DNA from: a virus
Virus record (IMG/VR): IMGVR_UViG_3300042525_000031
Coordinates: 1-47,949 of that record
Strand: one strand, 5' to 3'
Length of the DNA stretch: 47,949 bases
The position numbers were made by a program, and so were the translations under genes. The first letter of the stretch is position 1, and every line of letters begins with the position of its first letter. This document shows positions 1 through 47,949 of this stretch, one piece after another. Below the pieces are notes generated by a model that was given only the letters and a program-made list of their open reading frames with translations, had not been told where the DNA came from and did not search any database.

Positions 1-1259
1 GAAGCGCGTTCAGCCATTTCTGCGTCAATCATTTGCGCTTGTTCAACATCACGACGATTTAATGCTGCTTCTTTGGCTTGTACCAATTGTTCATCACTAA
101 GCTTGTCAAGAATACTTTCTATATTTTGATCGCTTGTTACCCCACCGACAGCGTATCCAGTTAAACCACCATCTGCTGCTCTTGCTTGAGGAGTAGGTGA
201 TCCAAACATTTGATTAACACCATAAGCCCCCATACCAAGCGCACCCAAAGTTTGCAATGTAGATGGAGGAGCTTGATAAACCGATTGCGTAGACTGCTGA
301 CCCAGCGGCAAGCCACGGATCATGTCGGACATAAAGCCCAACTGTTTATACGGATAGTTCTGTTGGTTGATGAAGTCCTGATACGCCATGTCCAGCGGAC
401 GCTGGGCTTGCTGTTGTTGCTGTGCGCCCAATTGACTTTGCAACTGAGTGATACCCATTCTTTGACCATACTCGGTTTGACCAAGTTGACCCAACTGACC
501 TGCGGCCTGCAATCCAGTTTGGAGACCCTGCATACCCAAACCAGCGCCGTACTGGCGTGACTGCTCGCCCATGCCTTGAGCTTGTAAACGCCGAGCCTGA
601 TCACGTTCAAATTGCTGCTGGGCGTTTTGGAACGCAGCTTGCCGACCTGTAGCCTCAATGCCTTGAAGTTGAGAATTTAAAGAACGCTGTGCTTCAGCAT
701 CTATGATTGCTGACCTGCTGCCACCAAACGCACCTTGTTGTACTGCTTGGGCTTGACGCATCGGTTGAGCAATTTGAAAATCCCGTAAAGCTTGAGCTTT
801 CTGGTAATCCACCACATTTTTAGCGTATGGATCCATGTAATCTTGAGCGGCTTGTTCGTTAAATTGACCGCCATAAAATCTACCACCTTGGTAATTTGTA
901 CCGAGCGCGCCGAGACCCGCCATGCCAGCAATGCTAGAACCAAGCCCTACTTGTTGGGATGGCTGCATCTGCTCTGCTGTCTCAAATGTTCTTTGTTGCA
1001 AAGGCTGGAACCCAGCAATCCGCTCACCACCGTATTGTTGGTACGGGTTCTGGCTAATGTCGGTAAGAGCCGCGCCTTTTGCCAGCGTATCTTTGGCATA
1101 GCCTTTGGCCCAATCGGGCAACTCCATTACGTTTGTTTGTGTTGTTTCCGCAGGTGGGCTGTCACCGCCGCCGTATATACGACCGCCGGGTTTTAACCGA
1201 GTTACGCACTCGCCAAGTGGTTCGCCTAATGCGTAAAGTTGTCTGCGTGAGTAGTTCAT
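1..1259 (-). CDS. Internal virion (DNA ejection-like) protein, C-terminus cut by window edge
   Basis: An open frame runs from ATG at 1259 to the window edge without a stop (at least 419 codons). It begins MNYSRRQLYALGEPLGECVT. The middle is rich in Gln and Ala with long predicted helices and contains the stretch YMDPYAKNVVDYQKAQALRD followed by GAFGGSRSAI. That pattern recurs in internal or ejected virion proteins of podovirus-like phages. The ATG overlaps the TGA of the upstream acetyltransferase gene (ATGA), so translation is probably coupled. It is the last visible gene of the late operon. The role in ejection is inferred from composition and position, not from a catalytic motif. Confidence 0.7.
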   Translation of the reverse strand, partial: MNYSRRQLYALGEPLGECVTRLKPGGRIYGGGDSPPAETTQTNVMELPDWAKGYAKDTLAKGAALTDISQNPYQQYGGERIAGFQPLQQRTFETAEQMQPSQQVGLGSSIAGMAGLGALGTNYQGGRFYGGQFNEQAAQDYMDPYAKNVVDYQKAQALRDFQIAQPMRQAQAVQQGAFGGSRSAIIDAEAQRSLNSQLQGIEATGRQAAFQNAQQQFERDQARRLQAQGMGEQSRQYGAGLGMQGLQTGLQAAGQLGQLGQTEYGQRMGITQLQSQLGAQQQQQAQRPLDMAYQDFINQQNYPYKQLGFMSDMIRGLPLGQQSTQSVYQAPPSTLQTLGALGMGAYGVNQMFGSPTPQARAADGGLTGYAVGGVTSDQNIESILDKLSDEQLVQAKEAALNRRDVEQAQMIDAEMAERA

Positions 1260-1732
1260 ACTGGCTCCGTGCTCAATATTTTTGTGTAGACTTTGTCGGT
1301 GTGCTTGTACCCGAGGTACTCAAACAGCCGAGAGTTGTCCAAATGAATTTTGGTGTGCATGATGATTCTGTTGACACCATCTTGCTTGAGCACGTCCTCG
1401 GCATACTGAAACAATCTAATTCCAGTACGGCCTTGACGGAATTCTTTCCTGAGAAAATATATGTCTTCAAAGGCGGTCTTGCAGGACATATAGTGTAAAT
1501 GCGGTTGCACAATAAAGATTATGTAACCAATCAAGTTCCCTTCAGCCCTGCATGTGACGCACCGCAACATACCGTTTACTGCCAAACGCCCGTAGGCCAA
1601 GTAGTCTGGCGCTAAGGGAAAATCTTTAGTTACACACAGTTCATCGTAATGTTCTTGCAAAATGTGCTGCAACTCATCCACAAACGTGGCTGGGTCTTCG
1701 TTGGCATATACGATGCTTGTGACTGCGTTCAT
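1256..1732 (-). CDS. GNAT-family N-acetyltransferase
   Basis: 158 aa. The central part contains the beta4-alpha3 core of a GNAT fold: EDIYFLRKEFRQGRTGIRLF carries the pyrophosphate-binding turn (RQGRTG), followed by an amphipathic helix and a C-terminal strand-turn NSRLFEYLGYKHTDKVYTKI typical of the family. It would transfer an acetyl group from acetyl-CoA to an amine. The substrate is unknown. It sits between two internal virion protein genes with 4-bp overlaps on both sides, so it is co-translated with structural proteins. It may modify a virion protein or a host target after injection. The family call is firm and the role is not. Confidence 0.8.
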   Translation of the reverse strand: MNAVTSIVYANEDPATFVDELQHILQEHYDELCVTKDFPLAPDYLAYGRLAVNGMLRCVTCRAEGNLIGYIIFIVQPHLHYMSCKTAFEDIYFLRKEFRQGRTGIRLFQYAEDVLKQDGVNRIIMHTKIHLDNSRLFEYLGYKHTDKVYTKILSTEPV

Positions 1733-3192
1733 GCTGGCAAATATTTTTCAGACCGGCTGTTCTTCGCAACCTTACCTTTACCCACAGTTTTACCGCGAGC
1801 TTTCTGAATCCTGTCCATCATGGCGTACAGCTTACGTGCGCCAGCCTCAGTCGAGCCGTTGCCCAACTCGGACACGATACGCGCAGGTATCACAAATTCA
1901 CCGTCGGCTAAACGTGCAGGTTGCTTTTTGCCTATCACAGCAGGGATAGAGTCAGACACGCCGTCACCGGGGCCACGAAGCAGTCGGCCACCATCTGAGT
2001 AACCACCAAGGTTGTACCGCGCATCGGACAAACCGCCAGAAGCCATCATGCCACCACCAGCAGCCCGTGGGACATACCGCTGGTTGTAATATTTTTGTTC
2101 CGTACCGTACGGGTCGGACATGGGTGTTGGGGTTGTTGCGTTGGCTTGGTAGTCAAACTGCTGGCCGGGGTCAGAATCAACGGGTTTTTTCTCTCTTGCT
2201 TTTGCGTCAGGTGTCAGCGCGGATGCGGCTAAGCTATACACTGACATTGGGTTTTCTTTAGCATAATTTACAAGGTTGTCAAAAGTCGCCCCCTTCTTCA
2301 GTGCTTCAAACCGCTGGGCGGTAGTCATGTTTTCTGGGGTAAGAGCGGGAGGGTTGGCGGTAGCAGTTGCTGCGGGCGAAGGTACTGGTCGCGCCAAGTT
2401 GTAGTTACCCTCCAAAAGCGCTTTTTGGTTTGTTATATCGTAATTAGCCATCCTTGGCGCTGAAGTATCCAAAGGCGCTTTCATACCCGGAGCAGTGCCT
2501 GCTGAGGTGTAATCCAGCATTGGAGCAGAGGGCGCAGTTGCGGTAACGGGAACGGGAACAACTGCTTGAGAGGGATACCCTATACCACCCATAGGACTAC
2601 CAGACCCGGTTACAGGGGCGGAGGCAGCAGGTAACTCTACAGGAGCGACCTCGACTCGAGGCATAGCCCGCGATACATTCCCAACAGAATCCACTACCGT
2701 ATGCCCTGCACTTGGTGGAGGTTGAAACACTTCCCCTGTTGGAAATTTACTTGCATCCACAATAGGGGCTGGGGGTGTTGCTACTGCCGCCGCTTCTGGG
2801 ACTGCCGTCGCCGCCGCTTCTGGAGCAACCGATGATGCGCCAGCTTGCATCAAAGAACCACTTAAACCAGCGCCACCATAAGCGCCCAAGCCAGCCATTA
2901 AGCCTTTCTTCAAGCTGCCTGTTGCTGCGGTATATCCACCACCCACCATCAAAGCTGCCATAGGAGCGCCAACACCAGTAGCGGCTAAGCCAGCGCCAAT
3001 GACCATCGGAAGCATGCGCTTCAAAAAACTTGCTTCGGGTAAACCTGTATGGGGGTTGATGGTCAAATGCCCGCCACCAGCCATAGCGATGTCGTTCAGG
3101 CTTTTTACTTCCCCTTTGGACATGTGAACAAGCACCGTATCGCCATTGCGACCATGCTTCTCAAGATGTTTTGCAGCGTGTTGTAGGCTCAT
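1729..3192 (-). CDS. Glycine-rich internal virion or tape-measure-like protein
   Basis: 487 aa from ATG 3192. The longer frame up to 3249 only adds a poor leader. The N-terminus (about residues 1-50) has GDTVLVHMSKGEVKSLNDIA and a Gly-rich turn. Residues 60-120 are hydrophobic and Gly/Ala-rich, with possible membrane-interacting helices. The middle is Pro/Ala/Thr-rich and low in complexity. The C-terminus contains GPGDGVSDSIPAVIGKKQPA, LADGEFVIPARIVSELGNGS and a basic tail. These C-terminal blocks recur in phage internal or tail proteins. Its position next to the ejection-type protein supports an internal or ejected component. No enzymatic motif is visible. Confidence 0.6.
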   Translation of the reverse strand: MSLQHAAKHLEKHGRNGDTVLVHMSKGEVKSLNDIAMAGGGHLTINPHTGLPEASFLKRMLPMVIGAGLAATGVGAPMAALMVGGGYTAATGSLKKGLMAGLGAYGGAGLSGSLMQAGASSVAPEAAATAVPEAAAVATPPAPIVDASKFPTGEVFQPPPSAGHTVVDSVGNVSRAMPRVEVAPVELPAASAPVTGSGSPMGGIGYPSQAVVPVPVTATAPSAPMLDYTSAGTAPGMKAPLDTSAPRMANYDITNQKALLEGNYNLARPVPSPAATATANPPALTPENMTTAQRFEALKKGATFDNLVNYAKENPMSVYSLAASALTPDAKAREKKPVDSDPGQQFDYQANATTPTPMSDPYGTEQKYYNQRYVPRAAGGGMMASGGLSDARYNLGGYSDGGRLLRGPGDGVSDSIPAVIGKKQPARLADGEFVIPARIVSELGNGSTEAGARKLYAMMDRIQKARGKTVGKGKVAKNSRSEKYLPA

Positions 3193-3226
3193 TTTTGCCT
3201 CATAAATAGGGGGTTGGTGGACTTTA

Positions 3227-3871
3227 TCATGTTGAGAGCGCGGACACAAACGAAAGTGTGGCTACCACAGACTGGGTAGACGGCTTGGTTGGCGTGCCAG
3301 AAGCGTTTAAATGCTGGATGGTTACAGCGGCATCGGTTGGCGACCAGTAAATTTCTACATAGTCATTTGCATCCATTTCCAAGAAATAATTCCAGCCAAT
3401 GATTGAGTGACCGGGTGTACCACCGTGGCTGTTGGGGATTGAGACAAATCCGGTTGAGCCTGTGATGTCTACGTTATTCTGTTTCAGCCAAATATAAACA
3501 TCGTGCAGTTGCACGTCTGTGTTTTGAAACTGCGCACTAAACTGAAGGTTGTATATACCTGAATTGGCTACTGTAATCTTGGATGTAGCAATCGACACCT
3601 CATTGGAAAAATCCGTGGTGTTAAGCGTCATCAACGTGGCTGTGTTTGCCGTGGTTACCTGATCTTGGTCGCTGGAGAATGCCCCGTACGGGAAGCGGAT
3701 AAACCGCCCGCCGGACTCACCCAAAAGCGCCCCGGTCAGGTTGTCAAGCTGGTTGAAATACAGGCGCAGGATGTTTGAGTACTGCTCAATAAACTCGGCG
3801 TTGTACTCGTTCGGAGCCGCTGGCAGTCGTGGCTGGACGACTGGGCGATATCGGTTGATGATGGTTGCCAT
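3227..3871 (-). CDS. Virion protein with C1q/TNF-like beta-sandwich
   Basis: 214 aa. Residues 1-70 form a helical attachment part (NEYNAEFIEQYSNILRLYFN). The C-terminal two thirds is beta-rich, with the alternating pattern YNLQFSAQFQNTDVQLHDVY and the strands IIGWNYFLEM and DYVEIYW expected of a C1q/TNF-like jelly roll. Such domains trimerise and act as decoration or receptor-contact modules in phages. It directly follows the large nozzle-like gene and shares one base with it (ATGG/TGA junction at 3871). The fold is inferred by eye from strand pattern only. Confidence 0.5.
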   Translation of the reverse strand: MATIINRYRPVVQPRLPAAPNEYNAEFIEQYSNILRLYFNQLDNLTGALLGESGGRFIRFPYGAFSSDQDQVTTANTATLMTLNTTDFSNEVSIATSKITVANSGIYNLQFSAQFQNTDVQLHDVYIWLKQNNVDITGSTGFVSIPNSHGGTPGHSIIGWNYFLEMDANDYVEIYWSPTDAAVTIQHLNASGTPTKPSTQSVVATLSFVSALST

Positions 3872-6108
3872 CAGCGCCTGCCGTCTGGTCTGATGTCAAT
3901 CCGAGGCACACCCAACTGCCACTGAACACCAAGCTCGTCTGAACTTACCTTAAACGCCATCTGACGACCACGAATCCGCACATACACCTGTTGGGTGAAC
4001 TCTTGGATGGCATAGGTTCTGGTGTTCTGGTAGTTCTGCGTACTGACCACATCAGGATTGTTTGAGTTGCCATACGGCGCACCTGAGTTGGCGCGGGGCA
4101 GTACCGTAAACATGGCGGTCGGCTGGTTCACATTCGATCCGTCAAACGTCAAGTCAGGGATCAATCTCCAGACAAACCCAAAGTTGTGTCCATCCCCAAT
4201 GTCAAAATCAGAAGAAGTCACCTGCGCCACAATCGGCACGGACGGGTTCACTGTGCCGTCATCCACTCCGCTCTCATGGTACAGAAGCTGTGCGTTTGAG
4301 TTGCCACCTGCCACGCCGTATGTGGTTGCCATTGGGAATGAGCGAAGGGAACTGTCCAACCATGCTGTGCGGCCTTGGTTTAGATTCTGGTAGTTGTCCC
4401 AGTCGCCGTAATACCAAGTGTTTTCCAAGTGGTTGTAGATCACATAGCGGTTAACCACGGATGAGTTGGCAGAACAATACTGCCACCATACTTCACTGTA
4501 ACCCTCGTTTGTCCCCGCGCAAAACTGAAACGCTTGCTCAAGGTTGATGTCGTTAAACACGTATTCACGCAGGGTAGACGGCAAGGTCTGCACCCGACCA
4601 GAGTACATGTAAAACTTGTCTGTACCCATCCAGTAGGTGATGTTGTTAGCGGTTGCTATCGCATTTGGCCCAGCAATAGATATGTTGTCGCCCATGATCT
4701 GGAAACTCCAGACATACGGTGGGCCAAGGTACTGCATGGAATAAATGGCTGAATCCGTCAACACCAAAATTTCTTGTCGGGTCTGCATGGCGGTCACAAT
4801 TTGTGAACCATGACTCAGTCGGTAGCTACCCGCTTGGTTTGTTACAGCCGGAATCCATGTAGCAAAACTTTCTTGGTCAGACCAACGTATCAGCAAGGGG
4901 TCTTGGACGGTAGTGCCGTAGTCGTTTACACCAAACGCAAGAACAAACCTTGAGGCATCCGACACCATAACGAAGTTGGCAACCGTTGGGCAAGATGAGT
5001 CAGTGGTAATCGTCCCGGACTTTGTAACAACAGCGGTGCTTGGGCCAAGGTATTGGCCTCGGTTGAATGTGCTGGCAGATGCTGCGTTTGCCCAGTAGTA
5101 CAACGCACCGCCACGGGGGTTGAAGATCAGGTCTTCGCCAAAGTTTGACTGGCTCCACAAACGAAGCTGAATGCCGATACCTGTAGCCGCAGGAGAACCC
5201 CAGCCCGTGAATGTGGTGGACTGCGTCACTATTGCATTGTCGGCGTGGGAGGCGGCTGCGCCTGAACCCGTCCCACTCAACCCACGGGTACATCCCAAGA
5301 ATTGCGTTGAATTTTTACTTGTGTAAGAGATGTTCTCTGAGTCGATCAAGATGTTTCCGGCTGCTGTAAACGCAGTTGTTGAATCAACCGTGATTGTGGT
5401 GACGGAGTTGTTTATTGAGCCGTTAAGTTGGTTTGTTGCTGTACCAAAAACGATACCGCCCCAAGTACCTGCGCCCCAGCCCACATTCAGAGAGTAAATA
5501 TCTACACCCGTTGTAATCTGATATGCGGCAACCACTGATGCTCCGCCGTTGCCCGAGTCCCCTGCGGCTGCATTGACTGAAGCTGTGATGGTGTATGAGT
5601 TTGAACTGACGTAGCTGGTGATCTGGAACTCTGCGTTCAAGATGGCGGCAGTGATGTTGCCACCCAAAGATACCGCGCCGCTAAACGTAACGAAGTCCCC
5701 TGCCTGCGCACCGTGGGCGATATCCGTGACTGTGATGATTGGCGACCCCGTGGTTGCGGCAAAGGTGGCTTCGCCTGCGGTGGTGGTAGAGCGCAATGGG
5801 GTAACGTCGTACACCAAGCCGTTTGGCCCGTTCTGGATGTAGTACTTGAGGTTTGTGCCTATCGCCAACAGGTTGTAGCCTGTTAAATTAAGCCAGTTCC
5901 ACATACCCCTAGCAACACCCCAAAGCGTACCCGTTGGGGGTTTTAACGCAGATACAGTTGTTCCCGTGTCGGCTGCCCACCCGCCAATCTTTTCTGGCTG
6001 GCCTGAGCGGAACCGAATTTTGTTGGAGGCGTAATAACCACCCTCGTTAGAGTAGGAGGTGTTTTCTCTGTTTACACCGGGTCTGAACAGCAATTTCTGG
6101 AGTGGCAT
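3871..6108 (-). CDS. Tail nozzle / stabilisation-like structural protein
   Basis: 745 aa. The N-terminus MPLQKLLFRPGVNRENTSYS followed by GGYYASNKIRFRSGQPEKIG is characteristic of a conserved large podovirus tail protein, probably the distal tail tube or nozzle. The protein is almost all beta with WGVARGMWNW and many aromatic strand motifs, consistent with a propeller-like fold. Around residues 228-290 there is an inserted module (INNSVTTITVDS ... ASHADNAIV) that also occurs in the neck protein at 20274-21200. It lies just after the M15 endolysin in the late operon. The assignment is by family resemblance and position. Confidence 0.55.
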   Translation of the reverse strand: MPLQKLLFRPGVNRENTSYSNEGGYYASNKIRFRSGQPEKIGGWAADTGTTVSALKPPTGTLWGVARGMWNWLNLTGYNLLAIGTNLKYYIQNGPNGLVYDVTPLRSTTTAGEATFAATTGSPIITVTDIAHGAQAGDFVTFSGAVSLGGNITAAILNAEFQITSYVSSNSYTITASVNAAAGDSGNGGASVVAAYQITTGVDIYSLNVGWGAGTWGGIVFGTATNQLNGSINNSVTTITVDSTTAFTAAGNILIDSENISYTSKNSTQFLGCTRGLSGTGSGAAASHADNAIVTQSTTFTGWGSPAATGIGIQLRLWSQSNFGEDLIFNPRGGALYYWANAASASTFNRGQYLGPSTAVVTKSGTITTDSSCPTVANFVMVSDASRFVLAFGVNDYGTTVQDPLLIRWSDQESFATWIPAVTNQAGSYRLSHGSQIVTAMQTRQEILVLTDSAIYSMQYLGPPYVWSFQIMGDNISIAGPNAIATANNITYWMGTDKFYMYSGRVQTLPSTLREYVFNDINLEQAFQFCAGTNEGYSEVWWQYCSANSSVVNRYVIYNHLENTWYYGDWDNYQNLNQGRTAWLDSSLRSFPMATTYGVAGGNSNAQLLYHESGVDDGTVNPSVPIVAQVTSSDFDIGDGHNFGFVWRLIPDLTFDGSNVNQPTAMFTVLPRANSGAPYGNSNNPDVVSTQNYQNTRTYAIQEFTQQVYVRIRGRQMAFKVSSDELGVQWQLGVPRIDIRPDGRR

Positions 6109-6110
6109 GA

Positions 6111-6578
6111 TTAAGCTACAAGTCCGGGAACATATTGCGTTTTACCAGCGACTTTCATGGCGGTCAACTCCTGCTTCTTTAAGTTGTCTGGGTTGTAACT
6201 CACATGCACCCAACCACTGTCAGGAATGCCGGGGGTGTAGAACTCCAGAATCAACTGGGTGTAGTCCAGATTATCCATGATCCACTGCGCCAACTCCGCA
6301 TTTGGTACGCCGGGAATCTCTATATCGGCTGCTTGGCCCTTGCAATGGTCTGAGGTACGAGACCCATTTACCGCTGCATTTGAGTCAGGAGAGCGATACC
6401 CAGAGTTCACCTTGACACCTTTTTGGAAGTGATCGCGGATTGGCTGGAGAACACGTTCAGCCAAGATTTTGAGGTACTCGGTTTCAACTGGCCCGGGGGT
6501 GTTGTCCAAGCCCATGCGCAGGGCGGTCTCAGATTTGGTTAGTTCGTGCAGGGAGAAATTGGCGGTCAACTGGGTCAT
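6111..6578 (-). CDS. M15-family peptidase endolysin
   Basis: 155 aa, the length of a single-domain M15A peptidase. The zinc site is complete: SGYRSP at 59-64, then SDHCKGQAADIEI with H78 and D85, and WVHVSY with H125. Enzymes of this type cleave D-Ala-D-Ala or L-Ala-D-Glu bonds in peptidoglycan. Its stop-start overlap with the Rz gene (ATGA at 6575-6578) places it in a lysis cassette. No signal peptide is seen, so export through a holin is expected. Candidate holins are the membrane proteins at 7039-7365 and 7358-7699. Confidence 0.88.
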   Translation of the reverse strand: MTQLTANFSLHELTKSETALRMGLDNTPGPVETEYLKILAERVLQPIRDHFQKGVKVNSGYRSPDSNAAVNGSRTSDHCKGQAADIEIPGVPNAELAQWIMDNLDYTQLILEFYTPGIPDSGWVHVSYNPDNLKKQELTAMKVAGKTQYVPGLVA

Positions 6579-7042
6579 TTCATGCTCCTCACTTGGTTGT
6601 ACTGGTCGATGCAGGTGTTGAGTTGCCGGATGGCTTGATCGCCTCGGGCGGTGAGATCGACAAGAGCTTGAGCAACTCGTCCGTCAAGCTCGGCTCTTGT
6701 TTCTGTATTTCCACTGGCAGCGGTGGATGGCTCGGACACTGACACGGGGCAGTCGGGCGCTTTGACAGGAATGAACAACTTGCGCTCGCCAGAGGCAAGA
6801 TCAGTACGAAGCTTAATTTCTTTAATCCGTGCAACATCGTTGGCTTTCTTCAAGGTCTGGGCGTAGGTCTGGGCAACCTCCGCCATGCGTTGTTCTGTCT
6901 CCCGTGCCTGCTCGTTTAAACGGGCGATCTCTATTTGCTGGCGCTCATACTCATCCTGCTCTCCACTGTAATACCCAGCCCCAAAACTGCCAAGTAGGGC
7001 AAGTACGATGCCAAGCAAAACATATGGGTTGAGCAAAGTCAT
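6575..7042 (-). CDS. Rz: Rz-like inner membrane spanin
   Basis: 155 aa. One N-terminal membrane anchor (YVLLGIVLALLGSFGAGYY, about residues 7-25) is followed by a long charged coiled coil (EYERQQIEIARLNEQARETE) and a periplasmic C-terminus with Cys. This is the architecture of the i-spanin Rz, which spans the periplasm and fuses the two membranes in the last step of lysis. A lipoprotein frame is nested inside it (6589-6837), the classic Rz/Rz1 arrangement. It overlaps the endolysin and the upstream membrane gene by 4 bp each. Confidence 0.85.
   Translation of the reverse strand: MTLLNPYVLLGIVLALLGSFGAGYYSGEQDEYERQQIEIARLNEQARETEQRMAEVAQTYAQTLKKANDVARIKEIKLRTDLASGERKLFIPVKAPDCPVSVSEPSTAASGNTETRAELDGRVAQALVDLTARGDQAIRQLNTCIDQYNQVRSMK
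6589..6837 (-). CDS. Rz1: Rz1-like outer membrane lipoprotein spanin, nested within Rz
   Basis: 82 aa from ATG 6837, entirely inside Rz in another frame. It begins MLHGLKKLSFVLILPLASAS and is followed by Cys20, a basic-hydrophobic lipoprotein signal with a relaxed lipobox (SAS-C). The mature part is short and Pro-rich (RPTAPCQCPSHPPLP), as in Rz1 o-spanins. The lipobox lacks Leu at -3, the one departure from the standard motif. Position, size, signal and Pro content all agree with an o-spanin, which implies a host with an outer membrane. Confidence 0.75.
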   Translation of the reverse strand: MLHGLKKLSFVLILPLASASCSFLSKRPTAPCQCPSHPPLPVEIQKQEPSLTDELLKLLSISPPEAIKPSGNSTPASTSTTK

Positions 7043-7365
7043 TCGTTGGTCTTTCCACGGACGTAGGCAGTTGCCGCCATGAACGCCACCACAATCGTAC
7101 CCATCGCAGCGCAGTAGGTGGTCACCAAACCATTCAGGGCATTGACCTTGTCTAGTGCAACCAGTTCAGATGCCAAGTAAGCAATGAGTACAGGCGGTGC
7201 AACCAAAGCTGCCCAAGCCATGATCCTTTGCTGGTCGGCCATCTTGTCCATGTTTTCGATTTGCATCATGCGCTCAGAGCGAGCTAACTCCGTGTCCGTC
7301 ACCACGCCGTCGTGGTTGGTGTCAAATTCGTTGTAGGTTGAGTCTTTTTCAAGTTGCTTACTCAT
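7039..7365 (-). CDS. Two-span membrane protein with EF-hand loop, holin candidate
   Basis: 108 aa from ATG 7365. The N-terminal part holds a canonical 12-residue EF-hand calcium loop, DTNHDGVVTDTE (residues 15-26), with Asp, Asn, Asp, Thr and Glu at the ligand positions. Two hydrophobic helices follow (about residues 47-70 and 78-100, IMAWAALVAPPVLIAYLA and TYCAAMGTIVVAFMAATA) and then a basic tail. Size, topology and position next to the spanins fit a holin, but no holin family signature was recognised. Calcium binding is inferred from the loop alone. Confidence 0.6.
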   Translation of the reverse strand: MSKQLEKDSTYNEFDTNHDGVVTDTELARSERMMQIENMDKMADQQRIMAWAALVAPPVLIAYLASELVALDKVNALNGLVTTYCAAMGTIVVAFMAATAYVRGKTNE

Positions 7366-7699
7366 GTTTTTTCCTCCGGTCAAAAATGGGGTTGTCCTCA
7401 AACTCTTTCGGACTGTCCCGATTCTTCCTCTCAATTTCCCGTCTCAGTTTCTCCACCTTCTCCAACTGCTGTTTGGCATCGTTCCTTGTCTCCAGTATGT
7501 CCAGATACATGAACGCCAACAACGGCAGCATCAAGGCCACCAACAAAACCGCTACCACCCAGCCCACCATTCCCATCACAAGCTCCTCAGTTGTTTCAAC
7601 CACAGGAACCACGTCCACAGGTACAGGATAAGAATAAGGGCTAGGACGGCTGCTCCCGCTCGCAGGTTTTGGCTTCTTTCCCTTTGGTGTCGTTGCCAT
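7358..7699 (-). CDS. Membrane protein with coiled-coil tail
   Basis: 113 aa. A Lys/Pro-rich N-terminus is followed by one strong transmembrane helix (MVGWVVAVLLVALMLPLLAF, about residues 44-65) and a charged coiled coil (NDAKQQLEKVEKLRREIERK). Its first 124 bp are read in a different frame from the end of the next upstream gene (7576-8271), an unusually long overlap. It may belong to the lysis cassette as holin or anti-holin, or be a virion membrane component. An SD-like GGAG lies about 11 nt before the ATG. Confidence 0.6.
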   Translation of the reverse strand: MATTPKGKKPKPASGSSRPSPYSYPVPVDVVPVVETTEELVMGMVGWVVAVLLVALMLPLLAFMYLDILETRNDAKQQLEKVEKLRREIERKNRDSPKEFEDNPIFDRRKKHE

Positions 7700-8271
7700 C
7701 TCAATCTTCGCTCCCGTTGTTCCTGTGCAAGTCTGGCAGCTTCTTGTTCAGCGGCTATGACATCCCGCATCTCAAACACTTTGCTGTACAGCGCACCCAT
7801 TTCGGGAGGGCTTTGATACACCATCGTTTCCCTTATTGTCTTCTCCAACTCCGCCATCTGATCCTGCGCCATGACCCGCTTCAATGCGGCTTCCATTTGA
7901 TTTTGGTCAGGTTCGTAGACGTTTCTGGACTTCTCCTCCTCTTCCCGAATGTGTGCAGCTAACTGCTCTTGAATCTTGAAGAACTCGGTAAGCTGCTTGA
8001 CAACCCCCACCATGACTTCGGTTTCGTCAACGGCAACGAACTTGTCTTTCTTTTTCGCCACAGGCTTGGGCGTTGACTGTTTTGCCTTGGGTTTAAAGAA
8101 GTTACTAAAGTTACTCCAAAATCCAGTAACTTCCCTATAAACGCCAACAGCCTCGTCAACTGTGCTTTTGACCTCCATGAAAGAAGTCTTCGCCTGCTTG
8201 TATAGCTCACAACCTTCCTTGATGGCTGCGACGCAAGCATTGGCGGCAAAGAGGAGGCTGATCGGATCAAT
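7576..8271 (-). CDS. Coiled-coil protein with C-terminal membrane anchor; probable AUU start
   Basis: The frame is open from just after an in-frame TAA at 8275-8277, but the first ATG is only at 8178. The 31 residues before it read IDPISLLFAANACVAAIKEG and onward, matching the usual start of a phage structural or membrane-associated family (M-DP-hydrophobic-A). The only initiation signal is GAGGT (8277-8281) about 5 nt before AUU (8269-8271). I therefore place the start at AUU, giving 231 aa. The central region is Lys-rich and coiled coil. Residues near the C-terminus (AAVLALILILYLWTWFLWL) form a membrane anchor. If AUU is not used, the ATG product is 200 aa. Confidence 0.6.
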   Translation of the reverse strand: MDPISLLFAANACVAAIKEGCELYKQAKTSFMEVKSTVDEAVGVYREVTGFWSNFSNFFKPKAKQSTPKPVAKKKDKFVAVDETEVMVGVVKQLTEFFKIQEQLAAHIREEEEKSRNVYEPDQNQMEAALKRVMAQDQMAELEKTIRETMVYQSPPEMGALYSKVFEMRDVIAAEQEAARLAQEQRERRLRWQRHQRERSQNLRAGAAVLALILILYLWTWFLWLKQLRSL

Positions 8272-8279
8272 TTTTTACC

Positions 8280-9347
8280 TCAAGCGGTGCGTTCCCACAT
8301 ATACACAACAATATATGGTTGAAGGTTTGCGTCTGTACCAGAAGAACCTGTTGTGCTATTTGCCACGGTAATGCCTGTGGTTGCGGTACTAGTTGTATCA
8401 GTTATGTTTGCAGGAACAAAACAGTTTGTTGAACTGCCTGATTGCGGTAAGGCGCTACTTGGTCTGAGATAAGTGTGGTTGTGTCCGGGGTCTGTGACTG
8501 ATGCAGTGTGGGTGTGGCTAACAACAATTGCATCTTTGCTGCCGCCTGTTGCGCCTGCGGTGTATGTTCCGCCTCCGCCTGTACCCGCGCCAATCATCAC
8601 TCGGCCAGCACCAAACGCAGTCCATGTACCAAAACCAAGCAATGTAGCTGGGTTGGTTGACACTGTTGCAGTGTAAAGAGAACCAACAGGGTATAAAGCA
8701 GCCGCAATTGCCGCCTTAACAAATGCTGTTGTAGCGATTGACGTATCGTTATCCGAAGTGGATTGCGTCGGCGCTGTGGGGTTGCCAGTAAACGCAGGGG
8801 AAGCAATTGCCGCCACGTCCGTGCCAATCACCAAGCCAAGGTTTGTTCTTGCGGCAGACGCTGTGGTTGCTCCTGTACCGCCATTGGCAACTGGAAGCGT
8901 TCCAGTGATTCCGTTGCTCTTGGTATCGTAAAAGTTTGTACCATCCGACCAGACCATGACCTTGTCGCCGTCTGCAATAGCCACCCCAGTGCCTGCGGCT
9001 GTTGTGTTGCCGATGACCGTAGAGTTGTAGATGGTGATGGTGTAGCCAGAGTTGTTCCAGATGATGTACTGTTTAGACACTGGCGGGGCGTAGATGGCTG
9101 ATGCTGCACCTGCGGTGTTGAACTTCAGCATAGCGTACACCGATTGGTTCAGCGATGCGCTGGAGGATGGCCCGTTTACATAGGTCAGTGCTTGAGCGGC
9201 AGAGGACACCGTGACAGCTTGATACCCCGCGATGGCTGTGTCCAGAACGTATGCCAGATTGCTGTCGGTGGTTGCGCCCCACGCACCGGCTTGGTCGCCA
9301 GAACCAATCAACTCGATACGCAGGCTTGAGGAATAGGTACTGCTCAT
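8280..9347 (-). CDS. Tail fibre with tail-collar-like tip
   Basis: 355 aa. The N-terminus (MSSTYSSSLRIELIGSGDQA) is the conserved attachment motif of a large family of phage fibres. Residues 150-215 include GTGATTASAARTNLGL and SDNDTSIATTAFVKAAI, linker repeats typical of fibre shafts. The C-terminal third has a tail-collar-like tip: YPVGSLY, GAGRVMIGAG, SHTHTASVTDPGHNHTY with paired His-x-His sites, and a closing QPYIVVYMW. The His pairs may hold metal, as in T4 gp12-type tips. It opens the fibre-rich part of the late operon as seen from the lysis side. Confidence 0.82.
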   Translation of the reverse strand: MSSTYSSSLRIELIGSGDQAGAWGATTDSNLAYVLDTAIAGYQAVTVSSAAQALTYVNGPSSSASLNQSVYAMLKFNTAGAASAIYAPPVSKQYIIWNNSGYTITIYNSTVIGNTTAAGTGVAIADGDKVMVWSDGTNFYDTKSNGITGTLPVANGGTGATTASAARTNLGLVIGTDVAAIASPAFTGNPTAPTQSTSDNDTSIATTAFVKAAIAAALYPVGSLYTATVSTNPATLLGFGTWTAFGAGRVMIGAGTGGGGTYTAGATGGSKDAIVVSHTHTASVTDPGHNHTYLRPSSALPQSGSSTNCFVPANITDTTSTATTGITVANSTTGSSGTDANLQPYIVVYMWERTA

Positions 9348-9529
9348 GGTGTTTCTCCTTGTGGGGGATTATCTGCTGGCTCTGGTGTGTTTCCCTCTGC
9401 AAGCCACTTTAAATATTCTGGTGCTGTCACAAGACATGATTCTTGTTTGCCATCAGGCCATTCACGCCATACAACTTGAGTTTGCTGTAAGGGCATCATT
9501 GGCATCAATTTCCAAACTGGTTCGTTCAT
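9344..9529 (-). CDS. Small protein between fibre genes
   Basis: 61 aa, overlapping both fibre genes by 4 bp. It has the core VVWREWPDGKQESCLVTAPE and an acidic Pro-rich end. The family was not recognised. Position between two fibres suggests a fibre chaperone or adaptor. The tight ATGA coupling on both sides supports a real gene. Confidence 0.6.
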   Translation of the reverse strand: MNEPVWKLMPMMPLQQTQVVWREWPDGKQESCLVTAPEYLKWLAEGNTPEPADNPPQGETP

Positions 9530-10632
9530 AGTTCACTCCCCGATGTATAAATGTATGCGCCTGTCGTTCCATTAAAATATAAAGCGGTTGCAGCGCCAGC
9601 AGTTGTAAACGCCCCTGTTGCTGTATAAATAAGTGTCAACGCCATGTTTGAAGACGAGTTGATTACTATAGAACTGCCTGTGCTTCCTCCAGCAGTAGTA
9701 GTTAACGAACCAAATCCAGAAGTCGCCGATGTCACTATTCCTGTTGGTGTCACTCTAGGAGTAACAGGTTGCGGTATTGTGAATATAGCAATTGCGGTGG
9801 TATATGCTTGACCAACAGCAATATATTGCTGTGCAGCCCCATCCACCCTCCACGCCATGCAATACCTCTGACAAAGCGCCAACTCAGTCCCATAAGGTCT
9901 GTAATCAAATGACGTTGCTGTTGAGCCTTTTTCAAGCTGTACGCCTGTGATGTAGAAAGTAGCAGAGTTTGTTTCAATTAACTTAACTGCTCCTGTGGCA
10001 CTCCATAAATTAGAAGCCGCCCATGCGCCAGCAGTTCCACTATAGGTTGAGCCAACACCAAGGCCAAAAGTAATATACAAACCAACACCGTTTGTTGTTA
10101 GCCAAGTGCCTGTTGTGTCACCAGCAACAGTTACTGATTTTTGTTCCCATGTATTTGCGGCAGAAATTGCGTAGGTAAACGGGTATGAACGGTTATTGGC
10201 ACTGTTTTTTAATGTCGCGCCATATGTCCCAGTAACTGAACTTCTTACCCAAAAAGATAAAGTTACAGTAGATGCCGTTGCAGAGCCAAAACCAAAATCA
10301 GATACGTTGTATCCTTCAATTGCTTGCCTAATACCAAAATAATCACCTGCGCCAACTGTTACGTTTGCAGATGCGCCAACAGTACAGCCAAGGTAGTTTG
10401 TAAACCCTGCTGGCGGAGTAACTGAACCAGCGTTTTGTTGAACGGTATATTTTCCATCAACAGATGCCGCCGAATACCAGCGGTCTAACGTGTATGGGTT
10501 GCCTGTAACCGTCACACTCGCCCCCGCATTCCTTTGGTCAATCACCATCCCGCCATTGATGATGCGGTTCTTGAAGCCTGTGTACTGAGCGTTTGTACCC
10601 AGCATCCCCTGATCGACTTGTGTCAGTGCCAT
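9526..10632 (-). CDS. Tail fibre / carbohydrate-binding receptor protein
   Basis: 368 aa. The N-terminus GFKNRIINGGMVIDQRNAGA and the block YTLDRWYS are hallmarks of a widespread fibre family with a CBM-like beta-sandwich. The next part is jelly-roll-like (VTLSFWVRSS, TWEQKSVTVAGDTTGTW), with a conserved end VQLEKGSTATSFDYRPYGTE and LALCQRYC. It probably binds cell-surface glycans. A beta-rich C-terminal extension follows. It overlaps neighbours at both ends. Confidence 0.75.
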   Translation of the reverse strand: MALTQVDQGMLGTNAQYTGFKNRIINGGMVIDQRNAGASVTVTGNPYTLDRWYSAASVDGKYTVQQNAGSVTPPAGFTNYLGCTVGASANVTVGAGDYFGIRQAIEGYNVSDFGFGSATASTVTLSFWVRSSVTGTYGATLKNSANNRSYPFTYAISAANTWEQKSVTVAGDTTGTWLTTNGVGLYITFGLGVGSTYSGTAGAWAASNLWSATGAVKLIETNSATFYITGVQLEKGSTATSFDYRPYGTELALCQRYCMAWRVDGAAQQYIAVGQAYTTAIAIFTIPQPVTPRVTPTGIVTSATSGFGSLTTTAGGSTGSSIVINSSSNMALTLIYTATGAFTTAGAATALYFNGTTGAYIYTSGSEL

Positions 10633-11141
10633 CAGTTATTCTCCTCTGCGGGTTCGGGTGTGTTGCCAAGATCTGGCCATCCTTGTGCAGTTACAACAGC
10701 AATCAAAGCAGGTACATCAGCACAGCCTTGAATGGCAGTCACAAGCCTTGTGCATTCAGCAATCACAGCCGCCCTGTATGTCGCAGTATCAGCAGGAATA
10801 TCTACACTGCGCTCAACCTTGCGAATCACCATCCAGTCAGACTGAGACAGCAATTTGTTGGCGGTGTCTTTGACTTGTGCAATCCACTGGTGTTTGAGTC
10901 CATGTTGAATGTATGGGTCACCTTCTTCTGGTGTGACGGTGAGGTCATCTAGTTGTTTGGGATTGTCTACACCCCAGTAAAACTGGTCGTTATACGTTGC
11001 TTGAGTGTCTGTCACCTCTGTGATGCCAACAGCGTTCTTTTCCTCAATAGAGGTCAGACGCAACCAGTTTGCAGGGTATGAAGTTCCATCAATGGTGAAT
11101 GGTGTGTCAAGTGGAAGTGGTGAGCCGTTGAGTAAAAACAT
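10632..11141 (-). CDS. Tail fibre assembly-like protein
   Basis: 169 aa. The N-terminal half (GTSYPANWLRLTSIEEKNAV, DDQFYWG-like stretch) resembles the DUF4376-type proteins encoded next to fibres. A helical C-terminal half follows (ATYRAAVIAECTRLVTAIQG) with an acidic end. Small proteins of this type assist folding or attachment of the adjacent fibre. The function is inferred from resemblance and location between two adhesins. Confidence 0.6.
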   Translation of the reverse strand: MFLLNGSPLPLDTPFTIDGTSYPANWLRLTSIEEKNAVGITEVTDTQATYNDQFYWGVDNPKQLDDLTVTPEEGDPYIQHGLKHQWIAQVKDTANKLLSQSDWMVIRKVERSVDIPADTATYRAAVIAECTRLVTAIQGCADVPALIAVVTAQGWPDLGNTPEPAEENN

Positions 11142-11144
11142 GAG

Positions 11145-13538
11145 TTACCTCGCAAGAGAAAGTTTGAATGGGTTTTCGGCAAAGGCGGCATAGATTAGGG
11201 TGTTTGAGGTGTTTATATCACCCCAACTTAATCGAATCTTGAATCCGTTTGAAAGAAAATCAACGCCACCAGCAATACCCGTAGCCCCGCTGTTTTCTGA
11301 ATCAGCGGTGTTTGGTGCTAATTTTTCACCTGTTACGTTGTATGTACTTCTTGCTGAATCAAACACCACCCATGTTCCGCCAGCAACTACTGATGATTTA
11401 ATAAGTAAATATCTTGGCCTGAATCCAAGGTACACAAAAGGGCCGTCAGCAGAGCCATTACCTGTGTATTTACCAAATGCAGAGTATCCAGCTACTGCGG
11501 CAAAGCAGTAGGCGACATAGGTTGAACCATTTACATTTAAGTCAGTACCCGTGTTAGCGGCAGAGCCAATACTAAATACAGAAGATGTCGGAGCAGTAGA
11601 GTTAAAATATAACGGCAGGTTTTGTTGAGCCGCTGTTGTTTGTAGTGTTAGCAAGTTTGTTGGACTGATTGAACTGTGATACACAATCCAAGAAGTGCTT
11701 GCAGTCGGTCTGCTCTTAATAATCATCATAGATGGTGCAACACCAAGTCCATGCCCAATCGTTGCCGCCACGCCAGTGCCTGTGTAAGTCACCACGCTAA
11801 AGCCAGCAGTGGGGTTTGCTCTTACTTGTGATGAGATTGACCCGCTGGTGTTGGTTACAGTTGAGCCGCCAGCGTTCCATTGCCAGCCGATGTAGGTAAC
11901 ACCATTTGCGCCTGTGCTGGTATCAGAATTTACGGTGAATCCGTCGCTGTTAAACGCAGTCAAACTTGTTGCAGCAGTTCCTTCTGCACCAGTGGTATTT
12001 GATTGCAAATACTTTGTAACGCCTCGCAAACTATCAAACAGTGTGTGACCAACAGCGGTGCTTCTTGGTTTTGTCCACACAAAATCAGGCTGGAATGAAA
12101 CACCATTGACTGCGTTGCTTACAGATAAAGCTGACCCTGTACCTGTGTAAGTCGTAGCCGCCATGTAATTAGCACCATTGCTAATCGTAGGCGTAGGCAG
12201 ATTCTGCGTGTTCAGTGCAACAAAGCCTGTGGGTGGTGTGTAGGCGAATGGGCGTTGACCGAAGTTAAATGCACCTGCGTTGTTGTCATAAAAACTACCG
12301 CCAAAAGCATAAGTATTTGCTGGTATTGAACTTATTGTCGCAACTAAATTTCCTGCGTTGTAAAACTTCAATGTTGAACCATCAAAAGTCATAGCAACTG
12401 TTGTACCAGCAGACCAAGTAACGCCAGTAGCACTAATAACAGAACCGTTGTTATAAACATTTCCGTTACTTGAATAACCCCAAGATGTAGCAGAGCCTTC
12501 ACCAACTGGCTGTGGGAGTGTTACACCCATCGGAACTATTCCGATGAATGAGTTTCCGTTTCCAATTCCAGTTGTAGAAGTTAATTCAACATACCAAGAA
12601 CCTGTTGTCAAAGCAAAAGTGCTTCTTACTGTTTTCCAAGATGCACCAGAAGAAGTGACTTGCAAGTTACCATTTGTAATGGATGCACCGAGTGCGTTAT
12701 CAAGAGGATTAACAACACAGTAATTCCCCCGCCCATTACCACCATCAGCATAAGGCGTAGGCACATCCAGCATGGAGTCGTATGTCACACCAGCAGTGAT
12801 GCTAATACCCGCTGATGGAGTCCAGTTGTTGCCGTTGCCTGAGTAGTCCTTGCCAATGGTTGTGGCAGTCACACCTGAGTTGTCGCTGAAGTTCAAATAG
12901 AAGCCATTTGTTCCGTATGTGCCGCCATACTTCTTAGGTTGCCATACACCTGTTAGGGCGTTAGTTTCTCCGAAACTAGAAGGCGTTAACGCCTGTCCGT
13001 CAATGAAGTTGATTTCGGTTAGGTAGCCGTCGAAGTAATAGTTGTTGGTGTTATCCGCTCTTCCGATATTTGTTGAAACAGCGGTATTGAAGTTGCAACT
13101 AGAATAGTTTTGAGTTGGATATGTTGTTGATCCAGCATTTGCCGTTGCTCTAACGCCATTTACATAAACACGAACCCGATCCGTTGAAGTTGCATTGGTT
13201 GTATCCAGAACAACAACGATGTGATACCAAGCAGACGGATCACGAAATAAAGCGGCAGACCACCATGTATATGCCGCACCAGCGCCAATATAAAAAGATA
13301 ATTGATCCGAGCTAAACCAAATTTTGTCGGAATTGTTTGAAACACCAAACAAAGCGTTGTTACCACCTAGACTGCCTCGTTTTACCCAAGCACTCCAAGT
13401 CCATGTAGTAAGACTTCCAGCGCCTGATGGTGTCCGACTAAGTGATGCACTCGCGCTCGACCGCAGCCGCACAGAACGGCTGATTTGATAGCCCTGTTGA
13501 CCAGAAGCCCCAATGATTGCGTTGTTGAATAAGCTCAT
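11145..13538 (-). CDS. Large lectin-like tail fibre (LamG/concanavalin-like domains)
   Basis: 797 aa, the largest fibre in the window. Residues about 40-185 form a LamG/concanavalin A-like jelly roll (WTWSAWVKRG, WYHIVVVLDT, VRVYVNGV, YLTEINFIDGQALT). Residues 270-430 look like a second, SPRY-like sandwich (WYVELTSTTGIGNGNSFIGI, MTFDGSTLKFYNAG). The remainder has repeats of the type TYTGTG-hydrophobic-HGLGVAPSMMIIKSR and ends in a beta domain. Such proteins recognise surface polysaccharides. The N-terminus GASGQQGYQISRSVRLRSSA is the attachment part. Confidence 0.78.
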   Translation of the reverse strand: MSLFNNAIIGASGQQGYQISRSVRLRSSASASLSRTPSGAGSLTTWTWSAWVKRGSLGGNNALFGVSNNSDKIWFSSDQLSFYIGAGAAYTWWSAALFRDPSAWYHIVVVLDTTNATSTDRVRVYVNGVRATANAGSTTYPTQNYSSCNFNTAVSTNIGRADNTNNYYFDGYLTEINFIDGQALTPSSFGETNALTGVWQPKKYGGTYGTNGFYLNFSDNSGVTATTIGKDYSGNGNNWTPSAGISITAGVTYDSMLDVPTPYADGGNGRGNYCVVNPLDNALGASITNGNLQVTSSGASWKTVRSTFALTTGSWYVELTSTTGIGNGNSFIGIVPMGVTLPQPVGEGSATSWGYSSNGNVYNNGSVISATGVTWSAGTTVAMTFDGSTLKFYNAGNLVATISSIPANTYAFGGSFYDNNAGAFNFGQRPFAYTPPTGFVALNTQNLPTPTISNGANYMAATTYTGTGSALSVSNAVNGVSFQPDFVWTKPRSTAVGHTLFDSLRGVTKYLQSNTTGAEGTAATSLTAFNSDGFTVNSDTSTGANGVTYIGWQWNAGGSTVTNTSGSISSQVRANPTAGFSVVTYTGTGVAATIGHGLGVAPSMMIIKSRPTASTSWIVYHSSISPTNLLTLQTTAAQQNLPLYFNSTAPTSSVFSIGSAANTGTDLNVNGSTYVAYCFAAVAGYSAFGKYTGNGSADGPFVYLGFRPRYLLIKSSVVAGGTWVVFDSARSTYNVTGEKLAPNTADSENSGATGIAGGVDFLSNGFKIRLSWGDINTSNTLIYAAFAENPFKLSLAR

Positions 13539-13939
13539 GCGTAGGCGGCTGTAAACACAGCTTGGACACTGGTTGATGTGCGGACAATGTAATCAATCCG
13601 ATCTGCCGCACTGGCGGCTGTGGAAAGAGTTGGGGCGACTCCGTTAGGAAAGTCCCAGTTTGAACTGTACGCCAGCGTTCTCGAGCCTGTGCCGTCTTGG
13701 TTGACAAAGATAGAGCCTGACTGTCCCACTACCAGTCCAGTGGGGTTGCCCAGCGTTCTGTTGCCGCCCAAGGTCACTGTGAAGTTGTTGGAGGTAGACA
13801 TGTCCACGGCAATTGTGGCTGCATCAGTCAGTGTGGTCACCGTAGCGGCAAGTGGGCCGTCTAGTGTGTCTGTGTTGGTAACCTCGCCCAGCGATGTGAC
13901 AGAGGTGGAGGTATAGATGGATTTAACGATTCTAGCCAT
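13535..13939 (-). CDS. Beta-rich virion / fibre-associated protein
   Basis: 134 aa, rich in Thr, Ser and Val, with the pattern FTVTLGGNRTLGNPTGLVVG and GSIFVNQDGTGSRTLAYSSN, which recurs in beta-structured phage fibre segments. It overlaps the large fibre and the next gene. It is probably a structural part of the fibre array. No catalytic residues are seen. Confidence 0.65.
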   Translation of the reverse strand: MARIVKSIYTSTSVTSLGEVTNTDTLDGPLAATVTTLTDAATIAVDMSTSNNFTVTLGGNRTLGNPTGLVVGQSGSIFVNQDGTGSRTLAYSSNWDFPNGVAPTLSTAASAADRIDYIVRTSTSVQAVFTAAYA

Positions 13940-14325
13940 TATGATGACACCAATGAAATGTTGCTGGAAGCACCTGTGTACGTGTAGAACGGCAGGTACT
14001 GGTTATTTGGCAAGGTTATCGGTGAAGACACACCTGCGTAGGTATAGAAGGGAAATCTGTAGTTCAGGGGGTTTACGATAGGCTGGATGCCCAGATACCG
14101 CGCAGAGATGTTGCTTGTGCCTGTCGGCGGTGCAGTCGAGAACGTCAGGGTTGTCCCTGAAATGGTGTAAGTCGATGGATCTTGGACAACACCTGTAATG
14201 ATGACCAGCAATGAAGTGGTGGATGCTGGCGCAACCGTCATTGTGAAAGCTGTGGTCGAGCCATTCCCGCTGAACGTATCTGTCAGGAAGGATGATGTGA
14301 TTGGGGTGTTACCGATGTAGCTCAT
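13939..14325 (-). CDS. Short fibre protein sharing a head module with the S74 fibre
   Basis: 128 aa. It starts MSYIGNTPITSSFLTDTFSG. Residues 18-80 (FSGNGSTTAFTMTVAP, VVQDPSTYTISGTTLTFSTA, GTSNISARYLG) match position by position the N-terminal module of the fibre at 15103-16071. The C-terminus has two tandem repeats, FPFYTYAGVSSPITLP and LPFYTYTGASSNISLV. It is likely a fibre adaptor or short fibre. Confidence 0.7.
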   Translation of the reverse strand: MSYIGNTPITSSFLTDTFSGNGSTTAFTMTVAPASTTSLLVIITGVVQDPSTYTISGTTLTFSTAPPTGTSNISARYLGIQPIVNPLNYRFPFYTYAGVSSPITLPNNQYLPFYTYTGASSNISLVSS

Positions 14326-14582
14326 GGCTTAGGATACTCCTGCTTCACTGCATCAATCGCAGCTTTCCATGCGTCATAACCACCGTGGTACAACAAATCA
14401 AACTGGTCAGCAAATGATGGGTATTTAGCCGCGCGTTTGACTTTATATGCGTTTGGGTCAACCCAAGCATTGACTGCATCCATGTCAATAGCAACTTTGT
14501 TGCCTTGAGCATCAAAAGCACCTGTGCCATCATCAACTGTGACAACACTTGGATAGAGTGCATAAATTGCATTGTGATTCAT
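14322..14582 (-). CDS. Small fibre-associated protein (XkdW-like)
   Basis: 86 aa. It contains YPSVVTVDDGTGAFDAQGNK, DPNAYKVKRAAKYPS and YHGGYDAWKAAIDAVKQEYP, a block that recurs in small proteins encoded beside phage fibres and resembles XkdW-type sequences. It probably acts in fibre assembly. ATGA overlaps join it to both neighbours. Confidence 0.65.
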   Translation of the reverse strand: MNHNAIYALYPSVVTVDDGTGAFDAQGNKVAIDMDAVNAWVDPNAYKVKRAAKYPSFADQFDLLYHGGYDAWKAAIDAVKQEYPKP

Positions 14583-15103
14583 GCTGCAATCTCCATGACT
14601 GTAATTGATGATACTGATCTACCATCGTAATCAAGCGCATCATTATCTCTACCAGACCGATTAAGGTATATAGCAGTACCATTAGAGCTTAAAACTTGTA
14701 CGGTGTATGTGGTTGATGAAGTGGTCGCAGGGCTGTCTAAAAATGTTCCACCATAATAAAACTGTTGTTGAGTTGCAGTATTTATAACGCTTGTAGCGCC
14801 TCTCCTGTTTCCAGCAGTATCAGCTTTAAATAGTTGAGTCGCACCTCTAAATATTGCCAAATAGCCATGAACTACATCGCCTGCTGTGCCGCCATTTGTT
14901 CCAAAAGTTATCAACACTTTGCTTGACGCAGATGTTGGTGTAATTGAAACAGTCATAAAGGTTACATAAGAAGTTGAAGTTGTTGAAAACGAATCTGTTT
15001 TGGTGGTCTGCACAACTTGCAACACAGCACCAGCGTAACCAATCTTTGGTCGCGTAACCGAACTGCTTGCTAACGCATCTGATCCTATTGTGCTGATTGG
15101 CAT
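14579..15103 (-). CDS. Tail fibre / receptor-binding protein
   Basis: 174 aa, beta-rich. The N-terminus MPISTIGSDALASSSVTRPK is an attachment-type motif. The body (VLITFGTNGGTAGDVVHGYL, TTYTVQVLSSNGTAIYLNRS) has the strand spacing of a small jelly-roll tip found at the ends of phage fibres. It lies between the S74 fibre and a small chaperone-like gene. Confidence 0.65.
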   Translation of the reverse strand: MPISTIGSDALASSSVTRPKIGYAGAVLQVVQTTKTDSFSTTSTSYVTFMTVSITPTSASSKVLITFGTNGGTAGDVVHGYLAIFRGATQLFKADTAGNRRGATSVINTATQQQFYYGGTFLDSPATTSSTTYTVQVLSSNGTAIYLNRSGRDNDALDYDGRSVSSITVMEIAA

Positions 15104-16071
15104 TATTTGTTCTCCAACGCTGTGATTCGTGCTGTCAGGGCTGTGATGAGGGCTTGTTGTTCTTGGATGGCGGCTGTCAATGTGGCAACCAAGAAGCTGG
15201 TGTCGATGCCTTGGTACTGTGGGTTGCCTTCAGCGTCTACTGCATCTTTAACCCCGGTTACGCAATCAGGCACTACTTCTTGTAGTTCATGGGCAATAAA
15301 GCCTTGACCACTAGAACCATCAACTTTCCAGTTATAAATTACTGGTTTAAGCTGTGTAACTACACCTAATGCGTTTTGCATTGGTACTACATTTTCTTTT
15401 AAGCGATAATCTGAAGAAGTTGCATAAGTTGTTCCACTCCCACTTGTGGATATTTGACCTACTGTTCCATTTCCATTAATAAAATTAATTTGTGCAACTG
15501 AACCAGTAGCAGAGCCAGCACTAAAAAAATGTGGATTTACGGAAGTTACACTTGGCGATAATGACGCACCAGCAACTGAAGAACTAGGTAATGCGGTACA
15601 GCCTACCAACACATAGCCGCTGGAGTTGATACGCATAGACTCCACGCCACCCTCAGCAAAGGCAATGGTGTCAGCGGCAGGAAAAAAGATGCCTGTGTTT
15701 GTGTCGCCATCGTTTGTGATAGATGGAGCGGCGGCAGTGCCGTCTGCAAAATTAACCGTAAGTCCGCCCTGAAGCTGAGTCGTACCCACCGTACTCTGAC
15801 CCGGTGCAATCACCTGCGTGATCGGGCTTGTGTAATACACATAGATGTTGTTCGTTCCGCTGGACGGGGCAGAGGTGAACGTGATGGTGTTGCCACTGAT
15901 CGTGAATGCATCCGATGGGTTCTGCGCTACGTTGTTGACAACAGCCTGCACCTGAGCAACAGACGCAACAGGTCTGGACAACGTAAACGCTGTCGTCGAT
16001 GCGTTACCACTGAAGAAATCTACAGCGGGTGTAAACGCCTGCGTGGTGTTGGTGTTGCCTATGAATGCCAT
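15103..16071 (-). CDS. Tail fibre with self-cleaving S74 chaperone domain
   Basis: 322 aa from ATG 16071. The longer frame adds an implausible 27-residue leader. Residues 1-85 form a head module shared with the protein at 13939-14325. The shaft is beta-rich. From S220 the intramolecular chaperone begins: S-D-YRLKEN, then QLKPVIYNWK, GFIAHELQEVVPD and a C-terminal coiled coil (TAAIQEQQALITALTARITA). In this family (peptidase S74) Ser-Asp is the autocleavage site after trimer folding. The catalytic pair is intact. Confidence 0.88.
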   Translation of the reverse strand: MAFIGNTNTTQAFTPAVDFFSGNASTTAFTLSRPVASVAQVQAVVNNVAQNPSDAFTISGNTITFTSAPSSGTNNIYVYYTSPITQVIAPGQSTVGTTQLQGGLTVNFADGTAAAPSITNDGDTNTGIFFPAADTIAFAEGGVESMRINSSGYVLVGCTALPSSSVAGASLSPSVTSVNPHFFSAGSATGSVAQINFINGNGTVGQISTSGSGTTYATSSDYRLKENVVPMQNALGVVTQLKPVIYNWKVDGSSGQGFIAHELQEVVPDCVTGVKDAVDAEGNPQYQGIDTSFLVATLTAAIQEQQALITALTARITALENK

Positions 16072-16072
16072 G

Positions 16073-16399
16073 TTATGCCGCCAGTAATACTGAAACAAAC
16101 ACGTCAGCCGATGTCGCTGCGCTGGACACAACCTTGAGTGCGTCGGATGCAATCAGCACCACACGGTTGCCTTGAATCACTTCCAACGAACCACCCACAG
16201 GTACAGTGGCTGTCTTGACCAAGTAGTAATCCACAGCAGACCGGGTAACGTAAACATCACAAGTGATCGGAGAGGTTGTTGTGTTCGCCACCACCAAACT
16301 GGCAATTGCCGCAGTTGTGGATGCCGCCACCGTGGTCAACGTGGACGCAGATGTGCCAACATTCTTGGCGACGTAGGAGGTATTTGTGTATGTTGCCAT
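16073..16399 (-). CDS. Small beta-rich virion protein
   Basis: 108 aa. Ala/Thr/Val-rich strands dominate (AAIASLVVANTTTSPITCDV, DYYLVKTATVPVGGSLEVIQ, DALKVVSSAATSADVFVSVL). This pattern is common in small structural proteins of phage tails. It lies between the S74 fibre and another small beta protein, one base apart on each side. No specific family is named with confidence. Confidence 0.6.
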   Translation of the reverse strand: MATYTNTSYVAKNVGTSASTLTTVAASTTAAIASLVVANTTTSPITCDVYVTRSAVDYYLVKTATVPVGGSLEVIQGNRVVLIASDALKVVSSAATSADVFVSVLLAA

Positions 16400-16400
16400 G

Positions 16401-16778
16401 TCAGCCCATCATAAAAGAGAGAAAGTACGCTTGGTCAAGGATGTTTTGCGTAGGTGTGTCGTTGGTTACCGAATACTCAGCGGGGTAAGACACAAAAACA
16501 TCTTTTGTGCCAGCACTAAAATTAAGTGCCGATGGCTGTGTACCAGAGCTATTAGATAAAACAGTTGTTCTGGCAAGCGTTGTACCAGACGATGTGTATG
16601 TACCGATCCCAACTTCCCACTCGTTTCCGGTTTGTCCTGCAATGGTGTAATAGGTGGTGTTTGCGTCGCCAATGACGGCAAAGGACTGATACCCAGTTGA
16701 TGCCCCGAGCAGAGTCACTGTCCCCGTACCCGCCGTGGTGGTGGTCTCTTTAACTCGGTCTGCAAGTACAAAAGCCAT
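16401..16778 (-). CDS. Small virion protein
   Basis: 125 aa. Motifs: VLADRVKETTTTAGTGTVTL, then a strand-rich core with YYTIAGQTGNEWEVGIGTYT and SGTTLARTTVLSNS, ending DVFVSYPAEYSV. This architecture recurs in phage fibre or tail accessory proteins. The function is structural by context. Confidence 0.65.
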   Translation of the reverse strand: MAFVLADRVKETTTTAGTGTVTLLGASTGYQSFAVIGDANTTYYTIAGQTGNEWEVGIGTYTSSGTTLARTTVLSNSSGTQPSALNFSAGTKDVFVSYPAEYSVTNDTPTQNILDQAYFLSFMMG

Positions 16779-16786
16779 GTGCGTCC

Positions 16787-17629
16787 TTAATCCGTCTCAA
16801 CCAACGTCCAGTCAGGGGTTTCTGAGTTGTCTACCAGCGCCCAGCCAGCAGTTTGAGAATTGTTGACATTTTGCCAGTTTGCGGTCTGGCTGTCATCTAC
16901 CAATTTCCAGTAGATTGCAATTACAGACCCAACAGAACCTGTAGCCTGAACCCCAGTTAAAGCAAACGATTTGTTTAAACCAACCGTACCAACCAGCCCA
17001 GCAGCACCACTGCCTGTTATAGGGCCACCTTGAGAAAAGACAACAGTGTTAACTGCACCCGAAGCCACAACGCCGGTCAATGCTATAGAAATAGCGGGGC
17101 TTACTGTTCCAACTGAACCTATAGCTTCGTCGCCAAATGTTGCGTCAGACTCGTTGTATATGACCGTACCAGCAAGACCAGAAGCCCCAACTCCTGTTAA
17201 CGCAACTTCTTGGCTTTGTGTAACAGTCCCGACCGCTCCTGCGGCTGACACCCCTGTTATGGCGAATATCTTTTCTGGGGTCAGCGTACCCGCAAACCCA
17301 CTGGCGTGAACTCCGGCTATTAACGGGAAATTTGTCTCATCTACAGCACCAACATCTGCGTTGGACAAAACACCAGTCAAAGCAACAGATATGCTTTGTA
17401 CAACCGTCCCAGCACTGCCCGATGCCTCTACGCCTGTTACTGCTTGAGAATTTAAGGCGACAACCGTACCTACACTGCCTGTCGCCAATACACCTGACAG
17501 AGCAAATTCTTTACCCGCTACAACTGTTCCAACATCCCCAGTCGCGGCTACGCCCGTCAGGGCAACGACGACTACATTTTCGCCAAGAGCGGCATAAGGT
17601 GACTGGGCGTATGCGGATATACCAAACAT
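16787..17629 (-). CDS. Eleven-repeat beta-solenoid-like fibre protein
   Basis: 280 aa. After an N-terminal SAYAQSPYAALGE segment, residues about 23-242 consist of eleven tandem 20-residue units of the form x-A-L-T-G-V-x-A-S-G-x-V-G-T-V-xxxxx. The Gly-Thr-Val and Gly-Val positions are nearly invariant. The last 38 residues are a different short repeat (WKLVDDSQTAN, WQNVNNSQTAG, WALVDNSETPD). The strict period suggests a beta-solenoid or triple beta-helix shaft. Units 4, 8 and 10 are the most diverged. It is probably part of a fibre or decoration. The family name is not known to me. Confidence 0.7.
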   Translation of the reverse strand: MFGISAYAQSPYAALGENVVVVALTGVAATGDVGTVVAGKEFALSGVLATGSVGTVVALNSQAVTGVEASGSAGTVVQSISVALTGVLSNADVGAVDETNFPLIAGVHASGFAGTLTPEKIFAITGVSAAGAVGTVTQSQEVALTGVGASGLAGTVIYNESDATFGDEAIGSVGTVSPAISIALTGVVASGAVNTVVFSQGGPITGSGAAGLVGTVGLNKSFALTGVQATGSVGSVIAIYWKLVDDSQTANWQNVNNSQTAGWALVDNSETPDWTLVETD

Positions 17630-17654
17630 GGTCTACGGCCTGCGCCGCCTCCGC

Positions 17655-18131
17655 TTAGGTTGTGGCTAAACGCAACAAAGCCGTTGAAGTTGTGTCTGCT
17701 GGCATGGTCAAGGTAAAAGTTCCGGCACTGATAGTTTGTGAACCAAACGTATGGACAGAAACCGCCTTGTTACTCTGAGAAGAGTTGTAAATCAACACCG
17801 CATCAAACGCTGTGGTCAAAGTCACAGAGGTGTAGACCAAGCTAGCAGAAGGCGTAAAAAACGCCACGCCCGCCGTAGCAGATGCGTTTGTTGCCGTAGG
17901 AGGGTTTGCTATTGTTACCGTTATGCCACCTGCGGTGTACCCAGCACCAGAGACTTCTCCGGTTGTAGTGTATGCAGTGGTCGATGCGTTAATGGTAGCT
18001 GATGCCAAAAACAAAGCTGCTTTAAACGTATCAGCGGCAGATGTGCCACGGGTTGGCGCAGTGCCGAAGTTGTGAGTTGCTGTCATCAACTCGCCCATGA
18101 ACGAGGTACACATTGATTGGGTATTTGCCAC
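17655..18131 (-). CDS. Beta-sandwich virion protein, paralogue of 18334-18756
   Basis: 158 aa. It shares with the protein at 18334-18756 the order TFKAALF / TAYTTTGEVSGAGYTAGGIT / FDAVLIYNSSQSNKAV / TFTLTMPADTTSTALLRL. The two are diverged tandem copies separated by a 63-aa gene. It is likely a tail or head decoration protein. Confidence 0.65.
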   Translation of the reverse strand: MANTQSMCTSFMGELMTATHNFGTAPTRGTSAADTFKAALFLASATINASTTAYTTTGEVSGAGYTAGGITVTIANPPTATNASATAGVAFFTPSASLVYTSVTLTTAFDAVLIYNSSQSNKAVSVHTFGSQTISAGTFTLTMPADTTSTALLRLATT

Positions 18132-18142
18132 TTGGATTCTCC

Positions 18143-18334
18143 TTAAAACGAAGCTGCTCTGCCGCCAGCAAATGTTGGGGGCTTTTTCAAAGTTACATGC
18201 GCGGAACGGTGGACAAGTTCTCCGTCCAACCAGTACTCAACCCATGTGGTGTGTTCATTGTCATTATCGACTGTACCTTCCCGCTTTTCAAGCAGAGAAT
18301 CGTCCATTTCGCCTTTGGTTGTAGTTACTAGCAT
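18143..18334 (-). CDS. Small acidic-basic protein between two paralogues
   Basis: 63 aa. MLVTTTKGEMDDSLLEKREG is followed by TTWVEYWLDGELVHRSAHVT. It shares one base with the next upstream gene at 18334. The family was not recognised. Location between two related virion genes suggests a structural accessory role. Confidence 0.55.
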   Translation of the reverse strand: MLVTTTKGEMDDSLLEKREGTVDNDNEHTTWVEYWLDGELVHRSAHVTLKKPPTFAGGRAASF

Positions 18335-18756
18335 TACACGATCCTTATGAGTGCTGACGTGCTGGTGTTTGCAGGCATCGTCACGGTGAATGAGGTGGTT
18401 GATGTTTTGTTGTTGCCAAAGTCAAGGACGCAAACAGCGCCATTGTCTCCGGCTTTGTAGATCAACGCGCCACGGGCTGTGATCGCGCCTGTCCATGACG
18501 GAGAAGAAAAAGTCACGTATGTCACGCTGCCGGACGCTGTTGTTTGAGAAGACACTGTAGTGGTGACGATCTCTCCGCCTGCCACGTAGTTACCGCCTGA
18601 TGCCTCACCAGTGGTTGTGTAGGCTGTGGTTGTCTCGTCCAATGTTGCATCGTTAGTGTACAGAGCCAGTCGGAACGTATCCGAGGTCAAGTTAATTGAC
18701 CCGTTTGCCAGCCCTGCCCGCAGCGTATTGCAAGAGAAGTTGCCTTGAAAAGCCAT
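18334..18756 (-). CDS. Beta-sandwich virion protein, paralogue of 17655-18131
   Basis: 140 aa. Conserved blocks are TFRLALYTND, TAYTTTGEASGGNYVAGGEI, TARGALIYKAGDNGAVCVLD and TTSFTVTMPANTSTSALIRI. The same blocks occur in the same order in the downstream paralogue. It starts on the base where the upstream adaptor gene ends. Structural role by context. Confidence 0.68.
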   Translation of the reverse strand: MAFQGNFSCNTLRAGLANGSINLTSDTFRLALYTNDATLDETTTAYTTTGEASGGNYVAGGEIVTTTVSSQTTASGSVTYVTFSSPSWTGAITARGALIYKAGDNGAVCVLDFGNNKTSTTSFTVTMPANTSTSALIRIV

Positions 18757-19472
18757 CAGGTCACCGCCTGTCTAAACTGACCGCTTCTATAACTATCGGA
18801 TCGCTCCATGCCATCGCCCAGACGTTTCGCCAACGCAAGTGCTTCTTTGAACTTGGTGTCGTACAACGTGATGATGTCTTGCTCACCTTTCATAAAAGTG
18901 TAAGCCTCTACCAATGAGCCGTACAGCAAAACGGAATCAAAGTTGTCACCCAACCATGTTGTGGTCGCGGTGGTGATGGATTCTGGGTAGTAATAGTAGT
19001 GAAGCTCAACGTAATACGCCGCATCAGGCGTTGGGCCAAGGATAATTGACAATTCGTTGGTGATCGCAGAACTGACAATCGTCGGGCCAAATAACGCATA
19101 GTATTTTGGAACACCTTTGTCGTTTGGCGCAGGGTACGCCTGACGGATGAAATTCACATCCTTGTTGAGTAAATACTCAAACGTGCCAGTATCCAAGTTT
19201 CCACCAACAACACCTGTCACCAATGCCAAAGAATACACAGACAAAAAGTCATTTGGCAAAGACACGTACTTATTGCTTGACGTGATCGCTGTGTACTGAT
19301 TCTTGCGAAGCGACGGGAACTGAACCGAGTTGTAAATGCGCTGCTCAGCCTGCTGAATGAACCGATTGATCTGAGCGGTTGAGTTCTCAGTCGATCCATC
19401 AGCAAGGTATACAGGGGGAAACTGATTCTCCGTGTATGACTGAATGGCAGTTACAAGCTGGCTGTAGTTCAC
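18756..19472 (-). CDS. Head-tail adaptor-like protein
   Basis: 238 aa, mainly helical with a beta insert. Features are INRFIQQAEQRIYNSVQFPS, YVSLPNDFLSVYSLALV, YYVELHYYYYPESI and a helical end (GEQDIITLYDTKFKEALALA). It resembles the phage adaptor family recently annotated as DUF6682. I give that label from memory. It would sit between portal or neck and tail. It overlaps the next small gene by 4 bp. Confidence 0.65.
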   Translation of the reverse strand: MNYSQLVTAIQSYTENQFPPVYLADGSTENSTAQINRFIQQAEQRIYNSVQFPSLRKNQYTAITSSNKYVSLPNDFLSVYSLALVTGVVGGNLDTGTFEYLLNKDVNFIRQAYPAPNDKGVPKYYALFGPTIVSSAITNELSIILGPTPDAAYYVELHYYYYPESITTATTTWLGDNFDSVLLYGSLVEAYTFMKGEQDIITLYDTKFKEALALAKRLGDGMERSDSYRSGQFRQAVT

Positions 19473-19669
19473 GCCATTGGCCCCCGCGCCATCACGCCTT
19501 TAGTAGCCGCGCCAGTGCCACGGATTTTGATACCAGTGGTTTTGGTAGGCTTGTAGTCATTGCTGTGAGCATTTGCCTCAGAGACGTTTAGGTCTTTCAT
19601 GTATTTTTTATTGTCAGCCTCGCCAACAACAACGCTTGGAACTATTTTTGGTTTTTTGTAATCAACCAT
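19469..19669 (-). CDS. Small basic protein
   Basis: 66 aa: MVDYKKPKIVPSVVVGEADN then YMKDLNVSEANAHSND and a Gly/Ala-rich basic end. It lies between adaptor and neck genes with a 4-bp overlap. The family was not recognised. It may be a minor structural protein. Confidence 0.55.
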   Translation of the reverse strand: MVDYKKPKIVPSVVVGEADNKKYMKDLNVSEANAHSNDYKPTKTTGIKIRGTGAATKGVMARGPMA

Positions 19670-19670
19670 C

Positions 19671-19835
19671 TTAGCCTCCGCGACCAGAAGAGCGTTGGTT
19701 CATGACCTTCGCCATGTTGCGACCATACTTGAGCATGTTGGCGTTTGTTTTGCCGCCAGCCGCCATTTTGTGCATACGCTTTTCGTGGGACTTAACTGCT
19801 TTGCCCGCGATCTTTTTTACCTGTTTCGTGTCCAT
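19671..19835 (-). CDS. Very small basic protein
   Basis: 54 aa. ATG at 19835, TAA at 19671-19673. Sequence features: MDTKQVKKIAGKAVKSHEKR, then AAGGKTNANMLKYGRNMAKV and a Gly/Arg end. About a quarter of residues are Lys or Arg. It fills the gap between two firm genes with only one base to the downstream start. The composition matches the other small Lys-rich proteins of this head-neck region. Possible DNA- or capsid-lumen-associated protein; function unknown. Confidence 0.6.
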   Translation of the reverse strand: MDTKQVKKIAGKAVKSHEKRMHKMAAGGKTNANMLKYGRNMAKVMNQRSSGRGG

Positions 19836-19845
19836 GTTTAAACTC

Positions 19846-20271
19846 CTAAGTTACGCTTACCGTGACTGTACCAAGTTCCACCGCTAAAACCAAATTATTT
19901 GGAGTCAAAGCAGCATCAAAAAACGCCGCCCCACCCACTGGGTTCCAGCCCCACTGAAAGATTCGACTACCACCCTCCACTGTCCCAGTACCCAATGGGC
20001 CTGTACCAGTTGGGACAATCTGCAACCCGCTTGTTCCTGACAACACATAGCTGCGGTCAGGACGAGGATTCCTTAAAGCCTGTGGGTCGTCCACCGGAAA
20101 CATACCCAACTGCAACTGTGGTTGGTCAGGATCCCAACAGGCCGGGCAAACCAACAGGTTGTAGTTCTTGGTCTTGATGATCTCCGTCTTCAAGATGTTG
20201 AGCTTGAACCGCTGATCGCAGCGATCACACTGCGCAATCGCGTGCTTACCACTGGCAAACCTGTTGCCCAC
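19846..20271 (-). CDS. Zinc-ribbon structural protein
   Basis: 141 aa. Two CxxC pairs (C15-x2-C18 in QCDRCDQRF and C42-x2-C45 in VCPACWD) form a likely zinc ribbon at the N-terminus. The C-terminal half is beta-rich (VLSGTSGLQIVPTGTGPLGT, NNLVLAVELGTVTVSV). It sits between the neck protein and small adaptor genes, so a connector role is plausible. Confidence 0.6.
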   Translation of the reverse strand: MGNRFASGKHAIAQCDRCDQRFKLNILKTEIIKTKNYNLLVCPACWDPDQPQLQLGMFPVDDPQALRNPRPDRSYVLSGTSGLQIVPTGTGPLGTGTVEGGSRIFQWGWNPVGGAAFFDAALTPNNLVLAVELGTVTVSVT

Positions 20272-20273
20272 TG

Positions 20274-21200
20274 TTACCTCCCAATGTAGGTTTGGCGGGG
20301 AACAAGCCTCAAGGCAGCTTTCTCATGGTCTTCGTACGCCGCAAGCTCCCAAGCCTCGTCATACTGCTGTTTCAGGAATCCAAGACGTTCTGCGCCAGTG
20401 GGAATCTTTCCGGCGATGTAATACGACAACCCCGCAGCCATACAAGGCAGGAAGCGGAAAGGAACGTCCATGACGTTTACACCCCCACCAGCGTCTTGGG
20501 TGCGGCGTAGACGCCAATACACCAATTGGTAGGTCTGTGCGTTGTCCGGTGTGGGCCAGACGGTTACAGCGGGAACCTGCTCCCAATACACGGTCGCATT
20601 GTCCGCATGGCTTGCCGCCGTGGTGTTTTGCTGCCCACGGAAGCAGTTGTACAGGACATTCCCGTCAATGTATCCATAGTTGATGATCTCATTGTCAATC
20701 TTGACAAACCCGGCGGCTGGAAGCCCCACCACGGAGTCCAACGTAATCTGGGTAACTGTGCTGTTAATTGCACCGTCTAGGGTTAACCCTGTCGTTGATG
20801 TTTGCCCGTTGTAGCGTTGAATCCAAATCTGAATGGGTCTGGCCTGCGTAATCTTGTTGGGGATTGTGGCGTAGGTAGAAACGCTGATACGAGTGATGGT
20901 CAGATCAGCCTGAGTTGAGGCGATGTTTCCGCCAGTACGGATGACATGCTCCAAGAGGTCAATGGTGTCGTTGGGCAGAGGGTAGGTGTTCTGACCCTGA
21001 ACCAAGTCAATTGTGCCAGTCTCAATTGTCCACAGATTGATACCACGGTTGGCCCAATCAGCAAACATGATGTTTAAACTGCGTCTGGCTGTACGTAGGT
21101 CATACCCGGTACGCAACTCACCACCGGCGCGTTCAAACGCTTCCTCGACCAACTCGGTGAGGTCTAGGTTAAAGCTTGATGCACCAGAGGTATTTGCCAT
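20274..21200 (-). CDS. Neck / tail accessory protein (P22 gp4-like) with inserted module
   Basis: 308 aa. The N-terminal helices (LDLTELVEEAFERAGGELRT, DLRTARRSLNIMFADWANRG, NLWTIE) and the block TYPLPNDTIDLLEHVIR are typical of the gp4-like tail accessory factor that joins portal to tail. The C-terminus has VYWRLRRTQDAG, VPFRFLPCMAAGLSYYIAGK and helices. Between about 140 and 205 a beta module (INSTVTQITLDS ... ASHADNATVYW) is inserted. A relative of it lies in the nozzle-like protein. The call is good at family level. Confidence 0.75.
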   Translation of the reverse strand: MANTSGASSFNLDLTELVEEAFERAGGELRTGYDLRTARRSLNIMFADWANRGINLWTIETGTIDLVQGQNTYPLPNDTIDLLEHVIRTGGNIASTQADLTITRISVSTYATIPNKITQARPIQIWIQRYNGQTSTTGLTLDGAINSTVTQITLDSVVGLPAAGFVKIDNEIINYGYIDGNVLYNCFRGQQNTTAASHADNATVYWEQVPAVTVWPTPDNAQTYQLVYWRLRRTQDAGGGVNVMDVPFRFLPCMAAGLSYYIAGKIPTGAERLGFLKQQYDEAWELAAYEDHEKAALRLVPRQTYIGR

Positions 21201-21439
21201 TATCTAAACCCTGCTGTTTTCTTTGCAATATTCTTTGGTTGTGCCACGAACTGTTTTCCCTTGGCCTTGCCCGCCCGCTTTGCACGGGTTGTAGCGGCAT
21301 ACTCCGCTGGGCTTAGACTTTTGATCGCGGCCTCTGGGAGATACCGCTCACCCGTTTTGGATGAGGGTTTACCCGACTTGGTTCGCCATTTCTGGTCGCC
21401 CCAAGATTTCAAGGATTGTTGCGGTGCTTTAAGAGACAT
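21200..21439 (-). CDS. Small basic protein (DUF5872-like)
   Basis: 79 aa, strongly basic. Motifs SWGDQKWRTKSGKPSSKTGE, RYLPEAAIKSLSPAEYAATT and GKQFVAQPKNIAKKT match a small family I recall as DUF5872. The function is unknown. It is encoded between the endonuclease VII and the neck protein with short overlaps (11 bp and 1 bp), so it is co-expressed with head-completion genes. Confidence 0.6.
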   Translation of the reverse strand: MSLKAPQQSLKSWGDQKWRTKSGKPSSKTGERYLPEAAIKSLSPAEYAATTRAKRAGKAKGKQFVAQPKNIAKKTAGFR

Positions 21440-21896
21440 TTTCTACCTCTTGTATTTTGGCAGAGATTAAATAGTCTTTTGCTTTTTGCAGCAAATGCTC
21501 ACTGTCCCCCAATAACCCAAGCCCACGATTGCAATTCGGGCAAAGTAGCCCACGAACTCTTCCTGTAACATGGTCATGGTCAATACACAACCAGCTAAAT
21601 TTTTCTTCTGGCTCACTGCAAATTGCGCAGCAGCCGTGTTGGGCTTCATACAAAACATCGTACATTTCTTGAGTTGCCCCTCGACGCTTGAGTCGTCGAT
21701 TTGCTACCACCCAATTTTTTCTACGCCAATCATTGATATGGTCTCTATTTTGTACAGCCCATTCTTGCCGTTTGGCCTGCATACACAGCTTACATTGCGA
21801 CTTATGTAGATGTGACAATTTACCGCCACGGCTAAAAAACTCCGTCAAAGGTTTTTCTTGTTTACATCCAGTACAAGTTTTAATCACGATAGCCAC
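21429..21896 (-). CDS. Recombination endonuclease VII-like nuclease
   Basis: 155 aa. An N-terminal zinc ribbon (C8, C11, C35, C38) is followed by the endonuclease VII HNH-type core: C90-x2-C93, the catalytic IDHDHVTGRVRGLLCPNCNR with D106-H107-D108-H109, C119, C122 and N123. The end is GLGLLGDSEHLLQKAKDYL. This family resolves Holliday and other branched DNA before packaging in T4. Here it lies within the head-neck gene block, overlapping both neighbours. That favours a role in packaging over a free homing nuclease. Confidence 0.88.
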   Translation of the reverse strand: MAIVIKTCTGCKQEKPLTEFFSRGGKLSHLHKSQCKLCMQAKRQEWAVQNRDHINDWRRKNWVVANRRLKRRGATQEMYDVLYEAQHGCCAICSEPEEKFSWLCIDHDHVTGRVRGLLCPNCNRGLGLLGDSEHLLQKAKDYLISAKIQEVENVS

Positions 21897-22158
21897 CGCC
21901 TGCTGCTTTATATTTTTTAGCTACAAGTTGACTTTTTCTTGCCGACCACTGACCTGCACCTGTACCGTGGGTAGCTGCCGCCTTGACCTGAGCCACAATC
22001 CGCTTACGCAAGCTTGGCTTGGTGTAGTTGCCAGCGGCGTTGACCTTACCGCCCTCTGCATACATGTCTACGTCTTGCGGTTTGTCTTTGCGGCGGACAG
22101 TCTTCTTCCCCGGCATCTTGGACGGGTTAATGTCCCCCATGCCGCGAGAAGCCATCAT
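21880..22158 (-). CDS. Small basic protein with WSARK-GGGYR end
   Basis: 92 aa from ATG 22158 (22155 also possible); the frame extending to 22197 overlaps a real gene. Features: MASRGMGDINPSKMPGKKTV, YAEGGKVNAAGNYTKPSLRK, GQWSARKSQLVAKKYKAAGG. It is strongly basic. Similar small proteins occur in head regions of environmental phages; role unknown. It begins inside the TGATG junction with the preceding gene. Confidence 0.6.
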   Translation of the reverse strand: MMASRGMGDINPSKMPGKKTVRRKDKPQDVDMYAEGGKVNAAGNYTKPSLRKRIVAQVKAAATHGTGAGQWSARKSQLVAKKYKAAGGGYRD

Positions 22159-22400
22159 CAGATTATCTTCCCACGGGTCTTGCCTTTGACAGCACAACCA
22201 TCAGCACGGCTGGAGGCTGAACCGCCCTTGGCCATGTTTTTAATTTTGTACGCTGCTTCAGTCTTCTTCTGCGTATTGGCTTCTTCCTTCTGAGCGTCCA
22301 TTTTTTTGATGTCTTCAGAAGTCATAGAGTCCTCATACGTAGTACCGGGACGGCGCGGTTTGTACGCATCCATCGTCCCTGCTTTGGTGCTGGTTGCCAT
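22158..22400 (-). CDS. Small charged protein with recurring ADGCA C-terminal tag
   Basis: 80 aa. The middle is charged and helical (SEDIKKMDAQKEEANTQKKT). The end, RADGCAVKGKTRGKII, closely resembles the C-terminus of the protein at 23065-23388 (SADGCAIQGKTKGRMI). The function is unknown. The shared tag suggests a common partner or processing signal. Confidence 0.6.
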   Translation of the reverse strand: MATSTKAGTMDAYKPRRPGTTYEDSMTSEDIKKMDAQKEEANTQKKTEAAYKIKNMAKGGSASSRADGCAVKGKTRGKII

Positions 22401-22409
22401 GACTACTCC

Positions 22410-22826
22410 TTAACAGGCTTTGCCGCCCATATTCATCTTAATCATCTTGCCTTTGGTTTTACCCTTGGACTCAATGCCACCACCTTTGGCCATTTTCTTC
22501 ATGCCGTCTTTGGCAGTGTCCATACCTTTTTTCATGGTGGGCTTGCCCATTTTTTTAGCCATGATTGCTTTCATACCGGGATTCATTTTGTTCATCATAG
22601 TGTCACCGCCTTTGTTAAAAAGTTCTGTTTTGCCCTGAAGAGTTTTGGGCTTGTTTACTTTCTGCAAATCAGGCCGCGTACGCGGCCCACCTTTAAACTC
22701 AACACCTTTGCTTGCTGCACTAAATTCTTTTGCCACCTTCTGCGAAATACCTGCTTTCTTCGCAAACGCTGGGTTGTGCGCCGCAGCGTCCATGAATTTC
22801 TTTTGTTTAAGACTTGTTGCTGGCAT
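22410..22826 (-). CDS. Lys/Met-rich small structural protein
   Basis: 138 aa from ATG 22826 (a GTG at 22829 is less likely). The N-terminus is MPATSLKQKKFMDAAAHNPA and then KVAKEFSAASKG, a helical block common in small phage head proteins. The rest is a Lys, Met and Gly-rich low-complexity region (KMGKPTMKKGMDTAKDGMKK) ending GKTKGKMIKMNMGGKAC. The start lies in an ATGA overlap with the membrane protein gene. Role unknown, possibly nucleic acid-associated. Confidence 0.6.
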   Translation of the reverse strand: MPATSLKQKKFMDAAAHNPAFAKKAGISQKVAKEFSAASKGVEFKGGPRTRPDLQKVNKPKTLQGKTELFNKGGDTMMNKMNPGMKAIMAKKMGKPTMKKGMDTAKDGMKKMAKGGGIESKGKTKGKMIKMNMGGKAC

Positions 22827-23065
22827 CACTTCCCCGCTTGAATAAGCTGGTCAATTTTTGCTTCAAGGCGGTTAAACCGCTGGTCAATGTGGTCAGTAAT
22901 TCTCTGAACCTCTGCGTTAGTTGCGTAATCACGGGCAATCTCCTCGCGTGTGATATTGAGCAGGCGCTCAATACGTTTGACATCCTCGAACTTCTCGCGG
23001 ATAAAAAACCAAAATCCACCCAAAACAGCGGACAGGGCCAACGACCAGATTGTTGCGATGTCCAT
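22826..23065 (-). CDS. Membrane-anchored coiled-coil protein
   Basis: 79 aa. One N-terminal membrane helix (IWSLALSAVLGGFWFFI, residues 5-22) is followed by a continuous amphipathic helix (IERLLNITREEIARDYATNA, RFNRLEAKIDQLIQ). It resembles small phage membrane proteins of the haemolysin XhlA or i-spanin type, but no family is assigned. It is located among head genes, not beside the lysis cassette. Confidence 0.6.
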   Translation of the reverse strand: MDIATIWSLALSAVLGGFWFFIREKFEDVKRIERLLNITREEIARDYATNAEVQRITDHIDQRFNRLEAKIDQLIQAGK

Positions 23066-23388
23066 CAGATCATCCTACCCTTTGTCTTGCCTTGGATGGC
23101 ACAACCATCAGCACTGCTGACGTATCCACCATCTGCGCAGTTCCACGCACGAAGGCTCTTGTTAATCCTCGAATCTGGATCGTTTGCGGTCTTGGCGCTG
23201 GTAAGCTTCGCTTTCATGCCTTTCATACGGGCGCAGAAAGAGTCGCGGCGACTGCCACCCTGTGGCTGAGGCGGCTTCAATCCGGGTTTCCCCGGATTTG
23301 CTGCGTTGTAGGAAGCTCGTCCTTTGGCGTTCAAGCCGCCCTTCTCGGACTTCCCCTCCTTCCTCTGCCATGCGGGAGACTTAGCCAT
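23065..23388 (-). CDS. Small basic phage protein (DUF6321-like) with ADGCA tag
   Basis: 107 aa from ATG 23388. Conserved blocks KSPAWQRKEGKSEKGGLNAK, GKPGLKPPQPQGGSRRDSFC, RMKGMKAKLTSAKTANDPDS and INKSLRAWNC match a family I recall as DUF6321, of unknown function. The C-terminus adds SSADGCAIQGKTKGRMI, also seen in the protein at 22158-22400. It overlaps the next upstream gene by 8 bp. Confidence 0.68.
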   Translation of the reverse strand: MAKSPAWQRKEGKSEKGGLNAKGRASYNAANPGKPGLKPPQPQGGSRRDSFCARMKGMKAKLTSAKTANDPDSRINKSLRAWNCADGGYVSSADGCAIQGKTKGRMI

Positions 23389-23662
23389 ACACAATCGTCA
23401 CGCCTGTGATATTAGTCACATCAACGTAAACGCCTGTGGCAAACAAAATTCCTTCGCCGGGGATGGGTAGAAGAAACGTGTTTGCCGTGCCTGCGGGGGT
23501 GTCAATTTCAAGCTTCAGTGCGCCTGTTGCGTCAGTTCCATCATAGAACTTAACCGACCCTGCGCTTGCCCCCGCAAGACCATATACAGCTTTTACACGG
23601 ACACGGTAGTCAACCGCTTGTCCGTCTGCCGTTAGTCGCGTTGACTGGACATCATATTGCAT
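23381..23662 (-). CDS. Small beta-rich virion protein
   Basis: 93 aa with alternating strands: DYRVRVKAVYGLAGASAGSV, FYDGTDATGALKLEIDTPAG, NTFLLPIPGEGILFATGVYV. This composition is typical of small head or tail decoration proteins. It lies 13 bp after another beta-rich virion gene. No named family. Confidence 0.65.
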   Translation of the reverse strand: MQYDVQSTRLTADGQAVDYRVRVKAVYGLAGASAGSVKFYDGTDATGALKLEIDTPAGTANTFLLPIPGEGILFATGVYVDVTNITGVTIVYG

Positions 23663-23675
23663 GAGCCGCTCCTAA

Positions 23676-24209
23676 TTAGGAATTTGCAAACGGTGTGGCA
23701 ACAGTACCAGAACCAAGCAAAACACCTGTGACATAGTACTTCAAAGAAGCCAAAACAGTCACGGTAATCCAAGAACCTGCTGCTCCACCAGTGGTAGTGC
23801 CGTCCAAGTTAATGACATCGTTTGCTGCTGCGGGAGCATAACCAGTGGTTGCACCAGAAGCATCGGTTGCTACCAATAACAGCGAGCCAACAAATTTATC
23901 TGTGCCGTCAGTTTTGATAGCCACGGCAGTTGCGGCGGTTTCTACAAAAAATGTGTAGGTCGTGCCAACATTGTTCAGAGTATTAGGGTCTTGACCGGGG
24001 CCGCTAGAAGTAGGGTTTGCTGTTGCGTTGATGGTTGGCAGGGTAATAATCAAAGTCGCATCGTTGGTGCGAATTACCTTACCTGCGTATGTGGCAACAT
24101 CAAGCGTAACGGTGTTTGTGCCGTTGGCAAGATTAACAACTGTATTTGGGCCTTGGGAATAGAAGCCAGCCATTGAACGGACTGGGCCTTGAAACGTAGT
24201 GCGTGCCAT
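23676..24209 (-). CDS. Beta-rich virion protein downstream of capsid gene
   Basis: 177 aa. It starts MARTTFQGPVRSMAGFYSQG and continues as Thr/Val/Ala-rich strands (YAGKVIRTNDATLIITLPTI, TTYTFFVETAATAVAIKTDG). It follows the capsid gene after a 137-bp gap that carries a terminator. This suggests decoration or minor capsid function, but there is no diagnostic motif. Confidence 0.62.
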   Translation of the reverse strand: MARTTFQGPVRSMAGFYSQGPNTVVNLANGTNTVTLDVATYAGKVIRTNDATLIITLPTINATANPTSSGPGQDPNTLNNVGTTYTFFVETAATAVAIKTDGTDKFVGSLLLVATDASGATTGYAPAAANDVINLDGTTTGGAAGSWITVTVLASLKYYVTGVLLGSGTVATPFANS

Positions 24210-24315
24210 GTTTTTTCCTTACATGCAAGTTGGGGTGTATCAATCTGCATGTCGTCAGCCGGGACTGTTTGATACACCGGAGAACCCCGGAATGGTTGCA
24301 ATATACACCAAAAGA

Positions 24316-24338
24316 AAAGGGGGCACAAGGCCCCCTTT
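24316..24338 (-). terminator. Intrinsic terminator after the major capsid gene
   Basis: A 9-bp stem (AAAGGGGGC at 24316-24324 with its complement at 24330-24338, 5-nt loop). On the minus strand it is followed by the T-rich run TTTTCTTTTGG. It lies 9 bp after the capsid stop, so it would end or attenuate capsid transcripts before the lower-expressed genes. Confidence 0.75.
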
Positions 24339-24346
24339 CCGGTTTA

Positions 24347-25258
24347 TCAGGCAGTGCCTGAAGAACCAAACATACCCAGAGGGTCAGACCAGCCGAAGCT
24401 GTAACGCTCACGGGCCTTGTAACGCACGTTGCCGGTGTCGAAGTCGCCGTCCATGCTGTTAGACAGCGGAGTACGAACGAAGTGCTTCAGACCGTTTGGC
24501 ACGTCTGTAGTCAAGAACCAAGCGTTGGTGTCTGTCAAGAAGTGGTTGACAGTGTAGCCGCCGGGAATTGCGCCCATTTGCTTGATGGCGTTGATGTCGT
24601 TGTCCGCTGTAGACACACGCAGTTCGGTGTCTAACAAACGTTTAGCGACAAACATCAAGTTTGGAGGAACAATCATCTTGACAGGCTTGGCTGCAATCAA
24701 CAAACCACGCTCGTCTGTCCAAGCAGCGATCTGGATAACGGCGGCTTCCAAAGAAGTCTCGTTCAAATCAACTTGGGTAGAGGGAGTGTTGCTGTTGACA
24801 CCGCCAGTAATCAAGGGGTGGCTGGTATTAAACAAAGACACGCCGTCGCCACCGGGGTAGCTAGAGCTAAAGCCATTGTTCAGGACGGCAGCAGCCTTGA
24901 CCTGTTTGGTGTAAGCCATTGCACGAGCCAATGACTTGGTGTAACGAGACGACAAGCTGTCGTACAAGTTATCTTCAATCGCTTCTTCAGTGATTGAGAA
25001 ACCCAAGGCAATGGTTTCGTGTGTATAGCGGGTTGACCATGCCTCTTGTGCATTGTCATAAGCGATGGCAGAACCTTCGTTTTTGACTGGTGCAGCAGAA
25101 AAGCCGGACAGTTTGGTTTCTTCTTCAAAAGAACGCTCAGAAGTCTCAGTTTCGTAGATTTCTTTGTGTTCTTCACCGTAGCGAGCATACTCCATACCGA
25201 ACAAAGCGTTCAATCCGGGGAGCAACTCTTTCAGCAGTTGTGCGCGTGAAATAGCCAT
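24347..25258 (-). CDS. Major capsid protein
   Basis: 303 aa. Features of a Mu-like HK97-fold capsid protein: N-terminal helix AISRAQLLKELLPGLNALFG, YEETKLSGF-type arm (EEETKLSGFSAAPVKNEGSA), YTHETIALGFSITEEAIEDN, the loop LFNTSHPLITGG, ERGLLIAAKPVKMIVPPNLM and the end GNVRYKARERYSFGWSDPLG. A strong SD (AGGAG) precedes the ATG. A terminator follows directly, and decoration and scaffold genes lie upstream. Together these fit a highly expressed capsid gene. Confidence 0.88.
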   Translation of the reverse strand: MAISRAQLLKELLPGLNALFGMEYARYGEEHKEIYETETSERSFEEETKLSGFSAAPVKNEGSAIAYDNAQEAWSTRYTHETIALGFSITEEAIEDNLYDSLSSRYTKSLARAMAYTKQVKAAAVLNNGFSSSYPGGDGVSLFNTSHPLITGGVNSNTPSTQVDLNETSLEAAVIQIAAWTDERGLLIAAKPVKMIVPPNLMFVAKRLLDTELRVSTADNDINAIKQMGAIPGGYTVNHFLTDTNAWFLTTDVPNGLKHFVRTPLSNSMDGDFDTGNVRYKARERYSFGWSDPLGMFGSSGTA

Positions 25259-25273
25259 GATTTAAGCTCCTGT

Positions 25274-25930
25274 TTAAACGCCAGAGGCGATAGTGGTTGT
25301 ATGAATCTCAAAGTTCCAACGAACGATGAGTTCGGGGAACACCACGTTGCCAGAACCATTGACATAAGATGTCTCAGGCACAACGTCAACGACGTTCATG
25401 GGCAGTGTTCCTGTGGTTGCAGACGCTGCAACGGCTACTCGGCTGTCGCCTGTAGCTGTCAAACCAGTGTTCTGAACCAATTCCACGTTTGTACCAATAA
25501 CGGTAAATTGCGTGGTAGATGACGGCAACAAACCAGAAGTTGCATCATCAGCAGTAGTACCTGTAGCAATCACAGCCTTGAACAAGGTGTTAGGGTCATT
25601 ACACACATAAGCGGTAATAACTGTACCTGTTGGAGCAGTAGTGTTTGCAGGATAGTACTGAGAGAAAATGACCTGACCTTGCGCGTTAACGTAAGAGCAG
25701 CCCATGAAAACGCCCATGATTTGTGAAGTTGTCACAGTTGCACGAGCGGACGTGATGGCAGATTTGATAATCGTGCCGGTGTTTACCATTTCTACAGCAT
25801 CACCAAAAAAGATGGAGGTGTTGTAGGCCGAGGCAATCCGATACTGACGAGTAGCGCCCGCGAAGGGTGTACCGCCGTATAGATTGATCGGCTTCAAACC
25901 ATAAGGTTTATCTACCGTTGGGTAAGCCAT
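25274..25930 (-). CDS. Head decoration-like virion protein
   Basis: 218 aa. The N-terminus MAYPTVDKPYGLKPINLYGG with FAGATRQYRIASAYNTSIFF is a conserved opening of a phage head protein family. The rest is beta-rich (GDAVEMVNTGTI, VNAQGQVIFSQYYPANTT). It is encoded directly before the capsid gene. A capsid-binding decoration or minor capsid role is likely. Confidence 0.65.
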   Translation of the reverse strand: MAYPTVDKPYGLKPINLYGGTPFAGATRQYRIASAYNTSIFFGDAVEMVNTGTIIKSAITSARATVTTSQIMGVFMGCSYVNAQGQVIFSQYYPANTTAPTGTVITAYVCNDPNTLFKAVIATGTTADDATSGLLPSSTTQFTVIGTNVELVQNTGLTATGDSRVAVAASATTGTLPMNVVDVVPETSYVNGSGNVVFPELIVRWNFEIHTTTIASGV

Positions 25931-25945
25931 TTTAGACTCCTAAAT

Positions 25946-26422
25946 TTAAGAACCAGAACCAAAAGTGACTTTCGACTTCTTATCAGCGAATAACGCCATA
26001 TTAGATCGAGCGTCCCTTTCACGAAGGAAATTGTTGTCTACCGAATCCATTTGCGACTTGTTCAAGTTTTCAAAGTGCTTGGCACGTTGTTCCATGAACT
26101 CAGCAGGAATACGACAGAGCAACAGCCCGCCAATCTCAATGCCGCCTTTAAAGCGGCCTTCGGTGGCAGCGTGCATCATGAGTTCAGGATATTCTTCCGC
26201 TTTTACGGGTTCGTATCCCTCACGTAACTTAGAAGAGATATTGCTAGGATCAGCAGCACCCAAAGTACTTAAACGGACGTAACGGTGTTTCCAACCGGGT
26301 CTATCCTCTGGCATGGGTAGAGCTTCGGGAGCTTGCCAAGACGTAGGTCTGTAGCTAGTAGCCCGGTTATCTAATCCACGATCCAAACGATTTTGTGGTT
26401 TTTTTGTTTCTACGTTTTCCAT
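25946..26422 (-). CDS. Conserved head-region protein
   Basis: 158 aa. Conserved core: DRPGWKHRYVRLSTLGAADP, KLREGYEPVKAEEYPELMMH, GGIEIGGLLLCRIPAEFMEQ, then a helical charged end. Proteins with this core occur between scaffold and capsid genes in environmental podoviruses. The function is unknown, likely assembly. It starts 2 bp after the scaffold stop. Confidence 0.65.
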   Translation of the reverse strand: MENVETKKPQNRLDRGLDNRATSYRPTSWQAPEALPMPEDRPGWKHRYVRLSTLGAADPSNISSKLREGYEPVKAEEYPELMMHAATEGRFKGGIEIGGLLLCRIPAEFMEQRAKHFENLNKSQMDSVDNNFLRERDARSNMALFADKKSKVTFGSGS

Positions 26423-26424
26423 GA

Positions 26425-27423
26425 TTAAGCACCTTTTCTAAGTAAAGCAACCTGTCTTGCATATTCTTCAATTGGCACCCCAAGACGTCGCGCTTGCGCG
26501 GCTTCTGATGCCTTTAACCGAATACGGTTAGGTGGTGTACTCCGTGTAGCAGGAGCCACAGGCGAAGTAATTCGTGTTGCACGGCGCGGCGGATCATAAT
26601 CATCATCCTCGTCAACCGGTTCTGACGTTCTTTTCTTAGGAGGCGGTTCGTCATCCTCATAGCTCTGTTCACTTTCAAAGTGTTCAGGAAATCTTTTGCG
26701 CATCGTTTTGTCGATGGTTTTGAAGTACTCTTCAGTACCTACATAGTCCGCACCATACTCGCGCTGCAACTTTTTGTCAATACCCATCGCAGCCATAGTC
26801 ATTTCTTCGTCTTTACCCCACCAATCTTTATTGGCATCGACCCACTTTTTGGTGCGTGGAGTAAGGTTGGGTTCTTCTGGTTGCGCCGGTGCAAATTCTT
26901 TTTCTTCTACCTCTATTGGCCTCATGCCACGGGTCTTATCTAGTTTTAACGTAGCTTCAGCAATTTCTGCTTGGGCGTCAGTTAAAGCGTCTACATCCCC
27001 CGCTTCGTAGGCTTCCTTGTATTTTTTCTTGGCGGATTCAAGCTGAATTGCAGCAGACGATTGTGATTGCTCAATTAGTACTTTACTTCCACTAGAAAGC
27101 TGTTGTTGAAGTTTTTTGTTTTCTTCAATAATCTGTCTTGCGTAGGCTTCAGTCGCTTCGCGTTCCCGCAAAGCTTGTTCTTTCGCACGGCGTTCATCGT
27201 GGTAGCCACGGGTAAACTTCTTGATTCGAGCCTGAACCTTTTCGTCGTAGGAGGCTAACTCCTCGTCGGTCGGGTCTTCTACCTTCTCCTTCATGGGCTT
27301 GCGGCCACGGTCTTCAGGAGGAGTATCGTCTTCAATCTCGATCTCAAGTTTTTCCTCAGCAGCAGCTTTCTTAGCGTCTACTTCATCTGGAAACTCGTAT
27401 GTGTCATCAAATTTTGTTGCCAT
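26425..27423 (-). CDS. Putative capsid scaffolding protein
   Basis: 332 aa, very rich in Glu, Lys, Asp and Gln. The N-terminus is acidic. Residues 70-170 form long coiled coils (KKFTRGYHDERRAKEQALRE, YARQIIEENKKLQQQLSSGS). The C-terminus is basic (RATRITSPVAPATRS, NRIRLKASEAAQARRLGVPI), suiting capsid contact. Location between portal-side genes and capsid gene, plus composition, supports a scaffold. No protease domain is seen. Confidence 0.7.
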   Translation of the reverse strand: MATKFDDTYEFPDEVDAKKAAAEEKLEIEIEDDTPPEDRGRKPMKEKVEDPTDEELASYDEKVQARIKKFTRGYHDERRAKEQALREREATEAYARQIIEENKKLQQQLSSGSKVLIEQSQSSAAIQLESAKKKYKEAYEAGDVDALTDAQAEIAEATLKLDKTRGMRPIEVEEKEFAPAQPEEPNLTPRTKKWVDANKDWWGKDEEMTMAAMGIDKKLQREYGADYVGTEEYFKTIDKTMRKRFPEHFESEQSYEDDEPPPKKRTSEPVDEDDDYDPPRRATRITSPVAPATRSTPPNRIRLKASEAAQARRLGVPIEEYARQVALLRKGA

Positions 27424-27433
27424 GTGTTACTCC

Positions 27434-27844
27434 TTATGCAGCACGGGTGATACCGCGCGGATCTTCCACAACTGCTTCAACTGAGTCATCGTTGATGATC
27501 CTGAATTCGCGGCCATGAATCTTCAGACGGGTGCCTGAATTGGGTCGGACGATGACAAAGTCACCTTCCTTGCACGACGGCCCACTGGGGAACCGGGTGG
27601 TGTCTTTATACGCATCAGGCCCAAGCTTGATGACGAACAGGACTGGGGTCAGCACTTCTTCATAGTGCATGGTCTTTGAGTCTTTTATAAGACCTACTTC
27701 ACTGTCTTGGTATTCCTCCATTGCTTCGGGAACAACGCACAAGAGGCGAAAGGTTTTGGGGTCGGGCAACTGCTTGGCTTTTTCTTCAGCAGTCTTATTC
27801 AGAATGCCAGATAGATCAACAGCAGCGACATCAAATTCACTCAT
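27434..27844 (-). CDS. GroES-like co-chaperonin
   Basis: 136 aa from ATG 27844, just downstream of the TGA of the preceding gene, overlapping it by 8 bp. The conserved GroES-fold signatures are LLCVVPEAMEEYQDSEVGLI, VLFVIKLGPDAYKDTTRFPS, CKEGDFVIVRPNSGTRLKIH and FRIINDDSVEAVVEDPRG. Residues 50-65 replace the mobile loop (DSKTMHYEEVLTP). Phage GroES substitutes (T4 gp31, pelagiphage proteins) help GroEL fold the capsid protein. Encoding between portal and scaffold genes suits that role. The family call is by pattern only. Confidence 0.68.
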   Translation of the reverse strand: MSEFDVAAVDLSGILNKTAEEKAKQLPDPKTFRLLCVVPEAMEEYQDSEVGLIKDSKTMHYEEVLTPVLFVIKLGPDAYKDTTRFPSGPSCKEGDFVIVRPNSGTRLKIHGREFRIINDDSVEAVVEDPRGITRAA

Positions 27845-28034
27845 CAGATTTCTCCATTTTTTGCACAAGGTCGGTAATGATGTTTTCTGCGTAGTTCAGA
27901 CCTTGGACGACTCCGCATACTCGGCGATACTCCTCAAGAGATTCGCAACGTCCTGCCGCCACGTAAGCTTCTCGCTCTTGTTTTAGCTTTCCAATTTCTT
28001 TGACCACGTAGGTCAATTCTGGGTAATTGCTCAA
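27837..28034 (-). CDS. Small helical protein downstream of portal
   Basis: 65 aa, helical: YPELTYVVKEIGKLKQEREA, CESLEEYRRVCGVVQGLNYA, IITDLVQKMEKSDE. It overlaps the portal stop by 4 bp and the GroES-like start. A similar small helical protein follows the portal in related phages; the role is unknown. Confidence 0.6.
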   Translation of the reverse strand: MSNYPELTYVVKEIGKLKQEREAYVAAGRCESLEEYRRVCGVVQGLNYAENIITDLVQKMEKSDE

Positions 28035-30532
28035 TTACGATCCTTCTTTTGGTTGCTGGGCGATTTCTGCGCTGCCCGTTGCGCTTGCTGTACGGCCATC
28101 TGAGCGCGGTGTTTTGCAGCGTCGATGCCCATACGAACTCCTTCAGCTTCCATCTGTTTGTTCAGCTTGTCTTTTGCAGCGGCTGCGGTGGCTCCTACCT
28201 GCATAGCCGCAATTTCTTTTTGCGCCTCGATACGAGACTTCTCAATCTCCAACTGATCCGCTTTGGTCGCAGCATCAATCTGTTGCTTCTGTGCTTTTAA
28301 CTGCAAGTCTTGTTGCTTGAGTTGGAGTTCTTGCATCTGCATCTGAACAATTGGGTCTTGCATCTTCTGCTGGGCTGCTTGTTGCTGCGCCTGCTGTTGA
28401 GCTTGCTGGGTTAACTGTTGTGACGCTTTTGCAGTCATCATGGCAATTTGATCGGCCAACTCTGGAGGAACCTGTTTGTTCTGCTCTTCATTTGGCAACG
28501 GCATACCAATGGCCATCTCCACCTGTTTGCGGTACTCAAACGCAATGTGCTCGTTGATGTGAGCCATAGCTGCTGCCATGATCGCTTGAGCTTGCGGGTT
28601 CATCTGCATCAACTGCACAATCTTCGGATTCTGGATTGCCGCCATGTGCGCTTGGATGTGGGCCTCGTGATTTTGCTCAATAAACGCTTTGACTGGCTTC
28701 ATGATGAGGAGGTTCTGGTTCTCCTGCACTGGGTCGGTTGGCACTTGGTCATCTTCCACGGGGACGAGTTTGCTGGCGTTCTTGATGCCCAACACCTCAA
28801 TCATCTGACGATGCAACAAAGGTAAGTTATAGAGTTGTGGTGCAGACTGAGCCAACTGAAGAACAGCCTGATACTGCACAATCTTTTGTGCCATCGTTGC
28901 TGCATTTGGATCACTGACAGGAATAACATCTGTGCTGTCATAGTCCGATTTCTTGGCTTTACGACCTGCGTCTTCTGGCTCATAGTCATACTCCTCGGGG
29001 GTGTAGTCAGCGATGATGCTCTTGAGCAAGCGAAACTCTTGTTTCATCGTGTAGTGCAGTCGGGCTTGGACAGCCGTCATCACTTTCAATGTGCGCTCCA
29101 AGAGAGCCAACGTAGTACCTACTGGGGCGTTGGTACTCATGTCCGACACGTTCATGTCGCCGCTTGATGCAAACGCACGGCCTTCTTGAACTATGTTCTG
29201 GAACAGCGCAAACAGAACTTGACTTGGCTCCTTGTATGGCAGGGGCAAGATGTTGTCCCTGATTGAGCCACTTGGGACGTCTACGTCTCTGAACTCTCCG
29301 GGCTGGATAGGCGTATCGTCGCCTTTGATGCGAAGACCGCGAGACTTGAGGCCCCCGGGTAGGTTTGAAAGTGTTCCCGCATCCACGAGCTGGCGGATGA
29401 GCATCGTCGCGCTCTTTGCGTATCCTCCGATAAGGTGGATAAGACCATAACCATAGAATCCAAAACCGGGGATGTATTGGTAGTGGACGAAGTGCTGGCG
29501 CTTTGTGTGGAGTTCATCGTCTTCATACCAATTTCTCCTGATGGCCAAGACCTTGCGTGTGCCTTTTTCAATTGTCACCACGTACGGCAGCGCAATGCCC
29601 GTCTCTCTACCCTTCTTATCCTTGTGCTCATATCCAGCCAAGTCTAAGTCAACGTGCATCTCAAGTATGCGAAAGCGGTCATCATTTAACGCAGACATAC
29701 CGTTTTCTTCCGCTTTTTGCTTCTCAATATCGTCTAACTCATACCCCGGCTCACCCAAGTCCACGTCGCTGTAGAACCCCGCCTCTTGCAGTTTCTTAAT
29801 CTCGTTCTCGGTTTTGCGCATCACATGAGTAACACGCTCTGCTGACTCAAGATTACTCGCGCCATACGGCACGACGATGTCCTCGGCTGGGATAAACACA
29901 GCCACTTGGCGACCCTTGCTCGGGTCGTAGTACACCTTCTTAAACGCTGAACCAGCGAGCGGGAGTGACCATAACATCTTCTCGTGTTCTGGGCGGTACT
30001 CGACCATCACCTCAGTCAGTTGGTAGTTCATGTCCTCGCGCACGCGAGCAGCGGCTTCTTCACGCAGCAAGTCAACAGCGCCAACAATCTGGGTCTTTAC
30101 AGGCCCCATCGCTGGGAACGTCTCCATCATTGCTTCACTCTGAAACCTAACTACAGACTCTGTGAGCATCGGGTGAAACACGCCACACGCGCCCTGCCAC
30201 GGCTCGGTGCGCTCCTCGTACTGCAAGCCCAACAACTTCAGGCCATCAACGTATGTTTTGATCCAATCTTTGCGGTCATTGATGTCTTTGCCAAAGTCTT
30301 CAACTAATTCTTGGCCAAGCGAGTCCAACTCATCGTCGTCCATGTATTCAGCTAGATTGGCATCAAACGTATCAGCCGTCTTTTTTTCTGGCTTTAAGTT
30401 GATCTCGATACCATCCAGACCAATGTTCACTTCTTCGGGGTCTTCAATCTCAATCTCAATGTCCGGCGCACCCTCTGGAATAAGTTCTTCAAGCCCTTGA
30501 GGTGCTGCGTATAAGCCTTTACTGATTGCCAT
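28031..30532 (-). CDS. Portal protein
   Basis: 833 aa, the typical size of a P22/T7-class portal with C-terminal extension. Key blocks: DWIKTYVDGLKLLGLQYEER, EPWQGACGVFHPMLTESVVR, FQSEAMMETFPAMGPVKT, VHYQYIPGFGFYGYGLIHLI and IRQLVDAGTLSNLPGGLKSR. Residues about 640-830 are a Gln-rich coiled coil (QQLTQQAQQQAQQQAAQQKM), consistent with a barrel. The protein forms the dodecameric DNA channel and terminase docking site. It lies next to the large terminase. Confidence 0.88.
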   Translation of the reverse strand: MAISKGLYAAPQGLEELIPEGAPDIEIEIEDPEEVNIGLDGIEINLKPEKKTADTFDANLAEYMDDDELDSLGQELVEDFGKDINDRKDWIKTYVDGLKLLGLQYEERTEPWQGACGVFHPMLTESVVRFQSEAMMETFPAMGPVKTQIVGAVDLLREEAAARVREDMNYQLTEVMVEYRPEHEKMLWSLPLAGSAFKKVYYDPSKGRQVAVFIPAEDIVVPYGASNLESAERVTHVMRKTENEIKKLQEAGFYSDVDLGEPGYELDDIEKQKAEENGMSALNDDRFRILEMHVDLDLAGYEHKDKKGRETGIALPYVVTIEKGTRKVLAIRRNWYEDDELHTKRQHFVHYQYIPGFGFYGYGLIHLIGGYAKSATMLIRQLVDAGTLSNLPGGLKSRGLRIKGDDTPIQPGEFRDVDVPSGSIRDNILPLPYKEPSQVLFALFQNIVQEGRAFASSGDMNVSDMSTNAPVGTTLALLERTLKVMTAVQARLHYTMKQEFRLLKSIIADYTPEEYDYEPEDAGRKAKKSDYDSTDVIPVSDPNAATMAQKIVQYQAVLQLAQSAPQLYNLPLLHRQMIEVLGIKNASKLVPVEDDQVPTDPVQENQNLLIMKPVKAFIEQNHEAHIQAHMAAIQNPKIVQLMQMNPQAQAIMAAAMAHINEHIAFEYRKQVEMAIGMPLPNEEQNKQVPPELADQIAMMTAKASQQLTQQAQQQAQQQAAQQKMQDPIVQMQMQELQLKQQDLQLKAQKQQIDAATKADQLEIEKSRIEAQKEIAAMQVGATAAAAKDKLNKQMEAEGVRMGIDAAKHRAQMAVQQAQRAAQKSPSNQKKDRN

Positions 30533-30541
30533 GATGTGTCC

Positions 30542-32065
30542 TTACACTGTGTAGTACCGCTCGGCGCGGTGACCTTTGAAATACCGAATGTCTTCAGGCT
30601 CATCGCTTGGTAAGCGAAGGAACCCACCTTGTCTGAACCTCATGAGCGCCAAAGTTGTTGCGTCCACCAAGTCATCGTGTTCACCTGATGGGAATTCTGC
30701 GATTTCGTCAACCAATTCTTCAGCCCACCTAGTGTTTGGCACCCATACTTTCCCAGACGCAATTATGTCTGAGACTGCGTTGAGACGGGCAACTTTATCT
30801 TGGCCTTTACCCGGCGTGAACTCCTGCACAGGTATGCCCATCGCTCGTAGGTCATAGATCAACGGCGCTCCTGACGCCTTCTTCTCTATAAGCACTCCGT
30901 CCGGCTCGTACATGTTGTACTCCTTGAGCACGTCGCGCTTCAAGTCTGGGTACTCCACCCGCTTCTTATATGTGTTGAGCAAGATGATGTTTGAATTGCC
31001 GTAGTCTTCGTCGTTCTTGAATATGCCCCACGTCGTACCAGCAGAATAGTCAGCCCGGTTGTTTTTCTCAAACGCCGTGTCCCATGTCTGGAGGATGTAC
31101 TCACAAGCCGGTGGGCGGTCTTCTTCCCATATCTGCCACCAGTCGCGCTTCACAATAGCTGACTCGTTGCCCACTGGGTTTTGCTGGTACTGCGCCTGCC
31201 ACTTGGCGTTTGGCAACTCGTTTCTGAGCGCTTCCAACTCCTCCAACGACCAAAACTCTGGCCAAAGGGGGTTGCCAGATGGCAATATGGCCGGGAACTC
31301 GATCACTTCCCAATCTTCGCCCGAGCGTTGGGCCGCAGCTTTGAGCACTTGGCCAGTCAAATCTCGCTGAGACCAGCGCGTCATCACAACCACAATCGAG
31401 CCGCCCGGCTGCAAACGCTGCCGTGGCCCGGACGTGTACCACTCGATCACTTTGTCATACACTTCTGGGTTGCTTGCGGCCATCGCCGCCTCTTGTTCTG
31501 AGTGCGGGTCGTCAATAATCAGCACGTCCGCACCTTTACCGGTCACCGCGCCACCCACACCAATCGCAAAATAGTCTCCGCCCTTGCTGGTATTCCACCG
31601 GCCAGCCGCTTTTGAGTCACTTTGCAGGTTTAAATCGGGAAAAATGTCGTGGTAAACGTCTGAATCCACCAAATTTCGCACTTTTCGGCCAAACCCCACC
31701 GCTAATTCAGCAGTATGGGACGCCTGAATCACCTTTTTGTGTGGAAATTTACCCAAAAACCAAGCTGGGAGTAGGTAAGAGGCAAACTCGGACTTAGTAT
31801 GTCGAGGAGGCATGTTGATGATGAGTCTTTTGCACGTTCCATTTGCTACCCTTTCAAACGCTTCGGCCATTCTCTTGTGGTGTCTACCCGAAATAAAGGT
31901 TGGCCAGACTTTTTCCACGAATTTTATGAACCGAGTCTGGGCAAGCTCACGATCTTTGAGCTTCTCCAATTTAGTTAGCTGAGCCTCTAGTACCCGTAAG
32001 TCTGTTTCGCTCAACTTCCCCGAGTGGATCAGAGCTTCGATGTCCTTGAGGGAGATGTCACTCAT
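30542..32065 (-). CDS. terL: Terminase large subunit
   Basis: 507 aa. ATPase: Walker A-like MPPRHTKSE (85-93), adenine-side QASHTAELAVGFGRKVRNL, Walker B VLIIDDP (181-187), coupling motif VVVMTRWSQRDL. Nuclease: WDTAFEKNNRADYSAG with catalytic Asp329, and the C-terminal acidic site HDDLVDATTLALMRF. This is the packaging motor that translocates and cuts DNA at the portal. It overlaps the small subunit by 8 bp and is followed by the portal gene. Confidence 0.93.
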   Translation of the reverse strand: MSDISLKDIEALIHSGKLSETDLRVLEAQLTKLEKLKDRELAQTRFIKFVEKVWPTFISGRHHKRMAEAFERVANGTCKRLIINMPPRHTKSEFASYLLPAWFLGKFPHKKVIQASHTAELAVGFGRKVRNLVDSDVYHDIFPDLNLQSDSKAAGRWNTSKGGDYFAIGVGGAVTGKGADVLIIDDPHSEQEAAMAASNPEVYDKVIEWYTSGPRQRLQPGGSIVVVMTRWSQRDLTGQVLKAAAQRSGEDWEVIEFPAILPSGNPLWPEFWSLEELEALRNELPNAKWQAQYQQNPVGNESAIVKRDWWQIWEEDRPPACEYILQTWDTAFEKNNRADYSAGTTWGIFKNDEDYGNSNIILLNTYKKRVEYPDLKRDVLKEYNMYEPDGVLIEKKASGAPLIYDLRAMGIPVQEFTPGKGQDKVARLNAVSDIIASGKVWVPNTRWAEELVDEIAEFPSGEHDDLVDATTLALMRFRQGGFLRLPSDEPEDIRYFKGHRAERYYTV

Positions 32066-32714
32066 CTATATCCTCTTTTTGTACCGCAATTTCTGGATTC
32101 TGTACTTCGGTTTCAGTAGTTATTGCCGCTTTTTCTGCCGCTTTTTCTGCCGCTTTTTCTGCCGCTTTTGGTACGCCTAGCTGAGCATCCAGATCGTCAA
32201 GCGGGGTTACGTCTGACACTTCTGTATTGAGTAGGCGTTTTACTCTCTCTTTAATAGAGTTCTCAAGTGACGCAGAAGTTGTGTGGTGGACGGTGATCTC
32301 GCTGCGTTCGGTAAAGAGGCCGATGTCCGAGTGCTTGCCCAACAACTCCAACGCCTTCAATTCAATCTTCGGGTCACCGTTGTCCGCCAACTCGATCAGT
32401 TTATTTGTGATGAAGTTTCTGGCTTGCATCGCATCCGAGAACGCTTGGAAGTCAAACCTCTTGACGAGGTGATGGGCTGCGGCTGCTTCAGCAGACTTTG
32501 AAAGTGTCTTGGGGGCGTTGGGTTTGGCTGTGCCTGTTATGAGATCAGCAGCTTTGTGCAGGTCTTCGTTGTTGAAGTCGATGCTCGGGCCAAGGCCATT
32601 TATAAGGTCAACTGTGTTTACAGCGACAGCTACGCTATCAGCATGAGTTTTTGGTTGCTCATCCGACAGATCGAAAGGAACAGGGTGTTCCGACGTAGGT
32701 TCAAGTTGAATCAT
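32058..32714 (-). CDS. terS: Terminase small subunit
   Basis: 218 aa from ATG 32714. The frame extends to a TTG at 33119, but that extension is low-complexity non-coding sequence. The helical core includes FQAFSDAMQARNFITNKLIE, GDPKIELKALELLGKHSDIG and ITVHHTTSASLENSIKERVK, typical of phage TerS. Near the C-terminus there is an Ala-Glu-Lys repeat (AAEKAAEKAAEKAA) encoded by a 12-bp tandem repeat. It would recognise the packaging site. It is the first gene of the late arm. Confidence 0.8.
   Translation of the reverse strand: MIQLEPTSEHPVPFDLSDEQPKTHADSVAVAVNTVDLINGLGPSIDFNNEDLHKAADLITGTAKPNAPKTLSKSAEAAAAHHLVKRFDFQAFSDAMQARNFITNKLIELADNGDPKIELKALELLGKHSDIGLFTERSEITVHHTTSASLENSIKERVKRLLNTEVSDVTPLDDLDAQLGVPKAAEKAAEKAAEKAAITTETEVQNPEIAVQKEDIDE
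32125..32169. repeat. 12-bp tandem repeat inside terS
   Basis: The unit GCCGCTTTTTCT occurs three times in a row (32125-32160) and then partly again. The length is a multiple of three, so copy changes would add or remove Ala-Ala-Glu-Lys without a frameshift. Confidence 0.9.
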
Positions 32715-32897
32715 AAGCACCAAGTTAATGGGAGTGGCCGGACTGTAACAGAAAAAATATAGTGGGGCAATGGGAACCCAAAATAAAAAGTGACGGGGGG
32801 TGTTTTGAAAAACGGGTTGAGACTCGTAATTGGAAAAACGAAATGGGGGGAGGGGGGTGTATGTGATAAAGGTACGTTTCGCCGGGTACCGTGTGTT

Positions 32898-32925
32898 GAA
32901 GTACAGATTCGGGAAAAAGTACCAC
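32898..32925. repeat. 28-bp direct repeat, copy 1
   Basis: On the plus strand it begins GAAGTACAGATTCGG and ends AAAAAGTACCAC. It matches copy 2 (32976-33003) at most positions. Read on the minus strand it is GTGGTACTTTTT plus a GTACTTC end, pointing toward terS. Candidate late promoter or protein-binding iteron. Confidence 0.65.
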
Positions 32926-32975
32926 AATCCAAAGAGTCCAAAAAGACGGAAAAGGCTCGTTTTGGATTTAATTCT

Positions 32976-33003
32976 GGAGTACAAAATTGGAAAAAAGTAC
33001 CAC
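32976..33003. repeat. 28-bp direct repeat, copy 2
   Basis: Begins GGAGTACAAAATTGG and ends AAAAAAGTACCAC, 78 bp from copy 1 in the same orientation. The shared ends GTAC...GTACCAC flank an A-run. Confidence 0.65.
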
Positions 33004-33112
33004 GGTGTTAAAAAGAGTATGGATGTTGGTATCGGGTGTGCTCCGCATAGTGTATGTGGTGTACCTCCCCTTGATAGTATTTTGGGGTGGTGGGGTCTTA
33101 TCAATTTGATAA

Positions 33113-33126
33113 ATAACAATTGTTAT
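33113..33126. promoter_or_regulatory. Early-arm palindrome, site 1
   Basis: ATAACAATTGTTAT, a perfect 14-bp palindrome 40 bp upstream of the -35 of the promoter at 33166-33195. Confidence 0.75.
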
Positions 33127-33165
33127 GCCCTCTGCCCATACTTGAAATTATTGTTTCCCTTAGAC

Positions 33166-33195
33166 TTGAATTGTGGTACATTTTAATGGTATAAT
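33166..33195 (+). promoter_or_regulatory. Sigma70-type promoter for 33277 gene
   Basis: TTGAAT (33166-33171), 18-bp spacer, TATAAT (33190-33195) preceded by GG as in the two other early promoters. The gene start at 33277 lies 81 bp downstream. Confidence 0.65.
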
Positions 33196-33229
33196 CCAAT
33201 CATGCAAACGAAATCAGTTGTTTGCATAC

Positions 33230-33243
33230 ATAACAAAAGTTAT
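33230..33243. promoter_or_regulatory. Degenerate early-arm palindrome
   Basis: ATAACAAAAGTTAT, two mismatches from the perfect form, 35 bp after the -10 and inside the leader of the first early gene. Confidence 0.5.
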
Positions 33244-33276
33244 GTTTCATGTTAGTAAATTTTGAAAGGTTAGAAA

Positions 33277-33768
33277 ATGGAAAATACAGTAACTCAGGTA
33301 GCAGTCATTCCCTTGTACGAATTGCGCACTGACTTGGTTAAGTCGGCCAAGAAAACCGGCCAAGTATTGAAGGCTTATGCGAACGGCTTATGCTCAGCGT
33401 TCGACCTTGTTGACAATGAGGGCAACATCACTTCTAAATGGTACGAACTTAAGGGTAAGCTGAAAGCTGGTATCAACGACGAGCGTAAGCTGTTCGTTGA
33501 AGCGTTCAAGGCTGAGGGTTTTGGAGACGCCACAATTACCGTTTACTGGCAACGAGTGAAGGAAGCGAGCGGGTATGTTACAGCGGGTAACAAGGTATCA
33601 GGCGGTGAAGTTGATATCGACGCGAAAACTTTGGCTGAGTTGAAAACGATTATCAATCGTATATTCAAAGCCGAAGAAGCGGGCACGGAGTGCAAAGCTT
33701 CCGAAGTGAAGGGCGAACTTATGACAGCTTATGCGATTCTCGGTGGTGACATCGACCAGCTAGGCTAA
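33277..33768 (+). CDS. First early protein, unknown; regulator candidate
   Basis: 163 aa, mostly helical and basic in the middle: RTDLVKSAKKTGQVLKAYAN, SKWYELKGKLKAGINDERKL, VYWQRVKEASGYV, DAKTLAELKTIINRIFKAEE. No family was recognised. It has its own promoter (33166-33195), SD GAAAGG and an immediate terminator, so it is transcribed alone. Palindromes of the early-arm type lie before and after it. That isolation fits a regulator or an abundant host-takeover protein, but there is no clear DNA-binding motif. Confidence 0.75.
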   Translation: MENTVTQVAVIPLYELRTDLVKSAKKTGQVLKAYANGLCSAFDLVDNEGNITSKWYELKGKLKAGINDERKLFVEAFKAEGFGDATITVYWQRVKEASGYVTAGNKVSGGEVDIDAKTLAELKTIINRIFKAEEAGTECKASEVKGELMTAYAILGGDIDQLG

Positions 33769-33774
33769 TCGAAT

Positions 33775-33796
33775 AGGGCAGGGTAAACCCTGCCCT
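33775..33796 (+). terminator. Terminator after first early gene
   Basis: AGGGCAGGG (33775-33783), loop TAAA, CCCTGCCCT (33788-33796), then GTTTAT. The 9-bp GC-rich stem starts 6 bp after the stop codon. Confidence 0.75.
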
Positions 33797-33800
33797 GTTT

Positions 33801-33814
33801 ATAACAATTGTTAT
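33801..33814. promoter_or_regulatory. Early-arm palindrome, site 2
   Basis: ATAACAATTGTTAT, perfect 14-bp palindrome 5 bp after the terminator stem and 20 bp before the next start codon. Confidence 0.75.
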
Positions 33815-33833
33815 ATTTAACGGAGAATCCAAA

Positions 33834-34031
33834 ATGATGCACAGCACAGAGAAAAAATTGCAACAACTGCAACGGATGGTCGAATGCGCTTACTTGAACG
33901 GCTTTGATTTTAAGGAAAGCCCAAAGTTTGACGCTCAAGTTTTAATCAATGAATTGCGCGAAGCAATTATTCAGGAAATGATTTTGGCGCGTGGTCGTGG
34001 TGTTGTGCATACTGCGCTACTGACTGACTAA
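33834..34031 (+). CDS. Small helical early protein
   Basis: 65 aa (start 33834; 33837 also possible). Helical and charged: STEKKLQQLQRMVECAYLNG, DAQVLINELREAIIQEMILA. An SD-like GGAG precedes. Terminators flank it on both sides and a palindrome lies just upstream, so its expression depends on readthrough or on an unseen promoter. Function unknown. Confidence 0.65.
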   Translation: MMHSTEKKLQQLQRMVECAYLNGFDFKESPKFDAQVLINELREAIIQEMILARGRGVVHTALLTD

Positions 34032-34050
34032 CCCTTACCCTCTTAACCAC

Positions 34051-34074
34051 AGCCCGCCTTGCGCGGGCTTTTTT
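34051..34074 (+). terminator. Terminator after second early gene
   Basis: AGCCCGC (34051-34057), 5-nt loop, GCGGGCT (34063-34069), then a T-run to 34074. A classical intrinsic terminator 20 bp after the stop. Confidence 0.85.
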
Positions 34075-34083
34075 GCGTCTATG

Positions 34084-34099
34084 TGTTTCACGTGAAACA
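34084..34099. promoter_or_regulatory. parS: Perfect bacterial parS sequence
   Basis: TGTTTCACGTGAAACA, an exact 16-bp match to the chromosomal parS consensus bound by ParB/Spo0J in most bacteria. It is a perfect palindrome. It shares its last base with the adjoining ATAACAATTGTTAT palindrome. No ParA or ParB gene is recognised in the window, so host ParB or a phage gene outside the window would be the ligand. Confidence 0.8.
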
Positions 34100-34112
34100 T
34101 AACAATTGTTAT
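34099..34112. promoter_or_regulatory. Early-arm palindrome, site 3
   Basis: ATAACAATTGTTAT, perfect 14-bp palindrome abutting the parS site. Confidence 0.75.
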
Positions 34113-34149
34113 GACGAGCTTTTGTTTTGCCCCGAATTTTTTTTGAATG

Positions 34150-34173
34150 CCAGTTCCCTGTGCGGCGTTAGCC
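34150..34173. repeat. 24-bp direct repeat, copy 1
   Basis: CCAGTTCCCTGTGCGGCG followed by TTAGCC. It recurs exactly 100 bp downstream with one mismatch. Confidence 0.85.
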
Positions 34174-34183
34174 TTGGCTTAGG

Positions 34184-34207
34184 TGAGACACTGCACGCAG
34201 TGTCTCA
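34184..34207 (+). terminator. Perfect 11-bp hairpin
   Basis: TGAGACACTGC (34184-34194) and its exact complement (34197-34207) around two bases, followed by TTATTTTTGG. It could be a terminator or an origin hairpin. It lies between the two 24-bp repeats. Confidence 0.5.
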
Positions 34208-34249
34208 TTATTTTTGGCTTTGACTATTGGGGGAAACCCTTACCCAAGA

Positions 34250-34273
34250 CCAGTTCCCCGTGCGGCGTTAGCC
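34250..34273. repeat. 24-bp direct repeat, copy 2
   Basis: CCAGTTCCCCGTGCGGCG followed by TTAGCC; 23 of 24 positions match copy 1. Confidence 0.85.
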
Positions 34274-34280
34274 CCGAGTC

Positions 34281-34292
34281 TAACAATTGTTA
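34281..34292. promoter_or_regulatory. Early-arm palindrome, site 4
   Basis: TAACAATTGTTA, perfect, 8 bp after the second 24-bp repeat. Confidence 0.75.
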
Positions 34293-34340
34293 TGTTTCGA
34301 GGTGTAATGTTATAACGTATCACACGTAAGTCATTGATTC

Positions 34341-34354
34341 ATAAGCATTGTTAT
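34341..34354. promoter_or_regulatory. Degenerate early-arm palindrome
   Basis: ATAAGCATTGTTAT. One half-site is perfect and the other is altered. TGTTACAATGTTACC follows with two further half-sites. Confidence 0.4.
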
Positions 34355-34436
34355 ATGTTACAATGTTACCGCAGTAGTATGAAACCCTGCCAAATTGAGC
34401 AACCCAGCAAGTGCATAACATCACACATATCCGCAC

Positions 34437-34451
34437 CTTGACATTGTCAAG
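34437..34451. promoter_or_regulatory. Second palindrome type, copy 1
   Basis: CTTGACATTGTCAAG: CTTGAC and GTCAAG around three bases. The same design, CTTGAC-AAA-GTCAAG, lies over the -35 of the promoter at 47143-47170. Confidence 0.5.
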
Positions 34452-34656
34452 TTCTATGGACTCTCTCTTTCTTAAAAACCATTACATTATAACATTACAT
34501 AAAAAACTCCCCGCAAACCCGCGCCCTGCTTGAATTCCTTGTGTTATGTTTTCCGTTATAAAAACCCAAAAATCCCATAACATTCCACATTTCCATAACG
34601 CCACTTTTGTAACGCAACCATGCGCCAACAACGCAACAAACACCACAACAAAAAAC

Positions 34657-34685
34657 TTGACAATCTCATAACTTTGTGGTATAAT
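34657..34685 (+). promoter_or_regulatory. Strong early promoter A
   Basis: TTGACA (34657-34662), exactly 17 bp, TATAAT (34680-34685): consensus in both hexamers. The spacer ends CATAACTTTGTGG, the same as promoter B at 38377. It would drive the operon beginning at 34771. Confidence 0.9.
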
Positions 34686-34736
34686 ATAAGCTGGTTGGGG
34701 AAAAACAAAACAAACCCAATCAACAAGTCCAAAACA

Positions 34737-34748
34737 TAACATTTGTTA
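34737..34748. promoter_or_regulatory. Early-arm palindrome, site 5
   Basis: TAACATTTGTTA, 51 bp after the -10 of promoter A, inside the leader of the operon. Confidence 0.78.
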
Positions 34749-34770
34749 GATTCAATCAGAAAGGTCAGAT

Positions 34771-34980
34771 ATGAACAAAGAAATCCAAACCCTTGCATCG
34801 GGCTTATACAGCCCATTGTTCGCAACCCGCGACTCAATCAAGGATGCAATCCACTACGCATACGGCATCGCCAAGGCATCCGACAACCCTGCCGCCATTA
34901 CCACTGCACTTCATGTGGTACTCAATACCATCGCCCAAGAACTTGAGCGTACCAACACCAACACAACCAAGGGGGAATAA
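34771..34980 (+). CDS. Small early protein, first gene of main operon
   Basis: 69 aa: NKEIQTLASGLYSPLFATRD, SIKDAIHYAYGIAKASDNPA, then a Thr/Asn-rich end. SD AAAGG precedes the ATG. Its TAA is the first triplet of the palindrome at 34978. Family not recognised. Confidence 0.7.
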   Translation: MNKEIQTLASGLYSPLFATRDSIKDAIHYAYGIAKASDNPAAITTALHVVLNTIAQELERTNTNTTKGE

Positions 34981-34989
34981 CAAATGTTA
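34978..34989. promoter_or_regulatory. Early-arm palindrome, site 6 (stop-start)
   Basis: TAACAAATGTTA. TAA ends the 34771 gene; ATG-TTA starts the 34984 gene. A GGGGG SD lies just upstream. Confidence 0.78.
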
Positions 34990-35214
34990 GATTTTGACTG
35001 GAAGATATGTATTGACTGCGGTGACGATGTACCAACTGCCCGATACCAAGCGTTCTGTTTGTTCTGTGAGCGTGACCGAGAGCATAGTGCAGAAGTTGAG
35101 CGCAGTTCGTGGTGCATCGTGCAAGAGTACGGCAAAGGCCCATATCAGTTAGTAACACCTACTAGCGCACCCACAACCTTGAAGCAGACTAACCAAAAGG
35201 AGTTGAGGACATGA
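34984..35214 (+). CDS. Zinc-ribbon small protein
   Basis: 76 aa. Two CxxC pairs (CIDCGDD, residues 9-12; CLFCERD, residues 25-28) indicate a treble-clef or ribbon zinc site. The C-terminus is Thr/Gln-rich. The start codon is inside a palindrome. It may bind nucleic acid or protein; family not recognised. Confidence 0.72.
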   Translation: MLDFDWKICIDCGDDVPTARYQAFCLFCERDREHSAEVERSSWCIVQEYGKGPYQLVTPTSAPTTLKQTNQKELRT

Positions 35215-35747
35215 CACATGAAAACCTACCCGCGCTCAACAAATACACAAGCCGCACCCAGTACGAAGCCCTGCTGGAGATTGACAAGTCGAAGTCAATA
35301 CTGAATGTCGTTATGAATGGTGCATCGAGCAAGACTCTCGGTGCATTGGTGCGGTGTATGTGGATAAGACAGAAAGACTACACCGACGACAACGGCATCG
35401 TGCGTGAGGGGTGGTTTGTTACCGAGGAGGGTAAACACGCCATGAGCGTGTACAAGGTCAAGCTCGACCGAGAGCAAGAGGAAACTCGCAAGTGTGAGGA
35501 ACGAGTGGCTAAGTTCGAGGGGTTTATCGTTGCGTTCGTAGAGATAACGGAAGCGAACAACCCAAAGATTGCGGCACTGCGTGAGGAGTTAGCCGTGCTG
35601 GAGAAGGAGGTATCTAACGCAAGGAATGAAGTCGTTGGATGGTCAAACCTCATACCCCAGTACGATTTGAACAGGATTCTGCACAAGTACAAATGTTCAA
35701 TCACGAGGAACGACAACTCAACAGACAGGAGATACAGATATGACTGA
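35211..35747 (+). CDS. Coiled-coil early protein
   Basis: 178 aa. The first half has ALNKYTSRTQYEALLEIDKS and LGALVRCMWIRQKDY. Residues 80-150 are a charged coiled coil (VKLDREQEETRKCEERVAKF, ALREELAVLEKEVSNARNEV). The ATGA junction with the zinc-ribbon gene suggests coupling. Function unknown. Confidence 0.7.
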   Translation: MTHENLPALNKYTSRTQYEALLEIDKSKSILNVVMNGASSKTLGALVRCMWIRQKDYTDDNGIVREGWFVTEEGKHAMSVYKVKLDREQEETRKCEERVAKFEGFIVAFVEITEANNPKIAALREELAVLEKEVSNARNEVVGWSNLIPQYDLNRILHKYKCSITRNDNSTDRRYRYD

Positions 35748-35991
35748 GCACGACTACGAGAAAGCATTGAAGTTGCTGGTTGCGGTGGAGTTAGACCTAC
35801 GCAACTACTTGAAGAACCCTGCCGAGTACCAAGCCCAGTACTTGGAAGACACGCACTGCTGTATCACAGAAGCCATGAGCCTGTTGGAAGTTGAACGCGC
35901 GGCTGGTGCTGAGCGTGACTACGACTACTTTGAGATGGAGGAGAACCTTGAGATTGACTTGGATGGTGGTTTGTCTGCCATAAACGAGTGA
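35740..35991 (+). CDS. Acidic helical early protein
   Basis: 83 aa: YEKALKLLVAVELDLRNYLK, YLEDTHCCITEAMSLLEVER, then a strongly acidic end (FEMEENLEIDLDGG). It overlaps the previous gene by 8 bp. The acidic surface could be DNA-mimicking but there is no evidence beyond composition. Confidence 0.68.
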   Translation: MTEHDYEKALKLLVAVELDLRNYLKNPAEYQAQYLEDTHCCITEAMSLLEVERAAGAERDYDYFEMEENLEIDLDGGLSAINE

Positions 35992-36188
35992 AGAAGTTCG
36001 TGTTGTTGCGGGGTAAAGATACAGGGATGCTGTATCTCTACGACCGTGAGACATACAAGTTCATGAAGAAAAGCAAAAACTTCAACTATGGCCACGATGT
36101 GCTTGAGTTCGTGGTAGACAACGACGACTCCGAGGTACTCAGGCAGATGCAAGCGTTGGTGAACAAAGACATACAAGTGGAGGAATAA
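35988..36188 (+). CDS. Small early protein, GTG start
   Basis: 66 aa beginning KKFVLLRGKDTGMLYLYDRE after a GTG that overlaps the previous TGA (GTGA). Two or three strands are followed by a helix (SEVLRQMQALVNKDIQ). Its TAA is the first triplet of the palindrome at 36186. Unknown. Confidence 0.65.
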   Translation: MKKFVLLRGKDTGMLYLYDRETYKFMKKSKNFNYGHDVLEFVVDNDDSEVLRQMQALVNKDIQVEE

Positions 36189-36197
36189 CAAATGTTA
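36186..36197. promoter_or_regulatory. Early-arm palindrome, site 7 (stop-start)
   Basis: TAACAAATGTTA. TAA ends the 35988 gene; ATG-TTA starts the 36192 gene; SD GGAGG lies upstream. Confidence 0.78.
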
Positions 36198-36392
36198 GAA
36201 GGACAGAACAACACCATCATGGTGGAGATTCGTGATGTGTACGGTGTATCGAAGATATACCCAGTGTGCGGTGAGGCGCAAATCTTTGCGGCCATTGCAG
36301 GAACGAAGACGCTTTTGCCCGAGGACATCAAGCGCATACAGATGCTTGGGTATGAGGTGAAGGTCAAGCAACCGAAAGAGGTGAGGCTATGA
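36192..36392 (+). CDS. Small early protein
   Basis: 66 aa: NTIMVEIRDVYGVSKIYPVC, AQIFAAIAGTKTLLPEDIKR, IQMLGYEVKV. A beta-beta-helix-helix-beta pattern. The start lies in a palindrome and the end overlaps the next ATG (ATGA). Unknown. Confidence 0.68.
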   Translation: MLEGQNNTIMVEIRDVYGVSKIYPVCGEAQIFAAIAGTKTLLPEDIKRIQMLGYEVKVKQPKEVRL

Positions 36393-36580
36393 AGTTCAGA
36401 GCATTGGTGAAGGCATCCTATATAGATCTGTTAATTGATGCAGAGAACGAGGAGGATGCGAGAAACAAAATATCCAAATGGATGTTTGACAAAAACAACC
36501 GCCCATTCAATGGCTGTTTGCGTTCTTTGGAGATGAGGATTCGCCAACCGTGGAAGAAACAACTAGAGGAAAAGAAATGA
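36389..36580 (+). CDS. Small protein related to MKTF paralogues
   Basis: 63 aa: MKFRALVKASYIDLLIDAEN then EEDARNKISKWMFD. The strand-strand-A-E-N-E-x-x-A-helix pattern is shared with the proteins at 41628 and 41795, suggesting a DpnD/PcfM-like small fold. Function unknown. ATGA overlaps at both ends. Confidence 0.62.
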   Translation: MKFRALVKASYIDLLIDAENEEDARNKISKWMFDKNNRPFNGCLRSLEMRIRQPWKKQLEEKK

Positions 36581-36798
36581 ATTGGAATCACAGAGTAGTT
36601 AACTGCCCATCAAATAATGGTGGCGAGGACTTGTACACATTCAAGGAGGTGTACTACGACGACCAAGACCGACCCGACTCGTACAGTGAGCCGTTCATGT
36701 GCGGAGACAGCGTGGACGAACTCAAAGAATTGTTACAGAGGCTAGAGAAAGCCTTGGGCAGACCTGTGTTGCACGAGAACGACTTCGAAGGGAGCTAA
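36577..36798 (+). CDS. Small acidic early protein
   Basis: 73 aa from ATG 36577, which overlaps the previous TGA and follows the SD AGAGGAAAAG; a longer frame from 36550 is less likely. Sequence: NWNHRVVNCPSNNGGEDLYT, TFKEVYYDDQDRPDSYSEPF, SVDELKELLQRLEKALGRPV. A beta part precedes one helix. Unknown. Confidence 0.65.
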   Translation: MNWNHRVVNCPSNNGGEDLYTFKEVYYDDQDRPDSYSEPFMCGDSVDELKELLQRLEKALGRPVLHENDFEGS

Positions 36799-36807
36799 CA
36801 AATGTTA
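36796..36807. promoter_or_regulatory. Early-arm palindrome, site 8 (stop-start)
   Basis: TAACAAATGTTA. TAA ends the 36577 gene; ATG-TTA starts the 36802 gene; SD GGGAG lies upstream. Confidence 0.78.
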
Positions 36808-36963
36808 GGTAGATACTACGTTACAGGTTGGTGCGGTAAGTTCAGCAACTGGGTTGCCGAGAGTATCGTGGCAAACAACATGAAGCTGGCGAAGGAGAGG
36901 TTCAAGACTTCTAACCCGACGCTCAAGAAAATCAAGGCATACAAAACAATGGGAGGTGTGTGA
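36802..36963 (+). CDS. Very small basic protein
   Basis: 53 aa: MLGRYYVTGWCGKFSNWVAE, KLAKERFKTSNPTLKKIKAY. ATG-TTA lies in a palindrome, TGA at 36961-36963. It resembles the 46-aa protein at 41267 in its opening (MLG-R-Y-Y followed by a short aromatic strand). Unknown. Confidence 0.6.
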   Translation: MLGRYYVTGWCGKFSNWVAESIVANNMKLAKERFKTSNPTLKKIKAYKTMGGV

Positions 36964-37190
36964 TGTCGTACAGAACAGTAACAGTGGATGTGGACGTGGA
37001 CTTGAGTGACTTTGATACCGAGGACTTGGTGGATGAGTTGGAGAGTCGTGGTAAAGAGGCAACGAGCCTGAGCTTTGACGACAACGAGACACTGACCAAG
37101 ATATGGTTGCACGACCGAGAGGGTCGCAAAGAGGAGGCTTACGTGTTGATGCGTGAGTATGTGTTAGAGAAATTAGGGAAGGTGGTGTGA
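36963..37190 (+). CDS. Acidic small protein
   Basis: 75 aa from ATG 36963. The ATG shares its first base with the previous TGA. MSYRTVTVDVDVDLSDFDTE, LVDELESRGKEATSLSFDDN, then a basic helix. Repeated Val-Asp strands suggest a small beta-alpha domain. A similar Asp-rich opening is common in phage early proteins; function unknown. Confidence 0.65.
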   Translation: MSYRTVTVDVDVDLSDFDTEDLVDELESRGKEATSLSFDDNETLTKIWLHDREGRKEEAYVLMREYVLEKLGKVV

Positions 37191-37191
37191 G

Positions 37192-38160
37192 ATGGGATAC
37201 GCAACAGTACATAGAGTGCCGAGGGTACACAACTACGCCGACGCACTGAAGATACACGACTCAATCAAGCCCCTGCGCGGACGTGCGGAGGAAATCAGAC
37301 CCTTGGGCAACCGACGGGATGCTGATACGTACCACATACGCAAGATTGGCGTGAAGATTGAGTTGGTCTTGTACAAGACTCCGGTCATTACATTCATGCC
37401 CGATGGCGACGTGGTGTTGTTTATTGATGGGTACAACACAGTATCCACACATCAGTTCATCGACCATGTGCTCAACATCAGGGCGCAGGGTGCAAGGCGC
37501 ACGACCGTGCTGACAATCAGTGGGCAGAAGTACACGCTTGCCGACTCGGACAAATTGCGTCTGCGCTTAGAAGATGGGAACTGGCATGTCCTCAATCCGA
37601 CCGCGCAATGGGGATGGAAACTCAACCGCAAGGAAATAACAAATGTTAGAACCAAGTACGGCGAGTTCTACAAGTACCTGAAAGGGTTCGTGAACCTGCG
37701 CTCGGAATCCATCACGGAATCCACATGGAATCCACGCACGTACGATGGAATCCACGTTGAACAAAGCGAGTTCAAGTCCGTGTTCGAGAGAATGGTACAC
37801 ATACGCGAGTATGCGTACATGGACAAGCGCGGCAAGCAACACTTGAACTGGACTAACGTCAAGCCCGAGCAGTACGAGCAGTCGGCCAAGGCGTTCGAGT
37901 ATTTGATTCGCCCCGACCAACCCGAGGACACCAAGCACACGAACTTCTACAAGGCGGCGTTGGCGTTGATTGCCAAGGTGGATACCGACACAATGGACAT
38001 ACGCACCGATGAGGTCAATGTGAGGTCAAAGCATATCGTGCCACTGCTTGATGATGTACTGTTTCAGTTGTACGCCAATCAGGTGTTGGTGCGCTATCAG
38101 TTACCGATGGGCAAGGTGTCGAGCGGCATCTATGAGCATTGGATGATGGGGTGGGAATAA
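37192..38160 (+). CDS. Large early protein of unknown function
   Basis: 322 aa. Conserved-looking blocks: VPRVHNYADALKIHDSIKPL, RDADTYHIRKIGVKIELVLY, VVLFIDGYNTVSTHQFIDHV and YQLPMGKVSSGIYEHWMMGW. The N-terminal half is beta-rich, the C-terminal half helical. No catalytic signature is seen. A palindrome (37637-37648) lies within the coding sequence and another contains its stop codon. Confidence 0.72.
   Translation: MGYATVHRVPRVHNYADALKIHDSIKPLRGRAEEIRPLGNRRDADTYHIRKIGVKIELVLYKTPVITFMPDGDVVLFIDGYNTVSTHQFIDHVLNIRAQGARRTTVLTISGQKYTLADSDKLRLRLEDGNWHVLNPTAQWGWKLNRKEITNVRTKYGEFYKYLKGFVNLRSESITESTWNPRTYDGIHVEQSEFKSVFERMVHIREYAYMDKRGKQHLNWTNVKPEQYEQSAKAFEYLIRPDQPEDTKHTNFYKAALALIAKVDTDTMDIRTDEVNVRSKHIVPLLDDVLFQLYANQVLVRYQLPMGKVSSGIYEHWMMGWE
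37637..37648. promoter_or_regulatory. Early-arm palindrome, site 9 (inside a gene)
   Basis: TAACAAATGTTA in the coding sequence of the 37192 gene, read as Ile-Thr-Asn-Val in that frame. The embedded ATG is out of frame. Confidence 0.65.
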
Positions 38161-38169
38161 CAAATGTTA
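38158..38169. promoter_or_regulatory. Early-arm palindrome, site 10 (stop-start)
   Basis: TAACAAATGTTA. TAA ends the 37192 gene; its ATG opens only an 8-codon frame that ends on the next gene start. Confidence 0.75.
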
Positions 38170-38190
38170 TACAAAGGAGAAAACACATGA
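38164..38190 (+). CDS. Possible 8-residue leader peptide
   Basis: ATG in the palindrome reads MLYKGENT then TGA at 38188-38190, overlapping the ATG of the membrane protein gene (ATGA). SD for this ATG is weak (GGGAATAACAA). It may be a coupling leader or a relic of a deleted gene. Confidence 0.3.
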   Translation: MLYKGENT

Positions 38191-38372
38191 TTGAATTTTC
38201 ATTGACAGAGATTGCACTGTTTTGCTGGGCCGTACTCGCTACTGGATACGCACTTAGATACAGACAGGAACAACGCGCGGCTGACTTGTTCATTCGGGTA
38301 TTGCTTGAGCGCAAGGATGTGCGGGACAAGTTGGTTGCCGAGTTCGAGGAGTTCAAGGCAAACCAAGGCTAA
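38187..38372 (+). CDS. Small membrane protein
   Basis: 61 aa from ATG 38187 with SD AAAGGAG. N-terminal membrane helix (LTEIALFCWAVLATGYAL, residues 6-23), then a charged helix (RQEQRAADLFIRVLLERKDV). Possible inhibitor or membrane-targeting early protein; family not recognised. Confidence 0.68.
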   Translation: MIEFSLTEIALFCWAVLATGYALRYRQEQRAADLFIRVLLERKDVRDKLVAEFEEFKANQG

Positions 38373-38376
38373 GAAC

Positions 38377-38405
38377 TTGACAATACCATAACTTTGTGGT
38401 ATAAT
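38377..38405 (+). promoter_or_regulatory. Strong early promoter B
   Basis: TTGACA (38377-38382), 17 bp, TATAAT (38400-38405). Over 32 bp it differs from promoter A in only two bases, including the spacer end CATAACTTTGTGG. It starts right after the 38187 gene and would drive the ATPase operon. Confidence 0.9.
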
Positions 38406-38453
38406 ATATATGTGAGTGGGAATTTGTGTGTCAGTTTTTCAACCGCCGAAACA

Positions 38454-38465
38454 TAACAAATGTTA
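38454..38465. promoter_or_regulatory. Early-arm palindrome, site 11
   Basis: TAACAAATGTTA, 48 bp after the -10 of promoter B, in the leader before the ATPase. Its ATG is in frame with the ATPase but has no SD. Confidence 0.78.
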
Positions 38466-38486
38466 GGCACATCAGGAGAGTTAGAA

Positions 38487-39548
38487 ATGTCAGAAGTTAA
38501 ATTTGGTAAGTCCGTGACTTTGAAGCAAGCGGCAACGCTTATCCGTACCAACCCCGAGACCATCTTCTTGTTGCAAGGCGAGCCGGGCATCGGCAAGTCC
38601 TCCCTACTAGAGCAGGTGGCAGGTAACTTGGGTTATGACCATGCGTATATTGACGTACCCAATATGGATTTGGGCGACATTGCAATGCCTGTGATCGACC
38701 ACGAGACCAAGACGACTCGGTACTACCCCAACGCTCGGTTCAAGATTCACGAGAAGAAGCCCATCGTCATCATGCTCGACGAGTACACCAAGGGCGCTGA
38801 CCCTGTGAAGAACATGCTTCACCCCATGTTCGAGAAGGCCAACCCGCGACTCGGTGACATCTCATTGGACAAAAACACCATCGTGTTCCTGACCGGCAAC
38901 TTGACGACCGACGGTGTCGGGGACTCGCTGAAACAGCACAGTGCGAATCGCTTAGTACCCATAACGATTGCCAAGCCGGACGCTGAACAGTGGTTGGAGT
39001 GGGCTATCCCCAAGGGTATCGAGCCTGAAGTGTGTGCATGGGTGAGCCGATTCCCTCATGTATTGGCGAGCTACACCGATGGGCATGGCGACAACCCCTA
39101 CATCTTCAACCCGAAGAAGCCACAGCGTGCGTTCGTGTCTCCACGTTCTCTCGCAACTGCAAGCAACATTGTGCGGTCACGTAAGTTCAACGACCCCGAT
39201 GCTGTGATTGCGGCGTTGACTGGTGCGTTGGGTGAGAGTGGTGCGCGGGACATGCAGGCGTACATCGAGTTCGCTGACCAACTACCAACATGGGAATCAA
39301 CCATCGGCAACCCTAAGACTACCAAGATACCTACAAGTCCGGGCGCTTGTGCGATTGTGGTGTTTGGCGCGATCTCACGTATCACCAAGGACACGATTAC
39401 ACCGTTCATGGAATACCTTGAGCGATTCGATGCCGAGTGGCAAGCCGTGTTCGCTATCAACATTGCCAAGGCCAAGGACAAACAAGCGATTGCGTTCAGT
39501 TCCAAGTCGTTCAGCAACTGGGTTGCGAAGAACCAAGACCTGCTCTAA
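38487..39548 (+). CDS. MoxR-type AAA+ ATPase
   Basis: 353 aa. I use ATG 38487 with SD AGGAG; an in-frame ATG at 38460 would add nine residues. Walker A GEPGIGKSS (31-39), Walker B IVIMLDE (93-99), sensor 1 VFLTGN, then NRLVPI as a possible arginine-finger region. The order and spacing fit the MoxR/CobS-like branch, which remodels or activates partner proteins with VWA domains. A metallopeptidase-VWA gene follows two genes later. Stop codon TAA begins a palindrome. Confidence 0.88.
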   Translation: MSEVKFGKSVTLKQAATLIRTNPETIFLLQGEPGIGKSSLLEQVAGNLGYDHAYIDVPNMDLGDIAMPVIDHETKTTRYYPNARFKIHEKKPIVIMLDEYTKGADPVKNMLHPMFEKANPRLGDISLDKNTIVFLTGNLTTDGVGDSLKQHSANRLVPITIAKPDAEQWLEWAIPKGIEPEVCAWVSRFPHVLASYTDGHGDNPYIFNPKKPQRAFVSPRSLATASNIVRSRKFNDPDAVIAALTGALGESGARDMQAYIEFADQLPTWESTIGNPKTTKIPTSPGACAIVVFGAISRITKDTITPFMEYLERFDAEWQAVFAINIAKAKDKQAIAFSSKSFSNWVAKNQDLL

Positions 39549-39557
39549 CAATTGTTA
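39546..39557. promoter_or_regulatory. Early-arm palindrome, site 12 (stop-start)
   Basis: TAACAATTGTTA. TAA ends the ATPase gene. The final A is the first base of the next ATG (39557). Confidence 0.78.
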
Positions 39558-39847
39558 TGTACGTAGCAATTGAAAACAAAGGCGAACTGCCGTTGAAGTT
39601 TGAGAAGTTGGAATGGTTGGAGAAGAAGTTGAAAAAACTTGACCCTGCCTACCAACTTCTCATCAAGAAACGCATGTTCGAACTGTTGTATATGGCAGAG
39701 TTTGAGTTCACCCTAGTGAGGTGGGAAGGAACGCCTATGAAGAACAAACGACACCTAGTCCTTGAGACCAAGGACTTAGAGCAAATGGAGTCAGCGTTGT
39801 TCATGCTGATAAACACGGAGGAAGAAGATGCAAACAACAAGCGTTGA
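39557..39847 (+). CDS. Small protein between ATPase and VWA genes
   Basis: 96 aa from ATG 39557. MYVAIENKGELPLKFEKLEW, then a basic helix (KKLKKLDPAYQLLIKKRMFE), a strand pair and an acidic end. There is no clear SD, so coupling to the ATPase stop is likely. Unknown; possible adaptor of the ATPase-VWA pair. Confidence 0.65.
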   Translation: MYVAIENKGELPLKFEKLEWLEKKLKKLDPAYQLLIKKRMFELLYMAEFEFTLVRWEGTPMKNKRHLVLETKDLEQMESALFMLINTEEEDANNKR

Positions 39848-40055
39848 CTACAAAGACCTGCGCGAAGATGTACAAGCAAGATACATCGTGCAGTGGATAA
39901 CCGCAACCAATCGACATGGGGAGTTAATCATCATGGGTTGGTGCGTGAGGGACACAGATGACACCCAGTGGGCGACCCTGTTTCAACACGAAGATGAGAA
40001 CGTGTGTAGAAAAGTGTGTGACATGTTAAACGAGAAGGAGCATAACAAATGTTAG
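39828..40055 (+). CDS. Small protein upstream of VWA gene
   Basis: 75 aa: SVDYKDLREDVQARYIVQWI, TNRHGELIIMGWCVRDTDDT, NVCRKVCDMLNEKEHNKC. It overlaps the previous gene by 20 bp and ends (TAG) inside the palindrome that starts the VWA gene. Unknown. Confidence 0.62.
   Translation: MQTTSVDYKDLREDVQARYIVQWITATNRHGELIIMGWCVRDTDDTQWATLFQHEDENVCRKVCDMLNEKEHNKC
40043..40054. promoter_or_regulatory. Early-arm palindrome, site 13
   Basis: TAACAAATGTTA. ATG-TTA starts the VWA gene; the upstream gene ends on the TAG formed by the palindrome plus the next base. SD AAGGAG precedes. Confidence 0.78.
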
Positions 40056-41263
40056 AAGAACGTAAAGTGCAGAAGGCCAAGATTATGTTGATGCGCAACC
40101 CAAAGTTTGCGCTACTGTCTGGCGTGTTGATGGTTGGACGTACGAGCGTAGTGGATAACATCCCGACCGCATGTACCAATGGCCGTGATGAGAAGTATGG
40201 CCGCAAGTTCGTGAGTGAGTTGCGTGACCAAGAGCTTGGGTTCTTGATTGCACACGAGGCATCGCACAAGATGTATCGACACCTGACCACATGGAAGAAG
40301 TTGCATGACGAGAACCACAAGCTGGCGAATCAGGCTTGTGACTACGTGATTAACCTGATGCTCCGAGACCTCGATCCGAACGAGACACTCATTGCAATGC
40401 CGCGCTACCCCAAGGGGCACAAGATGGCGGGTAAACCGATGGGTTTGATCGACGAGCGATTCCGTGGCATGAACACCAAGCAAGTGTTCGACATACTCAA
40501 GCAGGAGAAAGAGGATGGCGACGGGGGCGAGGGTGATGGCGAAGGTGATGGCCTCGACGAGCACGATTGGGGTGGTGCGAAAGACATGACCGACGAGGAG
40601 AAGCGTGAGCTTGAGCGCGAGATCGACCAAGCCATACGCCAAGGCATGATGGCGCGTCATAAGTTAGCGGGTACTGGAGCAGATGGTTCAGACCGAGAGC
40701 TTGCCGACCTGATGGAGCCGAAGGTCAATTGGCGTGAAGTCCTGCGTGACTTTGTGAAATCAATCTGCAATTCCAAGGACGCATCGTCATGGCGCAGGGT
40801 TAATCGTAGGTTCTTATCCACAGGTGTTTACATGCCTACGTTGATCGGTGAGAAGGTAGGCCACTTGGTTATTGCTGTTGACACATCGGGTTCGGTGGGT
40901 GACGAGGAGTTGTCCGAGTTCTTATCCGAGGTTAAGGGTATCGCAGAAGAAGTAAACCCTGCGTGTGTGGACTTGCTGTACTGGGGTAGCGATGTGGTGG
41001 GGCATGAGACGTATGGTGATGGTGAGGCAACCAACATCATCAACTCAACACGACCCAAGGGTGGCGGTGGCACAAGCCCGACCTGCGTATCAGAGTATCT
41101 CAAGGAGAAGAACATCAAGCCCGAGTGCGTCATCATCCTGACCGATGGTTGCGTGGGCGATGACTGGGGCAGTGAGTGGACTGCACCTACGTTGTGGTGC
41201 ATTGTCGGTGACTACTTTGATGGCGAAGCTGACAACGGCAAGACCATCCACATCAAGGACTAA
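40049..41263 (+). CDS. Metallopeptidase-VWA protein (DUF2201-like)
   Basis: 404 aa. The N-terminal domain has a zincin motif HEASH (H69, E70, H73) followed by LANQACDYVINLML, as in the DUF2201 putative metallopeptidase family. Residues 155-200 are an acidic linker. The C-terminal VWA domain has an intact MIDAS: DTSGS (278-282), GGGGTSP and ILTDGC. Together with the upstream MoxR-type ATPase it forms a phage version of the MoxR-VWA pair. Host target unknown. Confidence 0.85.
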   Translation: MLEERKVQKAKIMLMRNPKFALLSGVLMVGRTSVVDNIPTACTNGRDEKYGRKFVSELRDQELGFLIAHEASHKMYRHLTTWKKLHDENHKLANQACDYVINLMLRDLDPNETLIAMPRYPKGHKMAGKPMGLIDERFRGMNTKQVFDILKQEKEDGDGGEGDGEGDGLDEHDWGGAKDMTDEEKRELEREIDQAIRQGMMARHKLAGTGADGSDRELADLMEPKVNWREVLRDFVKSICNSKDASSWRRVNRRFLSTGVYMPTLIGEKVGHLVIAVDTSGSVGDEELSEFLSEVKGIAEEVNPACVDLLYWGSDVVGHETYGDGEATNIINSTRPKGGGGTSPTCVSEYLKEKNIKPECVIILTDGCVGDDWGSEWTAPTLWCIVGDYFDGEADNGKTIHIKD

Positions 41264-41272
41264 CAAATGTTA
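41261..41272. promoter_or_regulatory. Early-arm palindrome, site 14 (stop-start)
   Basis: TAACAAATGTTA. TAA ends the VWA gene; ATG-TTA starts the 41267 gene. Confidence 0.78.
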
Positions 41273-41407
41273 GGGGGCAGGTACTACATCGTGCATCGGT
41301 ATGGCAAGTGGAGAGTGATCGACTTGGAGACACGCAAGATACTGGTGAAAGTCAGCACCCTACAGTTAGCCGAGGCGTACTTGCGACTACTAGGAGAAAA
41401 GGAATGA
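41267..41407 (+). CDS. Very small protein
   Basis: 46 aa: MLGGRYYIVHRYGKWRVIDL, then TLQLAEAYLRLLGEKE. Two strands and a helix. ATG in a palindrome, TGA at 41405-41407 overlapping the next ATG. Its opening resembles the 36802 protein. Unknown. Confidence 0.6.
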   Translation: MLGGRYYIVHRYGKWRVIDLETRKILVKVSTLQLAEAYLRLLGEKE

Positions 41408-41631
41408 GGATACAACGAGGGACTGTGTACATGTGTAGCCTTGGCAAAGAAATCATGGGCGCAGTACCAAACCGCATGTGGTGGAAACCGTGGATGTGGC
41501 AAGTGGAGATATTGCCTTGGGCTAGTAACTGGAAAAGCGGGCACACCGTTCGCAACCTGACGATGGATGGGGCAATCGGTGTGATGAAACTGTACGGCAT
41601 CAAACACACAGACTTTGAGGAGAAAACATGA
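41404..41631 (+). CDS. Small Trp/Met-rich protein
   Basis: 75 aa from ATG 41404 (SD AGGAGAAAAGG). RIQRGTVYMCSLGKEIMGAV, MWWKPWMWQVEILPWASNWK. Unusually rich in Trp. Unknown. Confidence 0.62.
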   Translation: MRIQRGTVYMCSLGKEIMGAVPNRMWWKPWMWQVEILPWASNWKSGHTVRNLTMDGAIGVMKLYGIKHTDFEEKT

Positions 41632-41798
41632 AAACATTTAGAGGGACGGTGGTATTCACGTACTACCAAGAGAGAACCGTAGAAGCGGAGAACGAAGACC
41701 AAGCGCGAGAGATCATGTACAACGAGTTTCACATGCGTAAGTCAGATGGTGATAGTGAGATTCAAAACTTTGAAGAAATTACAGGAGAAGAGCAATGA
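41628..41798 (+). CDS. MKTF small protein, copy 1
   Basis: 56 aa. MKTFRGTVVFTYYQERTVEA, then ENEDQAREIMYNEF and an acidic end. Same design as the next gene: two strands, A-E-N-E-D-x-A, one helix. It resembles DpnD/PcfM-like small domains. ATGA overlaps on both sides. Function unknown. Confidence 0.62.
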   Translation: MKTFRGTVVFTYYQERTVEAENEDQAREIMYNEFHMRKSDGDSEIQNFEEITGEEQ

Positions 41799-41956
41799 AA
41801 ACATTTGAAGTGGAGTTGGAGTACACGGCATACGTAACCGTAACAGTGTTAGCCGAGAACGAGGATGAAGCTGAGGCAATGGCGACAAGGTCGCTTGAAG
41901 CATCGAAGGCAGATGGTAGTTGGCGTGTTGAGTCAGTCGAAGAAATTTTTAATTAA
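41795..41956 (+). CDS. MKTF small protein, copy 2
   Basis: 53 aa. MKTFEVELEYTAYVTVTVLA, then ENEDEAEAMATRSLEA and an acidic-aromatic end. Tandem paralogue of the 41628 gene. Possible DpnD/PcfM-like fold. The TAA at 41954-41956 overlaps the first 18-bp repeat. Confidence 0.62.
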   Translation: MKTFEVELEYTAYVTVTVLAENEDEAEAMATRSLEASKADGSWRVESVEEIFN

Positions 41957-41972
41957 GGGGAATCAAAATGAG
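41955..41972. repeat. 18-bp repeat around start codon, copy 1
   Basis: AAGGGGAATCAAAATGAG, containing SD and ATG of the 41968 gene; identical copy at 42284-42301. Confidence 0.9.
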
Positions 41973-42300
41973 CGATTGGATGACTGAACCGTATGGTATC
42001 CCGCACAAGAACGGCATGGTGCGGTTCTATTTGGTTGGGGTTGAGGAAGATGTGCATGATTATCTTGGGTGGTTTGATATGACTGATTGGGACAAGGGCT
42101 GGGAAAAAGTATGGGAAGCCGCAGAGAACAGCCGTAATGCTAAAAATGGGGAAGCGTTCCAAGTGCTACGCCACGACCAAATGCTGGACTTAATGAGGAA
42201 TGTGCAATGGGCTTTTGAATTAGCGTTGGAAGATAAAAACGAGACGACATGGAGTTATTGGTGGAAACAAGAGAAATCTAAACAAGGGGAATCAAAATGA
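41968..42300 (+). CDS. Trp-rich early protein
   Basis: 110 aa: MSDWMTEPYGIPHKNGMVRF, YLGWFDMTDWDKGWEKVWEA, MLDLMRNVQWAFELALEDKN. Rich in Trp and acidic residues. It is flanked by two identical 18-bp repeats that each hold an SD and start, as if inserted as a cassette. Unknown. Confidence 0.65.
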   Translation: MSDWMTEPYGIPHKNGMVRFYLVGVEEDVHDYLGWFDMTDWDKGWEKVWEAAENSRNAKNGEAFQVLRHDQMLDLMRNVQWAFELALEDKNETTWSYWWKQEKSKQGESK

Positions 42301-42301
42301 G
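42284..42301. repeat. 18-bp repeat around start codon, copy 2
   Basis: AAGGGGAATCAAAATGAG, containing the SD and ATG of the 42297 gene and the TGA of the previous one. Confidence 0.9.
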
Positions 42302-43148
42302 TATTAGTTCATCAGCGTTGTTAGTGGAATTGAATATCAGCGTATGGCCTGCGTCCAAGTTGGACAGGGAGATCACCGACAAGGTGAACAGCGATGCGTC
42401 TGCGGTTCGTGGTGCGAGTCAGACCAAGAAGAATCTGTTTGCAGGTACGTCACTACGCAAAGACATCTCAGACTTCGCCGCACGTATCCGTCTGTATCAC
42501 AACCGGCACACACTGCCGTGGGCAGACAAGGGTGAGCGCATGTTACCGACTGCGTTGTTCATGGACTACAAGCAGACCATGAATGGGTTCGAGCAGACAT
42601 TCAACATGATGTGCGACAACTTCTTCATCGAGTACCCGCGTCTTGTTGCAGAAGCACCTATTAACTTAGGCACTATGTACAAGGCCGAGGACTACCCCGA
42701 CCTAACAGATGTTAGGTTGAAGTTCGGGTTCAAGCGCACAGTTAAACCTGTGCCCGAGGCGGGCGACTTTCGCTTAGACATTCCTGCGTATGACTTGGAG
42801 GAGATGCGTAGCGAGTTCATTGCACAGCAAGAGAACAAGTTGGCCGAGGCCATGCGTGAGCCGTGGGACAGACTGCACGAGATGTTGGTGGGTATCTCTG
42901 AGAAGCTGACTGACAAGGATGGCGACGGCAAGAAGCGTTACCACGACACACTTATCTCTAACCCCATTGAGTTGTGTGGACTGCTGACCAAGCTGAACGT
43001 GACCAATGACCCCAAGTTGGAGGAAGCACGTAGACAGTTGGAGTTGGCGATGGTGACTGCTGACATTGAGGACATCAAAGAACATGCAGATTCACGTAGC
43101 GAGTTGAAGTCCAAGGTGGACGACATCCTCAAGCGTTTCGAGTGGTAA
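42297..43148 (+). CDS. Helical protein, possible DUF3150-like partner of ATPase-VWA pair
   Basis: 283 aa. ALLVELNISVWPASKLDREI, SLRKDISDFAARIRLYHNRH, TLPWADKGERMLPTALFMDY, then a long helical region (DYKQTMNGFEQTFNMMCDNF, PWDRLHEMLVGISEKLTDKD). This layout recalls the DUF3150 proteins that accompany CobS/MoxR-like ATPases and VWA proteins in other phages. I recall that link from memory and cannot check it. A degenerate palindrome lies inside. Confidence 0.6.
   Translation: MSISSSALLVELNISVWPASKLDREITDKVNSDASAVRGASQTKKNLFAGTSLRKDISDFAARIRLYHNRHTLPWADKGERMLPTALFMDYKQTMNGFEQTFNMMCDNFFIEYPRLVAEAPINLGTMYKAEDYPDLTDVRLKFGFKRTVKPVPEAGDFRLDIPAYDLEEMRSEFIAQQENKLAEAMREPWDRLHEMLVGISEKLTDKDGDGKKRYHDTLISNPIELCGLLTKLNVTNDPKLEEARRQLELAMVTADIEDIKEHADSRSELKSKVDDILKRFEW
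42703..42714. promoter_or_regulatory. Degenerate early-arm palindrome inside a gene
   Basis: TAACAGATGTTA, one base from consensus, within the 42297 coding sequence. Confidence 0.45.
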
Positions 43149-43160
43149 TAACAATTGTTA
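43149..43160. promoter_or_regulatory. Early-arm palindrome, site 15
   Basis: TAACAATTGTTA, directly after the TAA of the 42297 gene and before the SD (GGAGCAGAGC) of the 43171 gene. Confidence 0.78.
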
Positions 43161-43170
43161 GGAGCAGAGC

Positions 43171-44052
43171 ATGAACACATTAGAACTGAACAACGTAGAG
43201 ATTGGCGCAAAGCTACAACAGGAAATGGTCGAGCGCGAGATTAGGGGCGACACCCATAAAGTATTTGTGCATAAGGTAATAGACCCAGCCATTCAACGTC
43301 TGGCCACACTGAACCCGCTGTGGAGATTTGTCGCTATTGGTTGGGGCTATGGGTATGGCGAGGGCGAAGCCAAACTTGCGCTTACAAACTTCAGTGTACT
43401 TGAGCATGGAGAAGAGATAGGTAAGATTTCCCGCGAACGTAAGGGCAACAACGATGTAATCCACATTGCCAACGAGCGTATCGCCAAGACACGAGAGCGT
43501 AGTACAGGGTATAGCACAGTAGATGCAGACAAGGCTGTGCTCAAGGCCAAGAAGATGTTCTTCAAACTCAAGCCCAACGAGCGTATCGAGAAGGCTATGG
43601 AGAATGCGGAGAAAGTTATGTCTCATCAGAAGCGGCTGAAAGACCGCGAGAAGTATTCTGCCGAGAGCACTATCAAGACTGCCGCGCATACGTTCATCAT
43701 GGGAACTGGCTTTCCTTTGTTCCTTGAGCATATCAAAACAGGTGCAGAGCATGAGCGCAACAAAATCATGATGGCTATGGAGGAAGACAAACGCCTAGCC
43801 GATGAGATGATGACTATCGAGAAAGCTAAGGCTGAGTTCGAGGCAGGTAAGACCGCGCTTGTCATCAAAGATGGTGGTAAATACCTAGTCAAGATAGGTG
43901 ACAAGGTGGACTTGTTTGATGATAATACGCTCCCCGATTGGATGCGTGGCAAGTTGGGTATGTTGAAGCTAGTGCAAGCCGAGGCGTTCATATCGGACAC
44001 AGGTTGCAGAGTGAACGATGAGACGTTCGTGTTGATCGTAGAGGAGACATAA
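43171..44052 (+). CDS. Early protein of unknown function
   Basis: 293 aa. Beta-rich part with LWRFVAIGWGYGYGEGEAKL and EIGKISRERKGNNDVIHIAN, then helices rich in Lys and Glu (RIEKAMENAEKVMSHQKRLK). The end has DGGKYLVKIGDKVDLFDDNT, a small beta motif. No family recognised. Stop TAA opens a palindrome. Confidence 0.7.
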   Translation: MNTLELNNVEIGAKLQQEMVEREIRGDTHKVFVHKVIDPAIQRLATLNPLWRFVAIGWGYGYGEGEAKLALTNFSVLEHGEEIGKISRERKGNNDVIHIANERIAKTRERSTGYSTVDADKAVLKAKKMFFKLKPNERIEKAMENAEKVMSHQKRLKDREKYSAESTIKTAAHTFIMGTGFPLFLEHIKTGAEHERNKIMMAMEEDKRLADEMMTIEKAKAEFEAGKTALVIKDGGKYLVKIGDKVDLFDDNTLPDWMRGKLGMLKLVQAEAFISDTGCRVNDETFVLIVEET

Positions 44053-44061
44053 CAAATGTTA
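44050..44061. promoter_or_regulatory. Early-arm palindrome, site 16 (stop-start)
   Basis: TAACAAATGTTA. TAA ends the 43171 gene; ATG-TTA starts the 44056 gene; SD GAGGAGA upstream. Confidence 0.78.
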
Positions 44062-44604
44062 GATGACACGCAGAAAGCAAAGCTACTCATAGAGCACAGG
44101 CCGTGGGAGAACGAACCTGACTTTGAAGAGTGGATTCACAAAGGCACTGGGTATCGTTGCCGTGTTATGCGCAACGAGTCAACGTTAGCTCTGTGTGGGT
44201 ATGTTGCAGTACCCATAGGTAACAAATTGCGGGGTATGAGTTACCAAGACGCAGAGGAGGTTGGTGTTCATGCGCATGGCGGCTTGACCTTTGGCGACAA
44301 GATGGATAGGCGCAAGTGGTTCGGGTTTGACTGCGCTCATTCAGGTGACTTGGTTCCGATGTTTCACATGCGACGAGTTATTGAAGGCTCAATGTATCCC
44401 GATGTGGTGAAAGAGACATACCGCACGTTTGATTGGGTCAAGCAAGAAACAGAGAAGCTGGCTTACTCACTTATGAGGACGCACGACCTGATTATCCATG
44501 ACGAAGTAATGAGGGGGGCTAAGGACGCACTGCGTGGTGGTACTAGCGTAACCGAAAAGCTTGCCAAGCGTGGGTATGTTCACAAAGAAAAGAAAAGGGG
44601 ATAA
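44056..44604 (+). CDS. Conserved phage protein with HGGLTF and FDCAH motifs
   Basis: 182 aa. WENEPDFEEWIHKGTGYRCR, LCGYVAVPIG, VHAHGGLTFGDK and WFGFDCAHSGDLVPMF. These His, Cys and Asp motifs are shared by a family found in many unrelated phages, with no proven function as far as I know. The clustered His/Asp/Cys suggests metal binding. It ends with a basic tail; TAA begins the next palindrome. Confidence 0.72.
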   Translation: MLDDTQKAKLLIEHRPWENEPDFEEWIHKGTGYRCRVMRNESTLALCGYVAVPIGNKLRGMSYQDAEEVGVHAHGGLTFGDKMDRRKWFGFDCAHSGDLVPMFHMRRVIEGSMYPDVVKETYRTFDWVKQETEKLAYSLMRTHDLIIHDEVMRGAKDALRGGTSVTEKLAKRGYVHKEKKRG

Positions 44605-44613
44605 CAAATGTTA
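44602..44613. promoter_or_regulatory. Early-arm palindrome, site 17 (stop-start)
   Basis: TAACAAATGTTA. TAA ends the 44056 gene; ATG-TTA starts the 44608 gene; SD AGGGG upstream. Confidence 0.78.
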
Positions 44614-44730
44614 TGGGATGTATTAACTTGGGTTGCAGTGTTTTTGTTGGGCGGCTTGGTAGCTTTGGTTGCTGGTGCAATCTTCATAGCGGCAATTTAT
44701 TTTTTACAGAATGGGGGCAAGGATGATTGA
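44608..44730 (+). CDS. 40-residue membrane protein
   Basis: MLWDVLTWVAVFLLGGLVAL then VAGAIFIAAIYFLQNGGKDD. One long hydrophobic helix with Gly-rich faces. ATG in a palindrome; TGA at 44728-44730 overlaps the next gene. Possible early membrane modifier or superinfection factor; function unknown. Confidence 0.65.
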   Translation: MLWDVLTWVAVFLLGGLVALVAGAIFIAAIYFLQNGGKDD

Positions 44731-44959
44731 ACCGACCACACCAGAAGAGGACGAGGCGTTCGATAACATTGAACGACTGAGCAAAATAGCACAAGACTTG
44801 GTTAGACGACAGACAGAATTGTCACAGGCACGCAACAACGTCATCGAAGAAGTGGCACAGCGTTTTGAAAAGGCACGTGATGGATGCTCACCTGACGACA
44901 TCATGGGTAGACGATGGATGGACAGTGCCGCAGAGCTTGTAAGGAGCATGAAAAAATGA
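44723..44959 (+). CDS. Small acidic helical protein
   Basis: 78 aa from ATG 44723, preceded by GGGGGCAAGG; an alternative ATG at 44711 adds four residues. MIEPTTPEEDEAFDNIERLS, QDLVRRQTELSQARNNVIEE. Helical throughout. Unknown. Confidence 0.65.
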   Translation: MIEPTTPEEDEAFDNIERLSKIAQDLVRRQTELSQARNNVIEEVAQRFEKARDGCSPDDIMGRRWMDSAAELVRSMKK

Positions 44960-45135
44960 AAGAGGAATTGACCAAACTCGTTGCCGACAGTTACGACCAA
45001 GGGGTTAAAGACGGAGTAGAAGTAGCTCGCAATGCAACCCTAGAAGAAGTGGCAGTAGCCATTGAGCGCATGAAAGGCTTCGGCCCTGACACCATCAGTT
45101 CGTTTGCAATTTACATAAGGGAGATGAAGAAATGA
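44956..45135 (+). CDS. Small helical protein
   Basis: 59 aa from ATG 44956 (ATGA overlap with previous). MKEELTKLVADSYDQGVKDG, EVAVAIERMKGFGPDTISSF. This pattern of small phage helical protein is common; function unknown. Confidence 0.65.
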   Translation: MKEELTKLVADSYDQGVKDGVEVARNATLEEVAVAIERMKGFGPDTISSFAIYIREMKK

Positions 45136-45332
45136 GCGATACAGAAGAAGAAGTCCAAGCGGCGTTTCCTGACCGATACCGAGATGGTATGACCTTGCGG
45201 GACTATTTTGCGGCACAGGCTATGCAAGCGTTGCTATCAGACTCCGACTGGCGACAAGACATGGACTTTAAAGACACTGCAATTGCCGCTTACCGACAAG
45301 CAGACGCAATGATGAAGGCAAGAGAGCAATGA
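45132..45332 (+). CDS. Small conserved phage protein
   Basis: 66 aa. The block GMTLRDYFAAQAMQALLSDS with a helical end (IAAYRQADAMMKAREQ) recurs in short proteins of many phages. Function unknown. ATGA overlaps at both ends. Confidence 0.7.
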   Translation: MSDTEEEVQAAFPDRYRDGMTLRDYFAAQAMQALLSDSDWRQDMDFKDTAIAAYRQADAMMKAREQ

Positions 45333-45550
45333 GTTTCAGAACCACAACCGTCAAATACATCAAAGAAGTGTTGAGGGCTAGGACGATTCACGAAGTCATT
45401 GCCAATGAACTGCGGGAAGCACACCTGCGCAAGCTGGAAGCTGAGACTGCGGCTGAGTATGCAAATGCGGCTATTCAATACAACGAACAACGAATTGCAC
45501 GACTGATGGCACGATTGACTGAACACACAGAAGAGGGAGATTACACATGA
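45329..45550 (+). CDS. Small coiled-coil protein
   Basis: 73 aa: SFRTTTVKYIKEVLRARTIH, ELREAHLRKLEAETAAEYAN, a single long amphipathic helix. Probably oligomeric. Unknown. Confidence 0.66.
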   Translation: MSFRTTTVKYIKEVLRARTIHEVIANELREAHLRKLEAETAAEYANAAIQYNEQRIARLMARLTEHTEEGDYT

Positions 45551-45756
45551 TTGATCGGCTCATACTCAGCGTGGCGCTTATGGCAACAGGATGGAATGGC
45601 TTGTTCCCCGAACCCGCGCCGCCAGTGGAAAAAACGCTAAAGCAAAAAGCAAAAGAACGACAGCTAAGTGAAATCTGTTTGAGAAAAGACAAAAGACACC
45701 AAACTGATACTGTGAAACGTATATGCAAACGATGGAAGGAGCAACAAGGTGCTTGA
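45547..45756 (+). CDS. Small possibly exported basic protein
   Basis: 69 aa. A short hydrophobic start (MIDRLILSVALMATGWNGLF) may be a signal or anchor. A Pro-rich hinge and a Lys/Arg-rich end with two Cys follow (CLRKDKRHQTDTVKRICKRW). Unknown. Confidence 0.6.
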   Translation: MIDRLILSVALMATGWNGLFPEPAPPVEKTLKQKAKERQLSEICLRKDKRHQTDTVKRICKRWKEQQGA

Positions 45757-45934
45757 GGTACACAACATCAACGGCAGACTTACGACACGCAATGTTTGGT
45801 ACACGACCGATGACTACGGCACGTTATGGCGATTTGTTGTAACAGAAGGCGGTGTTCGATTTTGGTGGGATGCAATTCATGAAACAGCGATGATGAAAAT
45901 TCTTGGATACACAGACTGGAGTAGACATGCTTGA
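45749..45934 (+). CDS. Small beta protein, GTG start
   Basis: 61 aa starting with GTG 45749 behind SD AAGGAG, overlapping the previous gene by 8 bp. LEVHNINGRLTTRNVWYTTD, DYGTLWRFVVTEGGVRFWWD. Unknown. Confidence 0.6.
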   Translation: MLEVHNINGRLTTRNVWYTTDDYGTLWRFVVTEGGVRFWWDAIHETAMMKILGYTDWSRHA

Positions 45935-46094
45935 AGCAATCAGAACATTTTTTGGTAAATCGCGTGGGGAACACGGGGAGCGCAGAACGGTCGTGCAAGA
46001 AGGTCTTGTATGGCGGTGCAGTAACTGTTACCTTATATTTTTAACCAAGTCCGCTGGAGATGACCACAAATGCCAAGACCCAAGAGTGAATTGA
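45927..46094 (+). CDS. Small zinc-finger protein
   Basis: 55 aa from ATG 45927. A basic helix (MLEAIRTFFGKSRGEHGERR) is followed by WRCSNCYLIFLTKSAGDDHKC. C-x2-C with His and Cys 15 to 17 residues on gives a C2HC zinc site. It directly precedes two ribbon-helix-helix genes. Possible DNA-binding or host-takeover protein. Confidence 0.66.
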   Translation: MLEAIRTFFGKSRGEHGERRTVVQEGLVWRCSNCYLIFLTKSAGDDHKCQDPRVN

Positions 46095-46228
46095 CCACCA
46101 ACCCAAAAATTGTTGGGGCAAGGTTAACAGAAGAACTTTTTAAAGAATGGCGCAAACTTGGAGGCAGTGTATGGTTAAGAAAGTATCTGATAGAACATAA
46201 ACGAAAGAGGGAGTCTAAGAATGGTTGA
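46070..46228 (+). CDS. Ribbon-helix-helix-like protein 1
   Basis: 52 aa from ATG 46070, overlapping the previous gene by 25 bp in another frame. A basic start (PRPKSELTTNPKIVGARLTE) holds the ribbon strand KIVGARL. Helix A (EELFKEWRKLG) and helix B (SVWLRKYLIEHKRKR) follow. This is the layout of MetJ/Arc-type repressors, which bind short palindromes as dimers. Candidate ligand of the early-arm palindrome. Confidence 0.66.
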   Translation: MPRPKSELTTNPKIVGARLTEELFKEWRKLGGSVWLRKYLIEHKRKRESKNG

Positions 46229-46418
46229 AGAAACTATAAAACGAAAAGGACGAGGCCCAAGTAAGAAGCCAACCCTTTTCAACACGAGCTTGCGACTATC
46301 GAGAGAGGTGATGGACTACTTCAACACCCACTATCCATATTCAAAGCAAGCCAAAATCCGTGAAATTCTTACCGAGTATGTAAACAGCCAACAGCAAGGA
46401 GCTAACAATGGCAACTAA
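46221..46418 (+). CDS. Ribbon-helix-helix-like protein 2
   Basis: 65 aa. The basic arm VEETIKRKGRGPSKKPTLFN is followed by ribbon TSLRLS, helix REVMDYFNTHYPY and helix QAKIREILTEYVNS. It is close in pattern to BrnA/CopG-type regulators. Tandem to another RHH gene with 8-bp overlap. Candidate regulator of the early arm. Confidence 0.68.
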   Translation: MVEETIKRKGRGPSKKPTLFNTSLRLSREVMDYFNTHYPYSKQAKIREILTEYVNSQQQGANNGN

Positions 46419-46941
46419 GAAAGCAACCACAAGCCGCGCCGCACTGATGCGTGAGCACTACACCGAGAACCCAACAGCTACAGTCTCTGAAGTAGCCAAG
46501 AAGTTCAAGACCACGTATTCGATTGCGTACATGTGCAAGCGGGGGATGGAGGAGAACGCAGTGAAGGACGTAGCCGCCCTAAAAACCCGCAAAGCACCCA
46601 AGAAGAAAGCGACACCACTGCCCACACCTGAAACCAAAGATGGATACCTCTACACATGGGTGAACACCAATGCGCTGAGCGAAGATACAAAAGATGCGCT
46701 GGCCGAGCGTTTGAACCCCGAAGCCATCACAATGATTGAACCACAACCCGACCCGGTGAACCATCCTTGGCATTACAAAGTAGGAGGAATCGAAACCATC
46801 GACTTTATTGAGGCCAAGGGTCTGACTTATCATCTTGGTAATGCGGTGAAGTACATCAGCCGTGCCGACCACAAAGGCAACCGCAAGCAAGACTTAGAGA
46901 AGGCTAAATGGTATCTTGACCGAGCAATCGCACAGGCTTAA
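46408..46941 (+). CDS. DUF3310 protein with N-terminal helix-turn-helix-like part
   Basis: 177 aa. Residues 8-45 resemble a helix-turn-helix (ALMREHYTENPTATVSEVAK, KFKTTYSIAYMCKRG). A Lys/Pro linker follows. Residues about 117-175 are a complete DUF3310 domain: VNHPWHYKVGGIETIDFIEA, YHLGNAVKYISRADHKGN and DLEKAKWYLDRAI. DUF3310 is often found in phage nucleotide or helicase-linked proteins, with no proven reaction. It is followed by a structured intergenic region. Confidence 0.82.
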   Translation: MATKKATTSRAALMREHYTENPTATVSEVAKKFKTTYSIAYMCKRGMEENAVKDVAALKTRKAPKKKATPLPTPETKDGYLYTWVNTNALSEDTKDALAERLNPEAITMIEPQPDPVNHPWHYKVGGIETIDFIEAKGLTYHLGNAVKYISRADHKGNRKQDLEKAKWYLDRAIAQA

Positions 46942-47086
46942 AAATCAAGAGGGGGGAAATTGATTGGGGGACGACCTAGCTGGCAGATGTGACGGTGTCT
47001 CTTTGGGTGAAGTTCCCTCTTGGAGTACTTTAACTTCATCCAACTTGCAACGTGATCGGGGGCACGTAATCTGCCAACCCCCTGCC

Positions 47087-47098
47087 TAACATTTGTTA
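47087..47098. promoter_or_regulatory. Early-arm palindrome, site 18
   Basis: TAACATTTGTTA within the wider palindrome CCTAACATTTGTTAGG (47085-47100), just before the terminator stem. Confidence 0.75.
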
Positions 47099-47109
47099 GG
47101 GTAAGTCCT

Positions 47110-47132
47110 AGCCGCCTTCGGGCGGCTTTTTT
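47110..47132 (+). terminator. Intrinsic terminator
   Basis: AGCCGCC, TTCG tetraloop, GGCGGCT, then T-run to 47132. It ends transcription of the early operon ahead of the next promoter. Confidence 0.9.
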
Positions 47133-47141
47133 ACGTCGGTA

Positions 47142-47156
47142 CTTGACAAAGTCAAG
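47142..47156. promoter_or_regulatory. Second palindrome type, copy 2
   Basis: CTTGACAAAGTCAAG overlaps the -35 hexamer of the following promoter, so a bound protein would block it. Confidence 0.5.
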
Positions 47157-47170
47157 CTGTGTGTTATTAT
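47143..47170 (+). promoter_or_regulatory. Promoter for the nuclease operon
   Basis: TTGACA (47143-47148), 16 bp, TATTAT (47165-47170), 30 bp upstream of the GTG of the VRR-NUC gene. Confidence 0.78.
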
Positions 47171-47199
47171 CGTCGCCTGAAAACAAATTGGAGTAGTTA

Positions 47200-47496
47200 G
47201 TGGCGGCAACACCCGAGGCCAAGGTCAAGGCCAAGATCAAAAAAATCCTGAAAGACCACAGCGTCTATTTCGCCATGCCAATCGGCACTGGCTACGGCAG
47301 TTCAGGAGTCCCCGACTTTCTTTGTTGTGTCAACGGAAACTTCCTTGCGATTGAAGCCAAGGCGGGCAAAGGCACGACCACAGCATTGCAAGACAAAAAC
47401 ATTCGAGAGATAAAAGAATGCGGCGGCATAGCCGCTGTCATTGCCGAAGAGCAACTTGAATATCTCGAACAACTTATCCAACTGATGAAACAATGA
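47200..47496 (+). CDS. VRR-NUC nuclease
   Basis: 98 aa, starting with GTG 47200 (SD GGAG). The PD-(D/E)xK core is complete: GSSGVPDFLCC with Asp39, then FLAIEAKAG with Glu52 and Lys54, and a following helix. VRR-NUC proteins in phages are small standalone structure-specific or Holliday junction nucleases. It has its own promoter and starts a new transcription unit that continues to the right. Confidence 0.88.
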   Translation: MAATPEAKVKAKIKKILKDHSVYFAMPIGTGYGSSGVPDFLCCVNGNFLAIEAKAGKGTTTALQDKNIREIKECGGIAAVIAEEQLEYLEQLIQLMKQ

Positions 47497-47507
47497 AGGA
47501 GCTAACG

Positions 47508-47942
47508 ATGGCTGAATTATCCGCAGGTGTACGTGCGCTGGTAGGGCGTATGGAGTCCAACCCCAATGAGTTCTATGGCGAAGCCGACAAATGGCGGTTT
47601 ATGTTCTCTGCCAATTTCCGTGATGTGTTGACCGAGCCTGAGAAGGGTGCGTTGCACGAAGCACTGAAAGAAGTACGACGCAAAGAGTTTGACGAAAAGG
47701 TCATGCGTGAATTGCTGAAAGATCAGATGGAGAACCAACTGAAAGGTGATAGCCCTTACTTTACAACTGCGATGGTTGGTGGCGGTGGCACTGGGTTTGG
47801 TATGGCGCAAATTAAGGCGGAGGGCGCGACTGTTGGGTACGACAACCCTACAACTTCTTTGGTACTTGGTAAAGAAACCCTGAGCGAACAGGACATTAAA
47901 AGAATAAAAGAAGCAACCACATCACCGAGTTTCTTCAAATGA
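47508..47942 (+). CDS. Early protein of unknown function
   Basis: 144 aa from ATG 47508 with SD AAGGAG; the ATG at 47493 adds five residues that overlap the SD. VRALVGRMESNPNEFYGEAD, WRFMFSANFRDVLTEPEKGA, then a Lys/Glu helix and Gly-rich end. Probably helical and acidic-basic; it sits beside the nuclease gene and before an incomplete gene. Unknown. Confidence 0.68.
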   Translation: MAELSAGVRALVGRMESNPNEFYGEADKWRFMFSANFRDVLTEPEKGALHEALKEVRRKEFDEKVMRELLKDQMENQLKGDSPYFTTAMVGGGGTGFGMAQIKAEGATVGYDNPTTSLVLGKETLSEQDIKRIKEATTSPSFFK

Positions 47943-47949
47943 GCGAGTT
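47939..47949 (+). CDS. Start of next gene, cut by window edge
   Basis: ATGAGCGAG overlaps the previous TGA (ATGA). Only three codons and two bases are visible, so nothing can be said of the product. Confidence 0.5.

Follow-up and report, generated by a model that had tools for sequence, protein, structure and literature searches.

The window analysed here, a 47,949-bp virus contig from IMG/VR taken over its whole length, has a GC content of 49% and no end repeats. It is an incomplete phage genome, at 47.9 kb vs 60-63 kb in several relatives and 61.5 kb in the complete phage DSL-LC04, with ~13 kb missing. The late genes (portal, terminase, capsid, and tail) run leftward from 33.1 kb, and the other block runs rightward. 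On the plus strand, beside the control region, are a 163-aa ORF of no known family (33277..33768) and a 65-aa ORF without family (33834..34031), the latter stopping just 5' of an intrinsic terminator at 34051-34069. This terminator, on the plus strand and conserved family-wide, consists of AGCCCGCCTTGCGCGGGCT-TTTTT and extends with its GCGTCT tail over 34051..34080. Right behind it, 53 bp past the stop codon of the 65-aa ORF, begins the feature on which this report centers: at 34084-34099 stands TGTTTCACGTGAAACA, an exact copy of the bacterial chromosomal parS consensus TGTTNCACGTGAAACA (which may not be the host's own parS), all 16 bp of which are perfectly palindromic. The site is intergenic, with only one 54-codon and one 21-codon ORF spanning it. 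Its 3' end is 558 bp from a perfect sigma-70 consensus promoter (TTGACA-17-TATAAT, 34657..34685, plus strand), which is conserved in relatives and lies 5' of the rightward (early) genes; the first ORF 3' of the control region is at 34771..34980 (plus strand). The first-pass annotation had described an exact parS consensus in a phage control region, and both the match and its placement between an intrinsic terminator and an early promoter are confirmed. By chance, ~1.1e-5 exact parS copies are expected in 47,949 bp (47949/4^16), and a pattern scan detected no second parS within 3 mismatches elsewhere in the record (0 for a control palindrome).

The control region is rich in other symmetrical and repeated elements. 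Perfect 16-bp palindromes at 33-35 kb number three, i.e., parS and two copies of a phage-own TAACAATTGTTA motif, the second TAACAATTGTTA palindrome of the control region being at 34281..34292. The other copy is the phage-specific palindrome CATAACAATTGTTATG (34098..34113), which overlaps parS by 2 bp (a shared CA), and a TAACA palindrome occupies the control-region slot of relatives, whether or not they carry parS. A pair of 24-bp direct repeats, CCAGTTCCC(T/C)GTGCGGCGTTAGCC (34150-34173 and 34250-34273, plus strand), is kept in the control regions of many relatives. At 34182-34209 there is a strong hairpin, GGTGAGACACTGCACGCAGTGTCTCATT, for which relatives show pair-preserving changes (GAGACAC..GTGTCTC to GATACAC..GTGTATC). 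The promoter sequence (34651-34688) is repeated elsewhere in the genomes of relatives, and matches between window positions 38363-38422 and two of them, L397 and L398, correspond to this repeated promoter module. TAACANNTGTTA palindromes are present in 19 copies over 33114-47098 vs ~0.05 expected, and relatives have them too; many are at stop/start junctions (TAA CAA ATG TTA) of rightward genes and others in the control region, and they are probably a phage-wide regulatory or translational signal. Further away, an AAA ATPase and a metallopeptidase/VWA protein form a pair at 38460-39548 and 40049-41263 (PHROG 1297 and 1314), the ATPase being related to N4-like phage proteins, and the tail fibre gene contains an 18-bp perfect palindrome, ACAGCAATATATTGCTGT, at 9815-9832.

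Recurrence of the site among relatives

Among 80 relatives recovered from IMG/VR through their terminase, some at loci ending short of the control region, none carries parS within 2 mismatches. The picture of parS as a singleton of this phage, which these relatives had suggested, was overturned by switching the bait to the 163-aa ORF, which yielded 44 loci, and by a scan specific for the slot. In L363, whose whole contig is L397, GTTTCACGTGAAAC stands at the same slot, flanked by GGGCTTTTTTGCGTCT and the TAACA palindrome. The slot reads CGTTTCACGTGAAACC in L397 and TGTTTCACGTGAAACC in L398, the latter with 15/16 parS bases and found by scanning for the terminator together with the parS core. 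A one-mismatch form, TGTTTCACGTGGAACA, is present in L383/L384 in the neighboring intergenic region, 5' of the gene for the 163-aa ORF. When aligned, the window, L397, and L398 share a 14-bp core at 14/14 positions between diverged flanks, and non-carriers miss the whole segment; where L397 and L398 align with the window, identity is mostly 70-84%. The best-aligned relatives (L123, and L353 with 87% nucleotide identity over the region) have a clean 11-bp gap where parS stands. The closest relatives (L353, L123/L365, and L124/L354) are without parS, as are most family members, from which it follows that the site is not essential. Across 45 distinct slot sequences, parS is found in the window and L363 only. 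Furthermore, no IMG/VR record but the window has an exact parS with TAACAAWTGTTA within 30 bp downstream, since relatives deviate either in the final base of parS or in the palindrome.

In a tree of the AAA ATPase, the window, L397, and L398 do not form a clade; three changes are needed, and the starred branches force 3. It follows from this that the site has been repeatedly gained, lost, or exchanged. Given phage mosaicism, separate gains and an exchanged control region are both conceivable, and the three carriers may share parS through exchange of one such region. What is observed is a recurrence of the parS core at the slot, and steady conservation is not claimed. Absence from all relatives, which the first-pass annotation had named in its refuting condition, does not hold, as the divergent L397 and L398 carry the core at this slot; it is missing from the closest relatives. 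Such a patchy occurrence would suit an accessory trait that depends on the host. Among named relatives with a terminase match, DSL-LC04 (Dishui Lake, complete) comes nearest, at 57% identity, and is labelled "Gammaproteobacteria." Assigning a host via MAG contigs was uninformative, with four matches in four different phyla. A near-match in Pelagibacter phage HTVC027P (15/16 bases) was set aside as a coding coincidence, being in an unannotated reading frame (F-H-V-K-H codons).

Exact parS in phages without a ParB match

The same 16 bp are widespread in other phages. Exact parS is present at at least 120 loci in IMG/VR, compared with 1 and 20 for two control palindromes of the same composition. 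The 18-mer GTGTTTCACGTGAAACAT also occurs at at least 120 loci and is contained in ~18 of the 120 parS loci listed, a share from which we estimate by extrapolation that IMG/VR holds at least about 800 parS loci. GenBank phage records with exact parS number 286 vs 0 and 4 for the control palindromes (the 4 being Rhizobium phages), some "Listeria phage LM 4-.." records among them looking like unannotated fragments and possibly bacterial contamination; the argument for a class of phages is therefore made with annotated isolates. Judging from this excess over control palindromes, chance matches are a minority, a few per cent, of phage parS sites. Since equal palindromes are not enriched, recognition of the sequence, not formation of a hairpin, is the likely cause. 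Among the IMG/VR matches listed, a simple gene call places 67 of 146 parS sites in noncoding DNA vs a 9.5% background, the corresponding figures being 8/47 for other 16-bp palindromes and 6/20 for control sites, and 46 of the 50 listed parS-bearing contigs of more than 15 kb give no ParB_N match.

Most sites in the isolates looked at are intergenic. Annotated isolates with an intergenic parS include Clavibacter CMP1, Vibrio phi 3, Bacillus vB_BcoS-136 and Chedec 11, Lactobacillus Iacchus, Butyrivibrio Arian, Gordonia Orchid, Glutamicibacter Voltaire, Arthrobacter Joann and Mimi, Roseobacter DSS3P8, and an inovirus. None of them has a ParB match that exceeds the cut-off of the family, and phi 3, Mimi, and DSS3P8 give sub-threshold matches only. 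Several isolates without an above-cut-off ParB have multiple sites, six in the inovirus bajarodino, four in vB_BcoS-136, and three each in DSS3P8 and Arian. Microbacterium phage Quhwah, considered as a ParB-less example, was dropped since it has a ParB-like protein and its parS is inside a gene. The gene context of parS varies widely among these other phages. Between Gordonia phages Orchid and Woes, and between Lactobacillus phages Iacchus and LpeD, little can be aligned at these places besides parS, which in Gordonia phages is embedded in a longer palindrome. Two isolates deserve separate mention. Bajarodino virus 6 (PQ006149.1), a 5.9-kb inovirus without a ParB match in which five of six exact parS are intergenic, is a striking case for the possible use of host ParB by a filamentous phage. 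The long terminal repeat of Vibrio phage phi 3 (KP280063.1) contains parS on one side of the A1 gene and a one-mismatch copy on the other; in T5-like phages, long terminal repeat DNA enters first.

The excess of chromosomal parS in ParB-less phages is strong and apparently undescribed, as no description was found in the open-access literature, most subscription papers and preprints being outside the scope of that search. We lean toward a general interpretation in which unrelated phages, whether tailed, filamentous, or microviruses, have independently come to carry the host centromere site without ParB and routinely use host ParABS/SMC, with the window as one example and the control region of its family as a hot slot where parS comes and goes. 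This class of phages is more interesting than the single site in the window.

Host ParB as the probable partner of the site

Profile searches, in which control genomes gave matches, returned no ParB_N (PF02195) or ParA-type AAA_31 (PF13614) match in the window, 12 relatives (six of them of 60-63 kb), or the complete DSL-LC04, no HTH_ParB (PF17762) match in the window or 11 relatives, and no phage integrase (PF00589) match in the window or in those relatives that were searched; the ~13 kb that this contig lacks, and the larger part of L397 and L398, lie outside the Par searches. The first-pass annotation was therefore right in seeing no parA or parB in the window. Within the sequence searched, the phage has the parS of another replicon without a parAB of its own, as in a hijack of the SGI1 type. 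The true partner of parS could conceivably be a ParB encoded in the missing ~13 kb, as part of a phage ParABS in a plasmid-like prophage, since the contig is incomplete and some phages do have ParABS. However, the lack of matches in relatives, including those of 60-63 kb and a complete genome, makes a phage-encoded ParABS unlikely and this particular scenario very improbable, and thus speaks against the phage ParB outside the window that had been offered as an alternative. Plasmid-like maintenance, another of the early suggestions, finds no direct support, and the sequence searched gave no integrase or ParA-type match.

The exact intergenic site, its reappearance in this slot in relatives that are not sisters, the failure of ParA, ParB, and integrase profiles to match, and the large excess of parS in phages of many hosts lead us to propose, with a probability of about 0.68, that 34084-34099 is a loading site for host chromosomal ParB that this phage, itself without Par proteins, has acquired and retained. 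ParB is known to nucleate on parS as a CTP clamp that slides along DNA, to be coupled to ParA, and to load SMC. By extension from this established biology, on phage entry host ParB would bind parS, close as a clamp, and slide over the control region next to it and over the early genes. The phage DNA would then be coupled to the host segregation apparatus through host ParA, perhaps together with SMC, which would keep it at the nucleoid or close to the origin, and in a slow or delayed infection daughter cells could inherit it. The benefit is the least certain part of this proposal. Positioning or partition is only a tentative choice, slightly short of even odds if host ParB does load, and titration, regulation, or protection of incoming DNA may share the remainder. 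Points that argue against this proposal are that most family members, the closest included, do without the site, that there is a single copy, that some hosts have no ParB, that ~13 kb of the genome is missing, and that the carriers may owe parS to one exchanged control region.

Other roles for the site, or none, have to be weighed against this proposal. Local regulation, in which spreading ParB would lower or delay transcription of the early operon as a switch responding to host-cell state, or would insulate the boundary between terminator and early promoter, is unlikely, though it is the best placed of these alternatives. Consistent with it, the promoter at 34657 is within ParB spreading range, and in Pseudomonas aeruginosa an increase in ParB is reported to repress promoters adjoining parS (PMC5521831). 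However, the promoter is 558 bp distant and is conserved in relatives that have no parS, and in other phages parS sits in many different gene contexts. Somewhat less likely again is that parS acts as a sponge, with the copies on replicated genomes drawing ParB (and SMC) off the host chromosome and disturbing segregation to the benefit of the phage. Carriers do include phages usually deemed virulent, for which inheritance would be worth less (Listeria P100, Harbinvirus Iacchus, and the phi29-like Chedec 11), and extra copies of SGI1 parS destabilise its helper plasmid in a copy-number-dependent manner (PMC10954446). Against this, one parS per genome would be a weak titrator here, and filamentous phages and microviruses are among the carriers.

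That the site is a functionless 16-bp match in a fast-evolving spacer is improbable. The spacer is indeed variable and without parS in the closest relatives, the best parS match over the 45 slots does not improve on shuffled sequence (a mean of 7.69 vs 7.77 mismatches), and presumably many stretches of DNA were surveyed before this parS was singled out. These points are countered by the ~1e-5 expectation in the window, by the return of the core in two divergent lineages and of a variant next door when 1.34 Mb of family DNA should contain ~0.02 parS cores, and by the class-wide excess over control palindromes; the original judgment that a chance match is very unlikely is thereby upheld. There is also very little room for an RNA hairpin, a part of the terminator, or an operator of a phage repressor that has the sequence of parS by coincidence. 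The site is palindromic, it adjoins a terminator, and the Gordonia sites are inside longer palindromes. However, other palindromes with the same composition and pairing are rare while this exact sequence recurs in unrelated phages, so it is the sequence that would be recognized, not a fold. Moreover, relatives that have no parS still retain both the terminator and the TAACA palindrome, and no compensatory changes preserving a hairpin at the expense of the sequence were seen.

If host ParB does load on phage genomes, this would account for the excess of chromosomal parS in ParB-less phages, and the segregation machinery would be one more host system that is borrowed by phages, or withdrawn by them from the host. 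Natural plus/minus pairs exist in this phage and its closest relatives, and multi-site cultured phages (of Bacillus, Roseobacter, Gordonia, and Lactobacillus) are also available for testing.

Comparison with known systems

The phage site is the same 16-bp perfect palindrome as chromosomal parS in bacterial ParABS systems (Spo0J/ParB family). Unlike the chromosomal sites, it is a single copy, it is on a phage genome with no parA/parB alongside, and it is known from sequence alone. The phage-encoded ParABS systems of P1, N15, and certain mycobacteriophages likewise place parS on a phage genome, with the difference that these phages encode ParA and ParB and use parS sequences of their own, neither gene having been found in the sequence searched here. 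Imaging of lambda-parS has shown that ParB made by the cell loads on infecting phage DNA bearing parS, with foci appearing within ten minutes of infection, which makes such loading physically possible, although this was an artificial construct and the fluorescent ParB was expressed separately (PMC13190303). The closest proven analogue is SGI1, a mobile element without ParAB of its own whose parS mimics have been demonstrated experimentally to use and disturb the ParABS of an IncC plasmid (PMC10954446). While SGI1 is an integrative element that borrows from a plasmid, the present case would be its counterpart on a tailed phage, with a parS of the chromosomal type.
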